From Berberis thunbergii (taxonomy: Eukaryota > Streptophyta > Magnoliopsida > Ranunculales > Berberidaceae): DNA of 64,000 nt. Where the stretch lies: assembly GCA_003290165.1 (NCBI GenBank), contig QNQO01000653.1:496001-560000 (forward strand). The letters run 5' to 3'. Shown piece after piece: positions 1 through 64,000 of the stretch. Each line of letters starts with the position of its first letter. Within the stretch, counting starts at the first letter, position 1. A model generated the notes under the pieces. The model made no database searches. It saw nothing but the letters and a program-made list of their open reading frames with translations, and was not told where the DNA came from. The translations under genes and the position numbers were made by a program.

Positions 1-69
1 TGGCTGGTTGGTAGCTCCCATGACAATAACATGAGCTTGTGATTTCAGTCCATCCATGACTTAAAGTCA

Positions 70-174
<105 letters not shown>

Positions 175-433
175 TTACCTATGCATTCAACAAATTCTTA
201 CTACTTTTCCAAGCAACCTTTTCCAAGCATACAAATAGCATTCAAACAGCATTCAACATACATTTGAGCAATTCAAGCATACGATTCAACATTCAGCATT
301 CAACATTTAATATTCAACATACATTTCAGCATTCAAGCATTTCATCATTTTAGCATTCAAGCAACATTCAACATTCAAATTAGCTACGGTTAAAGTTTAA
401 TTACTCATGTATTTAGGTGCGTATGGTTAAAGT

Positions 434-2630
434 TTAATTACTCACCCCGCTTGGCTGCGTCGCGGATCCCATTAGAGGTTGGATGTTTGTCATGAATGCT
501 CTAATTTCCTCCATATCAATGGACAACGTGTCTACCTTCTGATTGGTTGTCTCCAACTTTACTTTGGTTGTTTCCAGATTTGCTTTCGTTGTCTCCAGAT
601 TTGCTGTCGTTGTCTCCATATTCGCTTTCGTTGTCTCCAGATTTGCTTCAGTGGTTGCTAGCTTTTCCTTCGTAGCTGCGAGCTCTTGTGCAGTTGCATC
701 ATGAGCTGCAACCAGCTGTTGCTTAGTACGCTCATGTGATTCCACTAGTTAACGTACTTTGGCATTAGCTTCATCCCCCACTCTCTGAACGACCGCATTC
801 AATTGCTCATGATTTTGCCCATCTTCATTGCGGAGCATTTTTGGAGTGAAACCCCATACATCTTGGCCCTCCCTTGTCCATCCCCCCCCCCCCCCCCCCA
901 TCACATCTGTAAACGCCTCCTCCCTATTCATTCCCTCTCAGCCATCTGTTGGTTGTGTTAGTTGTTCCATTTGCTCCTAGATCAAAACAGATGCGCATAC
1001 CCATAAACCATAAATGATCAAATACATTTTATGATGGTTAACAACATTAGAACAACACGTTACCTAGGTACATTCATATAATTCCATAGAATATAACGTA
1101 CATATCTCCTTGCTGCTTCTGGCTGAGGGAATAATCCATCAGATAATGTGTAAGTTGCTTTGAACATTTGCATACGATCTGGTTCTTGTCCATTTGGGTT
1201 TTTTCTCTTTGGAATAATACAAATTACATTAAAAGAATATACATAAGGTAGTACATCTTCATGCATTAAGGGGTAATATATGAGCGGCATGGCACATAAC
1301 ATACATTTTATATAGAAAGCATTGGGAAAAAATTGCTACCTCTTCCTCCCATTTACATGCAAATGACATGGTTCCACATCGATGAATCATCTTCAATCGG
1401 GCGCGATTTGCTTTATTTTGTGCACTGACTTTCTGCATACAAACACAAATTCACAGTTACAATTCCTTTCAATCATATGAACTATGGTACTAGTAAAACT
1501 ACAGTACTTAACATATACACCTTAAAATTTTCGCTCCTCCAGTACTCTACAAGCTTCCGCCACTGAGCCTTATCCACCCCATCATCAGTGTGCTCATATT
1601 GTTGCTCAAGTGGTCGATCATACCTATGATATTCCCTGAACAAATAGTGCTTCCATTGTTTCCAACAATCGCAAGCTTTAGTTTGGACCCATCTCTGTCA
1701 AATTTTATAATAAAGTTTTTTTTAGTATAATATAATCACATGTCGATATATAAAAACACTAATTATCAAATTTGAAACAAAATCACTCGTCAAGATAGAC
1801 AAAGACCTTAGTTATCTCCGGACAGTTTTCGAATGAGAACTTTGCCTGTGACAAAAATGCAGGATTCCAATAATTATCAAGCTATGATACGTAATATAGA
1901 TATACGTTTTGGGAAAATGTGCTATGTCGTATATTATTAAACTTGCAAGACTATTACCGATATGATCTTCCAAATAGTTTCCTTCACATTTGGTGAAATC
2001 TTCGGCCATTTGCAAGGTAAAAGAGGCACCTTACTTTCATCCCGTGCGATAATACCTATTTCAGTGGATACTTTTGCCGCTGTCTTGCCGATAGGCTGTC
2101 CAAAGGCATTGCATTTCACCACCATCAATTTTGTATGGCTTGGGCCATCATATTGATGTGTACCCCTGCGTTTCTTATATCGTCGTACTGCAATTCCAAT
2201 AGCACCAAAGTTAAATAAGCTATATCTCATGAATATTACAAAAAAATTTGATTTCCTCAAACTATGTCATATCTGGAAAAAAAAAATTATACACTTGCGA
2301 TAAGTCAGCAAACATTACCTATACGAACAGCTTCCTCCCTATGCCTTGTAGATAGGCATCCATCCACACTCCTCTCTAGTTGTTGTTCCTTTTCATTCAT
2401 ATCATGGTCAGCAAGGTCTTGTTGATCATCAGATAGCGGCTGTCCCTCTCCAGCAATAGAGGGAGTAATAGTCTCAGGGACTACACTATCTGTTTGAGAT
2501 AGTTGAGACACATGCTGTGACCTTTCCTGACTTGATATAGCTTGTGAAGTAGAAGCATGCTATGAAAAGGTTGCTCTTCGAGAATGCAATTGTCCTCTTT
2601 GAGTTAGACGCTTCATCTCTAGATTTTTTT
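434..2630 (-). pseudogene. TNPA-like (Transposase_24, Ptta/En/Spm) gene, degraded
   Basis: Exon-like pieces on the minus strand match the plant En/Spm Transposase_24 type. The region near 2260-1940 encodes a basic RYKKRR start followed by a GQPIGKTAAKVSTEIG block; the region near 1600-1540 holds the block ending in WRKLVEYW-type sequence; near 1240-1130 is NGQEPDRMQMFKATYTLSDG; and the C-terminal part (745-434) is a coiled coil of LETTKAN-type heptads. In the family this protein binds the subterminal repeats and assists the transposase. Comparison with the second copy at 59544-61640 shows indels and an 18-C run at 882-899 (7 C in the other copy), which breaks or expands a glycine stretch. No continuous reading frame survives. 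Confidence 0.75.
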
Positions 2631-2876
2631 AACCTTTTATAACATTCAAGATTGCACATATTCATGCATAGAAAAAAATATAAGTTCAGAAAGCAACATC
2701 AAATTTATCGCAGCCATAGAGCCAAATAGATTGAACCACATATATTAAACCATTGAATACAATATAAGTACCAATCATATACTGTGCATATTGTAAAATA
2801 GCATTATAGTTGAGATGCAGAACTTGTGCTCATACTTTAAAATATGAATGACAACTTCATACTTTACTCTATGAAT

Positions 2877-2963
2877 TTAGAAGACCCAACTTGTTAACAC
2901 TCTATTACAACATCTTCATCACCATCCATATTATCAAACCTTCTAACAGGAACGGGGTCAGAA
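2877..2963 (-). pseudogene. DUF4216 C-terminal scrap of CACTA TNPD transposase
   Basis: About 85 bp matches the end of the DUF4216-containing transposase exon of the other copy (around 61890-61975) almost base for base: an acidic tail read from a CATCTTCATCACCATCC stretch on the plus strand. Homology stops abruptly at about 2962, which marks the deletion junction. Confidence 0.7.
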
Positions 2964-3130
2964 ATGCCTGTTACGACACCTTTTGCATGGACATTTTATC
3001 CTTCCATGAAAAGACGACAAATCAAAAGCATCATTAAGGAAGGTGTGGAGCCTTAGTTCATATTCGGTGTTGAGACGATTATGCTCAATCCAATTTTTTC
3101 CATGTTGGAATCTAACTTAGCCTGGATATA
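2964..3130 (-). pseudogene. Transposase-associated domain (TNPD N-terminal exon), fused remnant
   Basis: On the minus strand, about 45 codons read NWIEHNRLNTEYELRLHTFL and on through IKCPCKRCRNR to a TGA at the deletion junction. This is the Transpos_assoc domain found at the N terminus of CACTA TNP2/TNPD transposases (a W.. start and a CPCKxCRN zinc-ribbon-like signature). It abuts the DUF4216 tail at about 2962, so the transposase catalytic region (Transposase_21) and DUF4218 have been removed. No start codon is obvious, as expected for a fragment. Confidence 0.65.
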
Positions 3131-4076
3131 GTATAAAGATGAATTTATTAATTGACATTTATGAAAACCAAAAATTTATTCTTTTAAAAAGATAAAGTAA
3201 AACAAGTATATATTATACATTATCTTTTACGGCTATTCAAATTTGAAGCTTGCTCTTGTAAGGTTTTACAAACTCAATATGTTATTTATGTATGATGCTC
3301 TATCTCCCTAAAAGCCATGCAAATGGGGGATCAACCCAAATATATCAAACGAACCCAAAGTTCAAAATAAACGAAACAAGCAGGATACTGCACGCTTATG
3401 GCATATCTACCCATTGGCTAATAATTTATTATTCCACGCTTATGGCACGTCTCTCTCAAAGTAGTTGTATATATTCATTTTCGACTTCACATAAAAAGTA
3501 AGCAAGCCAAATGCAGAATAATTAGAAGTAAACGACAATTTGAAATCATTAACCCTAAGCGGGCTCAAGCATGAGCTTTATGTTATGTCTGATAAGTTGT
3601 TATTAGAGAACACCTTAGTTTCATGACAAGTTTGCTTGTCATGCAAGCTCCTTTTTATTATTTTGAATGCCCTAGTATGAAAAAAAAAATGCAAGAAAAG
3701 CAGGGCACTAACATGGTCAACAAAAGCAGTGCACTAACATGGTCAAAACAAAACCAATCTAATCAAGCATTTCACTATTGGTTGGTACACTTAAAATACA
3801 TCAAAAGTGTGGATGGTTTGACTTAATTCTACCATCCACATCTATTGCTATAGATGGTAAGAAGATTTAATAATTCATTAAATTCCACTTGAGCTCCATG
3901 AAAAAGTTTTGCTAAATTTGAACATGTAAGGAATTTTACAAGTGTATTTTGATTGTATGGAAGAAATTTTACAATCATACTATTACACTGAAAACTAAAG
4001 CTTGTGTACGTATATATGAAACAGACTTGGGAAGGTTTATACGTCTACCTTGAATTCCTAGAAGAGTTCTACTTCC
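3131..4076. other. AT-rich CACTA interior, no gene seen
   Basis: Lies between the TNPD N-terminal scrap and the subterminal array. Short open frames occur on both strands but none resembles a known protein. It is probably intron or 5' leader of the lost transposase gene. Confidence 0.4.
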
Positions 4077-4262
4077 ATCTTTAGACTAAAAGTCTGTGAG
4101 TTTGGAGTAGTATTAGTTGTTCGCCACTTTTACAGTTCAAAACAATATAAAAAATTTGCATCTTTAGACTAAAATTTGCAAAACAATATAAAGTCTGTGA
4201 GTCTATGAATTTTACTTCCATCTTTAGACTAAAATTTGCAAAACAATATAAACCTAAGTGAG
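4077..4262. repeat. Imperfect tandem repeat around CATCTTTAGACTAAAATTTG
   Basis: The phrase CATCTTTAGACTAAAA occurs three times within about 190 bp (near 4077, 4159 and 4219), with AACAATATAAA and AGTCTGTGAGT as linked sub-motifs. Units are about 65-80 bp and partly rearranged. Confidence 0.6.
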
Positions 4263-4334
4263 AGATTTGATTTTTACTCACCTTATTAGATCACAAAAAC
4301 CCCAAATTTCTCCCACCTTGAAGTTGAAGAAGAT

Positions 4335-4650
4335 GAAGAATGAGATGATCTTCCTGGATGCAGAAGGATTCCAGGCCCCTCAGCAGGTGATGCGGCGCGG
4401 GTTCTTCCTCTGAAAATCGAGGGTTCTTCCTTTGAAAATATGGTTCTTCCTCTCAGACCTTCTTCCTCTCACAGCTTCTTCCTCTGAAAATCGCGCATCT
4501 TCCTTGCAGAGCTTCTTCCTCTCAAAACACCGTGACGCAGGATGTCAAACCTTCGTCCTCTCAAAATCGCTCTTCCAAACCTTCTTCCTATCAGAATAGG
4601 GTTATTCTTCTCAATGATTCTTCCTCTCTCTGCTTCTTCCTCTGCAATAC
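4335..4650. repeat. CTTCTTCCTCT-rich minisatellite in CACTA 5' region
   Basis: About a dozen degenerate units of roughly 20-27 bp share the core TTCTTCCTCTgaAAATCG. On the transposase-coding (minus) strand this is a purine-rich GAGGAAGAA tract. It sits between the transposase gene remains and the subterminal array. Confidence 0.65.
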
Positions 4651-4739
4651 GCTCTTCACAAAACAAAAACAACGCGGGATTCCCAATTTTATTCGCGCCT
4701 AATAGGTTTTTATTTTGTGTATTTTTTTTATCGCTTAGG

Positions 4740-4815
4740 GATGGCAAAAACCGTAGCTAGGATTTGTAAATCTTAGCTACGGTTATTATACCGTGGCTAA
4801 GTAAAATTTTCGTCA
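4740..4815. repeat. Isolated CACTA subterminal hairpin unit
   Basis: The CGTAGCTAGG and TTAGCTACGGTTATTATACC motifs with TACCGTGGCTAAG form a palindromic unit of the same family as the main array at 6494-7350. It marks the inner limit of the right subterminal region. Confidence 0.55.
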
Positions 4816-5159
4816 ATATATTATTTTTTTCAAATATACACTTATGGACGACATAAAGTGTAGCAAAGTGTTTTTATTTGTAAATCCCAAACAAGTTTTT
4901 ACTCTATCAACCCCAAATTGATATTATATATATATGATTCAGGGGGCTACATAAGCAAAAAAATTATATGGATTTACAATCAAGGACAAACTAAAACTTA
5001 CAAATTTTGATTCAAGGTTTATACTATTAAAAAACAACAAATACGATTTTGGAAAGACAAATTCGGAGTGTCCATGCCTTTTCAATCAGAATAATTTTTT
5101 CTATTCGTCCAAATTCAAAGCGTCTTCAAGTTTTACAAAAATTAAACAATCTTTCGGCC

Positions 5160-5665
5160 TGAAAAAAATGAAGGATATGGGTAAGATGCAGGAGATGATC
5201 AAAAATAAAATGATACGAGTAAAAAAATGATATTAGTAAGATGAAGGATATGAGTTAAAAATTGACTTAAATGCATATCAAAGAGGATATGGGTAAGATG
5301 CAGGAGATGATCCAAAAAAAATTTATAAATCATTCTCATACCTGCAAGTGGCTTTTAACAAGGGCAATGCTAAGTCCTTTCACATTCATTAGTTGAAAGA
5401 CAAATTTGGGAGTTGATTCTGCAACAATCAAAGGAAAAAAAAATTTGATATAGAGTTAGTAATCCTTGATAATTGTTGAAATGCTCAATGAGCTTCTCCT
5501 CTGTTGTCTACCATGAAATCCCTACGATGAAGAACGTCTGCAAGTTTTATGAATATGAAACAATGTTTCGCCTTGCATAAAAACCAAGGCCTTTCAACTA
5601 GTAAAAAAGTGACTGGAAGGCGGTAAGAATATCAAAGAGAATATGGGTAAGATGCAGGGACGACT
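5160..5665. repeat. Dispersed GGATATGGGTAAGATGCAGG repeats
   Basis: GATATGGGTAAGATGCAGG occurs at about 5172, 5286 and 5640, twice followed by AGATGATC, within otherwise AT-rich CACTA interior. No coding potential was recognised. The following stretch to about 6300 is unremarkable apart from a purine-rich segment (5890-5960). Confidence 0.5.
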
Positions 5666-6452
5666 TATACCGTATCAAAGAAACTGTAGTTAAAAGAAAT
5701 TTTAAGGCTTCTCTTTCAAAAAAATTGTTACAAAGAACATTTCCCCTCGATGAGCCTCATTTGCTTAAGTCACGCAATGAAGTAACAACCACCATTATAT
5801 AAGGTAAAGAGAACATTCGACAAATGTATGCAATTTTAACATTCGACAAATGTTAGCCTTGTTTATGATTTACTAAACCTTATCTCTCACCTGAAGAATA
5901 AGACGCACGCAGGAGATGGCGGCGCTGGAGTGGGCGGAGGCGATAGAGAGTAGAGAATAAGGGACAGATAGTACCACCACGACACCACCGTCGCCCTCCT
6001 TATATCAAAGAGAAAATATGAGATCTATGATCTTTGATATCTCTTGCATCTAGGGAAAGGCGGCCGGGATGGGTGTCAAGTGAGAGTTTTATCCTGGATT
6101 TGGGTTTCTTCTCTGCTTCTGGGGTCTTCTCTGCCACGACGGACTTCTCCTCTGTAAAATTTAAATTTATATAGAGAGAGAGTTAATTGAAGGAGATTGG
6201 TTGAGTTGGTTTCACGCAGATCGGTGACATGGTTTGTTTTAGTGTGTTGGATTTAGCTATAGTTTTTAAGTGTTATTGACAGTTGCGACGAGGTTCTATT
6301 TTTGATAATTTTTTTTTAAATATTCTATTAGGGACGGTTTTTTGCCGTAGCTAATAAAATATTCTTTATAAAACTTAGCTATTTTTTTGATTTAGCTAAA
6401 TGTTTATATATATATATATATTTAAAAAAAAACCATTAGCTACATGTTTTTA

Positions 6453-6483
<31 letters not shown>

Positions 6484-6493
6484 TTTAAAAACA

Positions 6494-7350
6494 TTAGCTA
6501 CGGTATTCTACCGTGGCTAACCAAATTTATTTGTAAATCTTAGCCACGGCCCCTGTGCCGTCGCTACTTTGGTTTTTATATATTTCATTTTTTTTAAAAA
6601 CTATTAGCTACGGTATTCTACCGTGGCTAACCAAATTTTTTTGTAAACTTTAGCCATGGCCCCTGTGCCATCGCTACATTGATTTTTATATATTTCATTT
6701 TTTTAAACTATTAGCTACGGTATTCTACCGTGGCTAACCAAATTTTTTTGTAAACTTTAGCCACGGCCCCTGTGCCGTCGCTACATTGATTTTTATATAT
6801 TTCATTTATTTTTTAAAAACTATTAGTTACGGTATTCTACCGTGGCTAACCAAGTTTTTTTGTAAACTTTAGCCACGACCCCTGTGTTGTTGCTACTTTG
6901 GTTTTTATATATTTCATTAAAAAAAAACTATTAGCTACGGTATTCTACTGTGGCAAACCAAATTTTTTGTAAACTTTAGTCACGGCCCCTGTGCCGTCGC
7001 TACATTGATTTTTATATATTTCATTTTTTTTTAAAACTAGTAGCTACGGTATTCTACCGTGGCTAGCCAAATTTTTTTGTAAATCTTAGCCACGACCCCT
7101 GTGCAGTCATTACTATATCTTTAATTTTTTTTAAAAAACTATTAGCTACGGTATTCTACCGTGGCTAACCAAATTTTTTTGTAAATCTTAGCCACAGCCC
7201 CTGGGCCGTCGCTACTTTGGTTTTATATATATAATTTTTTTTAAAAACTATTAGCTACGGTATTTCTATCGTGGCTAACCAAATTTTTTTGTAGATTGTA
7301 GCGACGTCAAGTATACTGTCGCTAATAAGCGATCGATTTATGCCGTTGCA
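6494..7350. repeat. Right subterminal hairpin array of CACTA copy 1 (8 units of about 109 bp)
   Basis: Units start near 6494, 6604, 6711, 6823, 6931, 7040, 7142 and 7251, giving spacings of about 102-112 bp. Each unit contains TAGCTACGGTATTCTACCG followed by TGGCTAACC, then TTAGCCACGGCCCCTGTGCC and GTCGCTAC. The half-sites are inverted, so every unit can fold into two hairpins. In En/Spm elements such subterminal repeats are the binding sites of the TNPA-type protein; that role is inferred here from position. Confidence 0.85.
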
Positions 7351-7487
7351 AAATATTAAACGACAGTTTTTTTAATTTGTGTACTGAAACCGTATCAGAA
7401 ATAGTAGCGACGGTTTTATGCCGTCGCAAATCGTTTGAATAGCGTCGGTTTCTTAAAACCGTCACTAATTTCCGTAGCTAATAATGC

Positions 7488-7501
7488 TTTTTTTTGTAGT
7501 G
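7488..7501 (-). repeat. CACTA right terminal inverted repeat
   Basis: TTTTTTTTGTAGTG ends the element; the reverse complement CACTACAAAAAAAA matches the left terminus at 50573. The next three bases (TGA) would be the target duplication, but the left partner lies outside the window. Confidence 0.8.
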
Positions 7502-8170
7502 TGAGATTATACTCAAGCAAAAAAAAAAAATCATCAACAACTATAGCAAAAGCACAAAAAGAAAAGAAAAGAAAAAGTAAATCTACCCAACTTCATTTTG
7601 TCAAATATCAATTGCTCGTGACTTCCAAATGTATTGATCAGTTCTTATGATGTATAATCATTGAGGTTTTGAAGTTGGTTATGATCTCAATGCACACTAA
7701 TGAGTTTTCAAATAAATTACTCCATGATAAGGAATGTGGTTTTTCGAAGTATGTCGAAATTTTATGAAATATTTCCAATTTTGGAGTTACCGAAATATCT
7801 TTGAAATAGAAATATTTAATTTTTTTAAGAGAATTTCCTGAAAAAAATATTTCAATGTCCATATATTTTAATCTACTATAATATTATTTTAGTATAAGAA
7901 GTTTGTTATGCATTGATTCTTATGTACTATGTAGTACACTATAAGTCACGTAAGATTTTTATTTAATATTTAAGAGTTTAAAATGCATAACTTATATTGT
8001 TAAATTCAAAATTAGAATATAAGTTTTTATGTTTTTTTCTACACAAAATGAAATATTTCTTAAAATCAGGGGATAGAAATTAACTCGAATAACGACTTCA
8101 CAATCCGCGCTCCATGGATTATTGTGTCTGATAAACTGACCTTATTATACTTGCTATTTTTTCATTTTGC
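7502..8170 (+). repeat. Dispersed repeat R1, copy 1 (interrupted by CACTA)
   Basis: Shares long stretches with 10620-11000 and 20120-20690: AACTTCATTTTGTCAAAT, a tract with TTTGAAGTTAYsGAAATA, then AATTTCCTGAAAAA and an AT-rich tail. The CACTA element appears to have inserted into the middle of this copy, because the sequence upstream of GAGATTmTACTC in the other copies is absent here. Nature unknown: an old non-autonomous element or a duplicated gene fragment. Confidence 0.55.
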
Positions 8171-8660
8171 AAGGAGTTTTTCATTTTTCTTTTATTTTCT
8201 TTAAGATGCTCTTGGTTTTCTCATACTGCTAAACAAGGAATGATGAAAAAAAAGGAATGAGATTTTGCGAAATTTTATTTTTAAATTTACAAAAAGAAAA
8301 AAGTACATTTTTTGAGTTTTTTTTTGAAAAGTTTCGAGATTTTTTTTTATTTCAAAGTTTTTTTTCATAAATTTTGTTTATTCATAAAAATACAAAAATC
8401 AGCCCTGATTTTTTCGTATTATAATTTATTATAATTATTTATCAATTTTTGAAATCACCCCTCTAATTTTCTAATTATTATTTCTTCTACTTATATATTT
8501 ATTTTTGAAACCATCCCTGATTTTCTAATTATATATTGATTTCACATTTGTTTCATTTATTGGTATTTAGGCTTCATTTGATGTGTTTAAAATATTTATT
8601 TACTTGCATCTTATTTTTTCCACATATTTCATATACCCTTGAAATTCATTATATATATTT
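8171..8660. other. AT-rich spacer, nothing recognised
   Basis: Low-complexity A/T runs with short frames only. Confidence 0.4.
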
Positions 8661-8689
8661 TGATGCGACCAAAAATCGTCATCCTGTGA

Positions 8690-9860
8690 GTTTGACCCGC
8701 AAAACCACTGTTAGACTGCCAACGACCACATTTTTAGTGGTCGAAGGCACTCCGATGCTCAAGTCAGTAACTTTGTTGGAAGAAGAAAGTAAATCTGGAC
8801 AAAACTCAGCTAAAGTTGCATCATGTAAATAGGAGAGTCAAATCGACCTCCCTTGAATCGAGTTGAGAGCCAATTGAGTCCATTCGAGCCCCCTGTTCAT
8901 ACATTTTTTTTACCTTATATAATGAGTGAATTGATGACTGCATTCAGTTGTGTGCATGACTTAAGCTCGGCTGGCGCAATGAAGGGGGGTCATTTATTGT
9001 AATGGTCTCCTCCTTCACTGAGATGGGAGTAATTCTCTCCATTTCCTTCGTAACGGTCCATCATTATTTATAGCGACTTAAGTCTTCGTAACAGCTCTCC
9101 AACATTTATGGTGACTTGAGTCACATGTATGGCCACGATCGGGTGATGATTTCATGTATCATTAATGAGGGTTTTCTTTATTCGTTCTTTGAAGTCAATG
9201 TGACAAGTCATTGGGGTAAGATTGCGTGAATTCGGACCGGATGAAATCATCGGATTTCGGCTGCATGAATTATGACTAGACGAAGATTTTTTTTGTGACG
9301 AGTTGTTGTACTCGAACTTCGCGAGTTCTAACCAGATGTCGTATCGTAGTCGACTACGTGAATCTGTTACCAGGTGAATTCTGTGAATTCAGACCAGATG
9401 TCGTTCGTGACATTGTTGCGTTGGAGATGTAATCTTCGTAGTCAATTTCATGAGTTCGGACCAGATGAAGTCAACATGATCAAACTACATGAGTCCGATC
9501 CAGATGAAGTCAGTTTGACTAGTTGGGCAGGCGGACCCAATTCTTGTCAGAATGATGAGGAACATCAATAAGCTTTGTTGGATGATTCAAGTAGAAATCT
9601 CTCGAACTCTAGATCAAGATCCTATTCCAAGGCTTCGTTTCTGGTACTCTAGACCACCTTTTAGGTAGTCGAAGGCACTCCAATTCTTAAGTTAGTAACT
9701 CTATTGGAAGAAGGAAGTAAATTTGGACAAAATTGAGTTAAAGTTGAATACCTTTGTCGAAAGTTCCCTTTACCTTTTATAATGGTCGTAGTTAACTCTC
9801 TGCGTGACTTAAGCATGTGAGGTGCAACGGAAAGAGATATTTCTGCAACAGCTAAAATAA
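8690..9860. repeat. Degenerate LTR-like sequence, two partial direct copies
   Basis: Two related blocks lie in the same orientation: 8700-8830 and 9650-9760 share GTCGAAGGCACTCC, AGTTAGTAACT-type sequence, TTGGAAGAAgrAAGTAAAT and GGACAAAAyTsAG. Both are followed downstream by a TTTTACCTTwTATAATG block (a possible TATA region) and GTGACTTAAGC-type sequence. The layout resembles the U3/R part of an old plant gypsy LTR. No internal coding region is left, so the assignment is tentative. Confidence 0.4.
9205..9530. repeat. Degenerate GAGTTCGGACCAGATGAAGTC repeats
   Basis: At least six degenerate copies of tGAaTTCgGACCAGATG followed by aaGTC or tCGT occur about 30-60 bp apart (near 9228, 9325, 9388, 9450 and 9488). 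They are more ordered than the flanks and lie between the two LTR-like blocks. Confidence 0.5.
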
Positions 9861-9933
9861 TATTACTTGGGTGCATAAAGTATAACACATTTTGTATTAG
9901 GAGACTAATTTTTTTGTTTTGCATTTTCACCTG

Positions 9934-10206
9934 TCAAAAACTGTTGACATACCTCAAAAGAGATATGGACAACCATTTTGTCATGTTATCTTCCTTCACC
10001 GGGTTTTTGGTTTCTCGATCTTCACATAGGAGAGTAATCTCATGAAGTAGAGAACCTTTGGATACCATCCCAATTGTTGAGCACGACAGAACATCAAGAA
10101 TGTGTTCGCATAGTAGGAATTGAAACCCATAAAGACATGCCACAATGCGTGACCCTGTGGGTTGACATAGATTTCCTTGCATCACCAAGTGTGCATCAAA
10201 CACCAA
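9934..10206 (-). other. Unrecognised 90-codon open frame
   Basis: An open frame starts with ATG near 10206 (MVFDAHLVMQGNL) and is rich in Leu and Cys with no repeat structure. It is more protein-like than neighbouring frames, but it has no family I recognise and no clear flanking splice sites. It could be an exon fragment of a host gene or chance. Confidence 0.15.
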
Positions 10207-10239
10207 ATCACCCCTCTAGAAGGGAAATAATCAAATAAG

Positions 10240-11000
10240 ATAATTTGTTGTATACAAATCCAATTCCACATCTTTTCCCTCAGTCTCCACTCTTACTCAC
10301 TCCCCCTCCCATATTCCCTCTCAAATTCCTCAAAACCAAACCAAATTTGCTTCAAAAAAGCTCTTCCTTCTCTTCCCCCTTCTACTCTTCACCTCTACCT
10401 CTTCCAGCTTTGAAATCCCTTCCTCCTCCCTCACCACTCTCAAGTACTAAGCTCCTACTAAACCCCGCAATCACTCCAATGACACGTTTTTTTTTTTTTT
10501 TTTTTAAATTGAAACTCACATCCCTCCTCTCCATGGCACCCTATCCATCAATGGGTGGTGTGTTATCCATCTCACATGTTGCACTCATTGGTGAATCTCC
10601 ACTTTTCTCTTCCCAACTATACAAGAGATTCTACTCGAGTAAAAAACAACAAAAGCGTCAACAAAACGCAAGAAAAAAAACAAACAAGGTAATTTTTCCT
10701 AACTTCATTTTGTCAAATGTCCATTGCACTTAATTTCCAAACTTATTGATAGTTCTTATTGTGATTTCTCAAAATTTGTTGAAATTTCACAAAATATTTC
10801 CTAATTTGAAGTTATGGAAATATGTCTCGAAATCCGAAAATTTATTTTTTTTCCTTAGGGGAATTATCTTGAGAAAGGAAATAAAAATTTCAAAGATTTT
10901 AGGGTAATTTCCCTGAAAAATAAATATTTTAATCTCAATATATTTTACACACTATATTTTAGAGGAATTCCCCTGCAAATAAATGTGATTTCTCCTATTT
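10240..11000 (+). repeat. Dispersed repeat R1, copy 2 (most complete)
   Basis: Order of blocks: a CT-rich leader; CCTCTACCTCTTCCAGCTTT; a short open stretch; an A/T run; CTCACATCCCTCCTCTCC with CCATCAATGGGTGGTG; TACAAGAGATTCTACTCGAG; then the AACTTCATTTTGTCAAAT tail. The same order is seen at 15480-15515 plus 19919-20690 (split by the gypsy element), and partly at 7502-8170, 12915-13030 and 20890-21000. The frame through the ATGGCACCCTATCC block stays open in more than one copy, so a gene-derived origin is possible but unproven. Confidence 0.6.
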
Positions 11001-11089
11001 ATCATTTAATTGAACCAAAGTCTAGAATGGGGTTGCAGTAATTATGCAATTTAACAAAACAAAAGGATCATAACAAAGTCTATAATGCG

Positions 11090-11320
11090 AGATTTTTAAA
11101 CCTGTTTGGAAAGGTGGTGGGCATAACCTAAGCCAACCCAACCATACCCAATCAACAAGACCTTATTCTTCTTGTCTTTGTTGTTCTGGTGTTCTCCCTC
11201 ATAACATCAAGACTTGAGGAATCATTTTTAAAACCTTTCCTGTGTTCAATGTCGAAGTAATTGAAGTTGATGTTCGTGAAGCATTTCTCATGGTGATGCT
11301 CACCCAACCTCAGGTTTGCG
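11090..11320 (-). pseudogene. FAD-dependent oxidoreductase fragment (N-terminal exons), copy 1
   Basis: Read on the minus strand, a presequence-like N terminus (MRNASRTSTSITS, Ser/Thr/Arg-rich) near 11317 is followed by an exon with the Rossmann-type dinucleotide motif. Allowing for a frameshift it reads NKVLLIGYGWVGLGYAHH, ending at a donor-like CAG|GT near 11103. The same arrangement is at 43957-44420. The GxGxxG fold and the LSKQ ending fit plant amine-oxidase/desaturase-like FAD enzymes. Only the first two exons are present; the rest of the gene is absent. Confidence 0.45.
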
Positions 11321-11529
11321 ACGTTGGGTTATCAGTTGTTTCATCATCTATATCATATGAGTTTGGTAGGTTGGGTTGCTTCGAACAAATTGCCACTCCT
11401 AGCTTTAGTAGATCATCTTCATTGATAAGCCCCATTTTCTCCCATATGCTAATTTTTTTCCAAAGTTTGGCGACTAGGTTTTCTTGGATCAAGTTTCCGA
11501 AACGGGAAAACACGGGGTTTGGGGTATTC

Positions 11530-12910
11530 TAAGTATGGATATTCTATTATTGTGTGGGAATGTTTACTCCCTCTAAATACGATAAATAATGTTTAGGGGA
11601 TCACAATTTTTTTATGCATAGATTCCAAGAATACAAAAATCAGAATCACTCCCATCTTCACACTTTGCTATTAGGAATTAATTAGGGAAGTTCTGCCCAA
11701 AATAAGATACGAGGTTGAAAAATCAATTAGTATGTAACAATAATTTCTTACAACCAGACAACCAAATTTGGGTTCAGTATTGCAGATAAGATGGTCAACC
11801 TGTTTGCAATGACAATAATTCTCTGCACACCATTTAGTTTAACTAAATGGAGATGAAACCAATTTATTTGATAATGGGATGTCACCCTGAGTTAGAGGAC
11901 CCTGTATAGAACACCGTCAATATTTATCAGATTTTTAAACCTGTTTGGAGAGATTTTTATAGAATTTGTTAGGAATTGCAAAATATATTTTTTTGTTATT
12001 TTTGGCTTCAAGTATGAAATGTTGCTAAGTACCGTGGTATTGATTTTATCTCTTTTGCAAAATCTCTAACATCATCACAATGATTAAATAGCATTAATAA
12101 TGTTGAAAAATGTTTTTATACATAAATTAGCATTCGTAATACGAGTGGAGATCCTTTAATTTGCACACGTGTAATCAGAGACTTCGAACTCCTTACCTCA
12201 CAAGGATAGTCCTTTCAGGCTGAACTCAATCATGTATTTCAGATGCAGGAAATACATTAAAAAATTAAAATTGATTGGGTGTTTTTTTTCTTATGGAATA
12301 AAGGTCGAATATTTATTCTATGGTACAAATGATCTAAGCTTCCCAAACATTATTTTTTGTTAAAACTCAAATAGTTCGCATTTAAGCTTGTTTAAAAAAT
12401 CCCAAATTTAAAGAGGGAAAAAAACATCTGTAATTGACAAGATTTCCTCAAATTGAATTCAACAAAACATATTTTTATTTAGAACAGTGACACACTAACA
12501 AGGTAACAAAAAATTAGGTGTTGTTATACTTTAATGAATTTCTTCATTTTCTTCGTGCATCTCGAATATGTTCTAGTATTATATGTAAATTGTACACAAT
12601 TCAATTTTACGTAAAGGGCCTCAACCGACAGCTGAAAGTAAAAAAATGAAAGTAAGTGGAAAATTGGTGGTGCGAGGCGGAGGTCACCGACGGAGCGAAA
12701 AGGTGATGACAATGTCAAAATCCGCCCCAATTCACTTAGTTGGCAATCTAAAAAAGAGTAAACCAAGTATGGATCGGTCGGGTTAAACTCAATTTAAATT
12801 TGTATTTTGCAGGGAATGTAATTATTAGTTTTTTGCTGGATTATGGTTATTGCTATGTCTTGTTTTTAATTTTATTTTCTTTTCCTTTTTTGTTTAGTTT
12901 TCCTTTTCTC
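11530..12910. other. Spacer, no gene recognised
   Basis: AT-rich sequence with scattered short frames. An 80-codon frame at 12524-12766 (minus) has no recognisable motif. Confidence 0.35.
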
Positions 12911-12914
12911 TCCC

Positions 12915-13335
12915 CTATTTGGCACATTTTTTTTATATATTTAAACTCACATCCCTCATCTCTATGGCACCCTATCCATCAATAGGCGGTGCAACATCCA
13001 TCTCCAATGTTGCACTCATGGATGAATCTCTTGTGATGAACCCCATTTCACATGACACAATAATGTCCACTTTTTGGCCCAAAGCAGACAATATCGTGTC
13101 ATGTGAATCGGGGGTTGTTATAGAATGGTATCAGAGGCCGACATGCTGCCTAAGTGTTATAGTCTCATCTCGCCCGGGTGAGGGAAAGAAATGTGCTATT
13201 TATGTGCAAGTTTGGATTTTCATGACACAACGCATTTTAAAGTCGTGCGGGTCTTGGGCCAAAATCAGACAGTATTGTGTCGTGTGTATCGACACAGACT
13301 CCAAAAATTGGGAGAAGACAAATAAGCTTCAGTAA
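12915..13335. repeat. R1 fragment joined to LTR/primer-site-like relic
   Basis: 12945-13025 is a partial R1 copy (CATCCCTCATCTCTATGGC, CCATCAATAGGCGGTG). It is followed by a block with two related phrases, TGGCCCAAAGCAGACAATAT and GGGCCAAAATCAGACAGTAT, and GAATGGTATCAGAGGCC at about 13121. TGGTATCAGAG is the iMet-tRNA primer-binding motif of plant LTR elements, so an LTR end just before it is plausible. No second LTR or coding region was found. Confidence 0.4.
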
Positions 13336-13339
13336 AAAT

Positions 13340-15480
13340 GGAAGTGTGGAGTCAAAGTCACCTTATAAGTAGTAGAAATATAATTATGTCGGTTGATACT
13401 ATATGTACAATGCTCATGAAATCTGCAAAATATTAGTAGAGACATCAATTGTCTTTTTACCATCAAATTCACATCCATATGTGTTTAACCAATTCTATCT
13501 ATGTATCATATTCCTTTACGTCTTTGTACTTTAAATAAATCTTAAGAAAAAGACAGAAAAAAACCTCACATACGATCGACAAATCAATGATGAACTCCCA
13601 TTGGTGATAGTTGCAAATCAAGATTCATCCCTAACAGGTTTAATCCTAAACCATACAATAAAGCGACTGGTATTTCTCATGTATAAGGAGGAGAGTTGCA
13701 AGTAGTTTCTAACTACTTGTGCCACACCAACATTATAATTTCTTTAATATTAAAAAAAACTACTAATTACAACAGCTTATCAATGTAGATTTCAAAGTTA
13801 CCACACTAACCCCCCATAAAAAAAACCACTTAAACAAATCAAAAAAAGTTTAGGGATCCTAAATACTTATAGTTAATGCTATAAAACAAAAATTCAAAAC
13901 TAACAAACTCAAGGCATTTTAACCCAATCATTTACCATTAATTTGTTGGTGTATTACCAAATACGTTTGCACCCTAAATCATTGTAAACCCAGAAAGGTA
14001 AAAGGAGGAAGAGAAATACCCAAATCCAACCATTATAACCATACCAAAACAGGAAGCTCCTTGAAAATTGTTTTAACACAAAATAAACCAGAAACAGTGG
14101 CAGAAAGAAAATTGAAGTGTGTCTCAATCAAACCCAAAAATTTAAATAAGGAGGCCAAATCTATGATATTAGAAAAATGAACACCTCACCATAATTATTC
14201 TTCTGGAAGTTGCTTGGAAATAAAATGCATATAGTTATTTTTTAGGGAATCGGTTGGAGAAACAAACATGCATACCCAAAATTACAATTGGTTTTCTATG
14301 AAGACACTCTTCACCCTTCATCATAGCCCCTGAAATTACAAAACATTAAAAATTGAAATAGAACCCTAAGGTTTTGAAACTAAAATAGAAACCCAATTTT
14401 CATATTGACGTATTATTCATCATCGATTTTCTGTTCATTTCACTATTGGATAACTTTCTCAAACCACTTGATATACTTTCAAGCGACTTCTTTTAATTCC
14501 TTGACTTTTTCGATATCCTTGCTTTTATCTATTACGACAATATTAAATATTACAGTCTTCTGCTTGATCTACTTTTTTCGTGCTATTTTTATGTTGCTTC
14601 AACATATTTGTTATTATTTTTTTCACAAAATTCAATATCACATTCCATCTTACAGGAAATTTTGGCTTTTTTTTTTAATCTGTTTGCACTATTTTGCAGT
14701 ACATTTTCTCGTAGTCGCCCTTCAACATGACACTCATATTCTTGATTGTTTTACCCAGAATACGAAGAAAAGTTAATTTTTGATTGTACACACTTCATCA
14801 CACTCCAGATGCCGTATGGTTCACAATGGATGTTGTAAGCTCATTGCATGCAGGTGAGATGTCTGTAAGGAAAACTTCCTTTATGTGGACATCAGTGGGA
14901 TTCAAGATTGAATTCCATACAATAATTGCCAGCCATGTTTTTTTAATATTTTTCCTGGCATCAATCTTACATCGATGTTGACTTGTGGTCAACCTTTACT
15001 TGTAAGTCATGTTACAGTTTTCTCATGTACCTGCAATTAAAAAATTACCATTTAGAAAACTCAAGGACATCAATACATTATTATTATTCAAAACAAAACT
15101 CAAGAACATTATATCAAGTTTCTTCATATAGTTCAAACGCCCTAATTTTTAAATAATCTAAATTAATATATTGTCCAAAATCAAGGCACGACAAAAACAA
15201 TTTAAATGGTACAGTCATGAGGCAAAAAAAAAAAAAAAAACTTCCTTAAAAATTTTCCTCTAAAAAATGAGGTCCACAATTATTAACCCAAGTCACAAAA
15301 TAAGTCGTAAAAAGAATTACATTAATCAGACCCCAAATAAATATGTGTAGTATCAAGAATGGTCATAGGTCTAAGGAATTGAGCTGAAAGCAACAAAAGT
15401 TTCTCACCCTAGCCAAACTCAACACATTGAGCATTTTCTAACCCTAGCAGTCTCTATCTTTTCACAAGATCTTCCTCATA
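13340..15480. other. 2.1 kb AT-rich spacer, no gene recognised
   Basis: No protein family, splice-like exon series or terminal repeats could be recognised. The open frames at 14405-14776 and 14784-14981 are of low-complexity composition and unconvincing. The last bases (15480-15515) belong to an R1 copy. Confidence 0.4.
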
Positions 15481-15520
15481 TTCGCCATCGCCTCTTCCTC
15501 TTCTTGCTTTGAAATCTCTT

Positions 15521-15998
15521 TGATGTGGTACGTGTAGGTTGAAGAAAACGATATAAATATCGTTGGGGATGCGAAGAGACGAAGGAGTTGCGATAAGAAG
15601 AAAATTGTAATAATAACAAGGGGTTTGAGGGATAAAATTGTTTATTTGATTGTTTGATAAAAGATCTCCCTTACATGTTGATATCCCTATCTATTTATAC
15701 TACTCAAAGCTAAATAACCAACTTTGACAAGGAGTTGGAAAAGAAAGAAAAATTAGAAATCCTACTTATAAAATAGGAGTTCCTATTTTGTCGAACTTCC
15801 TAAAACTATTGAGTTGATAAAATAGGAGTTCCTATTTTTTCGAACTTCCTAAAACTGTCGATGTGATAAAATAGGAGTTCCTATTTTGTCATACTTCCTA
15901 AAACTGGATTTCCTAAAACTGTTGATGTGATAAAATAGGAGTTCCTATTTTTTCATAATTCCTAAAACTGGATTTCCTAAAACTGTTGTCCTGCATCA
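15521..15998 (-). repeat. Gypsy 3' LTR
   Basis: 478 bp, TGATG...CATCA. A TATA-like box (GTATAAATAG on the minus strand) lies at about 15691-15700. It contains four copies of the inverted motif AAATAGGAGTTCCTATTT in roughly 50-60-bp units. It differs from the other LTR at 7 positions by eye. Confidence 0.95.
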
Positions 15999-17760
15999 GG
16001 CTCCCCTTCTTTAGAAAAACTCGTCCTCGAATTGTCATCACCTACCATGGCCTCAGTATCGTCATGAAACGTAAAAATTTCTTGAACATTGAAGATGTTG
16101 GAGATATGCCATTTAGCAGGAAGATCAATGACATATGCATTGTCATTTATTTTCTTTAAAATCTGGAAAGGGCCATATTTCTTCATCTTTGTCTTGTTGT
16201 AAGTTCCCACGGGAAATCGTTCTTTGCGAAGATGAATCATGACTAACTCTCCTTCTTTGAATTCTTTAAAACGCCTATGTTTATCGGCATCTTCTTTGTA
16301 CCTGGCATTAGACTCTGCAAGCTTTGATTTTACCTCATAATGGATTTGAGAAGCTTTATCCACCATAATGTTAGCCTTGGCATGAGAATCCCGAAGCTTT
16401 GGAAGTACTATGAGATCAAGAACATGATGGGGCACCATAGAATAGACAATTTCAAAAGGTGTCTTACCAGTAGAACGATTCACTGAAGTATTGAAAGCAA
16501 ATTCCATATGTGAAAGAAGAATATCCCATTGTTTTTCCTTGTCGCCGATCTTTGCTCTAAGCAAATTTCCTAAAGAACGATTCACAACCTCTGTCTGTCC
16601 AGCGGTTTGAGGATGACAAGTAGTGCTAAACTGTAATGTAGTCCCCAAACGCATCCAAAGTGATTTCCAAAAGTAACTCAAAAATTTTGTATCTCTGTCA
16701 GAAGTTATTGACTTGGGAACACCATGTAAACGAACCACTTCTTTGAAAATCAAGTATGTGATATTGGAAGCATCTGCGGTCTTTTTACAAGCCACAAAAT
16801 GTGCCATCTTGGAATAACGATCAACCACAACCATGATTGAATCATTACCTCTTTGAGTACGAGGTAAGCCTAACACAAAATCCATGCTAACATCAATCCA
16901 AGGTGCATCTGGAACTGGTAGTGGAGTATAGAGACCGATATTCTGAATAGTTCCTTTAGATCTTTGGCAAACCATACACCTTTGGACAAATCTTTGAACA
17001 TCACGCTTCAAAGAAGGCCAAAAATATCTTTCTTCCATAAGAGCAATTGTTTTATCACGTCCAAAGTGTCCTCCGAGGCCTCCCCCATGTAATTCACGAA
17101 TAAGATGTAGACGTAAAGAACAGTGGGGAATGCAAAGACGATTACCTTTGAAAAGAAAACCATCTTGAATTAAGAAGTCATTTGTACCATGCGAAAGAGA
17201 ATGACATTTTTCCCACATAGTCTTGAAATCGTCATCTTCACCATAAAGATCCTTCAGATAATCAAAGGCCAAACTCTCATTCTGAATAGTCACAAGTAGA
17301 TGAGCACGTCTACTTAAAGCATCAGCAACTTGATTCAACTTTCCACTCTTATGCCGAACCAAAAAAGTATACTTGTTGATGGTCGATAACCAACGATCAT
17401 GCATTCTGCTTTGATACCAATTGTCAGTGTTAACGATGAATTCTCGATGAACAAGATAAGTATGCCACTGTTTTAGAGCTTGCACAAGAGCAATTAATTC
17501 CAATTCATAAGTAGACCACTTCTTCCTAGCATCAGAATTTTTCTCACTATAATAAGCAACCGGATGACCCCCTTGAGATAAAACCGCACCAATACCAATA
17601 ATCGAAGCGTCACAATCGACTTCAAATGGCTTATCAAAATCCGGCATAGCAAGAACTGGAGTACGACACAATTTTTCTTTAAGAGCATTGAAACTCTTAT
17701 CCGCCTCTTCTGTCCATTCAAACTTTTCTTGTTTCAAACAATCGGTAAGACGGCAGCAAT
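15977..17760 (-). pseudogene. Gypsy pol C-terminal part: RNase H and integrase
   Basis: About 586 codons are open on the minus strand. RNase H begins within PFEVDCDASIIGIGAVLSQG and carries YELELIALVQALK. The integrase zinc-binding HHCC lies around HLIRELHGGGLGGHF...CMVCQRSKG. The catalytic D,D,E residues are seen in SMDFVLGLP, SDRDTKF and GQTEVVNRS, followed by a GPF-type C-terminal module (KYGPFQILKKI). The integrase motifs look intact. The frame is disconnected from the upstream RT by apparent single-base deletions near 17740-17765, so no complete polyprotein can be made. The stop falls inside the 3' LTR. Confidence 0.9.
15999..16012 (-). promoter_or_regulatory. Polypurine tract of gypsy element
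   Basis: On the minus strand AAGAAGGGGAGCC directly precedes the 3' LTR start, the expected position for plus-strand DNA priming. Confidence 0.75.
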
Positions 17761-19439
17761 TGAACTAAAATTCGAACAAAACGCCTGTAGAAAGATGCCA
17801 ACCCATGAAAACTTCGAACATCACGAATGCATGTAGGTGTAGGCCAATCTGCAATGGCATTCACCTTAGAATCATCCACTAAAATTTCGATGTCCGAGAC
17901 AATATACCCTAAGAAGAAGACTTTATTTGAGAAAAAGGTGCACTTCTTCAAATTCACAAAGAAAGCATTATCAACAAGGACTTGGAACACCTTAGAAAGT
18001 TGTGAGAGATGGTCGTCTTCGCTGCGACTATAGATCAAGATATCATCAAAATACACAATAACAAATTTACCAAGGAAAGGTTGTAGAACCTGATACATGA
18101 GTCGCATAAAGGTGCTAGGAGCATTAGATAATCCGGATGGCATAACAAGCCACTCATATAATCCTTCCTTTGTTTTGAAAGCTGTCTTCCATTCATCCCC
18201 TTCACGAATACGGATTTGATGATATCCACTACGTAAATCAAGTTTAGTGAAAATTTTAGAACCAGTAAGCATATCGATCATGTCATCTATCCGTGGAATC
18301 GGAAATCTATACGGGATGGTAATTCTGTTCAAAGCGCGACAATCAATACACATTCTCCATCCACCATCCTTCTTTTCGACCAAAAACGCTGGACTAGCAC
18401 AAGGACTTTTGCTATATCGAATCAAACCTTTGGTAAATCGAGATACCAACTGCTCCTCTGATTCATGAAGTTGATTTCTAGCCACCAAATTGTAAAACTC
18501 TGAGACATAATCTTCAATCGAATTTGCTCCTTGCTGGCAATTCTGAAGTTTGACAAAAAGTTGTTGTTTAAAATACCGTGGTAAAAACTTCTCGCGAATC
18601 AATTTCCTCATTCTCTCCCAAGTATGAATTGGTGGTTTACCGCTTTTTGAACGATCTTCACATAGTTTTTTCCACCAGGCTGCTGCTCCTCCCTTGAGCT
18701 TGTAAGCAACAAGTTTCACCTTAGAATGATCCAAAACTTCCATAAATTGGAAGAAAGCTTCAACCTCATAGAACCAATCCAATAACGCTTCAATTTTGAA
18801 ATTCCCAGTGAAATTCGGAATATCCGCTTTTAACTTGTATTCCGGTAGAGCACCGTACGGACTTTGTCCCGATCTGAGACGTCTATCATCCGTCCATCGC
18901 TTTTCTTGTTCATCCTCGATTGAATCATCATCTTCACTATCGATCTGAAAAACCGAAGTCTTCCTTTTCGGCAAGCCAATAAAACTTTCATGTTGATGTT
19001 TGGTACCGAACTCCTTCATGATTTCTTTCGGAATATCATTATTGTGCTCGAAAGAATTCTTGTCATGTCTCCGGATGGAAGTTGCAGAATCGATTTTACT
19101 GTCATTAGTTGACGGAGCTTTTCTTTCACGTTGATGAACAGACACTTTGTCTTCCATATTGAGAAGCTTCAGAAGCGATGCTAGCTGATTTTGAATACCA
19201 TTGATGTCGGCTTGTAACGGTGCAATTTTGTTATCCATTGACACCGTCAAATCTTCTGAAAGCTTTGCAAGTTTTGCATCGATGGTCTCCATAGTGATTT
19301 CTCCCATTGTTGGTTTAAGGTCGAGATGGGTGGATAGTTTTGTTTTTTTTTTTTTTTTTTTTTGGAATGGTGTGTTGCGGAAGCGGGGAAAAATCGATTT
19401 CGAGGTAAGAACCTCAAAATTCACTGGCTCTGATACCAA
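17718..19439 (-). pseudogene. Gypsy gag fused to truncated reverse transcriptase
   Basis: About 573 codons. An N-terminal charged and coiled part ([19 protein letters not shown]) is followed by a retrotransposon gag domain ([13 protein letters not shown] to [11 protein letters not shown]). The sequence then jumps straight into RT at [20 protein letters not shown], without a CCHC knuckle, protease or RT fingers start. RT carries [21 protein letters not shown] and the catalytic [10 protein letters not shown]. The frame drifts at [11 protein letters not shown] near 17760, where two one-base deletions would restore the link to the next frame. The element therefore cannot mature its own proteins and would depend on another copy. 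Confidence 0.9.
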
Positions 19440-19440
19440 T
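19426..19440 (-). promoter_or_regulatory. Primer-binding site (initiator Met tRNA), gypsy
   Basis: ATTGGTATCAGAGCC on the minus strand starts at the 5' LTR edge; TGGTATCAGAGC is complementary to the 3' end of plant initiator Met tRNA. Confidence 0.85.
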
Positions 19441-19918
19441 TGATGTGGTACGTGTAGGTTGAAGAAAATTATATAAATATCGTTGGGGATGCGAAGAGAC
19501 GAAGGAGATGCGATAAGAAGAAAATTGTAATAATAACAAGGGGTTTGAGGGATAAAATTGTTTATTTGATTGTTTGATAAAAGATCTCCCTTACATGTTG
19601 ATATCCCTCTCTATTTATACTACTCAAAGCTAAATAACCAACTTTGACAAGGAGTTGGAAAAGAAAGAAAAATTAGAAATCCTACTTATAAAATAGGAGT
19701 TCCTATTTTGTCGAACTTCCTAAAACTATTGAGTTGATAAAATAGGAGTTCCTATTTTTTCGAACTTCCTAAAATTGTTGATGTGATAAAATAGGAGTTC
19801 CTATTTTGTCATACTTCCTAAAACTGGATTCCCTAAAACTGTTGATGTGATAAAATAGGAGTTCCTATTTTTTCATAATTCCTAAAACTGGATTTCCTAA
19901 AACTGTTGTCCTGCATCA
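19441..19918 (-). repeat. Gypsy 5' LTR
   Basis: 478 bp, same length as the partner LTR. Its last bases CTGCATCA are followed directly by the duplicated target CTCTT. The TATA-like box lies at about 19611-19620 on the minus strand, and the AAATAGGAGTTCCTATTT units are conserved. Confidence 0.95.
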
Positions 19919-20690
19919 CTCTTCCTCCTCCCTCACCACTTTCAAGTCCTCATCAAAGCTCCTACTAAACACCCCAATCACTCTAATGGCACGCTTTTTT
20001 TTTTAAATTGAAACTCACATCCCTCCTCTCCTTGACACCCCCTCCATCAATGGGTGGTGTGCCATCCATTTCACATATTGCACTAATTAATCTCAAATCA
20101 TCTCTTCCCACTTATACAAGAGATTCTACTCGAGCAAAAAAATAATAGAGGCGTCAACAAAACGCAAGAAAAAACAAACAAGGTAAACTTTTCCTAACTT
20201 CATTTTGTCAAATTTCCATTGCACATAATTTCCAAACTTATTAATAGTTCTTATTTTGATTTCTCGAAAATTGTTGAAATCTCACAAAATATTTTCTAAT
20301 TTGAAGTTATCGAAATACGTTTTGAAATCCAAAATTTTTATTTTTCTTAGGGGAATTATCTTAAGAAAAGAAATAAAAATTTCAAAGATTTTAGGGGAAT
20401 TCCCCTGCAAAATAAATATTTTAATTTCAGTATATTTTGACATGCTATTATGTTATTTTAGTATCAAATTTTTTTTGTTTGACTAATTCTTATGTAGTAT
20501 GTAGTATATATGACACTAAGAGTTGTATGAGATTTTTTATGTAGTATTTAAGAGTTTAAAACTTATAATTTATATTGTTAAATTCAAAATTACAACCGAA
20601 ATTTTTACGTTTTTTCTTCACAAAACGAAATATTTGTTAAAATTAGGGGATCAAAATTAACTCAAAAAATGGAATCACAATCCATGAATA
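19919..20690 (+). repeat. Dispersed repeat R1, copy 3 (host copy split by gypsy insertion)
   Basis: CTTCCTCCTCCCTCACCACT continues from CTTCTTGCTTTGAAATCTCTT at 15500-15520, showing where the gypsy element landed. It then follows copy 2 through CTCACATCCCTCCTCTCC, TACAAGAGATTCTACTCGAG and AACTTCATTTTGTCAAAT into the AT-rich tail. A further short R1-leader-like piece is at 20890-21000. Confidence 0.6.
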
Positions 20691-21069
20691 CAAGTACTCA
20701 CATTTCATCCAAAAATACATAGCCCAAGCTGAAGAAAATTAGATTATTGCAAATGAAATCAATCAAATGAGAGCGTGATTGGGTTTTAACTGAGAAGCTA
20801 TTCCTCATCCACATCATAATCACCATCATCTTCATCCTCCTCCTCTAAATGATAAACATGATGATTGTCTTTTACTATAAACTTAATTTCTCCTCTTCCT
20901 TTACCTCTACCTCTTCTAGATCTGAAATCCCTTTCACATCTCTTACCACTCTCAAGTCCTTACCAGAGCTCCTACTAAATCCCCCGATCACCAGGCCTCA
21001 TTGCATCGAATGGGTTGAAGAAACTCTCTCTGAGGTGATGACATTGGCAGTAACATACGTGAATACACT

Positions 21070-21910
21070 GTGATAGTACTTGCAATACATTGTGATTCAA
21101 ATTCTGATACGAGTTGCATCATGAGATATGAGTCCACAACATCATTAAATCAAATAAGAAGTTTATATGATACGTTGATCCTTTTAAATATTAATTAACT
21201 TTTCCAGCTCAGGCAAGTTACATTGTGCCAGGAACTAACTGGAAAGTGAGAAACTTACATCCTACGTTTTCTATAATCTCCTTTATAAACTATGATCTCA
21301 GTTGTGAAAGGGATATGTTTATTCGTCTATTAATTTTACATGTAGGAACAAGAGTTTGTAACTTTAGTACATGTAAACAACATAAATTGCCAACTAAAGG
21401 CATCAACCTACAAATGCGGAAAACCTCCTCCTTTTATTATCAAATGTTTACAGTGGTTATGATACAAAAAATAAAATAATAAGTCACTGTTATTGAAAAC
21501 TTTGTATTGTTGTCACTTGCAAATTTATTAAGTAAAACACTGTAATCACATATAGAAGTGAGCACCATTCATTTTAAAGTCTAAAATCATTTTCTCAAGG
21601 TGGAACCACTTTTATGATTCACTACACTTGCTCAACTTGAATAATCACCCATCAGTATATATGTTTAACTTCATGTTGTTAACTGAAATAAACTTAAATT
21701 GTTAGAGCCTGCACGATGTCCGTGGACGATGAAACTCCAATTTCCTTCAGCTCATGCATGAATTTTGATACCACTTGCAATGCATTGTGATTCAAACTCT
21801 GATACGACTTGCATCATGGATATACGAGTAACACAACATCATCAAAACAAATAAGAAGATTATATGATACGTTGATCATCTTAAAGGTTAATTAACTTTT
21901 CCAGCGCAAC
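21070..21910 (-). repeat. Dispersed repeat R2, copy 1, with terminal direct duplication
   Basis: On the minus strand this matches 44570-45250 over most of its length, including GAAATTGGAGTTTCATC, GTGATTATTCAAGTTGAG and TTGTGAAAGGGATATG-type blocks. A roughly 110-bp segment ending ATGATGCAAGTCGTATCAGAG occurs at both ends (about 21785-21905 and 21085-21215), about 690 bp apart. TCGTATCAGAG resembles an iMet primer site, but homology runs past it, which fits a tandem unit better than two LTRs. A second reading is that ATGCAAGTGGTATC begins a short exon (MQVVSKFMHELKEIG). Unresolved. Confidence 0.45.
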
Positions 21911-22530
21911 TGCCTTCTTATTTCAGCCATTTCCAGCTGATACTTTGGATTGTTTTCCCCAACGATCATAATTATTTGAGGTGTTTTTGGTTCTTCAAAG
22001 TGCTTTGTTGAGTCTTCAAATCTCCCACAACACTCTCTTGCTGATAAATAGACAAAAAAATTTTGGTTATTCAAAGTGCTCAAAATTTTTTTTCTTTAAA
22101 ACAAAATGTTGTTGCAAGGAGGAATTTGACAAAAAAATTAAAAAAATTTTGAGTTACCCACATTGAACTCATAGGTTTGGTGGCGAGCAAGGAATGTGAT
22201 TTCGCGAAATTTCAACGAAAAATTTAAAATTTTCATGAAAATCCTTATATCCGCGTAGGATTATCCATTTCTTTTCTAATTAAGTATATAAGTAGAAGAA
22301 ATGGTAATTAAAAGAATTGATCATACGAAATAATTACCATTTCTTAATTTTAAGTATATACGTGCGTGTATATAAGGATTTCATTTTCTCGAAAATCGGG
22401 TCGCAACAGTTTCTTTTGCAAGCACAATGATCTGATTTATGTGAAGATGGAAAATCAGGTATAAATTGGAGGATCCAAAATAACTCATAACAAGTAATAT
22501 GCTTTATCTTTTGCAGGGTTTTTTTTAGAG
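21911..22530. other. Spacer, no gene recognised
   Basis: A 63-codon frame (21892-22083, minus) ends in EEPKTPQIIMIVGENN-type sequence without recognised family. 22230-22400 contains an inverted pair around TAAGTATATA...GAAATGGTAATT. Confidence 0.3.
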
Positions 22531-22534
22531 TTCA

Positions 22535-25500
22535 AGGAGTATAGCACATAGGCTGATGTAGACTTTGTAAGAAAGGTTGTATCCGCTATTGGTAGTTTTG
22601 CCATCAAGCTGGAAAAAACAGCTGAATGATGCATAATTGTTCCGCTTGAGCATAAAGATAAAAGTGAACTATGTTATCCATGAGGCTATTAAAGTTAACA
22701 AGGACATATTTAGACGATATCCTAATACATAAGTTAGAAGATTTTTGGTAGCTTCAGTTTTAAATTTATTTTATTTATCTGCAAAGCTTACGTTCTTATA
22801 TTAATTTTTTCAGTTATGAATCCATCATTGCTACTCTGTGAGAGCTTGGACCCCTTAGATGAGCCAGAAGCAAAGGTATTGACATGATAACATCCCTTAC
22901 TTTCTTTCATCCTCCTTTTGTTTGTAATGTGCTTATTTTTCTTATATCTTTATGAAAATTTCTTTTGTTTCCACAGGCTTCAATGATCTGGATAATTGGT
23001 GAATATGCAGAAAGAATTGACAATGCTGACAGCTCCTGGAAAACTTCTTGGAGAGTCTTCCAGAAGAGCCTGCACTTTCAGTTGCTAATTGCAACTGTCG
23101 AATTATTCTTAAGAAGCCAACTCAAGGCCCGCAACAAATGATTCGGGTTCATTTCTTTCTGTTTCATGACTCTTTTCTACTGGCTATATATTGGATGATC
23201 TACTTGAACAGTGTCAAACGTGCATTCTCCTTCCATAACTTTAATACCCTGCCCATTTTTATTTTAATGTCTCCCAAAATTTTAATCTTAGTATTTAGGT
23301 TCATTCAAACAGAGTTTCTTCACTCCTTATTGAATTTGAAAATTGATGCTCTAATGCTAACAAGATTACTCTTTATAAATATCGAACTTCAGTTTTTTGT
23401 TTGATATTGTTATACTTCGTCAGTTTGGTTTGCTATTTGATTGATATGGCATGCAGTATATAAGCCCTCTAGGCATTTTTGTGGAGTAGCTTGGTCCTTT
23501 TGTTATCTTTATGTATTTGATAGGGATCATATTGTTCAATCTTTATAATATGACTTGGTGGTCCTGCGTTTCATACTTGCTTATGTATGAAGCTCTACTG
23601 CGGTGCTATTATCTTGGCATTATATCGTACTCAAGTTATTAGGCACAAGGAAACAGAGTTTGAAACCAGTTTCAGTTCATCTATATTATATGTATGTATG
23701 TATATATATTTTGTTACCAGTGGTTACATATCAGCTTATCTTGGTCATGTATTAAGTGTCATGTATTAGCTTGGTCATGTATTAAGTGTCATGTATTATC
23801 TTGGTCATGTATTAGCTTGGTCCTTTTGTTATCTTTATGTATTTGATAGGGATCATATTGTTCAATCTTTATAATATGACTTGGTGGTCCTGCGTTTCAT
23901 ACTTGCTTATGTATGAAGCTCTACTGCGGTGCTATTATCTTGGCATTATATCGTACTCAAGTTATTAGGCACAAGGAAACAGAGTTTGAAACCAGTTTCA
24001 GTTCATCTATATTATATGTATGTATGTATATATATTTTGTTACCAGTGGTTACATATCAGCTTATCTTGGTCATGTATTAAGTGTCATACCCGAATAAAA
24101 AATAACATTTTGAGTTATAACTTTCTTGCAAGTGAATATAGTATGGAATTCTGCATTTTTTTACTTCTTTGAAATGATGAAATGTTAATAAAGTGATCCT
24201 GGTGCAGTTATCTGATATTTTCTGAAGTTAAAGAAAACATTAAACAAGATGCACTTCCCTGAACTATTTCATCTCAAGAAAGTCTATTATTGTTCCTTGT
24301 ATTTATTGAAATACAGAACCATAAACATCAAAAGAATGATAAAGAAATGACACATTCAGTTTATTCAAAGACCTTGAAGCAAACCAAAGGAAGAGTGATT
24401 GAGATGGCATGATGACATTCAGCTGATGATTTGCAAATACAGCGAAGTAGAATGCTGAAAATAGAAGCCTGCCATTTCATTAGCAGTGCCTTATTGTTAG
24501 AGTTACAGGAGTCAAAATAGCAAGTGACTTGAACAAAATGTAGATGTAGCAAGCAAATTTATAAACTGTTAAGATTAATTATAATATTAGTATTTAAAAT
24601 GTAGATTACTATTAAAATTTAGGGTGTGTTTCTAAAGGAAAGTTCCTATGAAATTTTTTTTTAATTTAATAATCCACAACTTGTCCTAACACAGAAGTTA
24701 AGATTATCCCTTTGCTTAAGCTGCAAAGACTAGTTTTCACTCATATGTTGTTTCTTCAACCAGGCATCAACAGGTTGTTCTGAATAACGCCACGTTGGAG
24801 ACGGACAATCCAGATCTGCATGATCGTGCCTATATATATTGGATCTTTCTTTCGATGGGTCCAGAGGTACGTTATTTAAAGCTCTTGTAGACCCACACTT
24901 CAGAAATCTTGTGGACACTTGCAGGAAGGATCAGTTTACTCATGAAAGGCAAATTGTTTATTTCAGGCGGCAAAAGATGCCGTTTATGCTGAGAAACATG
25001 TCATCAGCGATCATTCCAACCAGCTTGATCCTTCGCTTCTTGATGAGCTTCATGCCAACATTCCTACTCTATTTTCTGTGTATCACAAGCCCCCTGAAGC
25101 ATTTATATATAAGCTGAGTGAAGACTGCAGTACAGAGACCAGAAGATGATGATGAGTATACAGATGGGAGTGAAACCGGATATTCTGAGTCACCTTCTCA
25201 TGCTGCAGAAAGTAGTACAGTACTTCAGCACAATCTGGTTCGAGCCCTGCTCAATATGCGGCAACAAGGGAGCCAGCACCAGCTGTTGTTGCACCTTCAG
25301 CTCCAGTGCCTGACTTACTTGGTGATCTGATGGGCCTGGATAATTCTCGTCCCAGTTGACACCCCAGCAACACCCACGCGGCTGGGCTCTGCACTTTTCC
25401 AAGTGCACTGAAATCATAGCTGATTTTGATTTATTTCATTCATTTGAATGGCACTGACTCTACTGTCCTTGTCATGCAGCCCTCCTTTGCCTATTGTGCT

Positions 25501-26865
25501 ACCATCATCAACTGGTCAAGGTCTACAAATCAGAGCACACTAACGCGGCGTGATGGGCAGATATTTTACAGTACAACATACAGGTTCCGCTTGATGGGTA
25601 GTTCCTGATCCATCCAGTTCAACAAAAATACATTTGGTCTTTGCTGCAGCTGGTCCTCTACAGTTAGTTCAACAATCCTTAATTTTCGATTATCCTTGCT
25701 ATTTGAGTAGCCAACTAATATCAAATTTAAAACTTTGTATCAATGTAGGTCCCACAAGTGCAACCCGGCTCATCAGCAAGGACCCTGTTGCCTATGGTGT
25801 TATCACCGTATACATCTACTGGTCCTCCAAAGTCACTTTTGCAGGTCAGTAAAAATAATCAATAGCCTGGTTGATACTCCAGTAATAAAATTTCTTTGCT
25901 GGTATTCTTATCTGAAGATGGACATATGGAACTAGTAGACTTCCATGATGATGTACGTGTTGGATACTCGTGTTGACACTCACGAATGCTCCATACTTAG
26001 ATCATCAACTTTTTCATATATATTTGAATAGTAAAATCTTATACTAATATACAAACATATTATAAAAAGTTAGTATGGTAGAGTAGCAATATCGTAATGA
26101 ATATGACTAATAGTTCAAAACTTGTTACTTGAAAGTAAATAATATATACCAAAATGAACAAATGTATCGTGTATTGTATTTTTCTGGCTAACGTGCCCAA
26201 CACTTTGTATCCATGTCTTATTACACAAAAAATTCTAGAGAGCCAAGGCCTCTAACGCCAGGGAGGCTCTCTGTGTTGTGTGTTTGTATTCGATTAGTGG
26301 ATTATGAGGATTTCTAGGATGCTGGAGGGTATTGAGGCTCCCTGGAGCCGCATAAAGGACCTTATAGGTTAGTATCCTGGAGTTTCTTTCCCTCGAGTCA
26401 CATAGAGGAAATTACTTGTTTTTTGGGCCCCATGCAAATTGTTAAAGTTGACGTTTTCAGCAGATTTCCTAATTTCATGAACAGGAACATACAAGTTTTC
26501 AGGCTCTAAAGCTTTGTTGTGTGGCTGAAAGTATTTGATCACTTATTTCCTCCATGCAGAATGAAAGTCCCTCCCAGACTCAAATGAGATCACGAAGGAT
26601 TTGCTAGATGTTGTTGTGAACAGTGTGGAAGCCACGCTTGATTGTTTGGCAGCATCAAATATGTTCTTCATTGTGAATAGGAGACATGCAACCCAGGAAG
26701 TTTTGTATCTATCTGCCAAGATGTACAGAGGGATTCGATTACTTCTTGAACTTACTGCTATTGTTGAGATCCCAAGGGTCAAGTGTGCAATCAAGATACC
26801 GAGCCCTAAAATGGGCACCACTTTTTTTTTTCTCAAATCAATGGATGTTGTACTAAAGGGTTAAA
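22535..26865 (+). pseudogene. Beta-adaptin (AP-1/AP-2 large subunit) pseudogene, C-terminal two thirds, introns retained
   Basis: Successive exon-like blocks follow plant beta-adaptin order. 22538-22735: EFKEYST*ADVDFVRKVV and a YPNT-like end. 22815-22877: ESIIATL...DEPEAK. 22978-23140: ASMIWIIGEYAERIDNA then a PEEPA block. 24763-24866: [20 protein letters not shown]. 24965-25140: [19 protein letters not shown] and YHKPPEAF. 25140-25345: [16 protein letters not shown] and a PDLLGDLMGLDN block. 25490-25600: TGQGLQI and RRDGQIFYS. 25630-25665: NTFGLAAAGPLQ. 25748-25846: [15 protein letters not shown]. 26562-26865: the appendage end, with VNSVEATLDCLAASNMFFI and a stop after LKG. Functional relatives sort clathrin-coated vesicle cargo. 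Many stops and frameshifts plus preserved introns show a decayed genomic duplicate, not a retrocopy. Confidence 0.9.
23488..24090 (+). repeat. 326-bp tandem duplication in adaptin pseudogene intron
   Basis: AGCTTGGTCCTTTTGTTATC starts at 23488 and again at 23814. Both units run nearly identically through CTCTACTGCGGTGCTATTAT and TACCAGTGGTTACATATCAG, and between them ATGTATTAGCTTGGTC-like short slippage copies occur (23755-23815). The near identity indicates a recent duplication. Confidence 0.9.
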
Positions 26866-26879
26866 GCTAATGCTTTCGG

Positions 26880-27040
26880 TGTTGCCTGTGGTTGTGGTAG
26901 AGGTGTGCCAAATGGAACCATAGGTCATGGGTTTGAACCCAACCGGCAGTATTTGATGTTTATGGTATTTAATACCAATGTTATAGATGGTTACGGGATC
27001 TTATAAACACCCAACTCGTCTTCCCAAAAAAGAAGTATCA
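26880..27040 (+). repeat. Possible tRNA-derived SINE relic
   Basis: GGGTTTGAACCC at about 26929-26940 looks like a pol III B box, and TGTGGTTGTGGTAGAGG about 42 bp upstream could be an A box. An A-rich stretch follows at about 27028. No target duplication was found, so this is weak. Confidence 0.25.
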
Positions 27041-27228
27041 TTATCCAATTTGTGATTGTTTTCTTTCTTCCATGTACAGCTGGTGCAAGGCTTGTCCAGT
27101 TTGCCAATTGAATGTACTTTGTTGTAATGAGTTGTGGTTATTTACAGTTGCGTATATATATATATTGAAGTGCAGAAAATATAAATCGGACTTATAAATG
27201 TCTTGGTTGGTGAGGGTCGGGTTATTTT

Positions 27229-27330
27229 TGTTGAAACTAGATTACTCTGTGCACAATAAACTCGCACAAATTGGGAGAATGAAGCTTGAACTTTATTGAA
27301 TAATAAACTAACTAAGACTAATGCTTCACA
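27229..27330 (-). repeat. Copia 3' LTR, internally deleted
   Basis: Matches the first part of the partner LTR up to TTGAATAATAA and then its last part (CTAATGCTTCACA), missing about 165 bp. Ends and TSD are intact. Confidence 0.9.
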
Positions 27331-27342
27331 AATTCCTCCCTT
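27331..27342 (-). promoter_or_regulatory. Polypurine tract of copia element
   Basis: AAGGGAGGAATT on the minus strand immediately precedes the 3' LTR. Confidence 0.75.
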
Positions 27343-27368
27343 AAAATGTATTGCGTCGAGCAATCAGT

Positions 27369-28108
27369 TTAACCATCAGGCATTCTGCACAGGCCCAGCA
27401 AGTCCCTCAGCTTCACAAATGCATTCAACTTCAAGGGCTTGGTCGTAATATCTGCAACATGATCTTGCAAATTACAAAACACAAGCTCTACCACACCATC
27501 CTTACACAGATCACGAAGAAAGTGGAATCGTACATCGATGTGTTTGCTTCTTCCATGCATAACAGGATTCTTTGATAATTTAATAGTAGAACTATTGTCA
27601 CAATAAATTATTGTGGACTTACTTTGATTGCAACCAAGCTTTTCAAGAATTCTTCTCATCCATACTCCCTGGCATGCACATGAAGCAGCAGAAATAAATT
27701 CAGCTTCGGTGGTTGAAAGTGTAACCACTGGTTGCTTCTTTGAAGACCAAGCCACCGCTCCATTACTCAACATAAACACGTAGCCTGAAGTACTCTTTCG
27801 ATCATCGACATCTCCTGCATAATCACTGTCTGAGAAGGACACCAATTCCTTGTCACTTTCACCTGCCTTCTTGTAGCAAATTCCTAGTTCAGTTGTTCCC
27901 TTGACATACCTCAGTATCCTCTTTATAGCTTGCATGTGCATCTCTGTTGGCTTCTCCATATATCTACATCAAGCTGCCAACCATTTGCTTGTACTGAGTT
28001 GCATCAACATGATCCCCTTCTTCATCTCTCATAAGCTTGGACCCTGGTTCCTTACAGAGTTGGACTTGTCCATGCCAAACCTTTCTAATACTTCTTGTGC
28101 ATACTTTC
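27369..28108 (-). pseudogene. Copia RT C-terminal end and RNase H
   Basis: The main open stretch (27369-27959) is RNase H: ILRYVKGTTELGICY, FSDSDYAGDVDDRKSTSGY, AWSSKKQPVVTLSTTEAEF, CDNSSTIKLSKNPVMHGRSK and the ADITTKPL end typical of copia. Immediately upstream (27960-28108) is a frame with DATQYKQMVGSLM. About 20 codons normally between GSLxYL and RYMEKPT are missing, and a stop lies at the join. The upstream QRKYAQEVLERFGM segment adjoins the solo LTR insertion. Confidence 0.9.
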
Positions 28109-28656
28109 TGTTGCGCCTTATTGCGGAAGCGGGTAGACACCAACAATTGCACACAAGTACCACAAGGATCCAATCAATTAAATAGAGCAACTAGCAATGA
28201 AAGAAATTAGAGAAAATTAAGAACATACCACAAGAGACACAAGGTTTATGTTGTTCAGCAATTGCCTACGTCCACAGTGAGGTGATTCCACTATATTCAA
28301 GAACAAGGTACAAGAAAATGACAATTCTCACACAATCTCTCAACAAGAGATGAAACAATTTCTGCAATTGTCTTTCTCTATTCCCTGTGCTTCACAGTTT
28401 CTCTACATGGAATCACCTAAACAAAACACCTACAGTTCCTAGAATATATAGGAACAACAGTTTCCTGTTTCGCAACAAATTCATGTTTCCTAGAATTTAT
28501 TTCCTGTTCAAAAAACAGTTTCCAGAAGTCCAAACAGTTTTTCCTATTTCAAACAGGAGTCCAAACAGTTTCCTATTTCACAAAACAGTTATGTTTCCTA
28601 TTCCTGTTTGTGAAACAGTTTCCTGCTTCACAAAACATGTTGTTTCCTGTTTCACA
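28109..28656. mobile_element. Solo LTR nested in the copia RT gene
   Basis: The 548-bp segment begins TGTTGCGCC and ends TTTCACA. It is bounded by the 5-bp duplication CTTTC (28104-28108 and 28657-28661) and interrupts the RT reading frame between QRK and YAQE. It contains several AAACAGTTTCCTxTTtC repeats (28440-28650) and no coding sequence, as expected after LTR-LTR recombination. Family and strand cannot be told. Confidence 0.85.
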
Positions 28657-28664
28657 CTTTCTTT

Positions 28665-28669
<5 letters not shown>

Positions 28670-28696
<27 letters not shown>

Positions 28697-28861
28697 GAAA
28701 GGCAAGCCGGTTTTTTCAGCCTAGGATCCGTAACCTAGTCCCGAGATGCGACCTACGGGTCGAATACCACCCCGAAATAAAGATGCCTCCAGTGGGTCTC
28801 GAAGCAAGGATCTGTGGAACAAGTCCACAAAGCCTTAACCAATCGACCACAGCCCCTTTGG
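28670..28861 (-). mobile_element. tRNA-derived SINE nested at the solo-LTR/copia junction
   Basis: On the minus strand the head GGGGCTGTGGTCGATTGG TTAAGG holds an A-box-like motif, and GCTTCGAGACCC is a B-box-like motif about 35-40 bp later. The element ends in a long A tract (T run at 28670-28696). It is flanked by a 15-bp duplication CACTTTCTTTGACTT (28655-28669 and 28862-28876). The duplicated bases include the last CA of the solo LTR plus its CTTTC duplication, so this insertion came after the LTR. Confidence 0.85.
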
Positions 28862-29580
28862 CACTTTCTTTGACTTAAGAAAATGCCTTCACTGTTTTGA
28901 CAGATTTCAACTCCGAGAAAATACTTCATCTTGCCCAAATCTGTCATATCAAACTCCAATTTCATCGAAGCCTTGAAATTTTCAAACATCCTTTCATCAT
29001 TACCTGTGAAGATCAAGTCATCAACATAGAGACTCACTATCAGTACCTTACCTTCTCCTTGAGATTTAATGAAGAGTGTGTGCTCCATTTGACATCGTTC
29101 AAATCCTGCATGAATGAAGTAGGCTTCAATTCTGCTTTACCAAGCACGAGGGGTCTGCTTCAACCCATACAGTGCCTTTTTCAGCTTGTATACTTTGTGT
29201 TCTTCTCATAGCCTTGAGGCTGCTCAACATACACATCTTCATCTAGCTCCTCATGCAAAAATGCACTTTTCACATCTAATTGATATACACACCACTTTCT
29301 CTGAGCAGCTAGTGCCAAGATCATTCTGATTGTATCCCACCTAGCAACTGGTGCAAACACTTCTGTATAGTCGATACCATATTGTTGAGCATACCCTTTT
29401 GCTACAAGCCGAGCCTTGTACTTGTCAACCTCTATCTCCTTGCTCATTAAGTTTTGTTTTGAAGATCCACTTTACTCCTATCTTCTTGGCACCTTTTGGC
29501 AAATCAGTGAGCTCCCAAGTGCCATTTCCTTCTATTGCACTTATCTTTTTGTCCATGGCCTCTCTCCATTTTAAGCTTCT
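28862..29580 (-). pseudogene. Copia reverse transcriptase, N-terminal and core parts
   Basis: Pieces in three frames: [19 protein letters not shown] and [18 protein letters not shown], then [20 protein letters not shown] (29447-29181); [16 protein letters not shown] followed by an in-frame TAA (about 29130); and SLYVDDLIFTGND, the catalytic YVDD, with MKYFLGVEI (29088-28876). At least two frameshifts (near 29450 and 29190) and one stop break the gene before the nested insertions. Confidence 0.9.
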
Positions 29581-30690
29581 TACTGCATATTCAAATGAGC
29601 ATGGGTCTCCAGAAGAGGTATGTAATGCCAGATTGTTCCTGCCTGATAGTCATGCATCCAGATTGGAGCCCTTCTAGTTCTTGGGTCACGTGGATTGGAT
29701 TCATTTCTTCCAATTGAATCTGATGAGGATGAGCTGACTGCTTGTTTTGCACCTGTCTGCATCTGTTCTTCATCTTCTTCTTCCCTCTCACTATGCTCCT
29801 CACTTTCTACCACTTCATCCTCATCACCCCAATCAAATGCAACCTTCTTTTCTTCAACTTCACTTGTTCCCCAGTCCCATTTGTCATCTTCTTCAAATAC
29901 TACATCACGACTCACTACAATCTTCTTTGTGATTGGATTGTAGAGTCTGTAAGCTTTTGCTTCCTCACTCACACCCAACAACACACACTTAACACTCTTG
30001 TCATCCAATTTGGTCCTTGTAGCATCAGGAATATGCACGTGACCAATGCAGCCAAAGACTCGAAAGAATTCCACATTTGGTTTGATTCCACTCCACACCT
30101 CTTCAGGGGTGTGATCTCCTACAGCCAATGTGGGACTTCGATTGAGAACATGGACACGCCACTTGACTGCCTTGGGCCAAAATTCCTTAGGCATCTTCTT
30201 CTCGGATAACATGTTTCTCACCAAATTCATAATTGTCCTATTTTTCCTCTCAACAACCCCATTTTGCTGAGGGGTATATGCAGCAGTAAACTGCCTCTTA
30301 ACACCATTTGCACTGCAAAACTCATTGAATTCATTTGAAGTGAATTCTCCACCTCTATCTGTGCGTAAACAACACACTAGTGACCCTGACTCCTTCTCAG
30401 CATAGCTCTTGAATCTTTTAAATGTGACAAATGCCTTTGACTTCTCTGATAAGAAGTACACCCAACACTTTCTACTAAGGTCATCAATGAAAGTTATCAG
30501 GTACCTCTTTTTGCTGTTTGATTCAGGTGTCACAGGTCCACGGATATCTGCATGGACTAGCTGCAACTTTTGTGTGGCTCTCCAAAGGCTCTTCTTAGGA
30601 ATAGGATCCCTATGCTGCTTGCCAACTAGACAATTTGGTCACACCTTTGCAGGAGTTTTGAGTAAAGGAAGACCCTTGACCATTTTCTTA
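29580..30690 (-). pseudogene. Copia integrase
   Basis: Core integrase: QLVHADIRGPVTPES and FIDDLSRKCWVYFL (first D region), LRTDRGGEFTSNEFNEFC (second D), YTPQQNGVVERKNRT (catalytic E), then WSGIKPNVEFFRVFGC and an acidic linker (EEDDKWDWG). The zinc-binding end upstream (30566-30690) reads CLVGKQHRDPIP, but the preceding cysteine codon is a TGA. Apart from that stop the integrase core is open for about 328 codons. Confidence 0.9.
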
Positions 30691-32040
30691 TAGTGCAGTT
30701 TCCTTAGCCCCTTGAAACTTAGGTGACCGAATTGATGTTATCACCGCAAACATTCTGTTGGTAGACATTGTTGTTTGCATGATTAAACCTCTTGATGAAT
30801 GGAACACCTTGCACATATCATTTTGAATGAGTATGGCTAATCCCTTTTCCTGCAACTGCCCTATGCTCAATAAATTGTTCTTCAATTCAGGAATGTAAAA
30901 CACTCCACTGATCCTATGTGTCATTCCACCAACATTCAATCTAACGCTCCCTTTTCCCATTACAGCCATCCTGAAATTGTTTCCAAGTTTTATAGACTGC
31001 CTAAATCCTTCATCCAGGTCTAAGAACCACAACTTATTCCCATTCATATGATTACTACAACTAGAATCCAAGAACCATACCTCCTTTCGTTTTGAATTAT
31101 GAAGCTCCACATATGATAGGAGAAGCATTTCCTCTTCTTCATCAAGCTCGGCATAGATGGCAGCTTTCTCCCAATCAGGGCATTCATACTGAAGATGCCC
31201 TAATTTATGACACTTGTAACATTCAATGGTGGCTTTGTTTAGTGGTTGTCTTCCTTGACCTCTTCTTCTCCCTCTATAACCTCCACGACATATGCCTTTC
31301 CCACCAAGTCTATCATCCTCCCTTACATCAGTCCTCTCTCCACTTGTAACCTTCAGAGCATGCTCCTCTTCCTTGTGACCCCTCATTCGTTGTTCATGCA
31401 CCAGTAAGCTGCTCTGCAGTTCATCAATGGTCATGGTTGCAAGGTTGTTTGACTCTTCGATCGAACACACCACATAGTCAAATCGTGATGTCATAGATTG
31501 CAAGATCTTCTCCACTACAACAATCTGTTCCATTCTCTCATTATGTGCCCTTATCTTGTTCACAATGGTGAGAGTCCTTCCGAAATACTCATCAATGCTC
31601 TCTCCTTCCTTCATTCCAAGAATTTCAAACTCCCTCCGAAGAGCTTGCAATTGGGCTCGTTTCACCTTGGTAGATCCTTGATACTTTTGTCTCGTTGACT
31701 CCCAAATACTTTTTGCAGACTCTTTATTCATGATAGTTTTCATGATGGTTCGATCAATAACTTGGAAGAGGTAGTTTTTCACTTTCAAGTCTTTCAATCT
31801 CTGGTCTTCTACGACCTTCCTCTGTGCCTCACTTGTCTCATCACCAGGTGCTACTACAGGTATCCCAACTTCGATCAAACTCCAGTATTCTTTGGATCGA
31901 AAAAAGTTCTCCATCAGCATAGCCCAGTGGTCATAGTGACCATCAAACCTGGGAATTGCAGGTTGAACAAAGTTCCCTTCATTCGACGTCATACTTTGTT
32001 CTTTTCCCCTTGCTTGACAACTCTTTTCCTTTCCCAACAC
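30688..32040 (-). pseudogene. Copia gag and protease
   Basis: About 450 codons. A UBN2-type gag (FDGHYDHWAMLMENFFRSKE, IWESTRQKYQGSTKVKRAQL) precedes a CCHC knuckle CYKCHKLGHLQYEC, then the protease start WFLDSSCSNHM. The usual catalytic triplet is D-[ST]-G; here it reads DSS, a Gly-to-Ser change that would probably kill the protease. The frame ends just before the integrase with the GVFYIPELKNNLLSIGQL block of copia proteases. Confidence 0.9.
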
Positions 32041-32123
32041 TCTTTCTCTCGTGTTTCACTTCCTGTTTTCTCTCAATAAGAGTTCTACAATTCTCAACTT
32101 CTCTAAATCAGGCCCCTGTGATG

Positions 32124-32139
32124 TGGCTCTGATACCACT
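32124..32139 (-). promoter_or_regulatory. Primer-binding site (initiator Met tRNA), copia
   Basis: AGTGGTATCAGAGCCAC on the minus strand lies directly inside the 5' LTR. Confidence 0.85.
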
Positions 32140-32406
32140 TGTTGAAACTAGATTACCCTTTGCACAATGAACTTGCACAAATTGGGAGAATGAAGCTTGA
32201 ACTTTATTGAATAATAAGCTGTGGCTTTTATACAAAGCCTTTTGCATGAAACAAGGAAAGCAAGCAACCCACGTTGAACATAACCCTAAACGTGGTTTAG
32301 AGGTCTAAGACCAATTCAAAGCACTAACAACCCTAACAACATACCCTAAAACCTAGGGCATGCATTACATGCATTATTAACCGAATCCTAAGGCTAATGC
32401 TTCACA
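32140..32406 (-). repeat. Copia 5' LTR (267 bp)
   Basis: Full-length LTR, TGTTGAAAC...GCTTCACA. On the minus strand a TTGTATAAAAGCC block (about 32226-32238) may be the TATA region. Confidence 0.9.
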
Positions 32407-32411
32407 ATTTT

Positions 32412-33255
32412 GTCCCCCTACTTGAAGTTAAGAATGTGTTTGTTAAGACTATTTATCCAACATGCATGTAATATGACAAAAGCTAATAGCTCATTTGGAC
32501 ACCAAATCGAAGAATAATATATCTAAAAGATGCTACAAGTCGCTCAACATAATTAAACTTTTATCGTAACATTTTGAAGTCATTATAAAATGTACTCCTT
32601 GAGGAAGCATGTTAAAATGTTTGTTCAAATTACGCTTTTGTATTTATATTATAATCAAATAATATGTTGGAAAATATTAAGATATTTTATTAAATTCTCG
32701 ATGGAATTTTTTTTTTTTAAATTTGTGAAATGAGATTGCCTTAAGGTTATGCAACTACGCGCCATAATGAAATTTTTTGAGAATTTCTACAACTTGATGA
32801 ACTTAATTACAACTCATTTCAAATCTCTTTTATTGCTTTATAAAATGTTTAGTTTGCAATTTTAATGAACTAAACTAATATTTTAAAATACAGAAGTTTT
32901 TTTTTTTTTTTTTTGGATCAAGTAATATTCATGAGAAATCCAAACTAATTAACCAAGTTAATCCATAAGGGAGAATCCACATAGAATGCATCATATGCAT
33001 GTTAACAAAACTCTGAGAAAGGGATACAAGTTTATTTTTTCAAATTAATTAAAACCACAATGTTGTAACTCATAATTTATATCTTAGCTTACATATCGAT
33101 ATAAACTAAAGTACATATTAATATATTATTTCTCATGTAGTGCACTCTTACTAGATCATATTGTAATCATGTATTTATTGCGATAAGTTATATCATTCTT
33201 TAGGAACGAACCCTATATATTAAGTAAATTACTTACCTATTCTTTTAGCATAATA
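32412..33255. other. AT-rich spacer, nothing recognised
   Basis: Poly-T runs (32710 and 32899) and short frames only. Confidence 0.4.
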
Positions 33256-33263
33256 AAATTAAG

Positions 33264-34050
33264 GAGTTGTTACGTATACCCGACTATTTAACTAGGTTGT
33301 ACCAACTTTTTGTTGCACCGACATTTTCGGATATTTCGACTTTGTTGCACCAACATAAAATATATAACACCGACTTATAATTTTTTTTATCAATAAAAAT
33401 CATTTGGTGGTTAAATTTTCCAATTTATGAGCATTAATTTATTCTTGTCGAAAGAATCAAAGTAAATGTTGTCGATAAAACTAAAGTTCAATGAAGAATT
33501 CTTAACTTTCAAATTTTATACTAACATTAACGAAACACTAACTATTTCATAATTTCTTAAATAAATAGCAGACACTATGGTAGGTTGTATAATAGAAATA
33601 AGAATTATGTCTTAAAAAAATCATATAAAATTACAATGCAAAAAATTCCCTCTTCTTTATGCATCTACTCTGAAGTGTAGAAGAATACATTGTGTTCATC
33701 AACTACACAGGTGTTGAAAATAAATACATATTAGAAATAAATAAATAAATAAATAAATATGTAATTGAGAGCACCAATTTGAATTTTTGTTGCAACTATT
33801 ACAACAAATTAAAAAACGTTTGCATTTAAAATCCAAAAAATCGTACAACCAAAAATTCACAATTGGGATCCTTTGTACAACTACAAAGTCCCGAATTAAC
33901 AACATGAGTATTATTTTTCTCCTGGTAATTAATTAGAGTCATTTTAAGGTTACGAAAATGTGGTTGTGTGTACCAAGCAATTTTTAAAAACTAAATCTAA
34001 AAAAATGAAGTTGGGGACATCGAGCCAAAAAGCCGGGTACATGTAGCAAT
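33264..34050. mobile_element. TIR element A of the GTTGCTAC...ACCCGAC family
   Basis: The left end GGAGTTGTTACGTATACCCG and the right end (reverse complement GGATTGCTACATGTACCCG) form an imperfect terminal inverted repeat of about 30 bp. Interior phrases TTATCAATAAAAATCATTTG and TTTGTTGCACCAAC are shared with element B next door. No coding capacity. A target duplication could not be fixed, so the superfamily is undecided. Confidence 0.5.
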
Positions 34051-34118
34051 CCTCTCAAAATAATTACAAAAGAAAAGTAATAAAAAGGTTAGGATTTTGC
34101 TAAAAATTTTTTTATGGT

Positions 34119-35344
34119 AGTTGCTACTTGCACCCGACGATTTGGCTTGTTTACACCAACTCTTTATTGCAACAGTAGTTTGGGATATTTCAATTTTATT
34201 GCACCAACTTAATGTATGTAACACAAACTTATATTTTTATCAATAAAAATCATTTGGTGTCAAAATTTTCTCTCGTAGAAGGGTTAATAGGTTCTTGAAT
34301 GAAAGAACAAAAGTAACTATCATCTATAAACTATAAAACTAAAATTCAGTAACGTATTTGTTAAATGTGTTTATTAGCCATAGAGGGGCTAACAAAGGCA
34401 ATAAATATTAAAAATAAATAAATCAATACATTAATTTTAAAATGGTTGCACATTGATATATTATGTTTGAAAAAAATTGCGTTCTACTAAAAAAATCCCA
34501 CATCGTAATATTTATATTAGGAATCTTTCATATAGAGTCCCCAGTCAACAATATGAGTAACATATTTTGTTTTAGCATACCAAAACAAACAATTTTAAAA
34601 AGCTAAATCTAAAATATAAAGTTGGGCCATCGAGCCAAATAGTCGGGTAAACGTAGCAACTAGGGTGGGCATCCCATTCCCTGATCCCGATTTTTCGGGT
34701 CCTATTGGAATTGATCAAACCCATCATGTTTCGATCCAGAGTGGGATGAGATCAGGATGGAGATTTCCAATCTCGCCCATCCCATCCCGGCCCTTCCCGA
34801 ACTTATTTATTTAATGTTTATTAATTAACTTTAGTCAAACTACTCTTCTAGAGGAAAGTTTTAGATGTGTTGAAATTAAATCAAAACATTTATTGTTTGA
34901 AAACTTACTTGCTTGATTTTGTACTCTTTATCTAGATAGAAACTTTAGTTTGGATATTTTAGGTCGAATAGAATCATGGAAATTTTATGTTTTTACATTT
35001 TAAATTGGTTATACGACAATTATTATCATATAAAGGATGCTTAACATAAGAAAATTGTAAGTTCATTGGACCATAAATTTTATATGACATATAATATTAA
35101 TATGATAAAAGCTATATGTACATAAATTAGGCATTATTTGTGTGTGAACAATGTGAGATGAATTTTTTTGTTATTCTTCATTGGTGGACTATTTACTACA
35201 TGTTCATTCAATTTCGTCCTGTCCTAAACCCGTTTGGGCTAGATAAGACAAGGTCAGGATGAGATCTATCCCATTCCAATCACAAACTACTGGGATGTGA
35301 CAGGAAAGAAGTTCATTGATCCCTTGCCCACCCATAGTAGCAAC
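34119..35344. mobile_element. TIR element B (same family), split by a hAT insertion
   Basis: The left end GTTGCTACTTGCACCCGACG and the right end reversed GTTGCTACGTTTACCCGACT are terminal inverted repeats. The interior is shared with element A. The last eight bases of its right TIR, GTAGCAAC, are duplicated around the hAT element at 34661-35336, so without the hAT the element is about 540 bp. Confidence 0.6.
34661..35336. mobile_element. Non-autonomous hAT element (676 bp)
   Basis: Ends TAGGGTGGGCATCCCA and TTGCCCACCCATA are inverted. It is flanked by the 8-bp duplication GTAGCAAC (34653-34660 and 35337-35344), the hAT signature. Subterminal parts are rich in TCCCATCCC and GGGATG motifs shared with the larger element at 38651-40170. 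There is no coding region. Confidence 0.9.
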
Positions 35345-36527
35345 TCCATCTTTTATTATTTAAAGCAATGTTGGTTGGAAGCCAAAAGGTAGACAACTAT
35401 AAAAGTTTTTTGTTTAATCTTTTGCAAGCTTTACCTTCCTTGTCTAATCTTGTTATGTATCCCGTTAAAAGTCAAGAAAAGCAAAGAGTATTGATGGACA
35501 TTGACCAATTAAAATGGCACCTCAAACATTGATAAATTATGTAAAGACTCTTATATATACTTTATTTTTACCCGTTCATGTATCCAACCAATTTCTTGAG
35601 CTGCACCTCCAATCATGGTTTATAATTACTAAATATTTCTAGATAACATTTATTAATTATAGAATTAAAAAAATCAAATTTGTACATTTTAATAGTATTT
35701 TAACTAAATATACATCCCAATGAGTGAAGTTATAAGTTCGGGAAGGGTCGCGCATTCGTCACTCTCCAAATAGGTCACTAAATTACCAAATATGAAAACA
35801 AATTATGGACTATCATTAAAAAAAATCAAATCTTTTGTCATATGGTTTACAAAACATACATTGGAAATCAGTACTCTATTAAATTAAAAAATTGAAATTT
35901 ATAAAATCACTCCAACAAAATTTTTTCCTTTTTACGTTGGGTTTAAAAAAATAATTGAAAATTTTTTTATTGCTAGTGGGGGGTTAATATTTGGGTTGAA
36001 TTAGGGTTTTGGGTTCAATTGGGCTTTGAGTAGGATTAGGGGCAATATTGCAAAAATTTGTAAGTTGTGCGAGGGTATATGGGAAATTCAAAATATGAAG
36101 GATTGACACGCACTCACCTTTTGAATTCCCATTATAAAGTAAGATTGTGAAAAGTCCACATATACACAGCCAACTTTACAATTGCTAAAAAGGGAGGATG
36201 AAGACGGATTGGCAATTTTATAACTTGGCAAGGGCAATTCGAGAATTCGAAAGATGACAGATTGACAGAGTGACAAACATTGAACGGTAAAACTCAATTA
36301 CAATTAGAGACAGAGATAGGAAAAACCAAAGTGGACTTGGAGATTTTTAATGGAATGCAACATGTGAGTTTTTTTTTAATTGGGTGATTAATAACACTTT
36401 TTAATTTATTGGCTATTCTTCATTACATGTTAGGTTTTGTTTAGTTAAGTGAATTGAATGCCAAAGCTTGGCATGATAAATTTTATACCTGAATTTTATT
36501 TTTTTTGAAAAAATGCAATAATACATT
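35345..36527. other. Spacer, no gene recognised
   Basis: AT-rich; short frames such as 36088-36297 (minus) have no recognised motif. Confidence 0.4.
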
Positions 36528-36532
36528 TATTT

Positions 36533-38093
36533 TTTATGTGTTTAGTAGAAGCTTACAAATCAAACATAAACAAAACTTGAAAGTCAAATTTTCATAAATT
36601 CAATTAATTCTCAAAATTCAAAAAAAATATATAATTGATTACAACTTTTGAAGCCTGTGTAATCAGAATAAAACCCTAAATCTAATTGCACTCGTCCTCC
36701 TAGTAGGCCCTTAACATGGATTGTCCCAATAATAAAATAAATACAAAAATAACTCAATATTACATCATTCTCCCACACTTCGAAAAGCTAATCCTTGAGC
36801 TTTGAGAATGATATCTCTGAAAAATGTGCCATTAAGAGTCGACCTCAGACTTTTCCTTGGTAATTGCTTGCATCATGAATAATCAAATCAAAAATTTGCT
36901 TAAAAAACAATGTCTAAAATGAATGTGGCGAAAAGGAAACCCACTTATAAAATTGAATGGGTTTGTGCGCAAACCTCTTCTCGTATTGGGCTTCAAAATT
37001 GTCCCAAGCTGGATCATAAAAAGCGTCTCCGCGGAGATACATGTATTGTCATGTGGTGGTGAATAGTATGAATATCAAAATAAGAAGTATTTGAATCTTG
37101 TGGGGTTACAAGGTTTGTCATGCAGCTGTGGATAACAACAAAATTATTAGAATAGTGCACTGGTACTAACTGAATTTGTGGGTGCAAATAATACCTACGA
37201 AATTGAAGTTCATCTTTTTTTTACCAAACGAGTTGGGGCGATGAACCAGGGCTGAGCCAGGGACTACTAAATAATGGGAAGGTGGACGACTGGGTTTTTC
37301 AAACACCCATGCCTCTCGATAGAGTATTTCACGCATCTCACAACCATGTTGGCAAACTCCATTGGCCTGCAATGACACAGGCAGTTGTGGAGGACGTGTA
37401 TCTCCTATCTAGCATGGAAATTTTGGAGAATTTTGTAAATGATGATGGACAGTGTGGTCTGATTCAAGAAACATTGTTTGTTTATCTACATTGATTTTTT
37501 TTTATTTCATCTTCTCTTCTTCTCTAGGTATTTGGGTTTCTATGGTTTTCAACAACATTTTTGTTGATTTCCTGATTTTAACAAAACCATGGAATTTTGA
37601 GTTGCAAACCGTAATTCTCGACTTGAAGACCTGAAAAAAATTATGGTTGTTCTCCACAACCACCCTTTTCTTGCAACTTTCTTCAATTTTTAGATTTACT
37701 TTTACGTGAAAATCTGAAAATTTCGTAATGTGTTTCAGCCTCACAAAGCAATGACCTGCAAATCACCGTATACCCTTCGACACATCCAACACGATGGTTT
37801 CTCCCAATCATATGTGGCTTTTTGCTACATCTTTTGCAAGAATCTTACCACTCTGATACCAAATTGATGAGTTTTTTAGAAGCTTACAAACCAAACATAA
37901 CTAAAACTTAATAAATAAAGTTTTATAAATTCAATTAGTTTCAAAATTCAGAAAAACTAAACTGAGTACAACTTCTTAACCATGTTTAACCAAAATAAAA
38001 TTCTAAGCATAATTGGACTCGTACTCCTAGTTGGACCTTAACATGGACAGTCTCAATAATAAAATAAATGAAAAATAACCTAATATTACATCA
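36533..38093 (-). mobile_element. Small non-autonomous LTR element (TRIM/LARD-like)
   Basis: Two direct repeats, 36533-36767 and 37865-38093 (about 230 bp), both end ATATTACATCA; the right one starts TGATGAG. They flank a 1.1-kb interior. A primer site TTTGGTATCAGAGTGG (minus strand, about 37847-37863) lies next to the right LTR, and a purine tract GTGTGGGAGAA (about 36768-36778) next to the left. Target duplication TATTT at 36528-36532 and 38094-38098. The interior has no recognisable gag or pol; a 70-codon frame at 37166-37378 (minus) is unassigned. The LTRs have clearly diverged, so the copy is old. Confidence 0.8.
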
Positions 38094-38239
38094 TATTTAT
38101 ACCAAAATAAAGAGTCTTGTCCCTAGATACCAATTTCAGATAAACATGTGATTTAATTTCCTTTAGTTAATTAGTGGGAATCATTCATTAGGGACAAAAT
38201 GAAGAATGCAACATGTGAGTGTTTTGAACAAATGTTTTA

Positions 38240-38650
38240 TGCATCCATCTTATAAGGGGTAAATTGGGTATTATCACACTCCAGCTAAGTGTGTGCCTAT
38301 GGCACACTTGTTAATGTAGATGGTGTATTGATCTTCCTGAATGATAGAAAGACTTCCTTGACAAACTGATTGAAATTTAGAAAATGAAGTAAAAAGATTG
38401 TTAGTTATTTCTAAGAACATGTAAGAGGATTGGAGATATCAAAGAAACTACCAAATTGCAACAAAAGAGCTTGTCATTTATTTACCTTGGGTTCTGATCT
38501 ACTACAGTCTACAGGCGTTGTAAAATTATCTTATTTGATCTTTTGGTAAATAAAATCCGAAAATGTGTGGAAGGCTGGATTTAAACTCTTATCATCGGGT
38601 GCGCAGCTTATCCTGATCCGTCATGTTTTGAGCTCAATATACATTTATAC
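38240..38650 (+). pseudogene. LINE (non-LTR) reverse transcriptase relic, part 1
   Basis: In shifting frames: VDGVLIFLNDRKTSL stands where plant LINEs have the YADDVLIF catalytic motif (here degraded), then KLQQKSLSFIYLG, and then WKAGFKLLSSGAQLILIRHV and LSSIYIYT, the conserved RT C-terminal GWK..LLS.GGR..LIK.VLSS.P block. The sequence stops at the hAT insertion at 38651 and resumes at 40179. Confidence 0.75.
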
Positions 38651-40170
38651 TAAGGGTGGGCACAGGACGGGATGGGACGAGATATACCCATCCCTATCCC
38701 ATCCCGTTCATACGGGATCGGGACGGGACGGGATGGGAAAAACCCCATCCCGACCTCGTCCCATCCCAAACGGGTTCGGGATGGGATCAGCGTGCCAATC
38801 TTCTTCACTTGCAGGCCCCAGTTTGCAAGCACCCATGAGTATAATATAAAGCTTAAATGGTGGAACCCAGTCAGGGCTGGTGCTCACTACCAACGAATTT
38901 GATGATATGTCTAGCACTCCTAATTTATAAAGGCGGAGAAAGTGAGCTTCTGATACGATACCCTGTAAAAAATTTGAAGCAACATCCAAAAAATGAAGTT
39001 CTGCGGCTTCTGCCAATTGTCCAAAGCTCTATGGTATAGTCCCATTCAACTGGGAGGGGTAAAAAAAAAAATTTCAAAGCTAGTTGAGTTCATGTGGTTG
39101 TCTTTATTGTATCCCACCATATCATGATCCCCATCCCACTAATCTAATCCATGCACCAATTATGATTCCCATTGGTTGAATGGCAAAGAGCACATTCCAA
39201 AGTATGCATGCACATTTGCAAAAGTTATGCATAATTGAACGAGAAAGATCTAAATGGGATTAGTTAAAGGTGTGAACCTGCTTAGAAGGGTCCTTATTCC
39301 TTAAATCACTAATTTGATGGACTTTGCTAATAAAAATAGTTGTGCTATTATTCCTGCGAACCTTTCCACGCAACCTGGGAAGATAGCACTGATTAGTGAT
39401 TGGGGAGAGTGTTGAGCATGTGAATGTCAGCTCTACCCCTCTTTACTAACCTAGACACAAGGACTGGGCTGAGTATATTTTTTCCCTTCTTACCTTTCGC
39501 AAGGTTGGGCTGTCATCTATTGTGTCACTTTCAATTTTTAATCTCAGAATGCTAGGTAAATGTTTTGATAACATTATTCAGTGAGATCAATTAAGGACTC
39601 TAATTTCTCAAAAGATGGACTCTGATAATTAGTAATTATGTGATCGTTTAAGAATTACATGAACTGTACATTTGATATTTACAAAGCATAAAACAATATG
39701 ACCTTAACAAAATAAAAAACAATTTGATTACAAAAAGTTGAATACTGAATGTAATCGAGACTATGTTCATGAAAGTGGTCACAAGGATGGAAATCCCAGA
39801 TACATTCAGAGAAGTGGTCACATTGATGCATATCAAGACTATGTTCATGAAAAAAAAAAAAAGAGGACAGTGACACTGGCACCATCAAAATCTAAGCATA
39901 ACATTCACAATGAGGAGAAACCATCAAGCCTAATCATTTTCGTAACGCCTTTGCATGAGCATCCACAATTCTAAAATAAATAATTAAATAAAAATATTAA
40001 TAATTAATATTAATAAATTAGTTCGGGATTGGCGGGATTGAAAATCTTCATCCCATCCCATCCCATTCTAGATCGGGACGGGACGAGATTGAGATGAAAT
40101 TATTCAATCCCATTAAGACCCGAAAAAATCGGGACGGAAACAAGATTGCGGAATGGGATGCCCACCCCTA
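38651..40170. mobile_element. hAT element (1520 bp) carrying an LRR-RLP gene fragment
   Basis: Termini TAAGGGTGGGCAC and TGCCCACCCCTA are inverted. The flanking 8-bp duplication ATTTATAC lies at 38643-38650 and 40171-40178. Subterminal GGGACGGGACGGGATGGG-type repeats on both sides match the 676-bp hAT at 34661. There is no transposase. The interior holds a receptor-like-protein exon piece (38800-39060) and a short direct repeat around AGACTATGTTCATGAAA (39768 and 39837). Confidence 0.9.
38800..39060 (-). pseudogene. LRR receptor-like protein (EIX2/RLP type) fragment inside hAT
   Basis: On the minus strand: QLNGTIP*SFGQLAEA, then LDVASNFLQGIVSEAHFL, LGVLDISSNSLVVSTSPDW and VPPFKLYIILMGACKLGP. 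This is the C-terminal LRR landscape of plant RLPs of the EIX2 type (SEAHF.NL..L..LDISSNSL....DWVPPFQL). One CAG-to-TAG stop interrupts it. Such proteins are cell-surface immune receptors; here only about 85 codons remain, captured in the transposon. Confidence 0.8.
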
Positions 40171-40294
40171 ATTTATACTACGACTGCTACTTGCGTCGTA
40201 GAAAGTTTTTGGAAGGATACAAAACATTATTGCCCTTGTTTTTGGGAGATGATGAAGGAAAACACAAATGAGTTTGGGTTTCCTGGGAGAGACA

Positions 40295-40420
40295 TAGTTT
40301 TCCTATTCATGAAAGCGGCTCGGACATGTGCGAAACATCTTCCATGTTGTGAATGCTTAGTTTTCCTATTCATGAAAGCGGCTCGGGCGCATGCGAAACA
40401 TCTTCTACGTTGTGAAAGCT
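40295..40420 (+). repeat. 63-bp tandem duplication in LINE relic
   Basis: TAGTTTTCCTATTCATGAAA begins at 40295 and 40358. The two 63-bp units differ at only a few positions. Because 63 is a multiple of three, both copies stay in one frame. Confidence 0.9.
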
Positions 40421-40530
40421 TTCATACTTGATTATTTATGGGGATTGGTCAATACGAATTCCTTATGGGCAGTGTTTGTTAAGCGAAAATATGTGGATGT
40501 AGGAGTTTGATCCACTAGTGAATAAGAAAT

Positions 40531-40689
40531 CGGTTTTTCCTAAGTGCACTGATTTTTTGCCTGGTGCAATCAGGCACCGTTGGATTGCATCGAGATTAGT
40601 AATATTACTTATCTCGATGCAATCTAACGGTGCCTGATTGCACCAGGCAAAAACCCAGTGCAAAATACCAATGCACTGTAGAAGCACTC
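40531..40689. mobile_element. Foldback MITE with 51-bp hairpin arms
   Basis: 40546-40596 and 40611-40661 are inverted copies (TTTTTGCCTGGTGCAATCAG, CACCGTTGGATTGCATCGAG) around a 14-nt loop, with few mismatches. The flanking 9-bp direct repeat ATAAGAAAT (40522-40530 and 40690-40698) would fit a Mutator-type target duplication. It could yield a nearly perfect stem of about 51 bp if transcribed. Confidence 0.75.
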
Positions 40690-40990
40690 ATAAGAAATTG
40701 AAACCCGACATGTCAAAGAGCTTATGGGTTTGTGCCATATATTGATGGGGAACTCAGTTTAGAAAGTCGATCAAGGTAAGGTTGGTTTTTAATGAAAATT
40801 GGTCTACTTGTAGTTTTTTTAGCAGATTGTTGCCACAAGGTATAACGCTAATTGGCTTTCATTTAAGAACATGGTGGAATTTGGCTTTGGAGATTTGAAT
40901 TAGGAGTTCAGGTCTTTGGCGCATGGCTGATTTACAAAAAGAATTAAAAGCAATAAAAGAGATTCACACATATGGACTCTTACAAATAAT

Positions 40991-42005
40991 GGAGGTATTG
41001 CTATGAATTTCTTCGGAAGTATGACCTATAACATATATAGATTTTAATGACTCAAAATCATGACATGCCTAATGTACACGTCATTGAAATCTATTTTAAG
41101 GACGTTCTAATAGGAACGTCATGAGCCAAGTCATAATATGATAATTAATTATTAAGAAATAAGGACTTGCTTTTATGGCACGTCCGCCACACTCTGTCAT
41201 TTTTTCCCCAAAAATAACCAAGACACAACCAAAAGCCCGCGAATGCAAAAAATTTATCCCACAAAGAAGTTGTTAAGAGTTGTTGCATCGTGTTTCTGGA
41301 GCACTAAAAAAACTTTGAGTGAGGCTAGGAAATCATGTTTTGTAAACATGTTTCGTAACCATGATGATGTGGTATCGTTAGAGGAGTTTTTTACAATTTT
41401 GAGATACACATAAAATCTTCAAAAATTTCAGCATTCTTTCCAGATCATGACACGTCATCCTGGTTGCAAAACATGTTTACAAAACATGATTTCCTAGCAT
41501 TTCTCAAAAGCTTTTCTTCTACACAATTGAAGTAAGCCATCATCGTTTCTCTTCTTATTTTCTCTCATGATAAACATGGTAGTTCTGCCAGGGAGAAGGT
41601 GAAGCAGCGACGTAGACGGGGAAACGTACAACAAATTTTATCTACGACCGTAATGTCCATACACAACCCACGTGGTTCACTTTGACTTGTTGAAATCAGG
41701 GTTGTATATATAATGAGACACCATTAACGAGAAGAGAAGCTTTGGAGCAAAGGCAATGATCAAGGAGATGCGGGCGCGCTCCATCGCTTCTCATGGTAGA
41801 GCTCTTGAAGCCTTGATTTGAACATTGTTCGCTTAACTTTGAACAGAGTGAAAGTGGGGGGGAAATGTGAGGGAAAAAAAACAAGAGGTTTGGAAAGAGT
41901 AGTGGGGTTTATAATACAGAGTGAAATATTTGAACATTTTTGTCCTTGTTGCATTGTGCCCACCCCTCTCCCATCTTGTCCCTTCCACCAAATTTCTCTG
42001 AAACA
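40991..42005. other. Spacer upstream of MTP fragment
   Basis: No gene recognised. CATGTTTTGTAAACATG at about 41334-41350 and AAACATGTTTACAAAACATG at about 41468 form inverted and direct short repeats. 41700-41950 lies just upstream of the MTP fragment and might be its old promoter/5' leader. Confidence 0.35.
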
Positions 42006-42009
42006 GAAA

Positions 42010-42353
42010 ATGGGGGTTGAGGATTTGAACCCCATCTACAAAACCCACCTAATTTCCAAACTTTCCTCTTCTCGCACAAGCACCAATTCTCTAACCCCCC
42101 ACCCCATCATCAATTCTATGATCCAAACCTCCCTCTCCAGCACCCCACGCCTCACCGTCCCTAAAAGATTCCACTTTGGTCACTCCCACTGTCACCATGA
42201 TGAACATTATGGAGGGGTCGAAGCTGACCAAGTTTTCAGATTGGGTGTTGCCGCTGACATTGCTTTGGCATCTGGAAAGGTCCTCACTAGTAATCTCTCT
42301 AGAAGTACCGCGCCATTATTGTTGACGCTGCTCACTCTCTCTCTGATGTTGTA
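42010..42353 (+). pseudogene. Metal tolerance protein (cation diffusion facilitator, MTPC2-like) first exon
   Basis: ATG at 42010 opens MGVEDLNPIYKTHLISKL, a Ser-rich presequence-like stretch, then FHFGHSHCHHDEHYGG (His-rich) and DQVFRLGVAADIALASGKVL, matching the start of the CDF/MTP membrane domain. After LSRSTA the family sequence (IIxDAAHSLSDV) continues in another frame, so a small indel at about 42312-42316 disables it. GATGTTGTAAGT supplies the exon-end donor. CDF proteins export Zn and other divalent metals. Later exons were not found downstream. Confidence 0.75.
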
Positions 42354-42359
42354 AGTCTC

Positions 42360-43950
42360 AAACTCATCTTGTTATTTGCACTTTCTGATGTTGGCTTATC
42401 TTTGTTTTGTTGGTTTGATTCGTTTATGAAAATGGAGTTGCTTTCTGTGTTTGTATTACTATTGTTATTTAATGGATTGATCAGACAAGATGAGATTTTG
42501 GTTTATTTTGTAGTGGGGAAGTTTGGATTTGGCTAAAATGTCGAGAATCGGAGATTCATAATGTGGGTTCATTCACCAAAAAGTTGGCTAGGGCAATTGA
42601 TTCTCCAATAATATGTGTATTGACATTTTATATGTTTACTCAGCGGCATTATCTCATATGTTCATTTTCTATGTATTTTAGGGATTTCAGTCCGATTTTA
42701 GGCATTGTTGATTGATAAGTGATATATGTTCCAGGTGATTGAAGATTTTCTATGTTTATCTGTTTTCAGGCCTGCCTGGATGCAACGTTGGCTTTGAGCA
42801 GGTTTGGAGTATTTTGTTCTTGTTTACATAACATTCATGCTCTACTGGAACTATTGTTTTTGTGGCTGGCCTTCTTGGTTGTGTGTTGGTAGGACTATAT
42901 ATGGTGGGTGAAAAATTAGTGTTACAAGATGGTGCTTTCAAAATCAGTGTTAAATGCTTGCAAGATTCATTAGGGGGTGTGTTTGTGAATCTGTTATGAG
43001 TCTTAGAGCAACATTGTTGTTTCATAATATAGCGGGGGTTTGTTTTATGGATACGAAGCGGCTACAAGGGTTAATGTTGTGTTGGGAGGGAGCTAGGGAG
43101 TCTGCTTCTCTATATGTGTGGGAGCAGCGTTGTTTGGTAATCTTTATTTTTGCAAACAGAGCATACCTGCTATGCTGGAAATGACGTTTCGATTGGCTGG
43201 ATTGTTTTGATCGTGTATTGGCAGGACTGTGGTTGGTAAAAAAAAATAGTTACAAGTTTGTGTGTTTAGAGCTATTCAGTATACGGTGGCACATGGTAAT
43301 ATATTTTGTTGTATCTTTTTGTTGATTTATGTTCAAAATGATCATAGGAGCAGTATTCAAAACGCAATACGTACGTTGCATGGATTTTTCAACTCCATTT
43401 AACTATATTTATAGGCCTTATCTATGGGAATCTTTCTTTATGTCCTGAAGTTGCTTTAGACCTCAGCTATCAAATTAAGGCATATTCTTGTTCTCATATG
43501 GACAAAAGTCCTTGCATTTGATAAGGTATGGATTACCCTTCCTTGATATGGACTTGTTTACTTAACCGAGCTTTCATATTTCAGTTTTTATATAATGTGA
43601 ATCTGAAATACCAATGACGTGTATTTACTTGTTTTGCAAATAGATTATATACACACTGCATATATGTTTCAAGTTCTTATTCTGATAATGGTGTTGAATT
43701 TATACGGTCATTGTTTCTCTTCACCCACGACATATACCAAAATTCTGATCATAAAGTATATAAAACACCATCAGATTAAATGTAAAATAATGACTACATT
43801 TGATAATGTGATCAAATTTTTGCAAATAAATGTTATTTATCTTAGTTCATCATTCAATTGAACCAAATGGGATAAATTTAATACTAGGAAACTTGCCTTG
43901 CAATTCAAAATAAAACAATTGAAAGAAAATGTTCAGAATCAATAAGATTT
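42360..43950. other. Spacer, no gene recognised
   Basis: Follows the MTP exon; could include remains of its introns. No further MTP exon (e.g. the HPYGHGKxE block) was seen. Confidence 0.35.
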
Positions 43951-43956
43951 GATTAC

Positions 43957-44420
43957 CAACATCAGCATAGCATTCAGAGATAATATCAGCTTCAAGGAGG
44001 GTGACATCAGGCCCCTAAAACCAAATCCCACAACCCATATCTCATAATCAAATTTCAACTTCAACACCACAAAATAAGCAATAAAATGTAAATGGGATAG
44101 TAGTAATTATGCAATTTAACAAAACAAAAATATCATAACAAAGTCTAGAATGAGAGATTTTTACACCTGCTTGGAAAGGGGGTGGGCATAACCTAAGCCA
44201 ACCCAACCAGACCCAATCACCAAGACCTTATTCTTCTTGTCTTTTGTTGTTTTGGTGTTTTCCCTCATAACATCAAGACTAAAATTTGCATTGAGGAATC
44301 ATTTATAAAACATTTTTTGTGTTCAATTTTGAAGTAATTGAAGTTAATGTTCTTGAAGCATTTCTCATGGTGATGCTCACCTAACCTCAGGTTTACGAGG
44401 TTGGGTTCTAAGTTGTTTCA
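43957..44420 (-). pseudogene. FAD-dependent oxidoreductase fragment (N-terminal exons), copy 2
   Basis: Minus-strand order: a start MRNASRTLTSITSKLNTKN near 44380 (presequence-like); an exon ending at 44167 with KNKVLVIGSGWVGLGYAH then PLSKQ and a CAG|GTGTAA donor; and a 58-bp exon (44014-43957) GPDVTLLEADIISECYADV bounded by TTTTAG and GTAATC. The joined motif VIGSGWxGLG...LSKQG.DVTLLEA is the FAD-binding start of plant amine-oxidase/desaturase-like enzymes. Substrate unknown. Nothing of the catalytic body follows to the left. A sister fragment lies at 11090-11320. Confidence 0.6.
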
Positions 44421-44569
44421 TCATCTACTCTGCAACAAAATTTTATCTTGTTTGTTTTTGTTAATGGAAATTAATAATAAGAAACTATCAATAAGTTTGA
44501 AAATTAAGTGCAATTGACATTTGACAAAGTGAAGTTGGAAAAAGTTTACCTTGTTTGTTTTTGTTAGTG

Positions 44570-45250
44570 GTATCAAAGCACGATGCAAGTAATATCAAAA
44601 TTCATGCATGAACGGAAGGAAATTGGAGTTTCATCATCCACAAACATCATACATGCTCTAACAAATTAAATTTATTTCACTTAACAACATCAAGTTAAAC
44701 AAATAAACTGATGAGTGATTATTCAAGTTGAGTAAGTGTAGTGAAACATAAAAGTGGTTTCACCTTGAGAAATTTATTTTAGACGTCAAAATGAATGGTG
44801 CTCACTTCTGTATGTGATTACATTATTTCACTCAATAAATTTAGTGACAACAATAAAAGTTTTCAATAGCAGTGGCTCATTTTTTGTATCATAAACACTG
44901 TAAACATTTGATAATAGAGGAGGGGGTTCCCCGAAAGTATAGCTTGATGCCTTTAGTTGACAATTCAGGTCGTTTACGTGTATGAAAGTTACAAACTCTT
45001 GTTTCTGCATGTGAAATTAATAGAAGAATAAACATATCTCTTTCACAACTGAGATCATAGTTTATAGAGGAAATTATAGAAAATGTATGATATAAGCTTC
45101 TCACAATTCGTTAGTTAATAGCACAATGTAACTTGCTTGAGCTGGAAAAGTTAATTAACCCTTAAAATGATTAACGTATCATATAAGCTTCTTATTTGAT
45201 CTGATGATGTTGTGTTACTCATATCCCCATGATGCAAGTGGTATCAGAGT
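44570..45250 (+). repeat. Dispersed repeat R2, copy 2 (inverted relative to copy 1)
   Basis: Collinear with the reverse complement of 21070-21780. It ends CCATGATGCAAGTGGTATCAGAG at about 45245; TGGTATCAGAG is identical to an iMet primer site, so this may be the edge of an old LTR. AGTGGTATCAAAGC at the other end (44570) is a related motif. Confidence 0.5.
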
Positions 45251-45397
45251 TTGAATCTATCTTACAATTCAAAAAGGTTTTTTTTACTGTTCATGGACAT
45301 TGTTCACTGTATGTCCTACGTGGCATTTTTACTCTCTTTTATGTTTACGGCAACAACTTAAAACTAAAAACTCTCCCCCGCATACAAACTCAACTCA

Positions 45398-45680
45398 GTG
45401 TGCTTTTCCTCCTCTCAAGCAGGTGAGCTCTCAAATCCTCTTTCAGATTTCTCTCATCTTGCAAATCCTCTGACAAGTCTCTTTTTCATCTTGCAAATCC
45501 CTCTATCACGTAGTAAGTCTCGCTCTCACGCAACAAATCTCTCTCACGCAGCAAATTCCTCTTGCAAAACCCTTCTCCATCATCTTGCAAATCTCTGTAA
45601 GTAACTCTCTTTCTCATGCAGTTCTCTTGCTCTCTCTCACGCACAATGGGTTGATTTGGTTGTTTTCTTCTCCCTTTCAT
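45398..45680 (+). repeat. CT-rich degenerate tandem repeat
   Basis: Repeats of CATCTTGCAAATC and TCTCTCACGCAGCAAAT in units of about 20-35 bp, resembling a simple-sequence-rich 5' leader. Confidence 0.5.
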
Positions 45681-45891
45681 CGCTAGGGCACAATGGATTG
45701 ATTGGGTATGTAATTTTTGTAACTTCCTTCATGGGTTTTGTGAGTTAGATCATTTTCTACAATGGGTTTCCATAAAAATTGAAGCTTTAGTAGCTTGGTT
45801 GGCTAATCAGGATATTGGGTTTGTGTTCTAGAGGTGGGAGGGAGTATGAAGGGGAACGATCCCTTTGGTTTATTGGGGGTAATTGAATTGG

Positions 45892-46275
45892 CACTGCACC
45901 AAAAACCCCCATTAGCAACGGTTCTATACCGTGGGCGTAACCCATTGCCACGGCTAAGAGCCGTGGGCTACAGAGGCGTCGCGAAATTCTTTGTAACGGC
46001 TATAAATCGTTGCTAAACATTGTAGCAACGGTTTTATGCTTGAATAGGGGTGGTGATTTTCAGCATTTAGCCACGGTTTTAAACCGTTGCAAGAAGCATA
46101 GCAACGGTTTTTAGCCTTGGCAAAAATAGCCACGATTTTTAAGCCCTGAAAAAGTATGGATACTAGCAACGGTTAAAAACCGTGTCTAATTAAGTAGCAA
46201 CGGTTTTAAGCCGTGGCTAACCCTAGCCACGGTTATAAGCCGTGGCAAGGTTAGCCACGGTTTAAAACTGTGGCA
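45892..46275. mobile_element. CACTA-type left terminus with subterminal hairpins (third element)
   Basis: CACTGCACCAAAAACCCCC is a CACTA-like terminus. Directly inside are about ten TAGCAACGGTTtTAAGCCGTGGC hairpin units. This repeat class differs in sequence from those at 6494 and 50590. No matching right end (…GGTGCAGTG) is found to the right in the window, so the element is truncated, nested or extends beyond it. Confidence 0.7.
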
Positions 46276-46277
46276 AA

Positions 46278-46345
46278 TTTTTTTTTTTTTTTAATAATTT
46301 TTTTTTATTATTATTATTATTATTAATTTTTTTTTTTTTTTTGCT
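46278..46345. repeat. T-rich/ATT microsatellite
   Basis: Poly-T, then TTATTATTATTATTATTA, then poly-T; it separates the hairpin array from the ankyrin fragment. Confidence 0.9.
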
Positions 46346-46455
46346 ATCAAATGACTTTGAGTCATTGAGTCAAAATCTATCAAATAATGGAGGCAAAGTA
46401 ATGTAATTAATGGAGACAAAGTAATGTAATTAATAAGAAAATGTATTACATTTAG

Positions 46456-49400
46456 TCAAAATCTATCAAATAATATCTCAAATACAATGATAGTCAAGGA
46501 AATAGTCATTTGAACTGATAGTAGAAGATTTGAAATAATATACTCAATTGCTAAATGTAGTATGTTTTTGTCATGCTCATCAACCCATTCGATGGCCTCT
46601 GGAATTTCTTCAAGGATTTTCTCAACAAGGTCAACTATCCCAAGCTTTATAGCCAGCAGAAGGGGTTCTTTAATGTTGTCAGTCTCTTCGGAAGACATGT
46701 TACTTGAACCATGTATTGTTATTAGCTTATTTCCCAGCTTTAGTGCATAATTATGCTTGTCCTTCACATCATCCACTATTCTTAAACATCGAAAACCTGC
46801 ATGTTGCTTCTTATAGTAAACTTTAGGACTAGAACTTGCAGATATTTGAACTCAGTAATATGAAGCTAGTTCGGAATGTGATGAAAATTTGGGTTATTTA
46901 TCAATTCATTTGTAAAGTACATACATCTAATAAACCGTTGGATTCCTGCAAGAAGAAAGATAATAAGTCAGTCCTTGGAATCAGAACAAAGAATATTAGG
47001 AAATAAGACTTCAAACTTCTTTAGGAGTTTGATTATTTAATTTCTTGCATTAGTGGCACTATCAATCACGACAACAACTAATTTGCTAGTTATGTTGTCT
47101 CCTTCATCTCTCAATTTGACACATGCAAATCAAGAAATGGTCCAAAAAAAAAAATCTTAACAGAATGTTGAATGAGAAAGCTTACTTGTACATTATAAAA
47201 ATAAAATAAAAAATAGAAGTATGGTTTCGATGGGGATGTTGTACCTGATATAGACCTGTTCTCGAGCTCCATCACCTTTGCATTCCTCCCGTGTCTGCTG
47301 ACAGGAAGACCTGTTCAAATAGATTTTTTTTTAAATCCCTAACAGAATGTTGAATGAGAAACTTGTTTCTATTCAAAGTAATTAGTTATTAGTTTGCCTC
47401 CTGTACATGTGTTTGTGTGATGATCAATGACACTCTTTAAAATGATTTACTTTTTTATCAGTGTCTTTAATCTTCAATTACTAATAAGAATAGGAATATC
47501 ATACAAATGTAGACGATAATTGCCAGCATCTCCATTGGAATGAATGCAGATGATCCAATATTCTGGTATTTGTACATCGTCCCACTCCTGAAGGATGCAG
47601 GTGATTGGGCTAAAAGATGTAGAGGTGTAATCCCAGACAAAGTACGAGCCAAAGCGAATGAAGGACACTTCTCAATTATCTTTAGTGCCAAACCTGTTTT
47701 ATATGCATACCAAATACTTCTCAGGCTCACATATGATGAACTTTTTGCATAATCATATGTGCAGGAAAGAAAAGAGAAGAGTACCATAATGTTCACCCTT
47801 CACAACAACATGAAGAATGGTAGACAAGTCATTTCTTCGATGTAGATTCTCATTTCTATTACTCTCTAAAAGAAAGTGGAGTATTTCCCTCCTCCCATAT
47901 GCTGCAGCCCAAAGCAAAGGTGTCTCTACAAGCAAATTGAGAGTGAAAATCGAGCTCTCCTCCATGTGCACCATGACATGGACAATTTCCATTGAACCAA
48001 CTCTGATGGCTTCATGGAGTGCAGTGTTTCCTTTACAATTTTGTGCTGATAAGCTATCATGTGCAGGCAGTGGCAACTCCAATAGCTTGTGAATGACATC
48101 AATGTGGCGGTTCAGAGCAAGTACATGAAGAATGGTGTCCCCAGATGCATTGACCGCGGATAATGGTTCTCTTGTGTAGAATTAATTGACGATGTTCCAA
48201 TCTCCTTTAACTGCTGCTCTATATGCATCTCTAGGAGTCAATAAAATGAAAAAAAAGAAAGAAAAAAGTTCATAAGAGCTTTCTACAAGATTTATTAAGA
48301 AAGAAAATGAATGACTTAATCCCAGAGGTCAATAAATGTCCTTGAACTACACCCCAGGAAAATAAATAAAAGAATCCATGTCACTTTGATTCTTTTTTAA
48401 GCCACTGTAAAAAAATATCGTCTAATTTTACTCAATGACCTGGCAAAGATCCAATGACAACATATGAAACCAACGGCACGTTGTATTATTTTGGTGAGCC
48501 CTACAAACAGGAACCAAGTTTGAGATTTTTTTTTAATCCAACCACAGACAATTAAGTTAGTTTAAACCACCAAAACCCAACTTGTCGTTGGACATTTTGA
48601 CTTGGGAGGTGGAACAAAACGCATAATGCTTCAGGACCAAAATAAACATGCTCCAGTTTATCCACCAATGCAGATCTTGAGATCCTCAAAGGATGACCAT
48701 GTCATTTCTCAAATCAAAATCTGAGTCTCTTAGAACCTTGGGAGCTTATTCACAAAAATAAGTTTAGTTTGTGTTGATACGAATAATTAACAAGAAGTGA
48801 AGAAATGTATCAAGAAATTTATCTAAAGAAAAAAGGATGAACAAAGATTCACAAAGATAACAAAAGCACTCAAAGGAGAGTTGAAAATAATTGACAAAGA
48901 AACAAAACCATGGATGAATGCATAGTTCAAGCAGCAATAAGAACTAGAGCAAAATTATTATCAGTACAGATTGAACCAAGCAGACAAGAAAGATAAATAA
49001 ATAAATAAATATGGTAAGAATAAAATGTATGTGGTATGCTAAAAGAACTACTAACCTTTAGAGCCAACTCTAGTACTTTAACGATAGAGCTAACACAAAA
49101 TGCCCATGAAACCCTGTTGATGATATTATGCGATGTTGATGGATGAATGATGAGAGCTAACACAACACATGGTACCACCTAAGTGAAAATGATGTCAATA
49201 GTATGTAGTAAAAAAAATCACCAAAACAGGAAAAACAAACACATGAAAGCTTTTAGTTAGATCCTTCAATCAGTAGATTGGCAATTACATTATAGACATG
49301 TGAATGAAATTAGACTAATTAAAATCAAAAGTCTAACAGATTTTAGACCATAAAAGAAATCTAAAAAAGATAATGAATTTGCTCACAAATCCAACAATAG

Positions 49401-49560
49401 ATATAACAACCTGAATTTGCTATCTCTTTATAAATCTCAATAGCCATAGGGTACCTGTGAAGTACAATATCATTAATGGTGTTTGCATCTCCAAGCAAAA
49501 AATATCAGGAATCTCCCTAACACTTTCAATTGAGTTTCCCAGCAGACAAGCACTGATGAG
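46456..49560 (-). pseudogene. Ankyrin-repeat (ITN1/ACD6-like) membrane protein pseudogene
   Basis: Minus-strand exon-like blocks. Around 49550-49420, allowing a frameshift: GDANTINDIVLHRYPMAIEI. 48230-47790: DAYRAAVKGDWNIVN*FYTR, SGDTILHVLALNRHIDVIH, KGNTALHEAIRVGSMEIVHV and TPLLWAAAYGRREILHFLL, ending at GEHYG|GTACTC. 47710-47520: LALKIIEKCPSFALA, SGITPLHLLAQSPASF and IGSSAFIPME. 46800-46456: EPLLLAIKLGIVDLVEKI and NILHLAIEYI. At least four ankyrin repeats are visible. The C-terminal PGG/transmembrane part is missing and an in-frame TAA (VN*F) interrupts repeat 1. Intact relatives act in salt and defence signalling at membranes. Confidence 0.8.
48235..49400. other. Intron-like/spacer sequence within ankyrin pseudogene
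   Basis: No repeats or exons recognised except an ATAAATAAATAAATAA run at about 48995. Confidence 0.35.
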
Positions 49561-49754
49561 CACAAAAAGACATGATTTAGGGTCAATTTAATAAAAGACC
49601 TTAGCTGTTACAACAACAAATTTGCTCTAAAATTAAAAAGTAACTTATGATCCAACAGAAAGACAACTACTGAACCATTAAACACCAAACCATAACCCAA
49701 CATATGACAAACCGTAAATATACAACATCGCAAGTAGGAGAAGACGGTACAAAC

Positions 49755-49830
49755 CTGCTCATCTTTCCTCAATGGCCTTCTTGTCACCAGCCCCATGAAG
49801 AATGACATTGTCATCCTTGGAGATAGTTAC
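49755..49830 (-). pseudogene. Chaperonin-60 (mitochondrial HSP60-type) single exon fragment
   Basis: A 76-bp minus-strand exon with canonical borders (TTTGCAG before, CAG|GTTTGT after) reads VTISKDDNVILHGAGDKKAI then EER. This matches the VT.SKDDT..LDGAGDKKxIEERCEQ block of group I chaperonins. A one-base deletion replaces the expected Cys-Glu-Gln codons with TGA GCA G. No other CPN60 exon was found nearby, so it is an isolated fragment next to the ankyrin piece. Confidence 0.8.
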
Positions 49831-50059
49831 CTGCAAATTCTGTCGCATGTTATGGCCTATTCTGCAGTGAAGTTAGGTCAACATGGAGAAGAAAAAAAAA
49901 ACTAGTTTCAAGAGTATAGCTTATTTTTTTTGCAAGTGCCAAGCATATCTAGTTCCACCTTGTGAGCTGGAAAAGATTAGACAAAGGCTTGTTAAAGAAT
50001 TAATGACTAGAAGAATACTAGCAACCAGCCTAATGATTCATCAGTCAAACATCAAATTA

Positions 50060-50470
50060 CTCCTTGCAACTTGCAAATAAAATTGCAAGTTCAAAATGCA
50101 AATTGCAATAACAAACTCTAAATGCCAATGACCATCCTACCAACTTGCAAAGATCCAACGCATCACGCCAGCCTGGCACCCGATTTTTCCCGTATACAAG
50201 CAACCTGACCACAAACCAGCACGTAACAGAGCAGCAATAGCACACAGCAAAAATTCAGCACTCTGTCCAGCACAATGGACTGCAGAATTCGCTCTCCATA
50301 CAGCAACCTGGGCCACAAATCAGCATGTAAAAATCGCCAGAGTAACACCAAAAAACTCAGTATTCTGTCCAGCACAGCGAACTGAAGATTTCGCTCTCGA
50401 CACAGCGATATGAACACCGAGTCCAGTATGTGTATTGCAACCCTGTCAAATGCAGCACTTTGTCCAGTAT
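50060..50470. repeat. Partly duplicated segment with CAGCAACCTG / TCTGTCCAGCAC motifs
   Basis: Blocks such as AACTCAGTATTCTGTCCAGC and AATTCAGCACTCTGTCCAGC, each followed by a TTCGCTCTC and ACAGCrAyCTG stretch, occur twice about 110-130 bp apart. Less AT-rich than the surroundings; no coding match. Confidence 0.5.
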
Positions 50471-50589
50471 TGATAATGCATTTCTGAATTAAAAGAATTG
50501 ACAGACCACAAATACCTGTCCACCGCAATATACACTGGAATATTGAGCACTGCCTTGCCCATACAAAATTCCCACTACAAAAAAAATGG

Positions 50590-51275
50590 AAATCAGCGAC
50601 GGCTAAAAACCGTCGCTGATTGAGCCAAAACCGTCGCTAAAAGGATTCAGCGACGGCACAACAACCGTCGCTATCCCGTAGCTGCATTTATCGTCGCTAT
50701 TTTGATTCAGCGACGGCACAATAGCCGTAGCTAATTAGCCACGACATACAACCGTCGCTAAAGTGTAAACTACCCGTAGCTAACAGATTTTTTTTAAAAA
50801 AAATTTAATATTTTTTATATTAGCGACGGCAAAATACCGTCGCTAATTGATTTTTTTTTTAAATTTAACATTTATTTATTTTAGCGACGGCATTTTAGCC
50901 GTAGCTAACTGATTTTAAAAAAAAATTAAATTTTTTTTTATTTTAGCGACGGGAGTTTGGCCGTGGCTAACTGATTTTAAAAAAAAATATATAATTTTGT
51001 TTATTGTAGCGACGACCTTTTAGCCGTAGCTAACTGATTTTAAAAAAAAATTTAATTTTTTTTTATTTTAGTGACGGGAGTTTGGCCGTGGCTAACTGAT
51101 TTTAAAAAAAATATATAAATTTTTTTTTATTTTAGCGACGACCTTTTAGCCGAAGCTAACTGATTTTAAAAAAAAATTAAAATTTTTTTATTGTAGCGAC
51201 GGCAGTTTGGCCGTGGCTAACTGATTTAAAAAAAATTGTTTATTTTAGCGACGGCCTTTAAGCCGTGGCTAACAA
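50590..51275. repeat. Left subterminal hairpin array (about 62-bp period)
   Basis: TTAGCGACGGC...GCCGTsGCTAACTG alternates with A/T spacers (TTTTAAAAAAAAATT), with units near 50880, 50944, 51006, 51067, 51131, 51192 and 51246. The first 150 bp holds denser CAGCGACGGC/GCCGTCGCT hairpins. It is the counterpart of the array at 6494-7350 but with GCGACGG rather than GCTACGG. Confidence 0.85.
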
Positions 51276-51717
51276 AATAAAATTGAAAAATGATTTTTTT
51301 ATATTTAAATTATATTAATTTTAAAATTTAGCATATACTTTTTTTTGTCATTATATTAATTTTAAAATTTGGCAAATTATAAACATCTTAAACCTAAACA
51401 AAATTAAATTAATTTTCATATACTCAATAAATTGTCCATCACAAAAAAATACAATCCCAAATACTGTCAACCTCAAATTGAAATAACTACATAAAACAAA
51501 ATTGTGATCGTCTATGGGACATAAAACAAAATTTTTACATACAATAATTGCAGAGTTGCTGTCAACAAAATTCCTTGATAGTAATAAATGGTCTTGCAAG
51601 GAACAAAATTCCTTGATAGTAATAAATGCTCTCTAGTCGCAAAATACACAAGGAACAAAATTAGGCCCATATGATGACAGTGACAAAAGGCCCATAGCAA
51701 GCATTTATGCAACTTAC

Positions 51718-52681
51718 CATTGGTGTTGAAGAGCAAGAACAACACTGCTATGAACCAAATTACTGGACTGATTCCTACAACTTTGAAATCTTCTTCAAGT
51801 GATCTGTTGATGTATTTCTGAAAATCAAATTTATTCGCGTTTTGGGGGACCAAATGTGCCTGTTAATCACCAACAACATGTTTTACTCACTAAATCTATA
51901 AAATTCCTTGCTAAGTAACTCACTTTTACGAAGGATATGACTTACCATTATAAATTCATGTCTCAGAGTAAAATAATCGACCTTGACGACAGATCGAAAG
52001 AACTGTCTAAAGAAGCATGCCTGAAACAATAAGCAACATGCTGTTAGCTAGCTAGATTAATCATTCATGCTTATAATAATTGGACTTATTCATGAAGCAT
52101 GAAGCATGAAGCAGTCATGGCTATCCAATTTAAGAATGGTCTCCAATTTGTTGATTCACAAGTCAAACTCTGTCTTTTTCAATCTATTCGGAGCGGATTG
52201 CAACTTTTTTCAATAATAAATTAGGTGAGTTGTACACTTGATGCGTCGATAATTAAAGCTATATAAAATTAAGCAGACATTGTAGTCACCCTACCCAAAA
52301 TGAATCAAATTTAAACTAGATGTGTCTAATAATATACATCATTATACTTGGATACTTGGAACACATACATCATAAGGCACTATACATTCATATACTTTGC
52401 AGATACTTGGAACACATTCATATTTAAGTAGGCAAAATTTGTTATATCTTTACAATTCATTTATCTTATGGGATTGAATCAAATCAAGGCACTATACATC
52501 ATTATACTTTGCAGAATTTAATGGAAAATGCATAATAGTGTTGAATTCATAATCAGAGATAATATTTAACAAAAGAAAACATGGTTTGATTCTTACAATC
52601 CAAAGGAGAACGGGTGACTTGCTCCAGGAATTCAACTGCCTTCTCCGTTTGATGTGTCTCTAGCAAATCTAAACCTCTCCG
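51718..52681 (-). pseudogene. MLO-family gene fragment (three exons with introns) inside CACTA
   Basis: Exon a (52681-52597) reads PERFRFARDTS then, after a one-base frameshift, QLNSWSKSPVLLWI with a GTAAGA donor. Exon b (52020-51946), after TTTCAG, reads ACFFRQFFRSVVKVDYFTLR then HEFIM, with donor GTAAGT. Exon c (51860-51718) reads [36 protein letters not shown] and FLLFNTNG, with donor GTAAGT. These are the consecutive second-loop and adjacent TM blocks of plant MLO proteins, seven-TM powdery-mildew susceptibility factors. Splice borders are preserved; only the frameshift in exon a is disabling. The rest of the gene is absent. Confidence 0.9.
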
Positions 52682-52912
52682 GATTTGTAGCACAAATATA
52701 TTTTAGTACATCTTATCTATTGGAGTAATTCACACATTTATTTTACAATCCATTTGAGTAATTCACACATTTATTAATTAGTAGACATTATTGCATATGT
52801 GGCACTTTTTTTTTTCTATTCAAAACGAATTAATAACTCGACAATTTTGATAAATCTATCAATCTTTGAAACATTCAATTACCATGTGTATACTGATACT
52901 CCACTGTTCTTG

Positions 52913-53440
52913 TGTTAGGAACTAACCTGTGTTTGAATATGTTTCTTGCAGGAATTGATGATATCAAGCTATTCCAGACTAATTTGATCTGTCAGACAGT
53001 TGATATCTTGAAGAACAGAATCTTGCAAGCCACAAACAGAGTTGAGTTGCTGTTACAAAAGACTGACAATAACAGAGATTGCTTGAGAAGACAATAACAG
53101 AGATTGCTTGAGAAGAAGAATTTGTATTGACTGAACTTGTAGATTACAAAGAATAGAATTGAATTGAATCAGGCATGTTTCAAGATTGCCAGTCTCCACA
53201 GAGTAGAGCTCTTGTACAAATTGTTTATACTCAATCAATGAATATCTATTTCCCTTGCTAATGTCCTATTTATAGCAACAGATTGACTAACCTAACAGTA
53301 AAGATAACAGAGCACCTAACAGTAAAGATAACAGAGCACCTAACAGACTATTTTACAGAATGAAGCTTGCCAATCTTCACTTGTCTGTTGTATACTTCCT
53401 CCTTGAATAGGTAAACTTGATAGGAGGCTGAAGCCTAACA
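52913..53440 (-). mobile_element. Solo LTR (528 bp) with 5-bp target duplication
   Basis: Starts TGTTAGGAAC and ends AGCCTAACA, giving inverted ends TGTTAGG/CCTAACA. The direct repeat TCTTG flanks it (52908-52912 and 53441-53445). A TATA box GCTATAAATAGG on the minus strand at about 53265-53275 gives its likely direction. CTAACAGTAAAGATAACAGAGCAC is duplicated within it (53292-53345). It was inserted into the captured-gene region of the CACTA element. Confidence 0.85.
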
Positions 53441-53689
53441 TCTTGTTTCTTTTTCCTTTAATCTATATATAACTATCTTTCTTTTCCTTCCTCATTCCCT
53501 ATCATGCGAAGGTTGATTGTATATCTAGCTAGCTAACTGAGCACCATAATAAAGAAATTTACAAACAAACATATCCTTTGTGCACAGCGCAAGTGTTTAT
53601 TTAACTAAGGTTTTTACACAGCTTTTGAACAAAAGCCAATTGATTGTACAAGTACCAAAACACGAACCTTTTAAGCTAGCAATGTGTAG

Positions 53690-54365
53690 TGCATTGCAGT
53701 GCAGAAGGTGGCGAAAGCTCACACTGGACCGCGGTTTGGCTGGACTGCAGACACGCGTAACATTGCAGTCCAGGTGGTGAAAGCTCACACTGGACTGCGG
53801 TTTGGCTGTACAGTCCGCACTCTGCAGCACAGACAGCACTGTGGTCTGCGTAGACAGAGTGCGATGCGTGCTTCTGCTGTTCGTTTCAGGCGTAGCAGGG
53901 CGGAGATTGAAGTCTACTGGGAAACAGGTTTGGTTCGCTTGCAGGACCCCAAGACAAGGTGCGATGGTTTTCTAGCTTGGCAGCCAGAGTGCGATGCTGA
54001 CAGAGTCAGCATTCTGCGGTACGCGCTGTTACAACGCCAGTGTCTACATTGCTGTGATTCAGAGGTCGTGCGGATAAGGGAATGCGGCGTAGCGGAGCAG
54101 ACGCGTGTCACATTCCGCACTCTGCACACAGACAGCATTGTGGTCTGCTTAGACAGAGTTGCTTCTGCTGTACGTTTCAGGCGTAGCGGGGCGGAGATTT
54201 ACGTCTGCTGGGAGACAGATTTGGTTCGTTTGCAGGACCCCAAGACAGGGTGCGATGAATTTTCAGCTTGGCAGCCAGAATACGCTGCTGACAGAGTCAG
54301 CGTTCTGCTGTACGCACTGTTACAGCGTCGGTTTTTTGGCTTCTACATCGCTGCAACTAAGAGTT
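53690..54365. repeat. GC-richer block of internal direct repeats
   Basis: Two tandem copies of about 290 bp (about 53830-54060 and 54120-54350) share TTTCAGGCGTAGCrGGGCGG, GGAGATTkAyGTCTrCTGGG, TTGCAGGACCCCAAGACA and GCTTGGCAGCCAGA. A shorter repeat GCGAAAGCTCACACTGGACyGCGG lies just before (53705 and 53775). Composition is visibly more GC-rich than the flanks. No protein family recognised on either strand. Confidence 0.75.
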
Positions 54366-54532
54366 CGTGAGGATAAGGTGGGTGCTGTCCAAGTTCCTGG
54401 GTGCTGGTTATTTGGGATGAGTTCGTCTGGTGCTTTAAATATGCAATGGACCTCACGACAAGTTTTGCTTTTAATTTTTTCTTTGTGTTTTATACGGGTA
54501 AAGTCGTCACGTACCCCCGTAGCGGTTGTAAG

Positions 54533-54610
54533 GAACACATATACTACACGCACACATATACTACACGAACACATATAGCGCACGAACACATATACTACAC
54601 GCACACAGAA
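54533..54610. repeat. ACACATATACTACACGC minisatellite
   Basis: Four to five units of about 18 bp, AACACATATACTACACGm. Confidence 0.85.
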
Positions 54611-54659
54611 ATAGAAATACGCATTCATGCAATCAAATGAAGGAATGCACAAGTGTGAA

Positions 54660-55360
54660 CAAAGAACACAATATAAAGCTTCTTTAATTTATTTTAAATT
54701 TTATTAACTATTGAAAGTAGTAAGAGATGGGAGATTATGTATAAACATGCCTATCTAGTGTACCTTCACAATACATATTTTATATGAAAAGCGCCATAAA
54801 TATTGTGAAGTTTGTTCGGCTGCAGCTGATTGAAAATATTTTGTAACAAACAAATAAAAGAATTAGTCATCAAAATATTTCCAGGCCAGCCAAGACCGGC
54901 ATCCACAATTGACCCCAAATATACTAAATCCATATATTTGGTTGCTTTGGTCCTGTTAATTGACTTTAAATGAATGGAATTTATGTATATAAAAAATTAA
55001 AATTAAATCTATATTTTACAATAACCATTCTGAAATTTTTGAACCATTTATTTGGAAGTTTGGAAAAAAAAAAACTCCAAAGTACCCCCTTTGTCTTGTA
55101 ATAAACAATAATCATCCACTCTTTTCCTAAAACAATGTCATTTTTTTCTCACACTCCTTCTATCATCTTCTTCCCCAAATCTCCACCAAACAGTTTCTGT
55201 AAATCATAATATCATCTTCTTTCCCTTCACCAAAAAACTTTTACATCATAATATTAGGTTGTTCAAACTTTGTATATCATAATATCTAGCTTTTGTATTT
55301 ACTAGAACCTTTAATCTGAGCTTAATAAACAAAAAATCGTTAAAAAAAAAACTTGCAAAT
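54660..55360. other. AT-rich CACTA interior, nothing firm
   Basis: A minus-strand stretch near 54935-54830 reads GSIVDAGLGWPGNILMTNSF, which may be an exon of some captured gene, but I cannot name it. Confidence 0.25.
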
Positions 55361-55372
55361 GAGATTAGTACC

Positions 55373-55452
55373 TTGTGTGGAGTCTTGGGCACCTTCCTGG
55401 GGGGTTTGGGAGGCGTCGCGGCCTCACAAGAAGCCCCAGAATCATGACCTAG
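55373..55452 (-). pseudogene. Possible FIZZY-RELATED/CCS52 exon-1 end captured in CACTA
   Basis: On the minus strand GHDSGASCEAATPPK then PPRKVPKTPHK is followed by AAG|GTACTA, a donor-like border. Plant FZR/CCS52 proteins (APC/C activators) have a PRKVPRSPYK block immediately before an exon end and the WD40 region. The match is short (about 11 residues) and the bases upstream are out of frame, so the call is tentative; any Lys/Pro-rich protein could mimic it. Confidence 0.35.
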
Positions 55453-55484
55453 AACCGAAGGCGCTTACGGGGAACCAGTGTACA

Positions 55485-55810
55485 GCCGCAGAATAACTGC
55501 ATCCACGCAGCCACAGAATATCAAAAACTGCATCCACGCAGCCGCAGAATATCAAAAACCCCAACCACGCAGCAAGTCAAGCCGCAGCACTAGCATCGCA
55601 GTTGAACACAGCATCGCAGCAGTCCATGTCATCGCAGCCAGAACACAACATCGCAGCAGCAGCAGTCCATCAAATCGCAGACAGCAGTCAGAACACAGCA
55701 TCGCAGCCAGAACACAGCATCGATGCAGCAGCAGTCCATGTGAACACAGCCAGAACACAGCATCACAGCAGTCCATGTCATCGCAGCTTCGGACCGCAGT
55801 AAACGCAGCA
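55485..55810. repeat. CAGAACACAGCATCGCAG-type tandem repeats
   Basis: An initial pair GCATCCACGCAGCCgCAGAATATC (55500 and 55530) is followed by about ten copies of GCATCGCAGC and AGTCCATGTCATCGCAG phrases. Frames on both strands stay open through it because of the repeat composition, not because of a gene. Confidence 0.8.
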
Positions 55811-55829
55811 CCCATCCAAACAGAGAACA

Positions 55830-57060
55830 CTCTGTTTTGCGACAGACTGCCCAGTCCAGTGCGCACCCACCGTGCTGCTGCTCGTCCCCCTAATTGCAAT
55901 CATGTTTTGCAGTTCCTTGCAGTCCAAAAACAGAGATATTCCCAGTTTAAAAAGCATACCAAGCCAATTAGATTTGCATTAGATAACTACAACATACCAA
56001 GCACATTCCAGTTTTTAATCCCTTATGTTCATCACATAAGTGTGCCAGAATCATCCTTCATGACCATGATAAAGCGACTCTAACTGACTTGCATAATAAA
56101 CATACATAATAATAGTTTAGAAGGTCTCTCTATACATAATAAACATACAGATAATTAACAAGGTTCCTGGTGACTATACCCTGTGGGCCCGACCCATTAT
56201 GCCACCTATTTCTTAAAGACTTTTGAAACACTTTTGTATCCATATGATATTTCATTCATGTTTTGACAGACTCACAGTCATTAGTACACCTATAGAGGTT
56301 TTGAAATACAGAAATCACATCCCAAGAAATCAAGTGTCATTTCATAAAATGCAAAGTGGAAAAATACCAATTTATATTAACGGTCCTTCATCATTAATTC
56401 AAATACCACATTATGGGGTTTAACACGGCAGATATTTGATAGATGTGATTTTAATGGGAAAGAGATCACCTCTCCCAAAACATCAATGCATTTGAAACCT
56501 CCATGTCAATGTGACAGAGTGATCAAAATGCAAAATAATTCTAAAGTGCGAGGCCAAACCCCAGTGCAATTATGAGAACTGAGAGCTGATAAAATATCAC
56601 ATATTTTCTGTAGGTTAAATGTGCAAATCTTTTCACGGAAAATTACTTCTTCATATTGGTGAAAACGTATTCAAGGGATAATGAAGACAATTTCCATTTT
56701 TATCACTATAATAACAGCATTTGCATCTATAAAGTGACTGGCTGAAACAGATAATAAAGCACTGAACATGCGAAAACGATGTTGCACGCAGTATTATTTG
56801 TATAACATTGTAAAATTTTAAGGTATATGAAAACCAACCCATTCACACCTCATTCTCTACTGTCCCGTTTGGAAGCAATTTCACAACTTCATGTAGTTAA
56901 ATGCATCTTAAGCCATAGAAAAAAGAATTCTCTAGTTGTAAATCCAAATACTTTTCTCAATCAAATGCATAAAACTGTCCCAATTGCCAAAGACAAAGTA
57001 ACTAAACATGTTAAAGAGAAATTTAAAACTAGAGATTCAAGTTTTAGAATACATACAGGT
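55830..57060. other. CACTA interior, no gene recognised
   Basis: Open frame fragments only; nothing with family signatures. Confidence 0.3.
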
Positions 57061-57066
57061 CATATA

Positions 57067-57275
57067 TCACCTTTTAAACCAATTTGGCATAGCGAGATTT
57101 TCTGCAGGTTTAGACTCTTTGACAACAGGGGAAGGGGCTGGAACTGGAACTGGAACAGCAGGCTCGGGTGCAGATTCCTCAAACTTGATGGGTTCCGAGA
57201 TAAGCTGTAGGCCATTCAAATACTTGATTTCATCTTGAAGGAAGGGAATGGAATTCTGATCTGTAGTCTCATCTC
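57067..57275 (-). pseudogene. Unidentified terminal exon captured in CACTA
   Basis: After a TATTGGCAG acceptor the minus strand reads DETTDQNSIPFLQDEIKYL, then SEPIKFEESAPEP, a Pro/Val repeat (AVPVPVPAPSP) and NLAMPNWFKR before TGA. An open frame of about 70 codons with an acceptor, an acidic/proline-rich linker and a natural-looking basic end looks like the last exon of a host gene. Family not recognised. Confidence 0.4.
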
Positions 57276-57827
57276 CTGCCAATAATGATTAAAGAAATTT
57301 TCAAACATACAGTGCAATACATCTAAGGATCAATTCCCCGCATGTCTATTTATCAGAAGCTACAAGTATACAAAGTAATCAACAATGGATTACCCCAAAT
57401 TCCTACAAGTATACAAACTAATCAACAAGAACATCAAATTCTACTCGCATTGAAAAATATTAAACAATATCAGAATTATCTCTTTCTCTTTCTTTTTCAT
57501 TTTTTTAAGGGCAAACCAATTATCGAAAGCCATGGAGGCTAGCAATTGAAAGGCAAGACTATAATATACTTGAAAAAAGTTCTAATTTGATATTTTCATA
57601 AAAATTTCTGGCCTATTTCATTACCATATGCATATATCTGATCTACTTTCAGATAGCATAAAGCATACTTGCACACAAAAAACACCAATCATCAGCAATT
57701 GTTTATCAACCACCGAAGAAAATCCTGACGTGAGTCACGTGACCACTGAGCAAAATTGACAACCAGCAAGTTGATTGGGTGAGTAGAGACAACAATCCAG
57801 AAGACATTCATAACAAAAAGCACATAC

Positions 57828-57940
57828 CAGATCTACCACAATGATTATCCAATTGAGGTTTCCTTCGGCGCTCATTGTGTCCTGCAAGACGTTTACGGCA
57901 GCTGTGCTTACCATCATCAAATTCAGCCAACAGATGGAAC
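57828..57940 (-). pseudogene. SBP-box (SPL) transcription factor exon captured in CACTA
   Basis: A 113-bp minus-strand exon with AATCCAG acceptor and CTG|GTATGT donor reads [20 protein letters not shown] then [18 protein letters not shown]. This is the second half of the SBP DNA-binding domain, including the second zinc site (HSC...H) and the bipartite nuclear signal KR...RRRK. No stop or frameshift is present. The first-half SBP exon (CQVxGC...) was not found to the right, so it is an isolated exon, with normal intron phases preserved. Confidence 0.9.
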
Positions 57941-57949
57941 CTGGATTAA

Positions 57950-58840
57950 GAAATAAAAAAATCTATTATATATCGCCATAGCAAAATCCACTTTGATTAA
58001 ATTAAACTCCAAACTAGTTGCAGCCAAAAGACACTATTCGAGAAAGACTATAGCCATAGATATCGTGTTTCAGAATAAACATGATGCTTATTCAAACACT
58101 CTAAGCTGACCCTAATTAAGGTCAAGTACAAGAAATCAGAAGTCTCTCTATAACCAATACTAAAAGTAGCCTAAATGCTACATGTGCATAAATTATTTTC
58201 AGTGGTCCGTGAAGAACCTAATGGTAAAATTCCCTCCTTATAGTATCCAGTCATTACAGGTTACAATAGATCTAAACATTGAAAGATAAACAATTGAAAA
58301 TTCAGTGTTAATTTTCATAATAATTTTCTTTTTATCAGCTACACGGAGAATGAGATCGAATGCATTTCATTAGGAAAAACAGAGCGAGTGAGGGTCTCGC
58401 AATTTAAGTTTTGGCAAATACCCGTTTCTAGTAATTTTTTTCTCCTTAAGAGATTTAATAGATTTAAATAAATAAAAAAAGTGAAAATGAAAATAGTGCA
58501 CAATGAAGAAATATCAATCAAGATACAACTAGTACTTCGATTTACTGGGACTAGGATATGAAGAAATTAACACGAAAAAGATTTCATAGTTAATGCAAGA
58601 ATAACCATAAGAATAGCCATCTTTTACTTGTGCTAAAAAAAATGCAATACAAGCTGATGAAATATACTAAACCCTCTCATGTTTACCTTCTCTGTTCTAT
58701 TGTCTCCCTTCTTCTATTTTCTCCCATTGCCCTGTCCAACTTAGGTCGCACTAAACCTAGTACTAGCTTTAGTATACGTAAAATAAATAAATTAATTAAT
58801 AAATAAATAAAATAATAATAATAAAATTTCCATGAGTAAA
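57950..58840. other. CACTA interior between SBP and CTF7 fragments
   Basis: Intron-like AT-rich sequence with poly-A/TAAA runs; no exon recognised. Confidence 0.35.
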
Positions 58841-58850
58841 GAAGTGCAAC

Positions 58851-59150
58851 CTTATTCCTTTGAGATGGAGGATCGCTGTCTAACACCAAAATGATGTGAG
58901 AACCATCAATGGGATTCTCTTTATTTAATCTCTCATTGCACCAACCCTATAAATGAAGAACACAGTCACAGACAGCAAGATGATAAACTCAATGACAATG
59001 ATAAAATTGAGATATAAATGTTTTCAAGTGAAAGACCTTGAATGGAATACCAAGGATGTAGTTCTTGTGAAAGTCCTTATGAACCTTCTCATCCATTTCA
59101 TCTCCACGAGCAAACTTCATGCCACATATAGAACCACACATGCAAAGTTA
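58851..59150 (-). pseudogene. CTF7/ESCO cohesion acetyltransferase fragment (two exons) captured in CACTA
   Basis: The first exon piece (ending 59037) reads [20 protein letters not shown] then [10 protein letters not shown], with an AAG|GTCTTT donor. The second (58946-58851), after TTTATAG, reads GWCNERLNKENPIDGSHIIL then VLDSDPPSQRNK, with an AAG|GTTGC donor. The order Cys-Gly...His-x3-His, GIPFKGW.NERV and LDSDP..QR.K is that of the zf-C2H2_3 finger and linker of plant Eco1/CTF7, which acetylates cohesin during S phase. The acetyltransferase domain itself is missing. No stop lies within the two exons; the 5' limit near 59150 is uncertain. Confidence 0.75.
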
Positions 59151-59215
59151 AAACACATACAGAACACATGCTGTAAAGATTCAGATTTAGATGGCACTAC
59201 TCAAATTTAGACACG

Positions 59216-59540
59216 GTAATAAAAACCAACCCAAAACGACTTAAAGAGTTGGGGTGTCTACGAGGGAGCTCCACTAGCTCCCTGATCTGAGCCATCTGCT
59301 TTCTCACGTTCATTTACTATGCATTCAGCAAATTGTTACTACTTTTCCAAGCAACCTTTTACAAGCATACAAATAGCATTCAAGCAGCATTCAGCATACA
59401 TTTACGCAATTGAAGCATACGATTCAACATACATTTCAGCATTCAAGTATTTCATCACTTTAGCATTCAATCAGCATTCATCATTCAAATTAGCTATGGT
59501 TAAAGTTTAATTATTCATGTATTTAGGTCCGTATGGTTAA
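59216..59540. other. 3' flank of the TNPA-like gene with CATTCA-type repeats
   Basis: Collinear with 90-430 of CACTA copy 1. It contains many GCATTCA/ACATTCAA repeats, and the shared homology to copy 1 begins here, right next to the CTF7 fragment. Confidence 0.7.
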
Positions 59541-59543
59541 AGT

Positions 59544-61640
59544 TTAATTACTCACCCTGCTTGGCTGCGTCGCGGATCCCATTAGAGGTTGCATGTTTGA
59601 CATGAATGCTCTAAATGCCTCCATATCATTGGTCAACGTGTCTACCTTCCGATTGGTTATCTCCAGATTTGCTGTCATTGTCTCCAACTTTGCTGTCGTT
59701 GTTTCCAGCTTTGCTTCAGTGGCTGCTAGCTTCTCCTTCGTAGCTACTAGCTCTTGTGCAGTTGCATCATGCGCTGAAACCAGCTGTTGCTTAGTAAGCT
59801 CATGTGATTGCACTAGTTCACGTACTTTGGCATTAGCTTCATCCCCCACTGCATTGCGGAGCATTGTTCGAGTGACGCCAACCCCATACATCTTGGCCCT
59901 CCCATGTCCATCCCCCCCATCACATCTCTAAACGCCTCCTCCCTATTCATTCCCTCTTGGCCATCTGTTGGCTGTGTGAGTTGTTCCATTTGCGACTACA
60001 TCAAAACAGATGCGCATACCCATAAACCATAAATGATCAAATACAGTTTATGATGGTTAACAACATTGAAACAACACATTAACTAGGTACATTCATATAA
60101 TTCCATAGAATATAACGTACATATCTCTTGCTGCTTCAGGCTGAGGAATAATCCATCAGATAATGTGTAAGTTGCTTTGAACATTTGCATTCGATCTGGT
60201 TCTTGTCCATTTGGGGTTTTTTCTCTCTGGAATAATACAAATTACATTAAAAGAATATACATAAGCTAGTACATCTACATGCATTAAGGGGTAATATATG
60301 AGCGACATGGCACACAACATACATTATATATAGAAATCATTGGGAAAAAAATTGCTACCTCTTCCTCCCATTTACGTGCAAATGACATGGTTCCACATCG
60401 ATGAATCATCTTTAATCGGGCGCGATTTGATTTATTTTGTGCACTGACTTTCTGCATACAAACACAAATTCACAGTTACAATTCTTTTCAATCATATGAA
60501 CTATCGTACTAGTTAAACTACAAGTACTTAACATATACACCTTAAAATTTTCGCTCCTCCAGTACTGTACAAGCATCCGCCACTGAGCCTTATCCACCCC
60601 ATCATCAGTGTGTTCATATTGTTGCTCAAGTGGTCGATCATAACCTATGATATGCTCTGAACAATTGTGTTTCCATTGTTTCCAACAATCGCAAGCTTTA
60701 GTAAGGACCCATCTCTGTCAAATTTTATAATAAAGTTTTTTTTAGTATAATATAATCAATGACGATATATAGAAACACTAATTATCAAATTTTAAACACT
60801 CGTCAAGATAGACAAATACCTTAGTTTTTGTCCGTACAGTTTTCGAATGAGAACTTTGCCTGTGGACAAAAACGTAGGATTCCAATAATTATCAAGCTAT
60901 GATAAGTAATATAGAAATACGATTTGGGGAAATGTGCTATGTCGTATATATTAAACTTGCAAGACTATTACCGATATTAGCTTCCAAATAGTGTCCTTCA
61001 CATCTGGTGATATCTTCGGCCATTTGCAAGGTGAAAGAGGCACCTTACTTCCATCCCGTGCTATTATACCAATTTCAGTGGATACTTTTGCTGCTGTCTT
61101 GCCGATAGGCTGTCCAAAGGCATTGCATTTCACCACCATCAATTTTATATGGTTTGGGCCTTCATATTGATGCATACCCCTGCGTTTCTTATATCGTTGT
61201 ACTGCAATTCCAATAGCACCCAAAGTGAAATAAGCTATATATCATGAATATTAAAAAAAAATCGATTTCCTCAAGCTATGTCATATCTGGAAGAAAAAAA
61301 ATTTTACACTTGCGATAAGTCAGCAAACATTACCTATACGAACAACTTCATCCCTATGCTTGTAGATAGGCGTCCATCCGCATTCGTCTCTAGTTGTTGT
61401 TCAATTTCATTCATATCATGGTCAGCAAGTTTCTTGTTGATCTTCAGATAGCGGCTGTCCCTCTTCCAGCAATAGAGGGAGTAATAGTCTCAGGGACTAC
61501 AGTATCTGTTTGAGATAGTTGAGACACATGCTGTGACCTTTCCTGACTTGATATAGCTTGTGAAGTAGAAGCATGTTGTGATAAGGTTGCTTTTCGAGAT
61601 TGCAATTGTCCTCTTTGAGTTAGACGCCTCATCTCTATAT
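59544..61640 (-). pseudogene. TNPA-like (Transposase_24) gene of the large CACTA element
   Basis: Minus-strand exon blocks in order: MRRLTQRGQLQSRKATLSQ (61632 onward); RYKKRRGMHQYEGPNHIKL, CNAFGQPIGKTAAKVSTEIG and CKWPKISPDVKDTIW (61223-60951); SFENCTDKN (about 60840); DKAQWRMLVQYWRSENFKV (60597-60540); SNRARLKMIHRCGTMSFA-like (about 60420-60360); TPNGQEPDRMQMFKATYTLS (about 60220); and a coiled-coil C terminus (LAATEAKLETTTAKLET) to 59544. This is the full Transposase_24 gene architecture. It is better preserved than copy 1, but small indels make intactness doubtful without an alignment. Confidence 0.75.
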
Positions 61641-61904
61641 TATTTTAACCTGTTATAACATTCAAGATTGTACATATTCATGCATAGAAAAAATATAAGT
61701 TCAGAAAGCAACCTCATATGTATCACAGCCATAGAGCCAAATAGATTGAACCACATATATTAAACCATTGAATAAAATATAAGTATCAATCATATACTGT
61801 GCATATTGTAAAATAACATTAAAGTTGAGATGCACAACATGTTCATCACCATCCATATTATCAAACTTCATACATTACTCTATGAACTTAGAAGACCCAA
61901 CTTG

Positions 61905-64000
61905 CTAACACTCTATTACAACATCTTCATCACCATCCATATTATCAAACCTTCTAACAGGAACGGGCTCAGATTCAACGATTTCTTCTTTAGTGGATGT
62001 AGACGACTCTCCATTGACATCATAAAATTCTCTAGGCTTTATCTTAACAGGGACGTGCCACTCAGTTTTAACAGGATCTTGTACATAAAAGACTTGCTTC
62101 GCTTGTGAAACGAGAATGTAGGGTTCATCCGTACATAGTAGTCGATTAAGTTTCACAATTGTGAATCCTAACTCGTCTACCTGAATGCCGCGCCTATCAA
62201 CCCAATCACATCTAAATAGGACTACATGTCGCCCTCCTCCATAATCCAACTCTGTGATGTCAGTCAACACGCCATAGTACGTCACATCTTTGGTTGTGGG
62301 GAATTGTCATTAACCGTTCCATAATTAATGCAACTTGCCGAGAGTACAACTCCACTGTTCTGGGTTTTACTTCTCCTATCTGCACACTGCGTGCGATACC
62401 TACACCCATTAATAAGGTATTTTTTAAACTTGCGAACAACCTTCGAAGGACCCCACGACAAGTGTTGAACATCATTAGGTTCATCAGAACTGCTGACCTG
62501 TTCATTAGAAGCCAAAGAATGCACAACCTTAGTATTTGGTTAACATGAATTTACAATTTAGTAGAGGCAAAACTCACAGCATCATGAAACCATTGAGGAA
62601 ACTCAGAGTTATGAATCCGATCAATGTCTATTTGTCGTTTGTTCGGGTATCGTTCTCGGAGGGCTTCCTTATGTTCTCTACAAAAGGTTAAGATGCATTA
62701 GAGATACTAAGGGTGCTACAAAGTCGAGATTCAAGTGGAGAGGAGATAGTAGACGTGCATACATTACATGTGTGTATATTTCAGATGTGTTAAATAACAC
62801 CCATCTATGCATTTGTACCCACGTAACTTCGTCAATATTCATAAACTCTGCCTTCCCAATGCCACGCCCGGGCGATGAGAAAATGTTGAGGAAGGATCGT
62901 GGTGCTTGCACATAATTATCATCATTTCGCACTGGCCGGTTAGACCTTGTCTCGACATCGTTAAAATATCTTGAACAAAATGTCAAACATTCTTCAGCCA
63001 GGTATCCTTCAGCAATTGATCCCTCAGGACGACTTCGATTGCGCACATATGACTTCAACGTGTGAAGGTACCTATGAGAAATAATTTTCCATGATATATT
63101 AGTAGTTATTTTAATACATACTACCTAACATTATGACACATGGTATGGGGATTTACCTCTCAATAGGATACATCCAGCGATAGTGAACAGGTCCTGCCAA
63201 TTTAGCCTCACTTGCCAAGTGTATGGACAAGTGAACCATTATATCAAAGAAAGCTGGGGGGAAAATCCTCTCAAGATTACAAAGTACTAGAGGTATATGA
63301 CTTTCTAACTGCTCATAGCAATTAACTGTCCTAGTTTTGGAGCATAATTCACGAAAATACGTACTTAGCTCAATCAAAACTGTACTAACTTCTTTGGGAA
63401 GAATTTTGCGAATTGCTATTGGCAGTAGCTGTTGCATTAATATATGGCAATCATGACTCTTCATTCCTGATATTTTACGTTCTTTCACACAAACGCATTG
63501 GGATAAGTTACTCGAATAGCCATCTGGCACTTTAACCTTGGAGAGCACTGTGCAGAGTAGCTTTTTCTCTTCCGCGGTCAAGGAGTAACACGCCTTAGGC
63601 AAATGAACCTTACTAGAAGTAGTTTCTGGATGCAGGGCATGCCTAATGTCCAGTTCTTGCAGGTCCAAGCGGGCATTCAACGTGTCCTTGGTTTTCCCTT
63701 CCATGTTTAGTAGTGTTCCAACTAAACTCTCGCAAATGTTCTTCGCGATATGCATCACGTCTAGGTTATGACGTATTAAGAGATGTTCCCAATAAGGCAA
63801 TGAAAAGAAATACTTTTCTTCTTCCACCCTATTACTCCTTCACAATCCCTTTTGCGCTTAGAGCCAACTACTTGAGCATGGTGTTTCCCAAACGTTATGT
63901 CACCTTACTTGCCTCGGCTAGCAATTGTTGGCCAGTGAAGTTAGGGGGAGGAGATCGTAGTTCAATTTGTCCATCAAATGATTCTACTTGACGTCTATAT
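61905..64000 (-). pseudogene. TNPD/TNP2 transposase gene, C-terminal half (DUF4218 and DUF4216)
   Basis: From right to left on the minus strand: PPPNFTGQQLLAEASKV followed by a probable frameshift (63990-63840); YFFSLPYWEHLLIRHNLDVM then HIAKNICESLVGTLL, opening DUF4218 (63827-63153), which runs to AGPVHYRWMYPIER; SYVRNRSRPEGSIAEGYLAE with CLTFCSRYFND (63058-62678); KTQNSGVVLSASC (about 62340); and DUF4216, YYGVLTDITELDYGGGRHVV with LFRCDWVD (62285-61905). The catalytic Transposase_21 part lies beyond 64000. Apparent one-base shifts near 63830 and 63915 suggest it is not fully functional. Confidence 0.8.

Follow-up and report, generated by a model that had tools for sequence, protein, structure and literature searches.

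Wheat is one of the published settings of gene capture by CACTA transposons, and multi-gene capture with chimeric splicing is already a published habit of these elements, to which the element from Berberis thunbergii analysed here adds one case. In soybean, the CACTA element Tgm-Express1 carries sequence from five unrelated host genes, both exons and introns (PMC1947982). The present element resembles it in that pieces of multiple host genes are held together with introns. According to the soybean account, however, Tgm-Express1 is 5.7 kb in size and lies in intron 2 of an expressed F3H gene, whose promoter drives chimeric transcripts, whereas the Berberis element retains transposase genes and is known from its sequence alone. 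In Ipomoea nil, there are likewise Tpn1 members that kept their ends but have captured host sequence in place of their interior (PMC5105172, citing Kawasaki and Nitasaka 2004); the capturing members are described there as non-autonomous, whereas the Berberis element has decayed transposase genes beside the captures. Cactavine-5 of grapevine, as presented in PMC2528002, also holds a piece of a host gene downstream of its transposase gene, but this is one PPR-type gene in the opposite orientation, in contrast to four genes on the transposase strand in Berberis. Pack-CACTA and other Pack-TYPE elements, in which coding DNA, at times from several loci, lies between CACTA ends, are comparable; as defined in PMC8903248 and PMC13317346 they are non-autonomous, whereas transposase domains are present here. 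Finally, the CACTA elements reported from Chenopodium share the accessory domains TAD, DUF4218 and DUF4216 as well as captured gene fragments, which are placed in the 5′ region in that report (PMC8978399) and 3′ of the transposase genes in Berberis.

The window (the whole stretch of DNA analysed, 64,000 nt) was scanned for transposon ends, compared with itself and searched for domains; the features are collated in the table. From 50573 to the end of the window, about 13.4 kb very probably belong to a large CACTA transposon of the En/Spm type, on its 3′ side, with fragments of at least four host genes. The terminus, CACTACAAAAAAAATGG, begins at 50573, is flanked on the left by TCC and is the one end of this element that lies within the window. 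Subterminal repeats, a criterion of the CACTA (En/Spm) superfamily, are present beside it: eight of the nine copies of the GCGACGG motif in the window fall within 50596–51254, and tandem arrays extend across the same zone (50774–51236). The terminus claimed in the earlier note is thus borne out by repeats of its own, and so are the transposase genes that had been placed toward 64000, where DUF4216 and DUF4218 were matched by Pfam on the minus strand (DUF4218 at 63153–63839, E 1.8e-26, and 62678–63124, E 5e-20). PF02992 is present in many relatives of the DUF4218 ORF, the catalytic domain itself being outside the window, and all 17 relatives with a named organism among the 120 matches listed are from plants. 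The element is probably a flowering-plant CACTA element that is now defective. A coiled-coil ORF (59544–59927) within the core shared with a sibling element is presumably TNPA-like, as judged from its position. Everything from 50573 onward would be one element, the 5′ end of which should lie some kilobases beyond 64000 (an estimated 6–8 kb, going by how the sibling is laid out) as a TTTTTTTGTAGTG-like sequence followed by TCC.

Table. Features of the CACTA element and its sibling in the window (positions in nt).
Feature	Position	Strand	Evidence
Sibling CACTA element, internally deleted; rearranged CDC48 fragment at 1–168	1..7501	-	End scans, sequence comparison, domain searches
CACTA terminus with subterminal repeats; 3′ end relative to transposase genes	50573..51306	+	Terminus, motif and repeat scans
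MLO exon e3	51718..51859	-	Pfam Mlo profile 249–295, E 4.3e-17
MLO exon e2	51946..52020	-	Pfam Mlo with e3; splice borders
MLO exon e1, 5′-truncated, frameshifted	52598..52690	-	3′ half with e2 on Pfam Mlo profile; reading frames
Probable solo LTR, 528 bp, TG...CA, TCTTG on both flanks	52913..53440	.	Sequence scan
Terminal exon, ends in stop, in phase with SBP exon	57067..57275	-	Frames, borders, splice-phase check
SBP-box exon	57828..57940	-	Pfam 2.2e-10; PDB SPL chain 8.7e-14; borders
CTF7/ESCO exon b	58851..58946	-	PDB ESCO1/ESCO2 alignments spanning both exons; borders
CTF7/ESCO exon a, 5′-truncated	59037..59147	-	Pfam zf-C2H2_3 2.2e-6; PDB; borders
CDC48 fragment, one-base gap versus sibling copy	59238..59307	-	PDB CDC48 homolog A, E 5.5e-6; sibling alignment
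Core common with sibling element (sibling 98–2962)	59238..61973	-	Sequence comparison
DUF4216 part of transposase region	61905..62306	-	Pfam E 7e-24
DUF4218 part of transposase region, intron-split	62678..63839	-	Pfam; frame broken just upstream

Fragments of at least three unrelated host genes, all on the transposase (minus) strand, had been proposed from the sequence; both statements hold, and the identified genes now number four (MLO, SBP-box, CTF7/ESCO and CDC48). For MLO, exons e2 and e3 together reached E 2.5e-32 with the Pfam Mlo profile, and the 3′ half of e1 with e2 covered profile positions 208–248 (E 7.7e-16), contiguous with the match of e3. The two halves of e1, each searched alone, gave no Pfam match; of the MLO exons reported earlier (51718–52681), e2, e3 and the 3′ half of e1 are confirmed, and the 5′ half is presumably MLO; a search of solved structures (PDB) returned no true MLO match. 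The SBP-box exon was corroborated by its matches to Pfam and to an SPL chain in the PDB. The CTF7/ESCO exons, previously put at 58851–59150, were recovered at modest scores: E 8.6e-7 against ESCO1 in the PDB, and 27.8 bits for the zinc finger, barely above the cut-off of 27 bits and falling to 18 bits when the first nine residues are removed. Exon b alone had no Pfam match, even when its whole ORF was searched. The identity of the CDC48 fragment in this element is drawn from 20 aligned residues.

The terminal exon at 57067–57275 had been listed earlier without an identity. It does end in a stop codon and its phase fits the SBP-box exon, which has one-in-three odds by chance, but no relative was obtained for it: there was no Pfam match, none of two candidates among short proteins matched at E up to 10, and none of 12 candidates retrieved with a padded query aimed at longer proteins matched at E up to 1. 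A possible FZR exon (a 24-residue peptide at 55366–55437, minus strand) was unsupported, with no PDB match up to E 10 and no Pfam match for its ORF; given a presumed likeness to FZR/CDC20 proteins, it stays a weak lead.

Splice borders and introns were said to be kept. Among the 14 borders of the seven listed exons, 11 carry AG or GT, but two 5′ borders are truncated (MLO e1 and CTF7/ESCO exon a) and one is a stop codon. The retained introns point to capture at the DNA level. That all fragments share a strand counts for little on its own: chance would give it with a probability of 1/8 to 1/16 for four or five fragments. The label of a multi-gene Pack-CACTA stands as to multi-gene capture in a CACTA element with host fragments inside the one end seen, but not in the strict sense, which PMC8903248 reserves for non-autonomous elements: transposase domains are present, with a broken frame. 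"CACTA element with transduplications" is therefore the better name. Among ORFs of 38 codons or more within 51300–59237, Pfam searches covered 14 of 45 on the minus strand and four on the plus strand at full length, in addition to the exon peptides; as this coverage is partial, further captured exons may remain. An Rfam scan of the window gave nothing at the gathering threshold.

The sibling differs from the core of the 50573 element by a K2P distance of 0.063 over 2721 aligned sites. Transpos_assoc was matched in it by Pfam, 4.4 kb from the sibling's end, the other sibling ORFs tried giving sub-threshold noise only. CDC48 adjoins the shared core in both copies, and the common block terminates inside CDC48. 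From the comparison of the two copies, this suggests stepwise capture on the 3′ side with CDC48 first, and CTF7, SBP and MLO would have followed toward the 3′ side, although later deletion and insertion would look the same. In past cycles, genomic fragments of CDC48, CTF7/ESCO, SBP-box and MLO genes would have been inserted between the TNPA-like gene and the 3′ subterminal repeats. The CDC48 fragment, the probable solo LTR and the sibling element were absent from the earlier note.

The terminus at 50573 might instead belong to a short element, the region to its right being a separate host or transposon mosaic. This would fit a right end that lies outside the window, but appears very improbable, because order and orientation are correct for both the transposase genes and the core shared with the sibling, and the window contains no convincing partner end. 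Within 50573–64000, scans for an inward-facing second CACTA end gave one exact TGTAGTG (53685, without a T-run), and the looser scan added 51061 and 51186 only, both within the repeat array. Slim odds are likewise given to capture of the exons by an element of another kind (Helitron, MULE or smaller Pack-type element), which would later have been inserted into the CACTA element. Unexplained GC-rich repeats (53690–54380 and 55480–55900), which could be nested elements, and two loose Helitron 5′-like motifs (54727 and 53555) agree with such an origin. It is countered by the position of CDC48 next to the shared core in both copies. A nested Helitron was rejected on a simple scan of 50573–59237, in which no 3′ end (hairpin followed by CTRR or CTRRT) was found, and a nested Pack-MULE because 51250–59400 contains no long terminal inverted repeats, only seven inverted repeats of 22 nt or more, with arms of 22–32 nt that are 71–82% complementary.

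A CACTA element with its own captures is thus preferred, and the functional proposals made for it (a chimera, or antisense/small RNA against host genes) look weak as read from the sequence. A transcript from the element promoter would be sense to the captured genes, which argues against antisense from that promoter. Splicing of the captured exons into element transcripts, giving chimeric RNAs as in Tgm-Express1 with some effect on host genes, is considered unlikely. It would draw on exons that lie on the transposase-gene strand with most borders kept, on a GTGAGT donor-like site that closes the coiled-coil ORF in both copies, and on the precedent, as far as PMC1947982 describes it, of sense exons of CACTA elements in chimeric transcripts. 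Four of ten possible between-fragment splices, all from CTF7 to MLO, would stay in frame, but the other six shift the frame; the MLO and CDC48 pieces contain frameshifts, and a stop-containing exon precedes MLO. The fragments would for the most part be carried along passively, serving at most as alternative exons in transcripts that are non-coding or prone to decay. It would be more improbable still that a capture-prone zone just 3′ of the TNPA-like gene adds host exons stepwise on the transposase strand and that TNPA transcripts use them as new 3′ terminal exons through the donor kept in both copies. Were the exons indeed transcribed and spliced, the significance would be greater.

The locus is a clear multi-gene CACTA transduplication, and comparison with the sibling in the same window gives a hint of the order in which the genes were taken up. 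For annotation, the matches to MLO, SBP, CTF7 and CDC48 at 50573–64000 should not be taken as genes. The probable solo LTR was inserted after the captures.

The CACTA-type end of the main element, which probably runs from 50573 to beyond the window, starts with CACTACAAAAAAAATGG and is followed by subterminal repeats of about 0.7 kb. The terminus consensus is poor evidence by itself: at up to two mismatches, the window contains 12 matches, where shuffled sequences gave 4 on average. More weight is carried by the subterminal repeats, because eight of the nine GCGACGG motifs of the window fall within them. Together, the DUF4216 and DUF4218 domains (see the table) would mark a TNP2-type transposase gene with its catalytic domain outside the window. 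For the DUF4218 ORF, 1384 of 1525 candidates were relatives at E values up to 0.001; among the 120 listed of these, 17 name an organism, in each case a plant. Upstream of this ORF the reading frame is apparently broken (three frames read), and the main element is therefore probably defective.

Domains and gene fragments recognised in the main element and in the sibling, a second copy of the same family (1-7501)
Feature	Position	Strand	Element	Match
Transposase-associated domain	2961-3116		sibling	E 2.5e-9
DUF4216	61905-62306	minus	main	Pfam E 7e-24
DUF4218	63153-63839	minus	main	Pfam E 1.8e-26
DUF4218 continuation	62678-63124	minus	main	Pfam E 5e-20
MLO, last two exons jointly	52020-51946, 51859-51718	minus	main	Pfam Mlo, E 2.5e-32
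SBP exon	57940-57828	minus	main	Pfam E 2.2e-10 (profile positions 46-74 of 75); solved SPL chains (PDB), best E 8.7e-14
CTF7/ESCO exons	59147-59037, 58946-58851	minus	main	ESCO1 (8.6e-7) and ESCO2 (8.1e-5), aligned through the splice (PDB)
CDC48, two pieces	168-1		sibling	CDC48 homolog A residues 187-219 (E 2.4e-16) and 309-328 (E 2.1e-8) (PDB chains)
CDC48, first piece	59307-59238		main	E 5.5e-6 over 20 residues

The MLO, SBP-box and CTF7/ESCO exons claimed in an earlier note were recovered in these searches, the last with a Pfam score barely above the cut-off (27.8 bits against 27, falling to 18 bits once the first nine residues were removed) and with weak zinc-finger matches in the same PDB search. 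Mlo profile positions 208-248 are covered by the 3' half of the first MLO exon, whose end is at 52598, when it is joined to the exon that follows, and positions 249-295 by the last exon. The 5' part of the first exon, which we take to be MLO, sits in a different frame, and neither half matched Pfam when taken singly. A CDC48 fragment, overlooked in the note, is present in both copies. It is rearranged in the sibling, where about 90 residues are missing between the two matching pieces; the piece retained in the main element has a one-base gap relative to the sibling. The two short sibling peptides gave no Pfam match. The proposed FZR exon found no support in Pfam or PDB searches. The exon at 57275-57067 had no relative in Pfam or in homolog searches among proteins. 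GC-rich, internally repeated stretches also lie inside the main element (53690-54380 and 55480-55900); their ORFs gave no Pfam match, and a comparison with the left flank showed no similarity.

Sibling positions 98-2962 align with 59238-61973 of the main element at 88.75% identity, gaps counted (K2P 0.063 over 2721 sites, gap columns left out), and the sibling terminus at 7501 is of the same kind as that at 50573 and faces the opposite way. Because its transposase-associated domain directly adjoins the shared block, the sibling looks like an internal deletion derivative with an internally deleted transposase gene. The shared block stops within the CDC48 fragment, past which the sibling continues with CDC48 and the main element with sequence leading to CTF7. 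On the simplest reading of these two copies, CDC48 would therefore have been taken up first, in their common ancestor, and the 3' side of the main element would later have been replaced by DNA holding CTF7, SBP and MLO. A deletion and a subsequent insertion may also explain what these two copies show. The Catoni 2019 model, in which neighbouring elements with complementary end deletions fuse around host DNA (as outlined in the available text of PMC13317346), would fit, as would other repair routes. A 528-bp segment (52913-53440, TGTTAGG...CCTAACA, with TCTTG at each side) is probably a solo LTR that was inserted later; no further copy was found within the window.

All recognised fragments sit on the transposase strand, in the single orientation that the note had described. 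Transcription from the transposase promoter would yield RNA in the sense orientation of the donor genes, so simple antisense against them is not predicted. As to the splice borders, said to be kept, AG or GT was found at 11 of the 14 borders of seven exons, two being truncated and one being a stop codon. The coiled-coil (TNPA-like) ORF ends in a donor-like GTGAGT in both copies. Thirteen ordered exon pairs were checked, seven being in frame and six shifted. Three of the in-frame pairs fall within one fragment (CTF7a-CTF7b, MLO_e2-MLO_e3 and SBP-57275 exon); the other four, which all join CTF7 to MLO, are between-fragment pairs, a class of ten in which the remaining six are shifted. A stop-containing exon precedes MLO, and frameshifts are present in the MLO and CDC48 fragments. 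As judged from sequence, the captured fragments are most likely passengers.

The main element adds one more case to CACTA gene capture as already published. According to the available portions of the sources, soybean Tgm-Express1 holds pieces of five unrelated genes, with chimeric spliced transcripts from its host gene (PMC1947982); a soybean element of 20.5 kb (PMC2613891), 140 capture events on wheat chromosome 3B (PMC4290129), captured host sequence in Ipomoea nil Tpn1 elements (PMC5105172; also cited in PMC8195511), coding DNA from several loci in maize Pack-CACTA elements (PMC8903248) and gene fragments in the 5' region of Chenopodium elements (PMC8978399) are described, and in grapevine Cactavine-5 a captured gene piece lies downstream of the transposase ORF and is oriented opposite to it (PMC2528002). 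The literature search returned no paper on MLO capture by CACTA elements and, judged by title, none on CDC48 capture.

Just left of the main element lies a chaperonin (HSP60)-like exon (49762-49872, minus strand): 16 of 17 PDB matches were named chaperonin or HSP60 and one glomalin, at a best E of only 0.17, and the part given to Pfam had no match. Ankyrin-repeat ORFs occupy 46456-48181 (minus strand; 47753-48181 strong, 46456-46851 under the cut-off). A third, diverged CACTA-like end at 45892-46280 (CACTGCACCAAAAACCCC, with AGCAACGG/GCCACGG motifs) had no partner end in the window at up to three mismatches. Retrotransposon ORFs were found at 27369-32055 (minus strand) and at 15520-19918, the latter between two 479-bp repeats of 98.5% identity; the labels "copia-like" and "gypsy-like", respectively, come from reading the ORFs.
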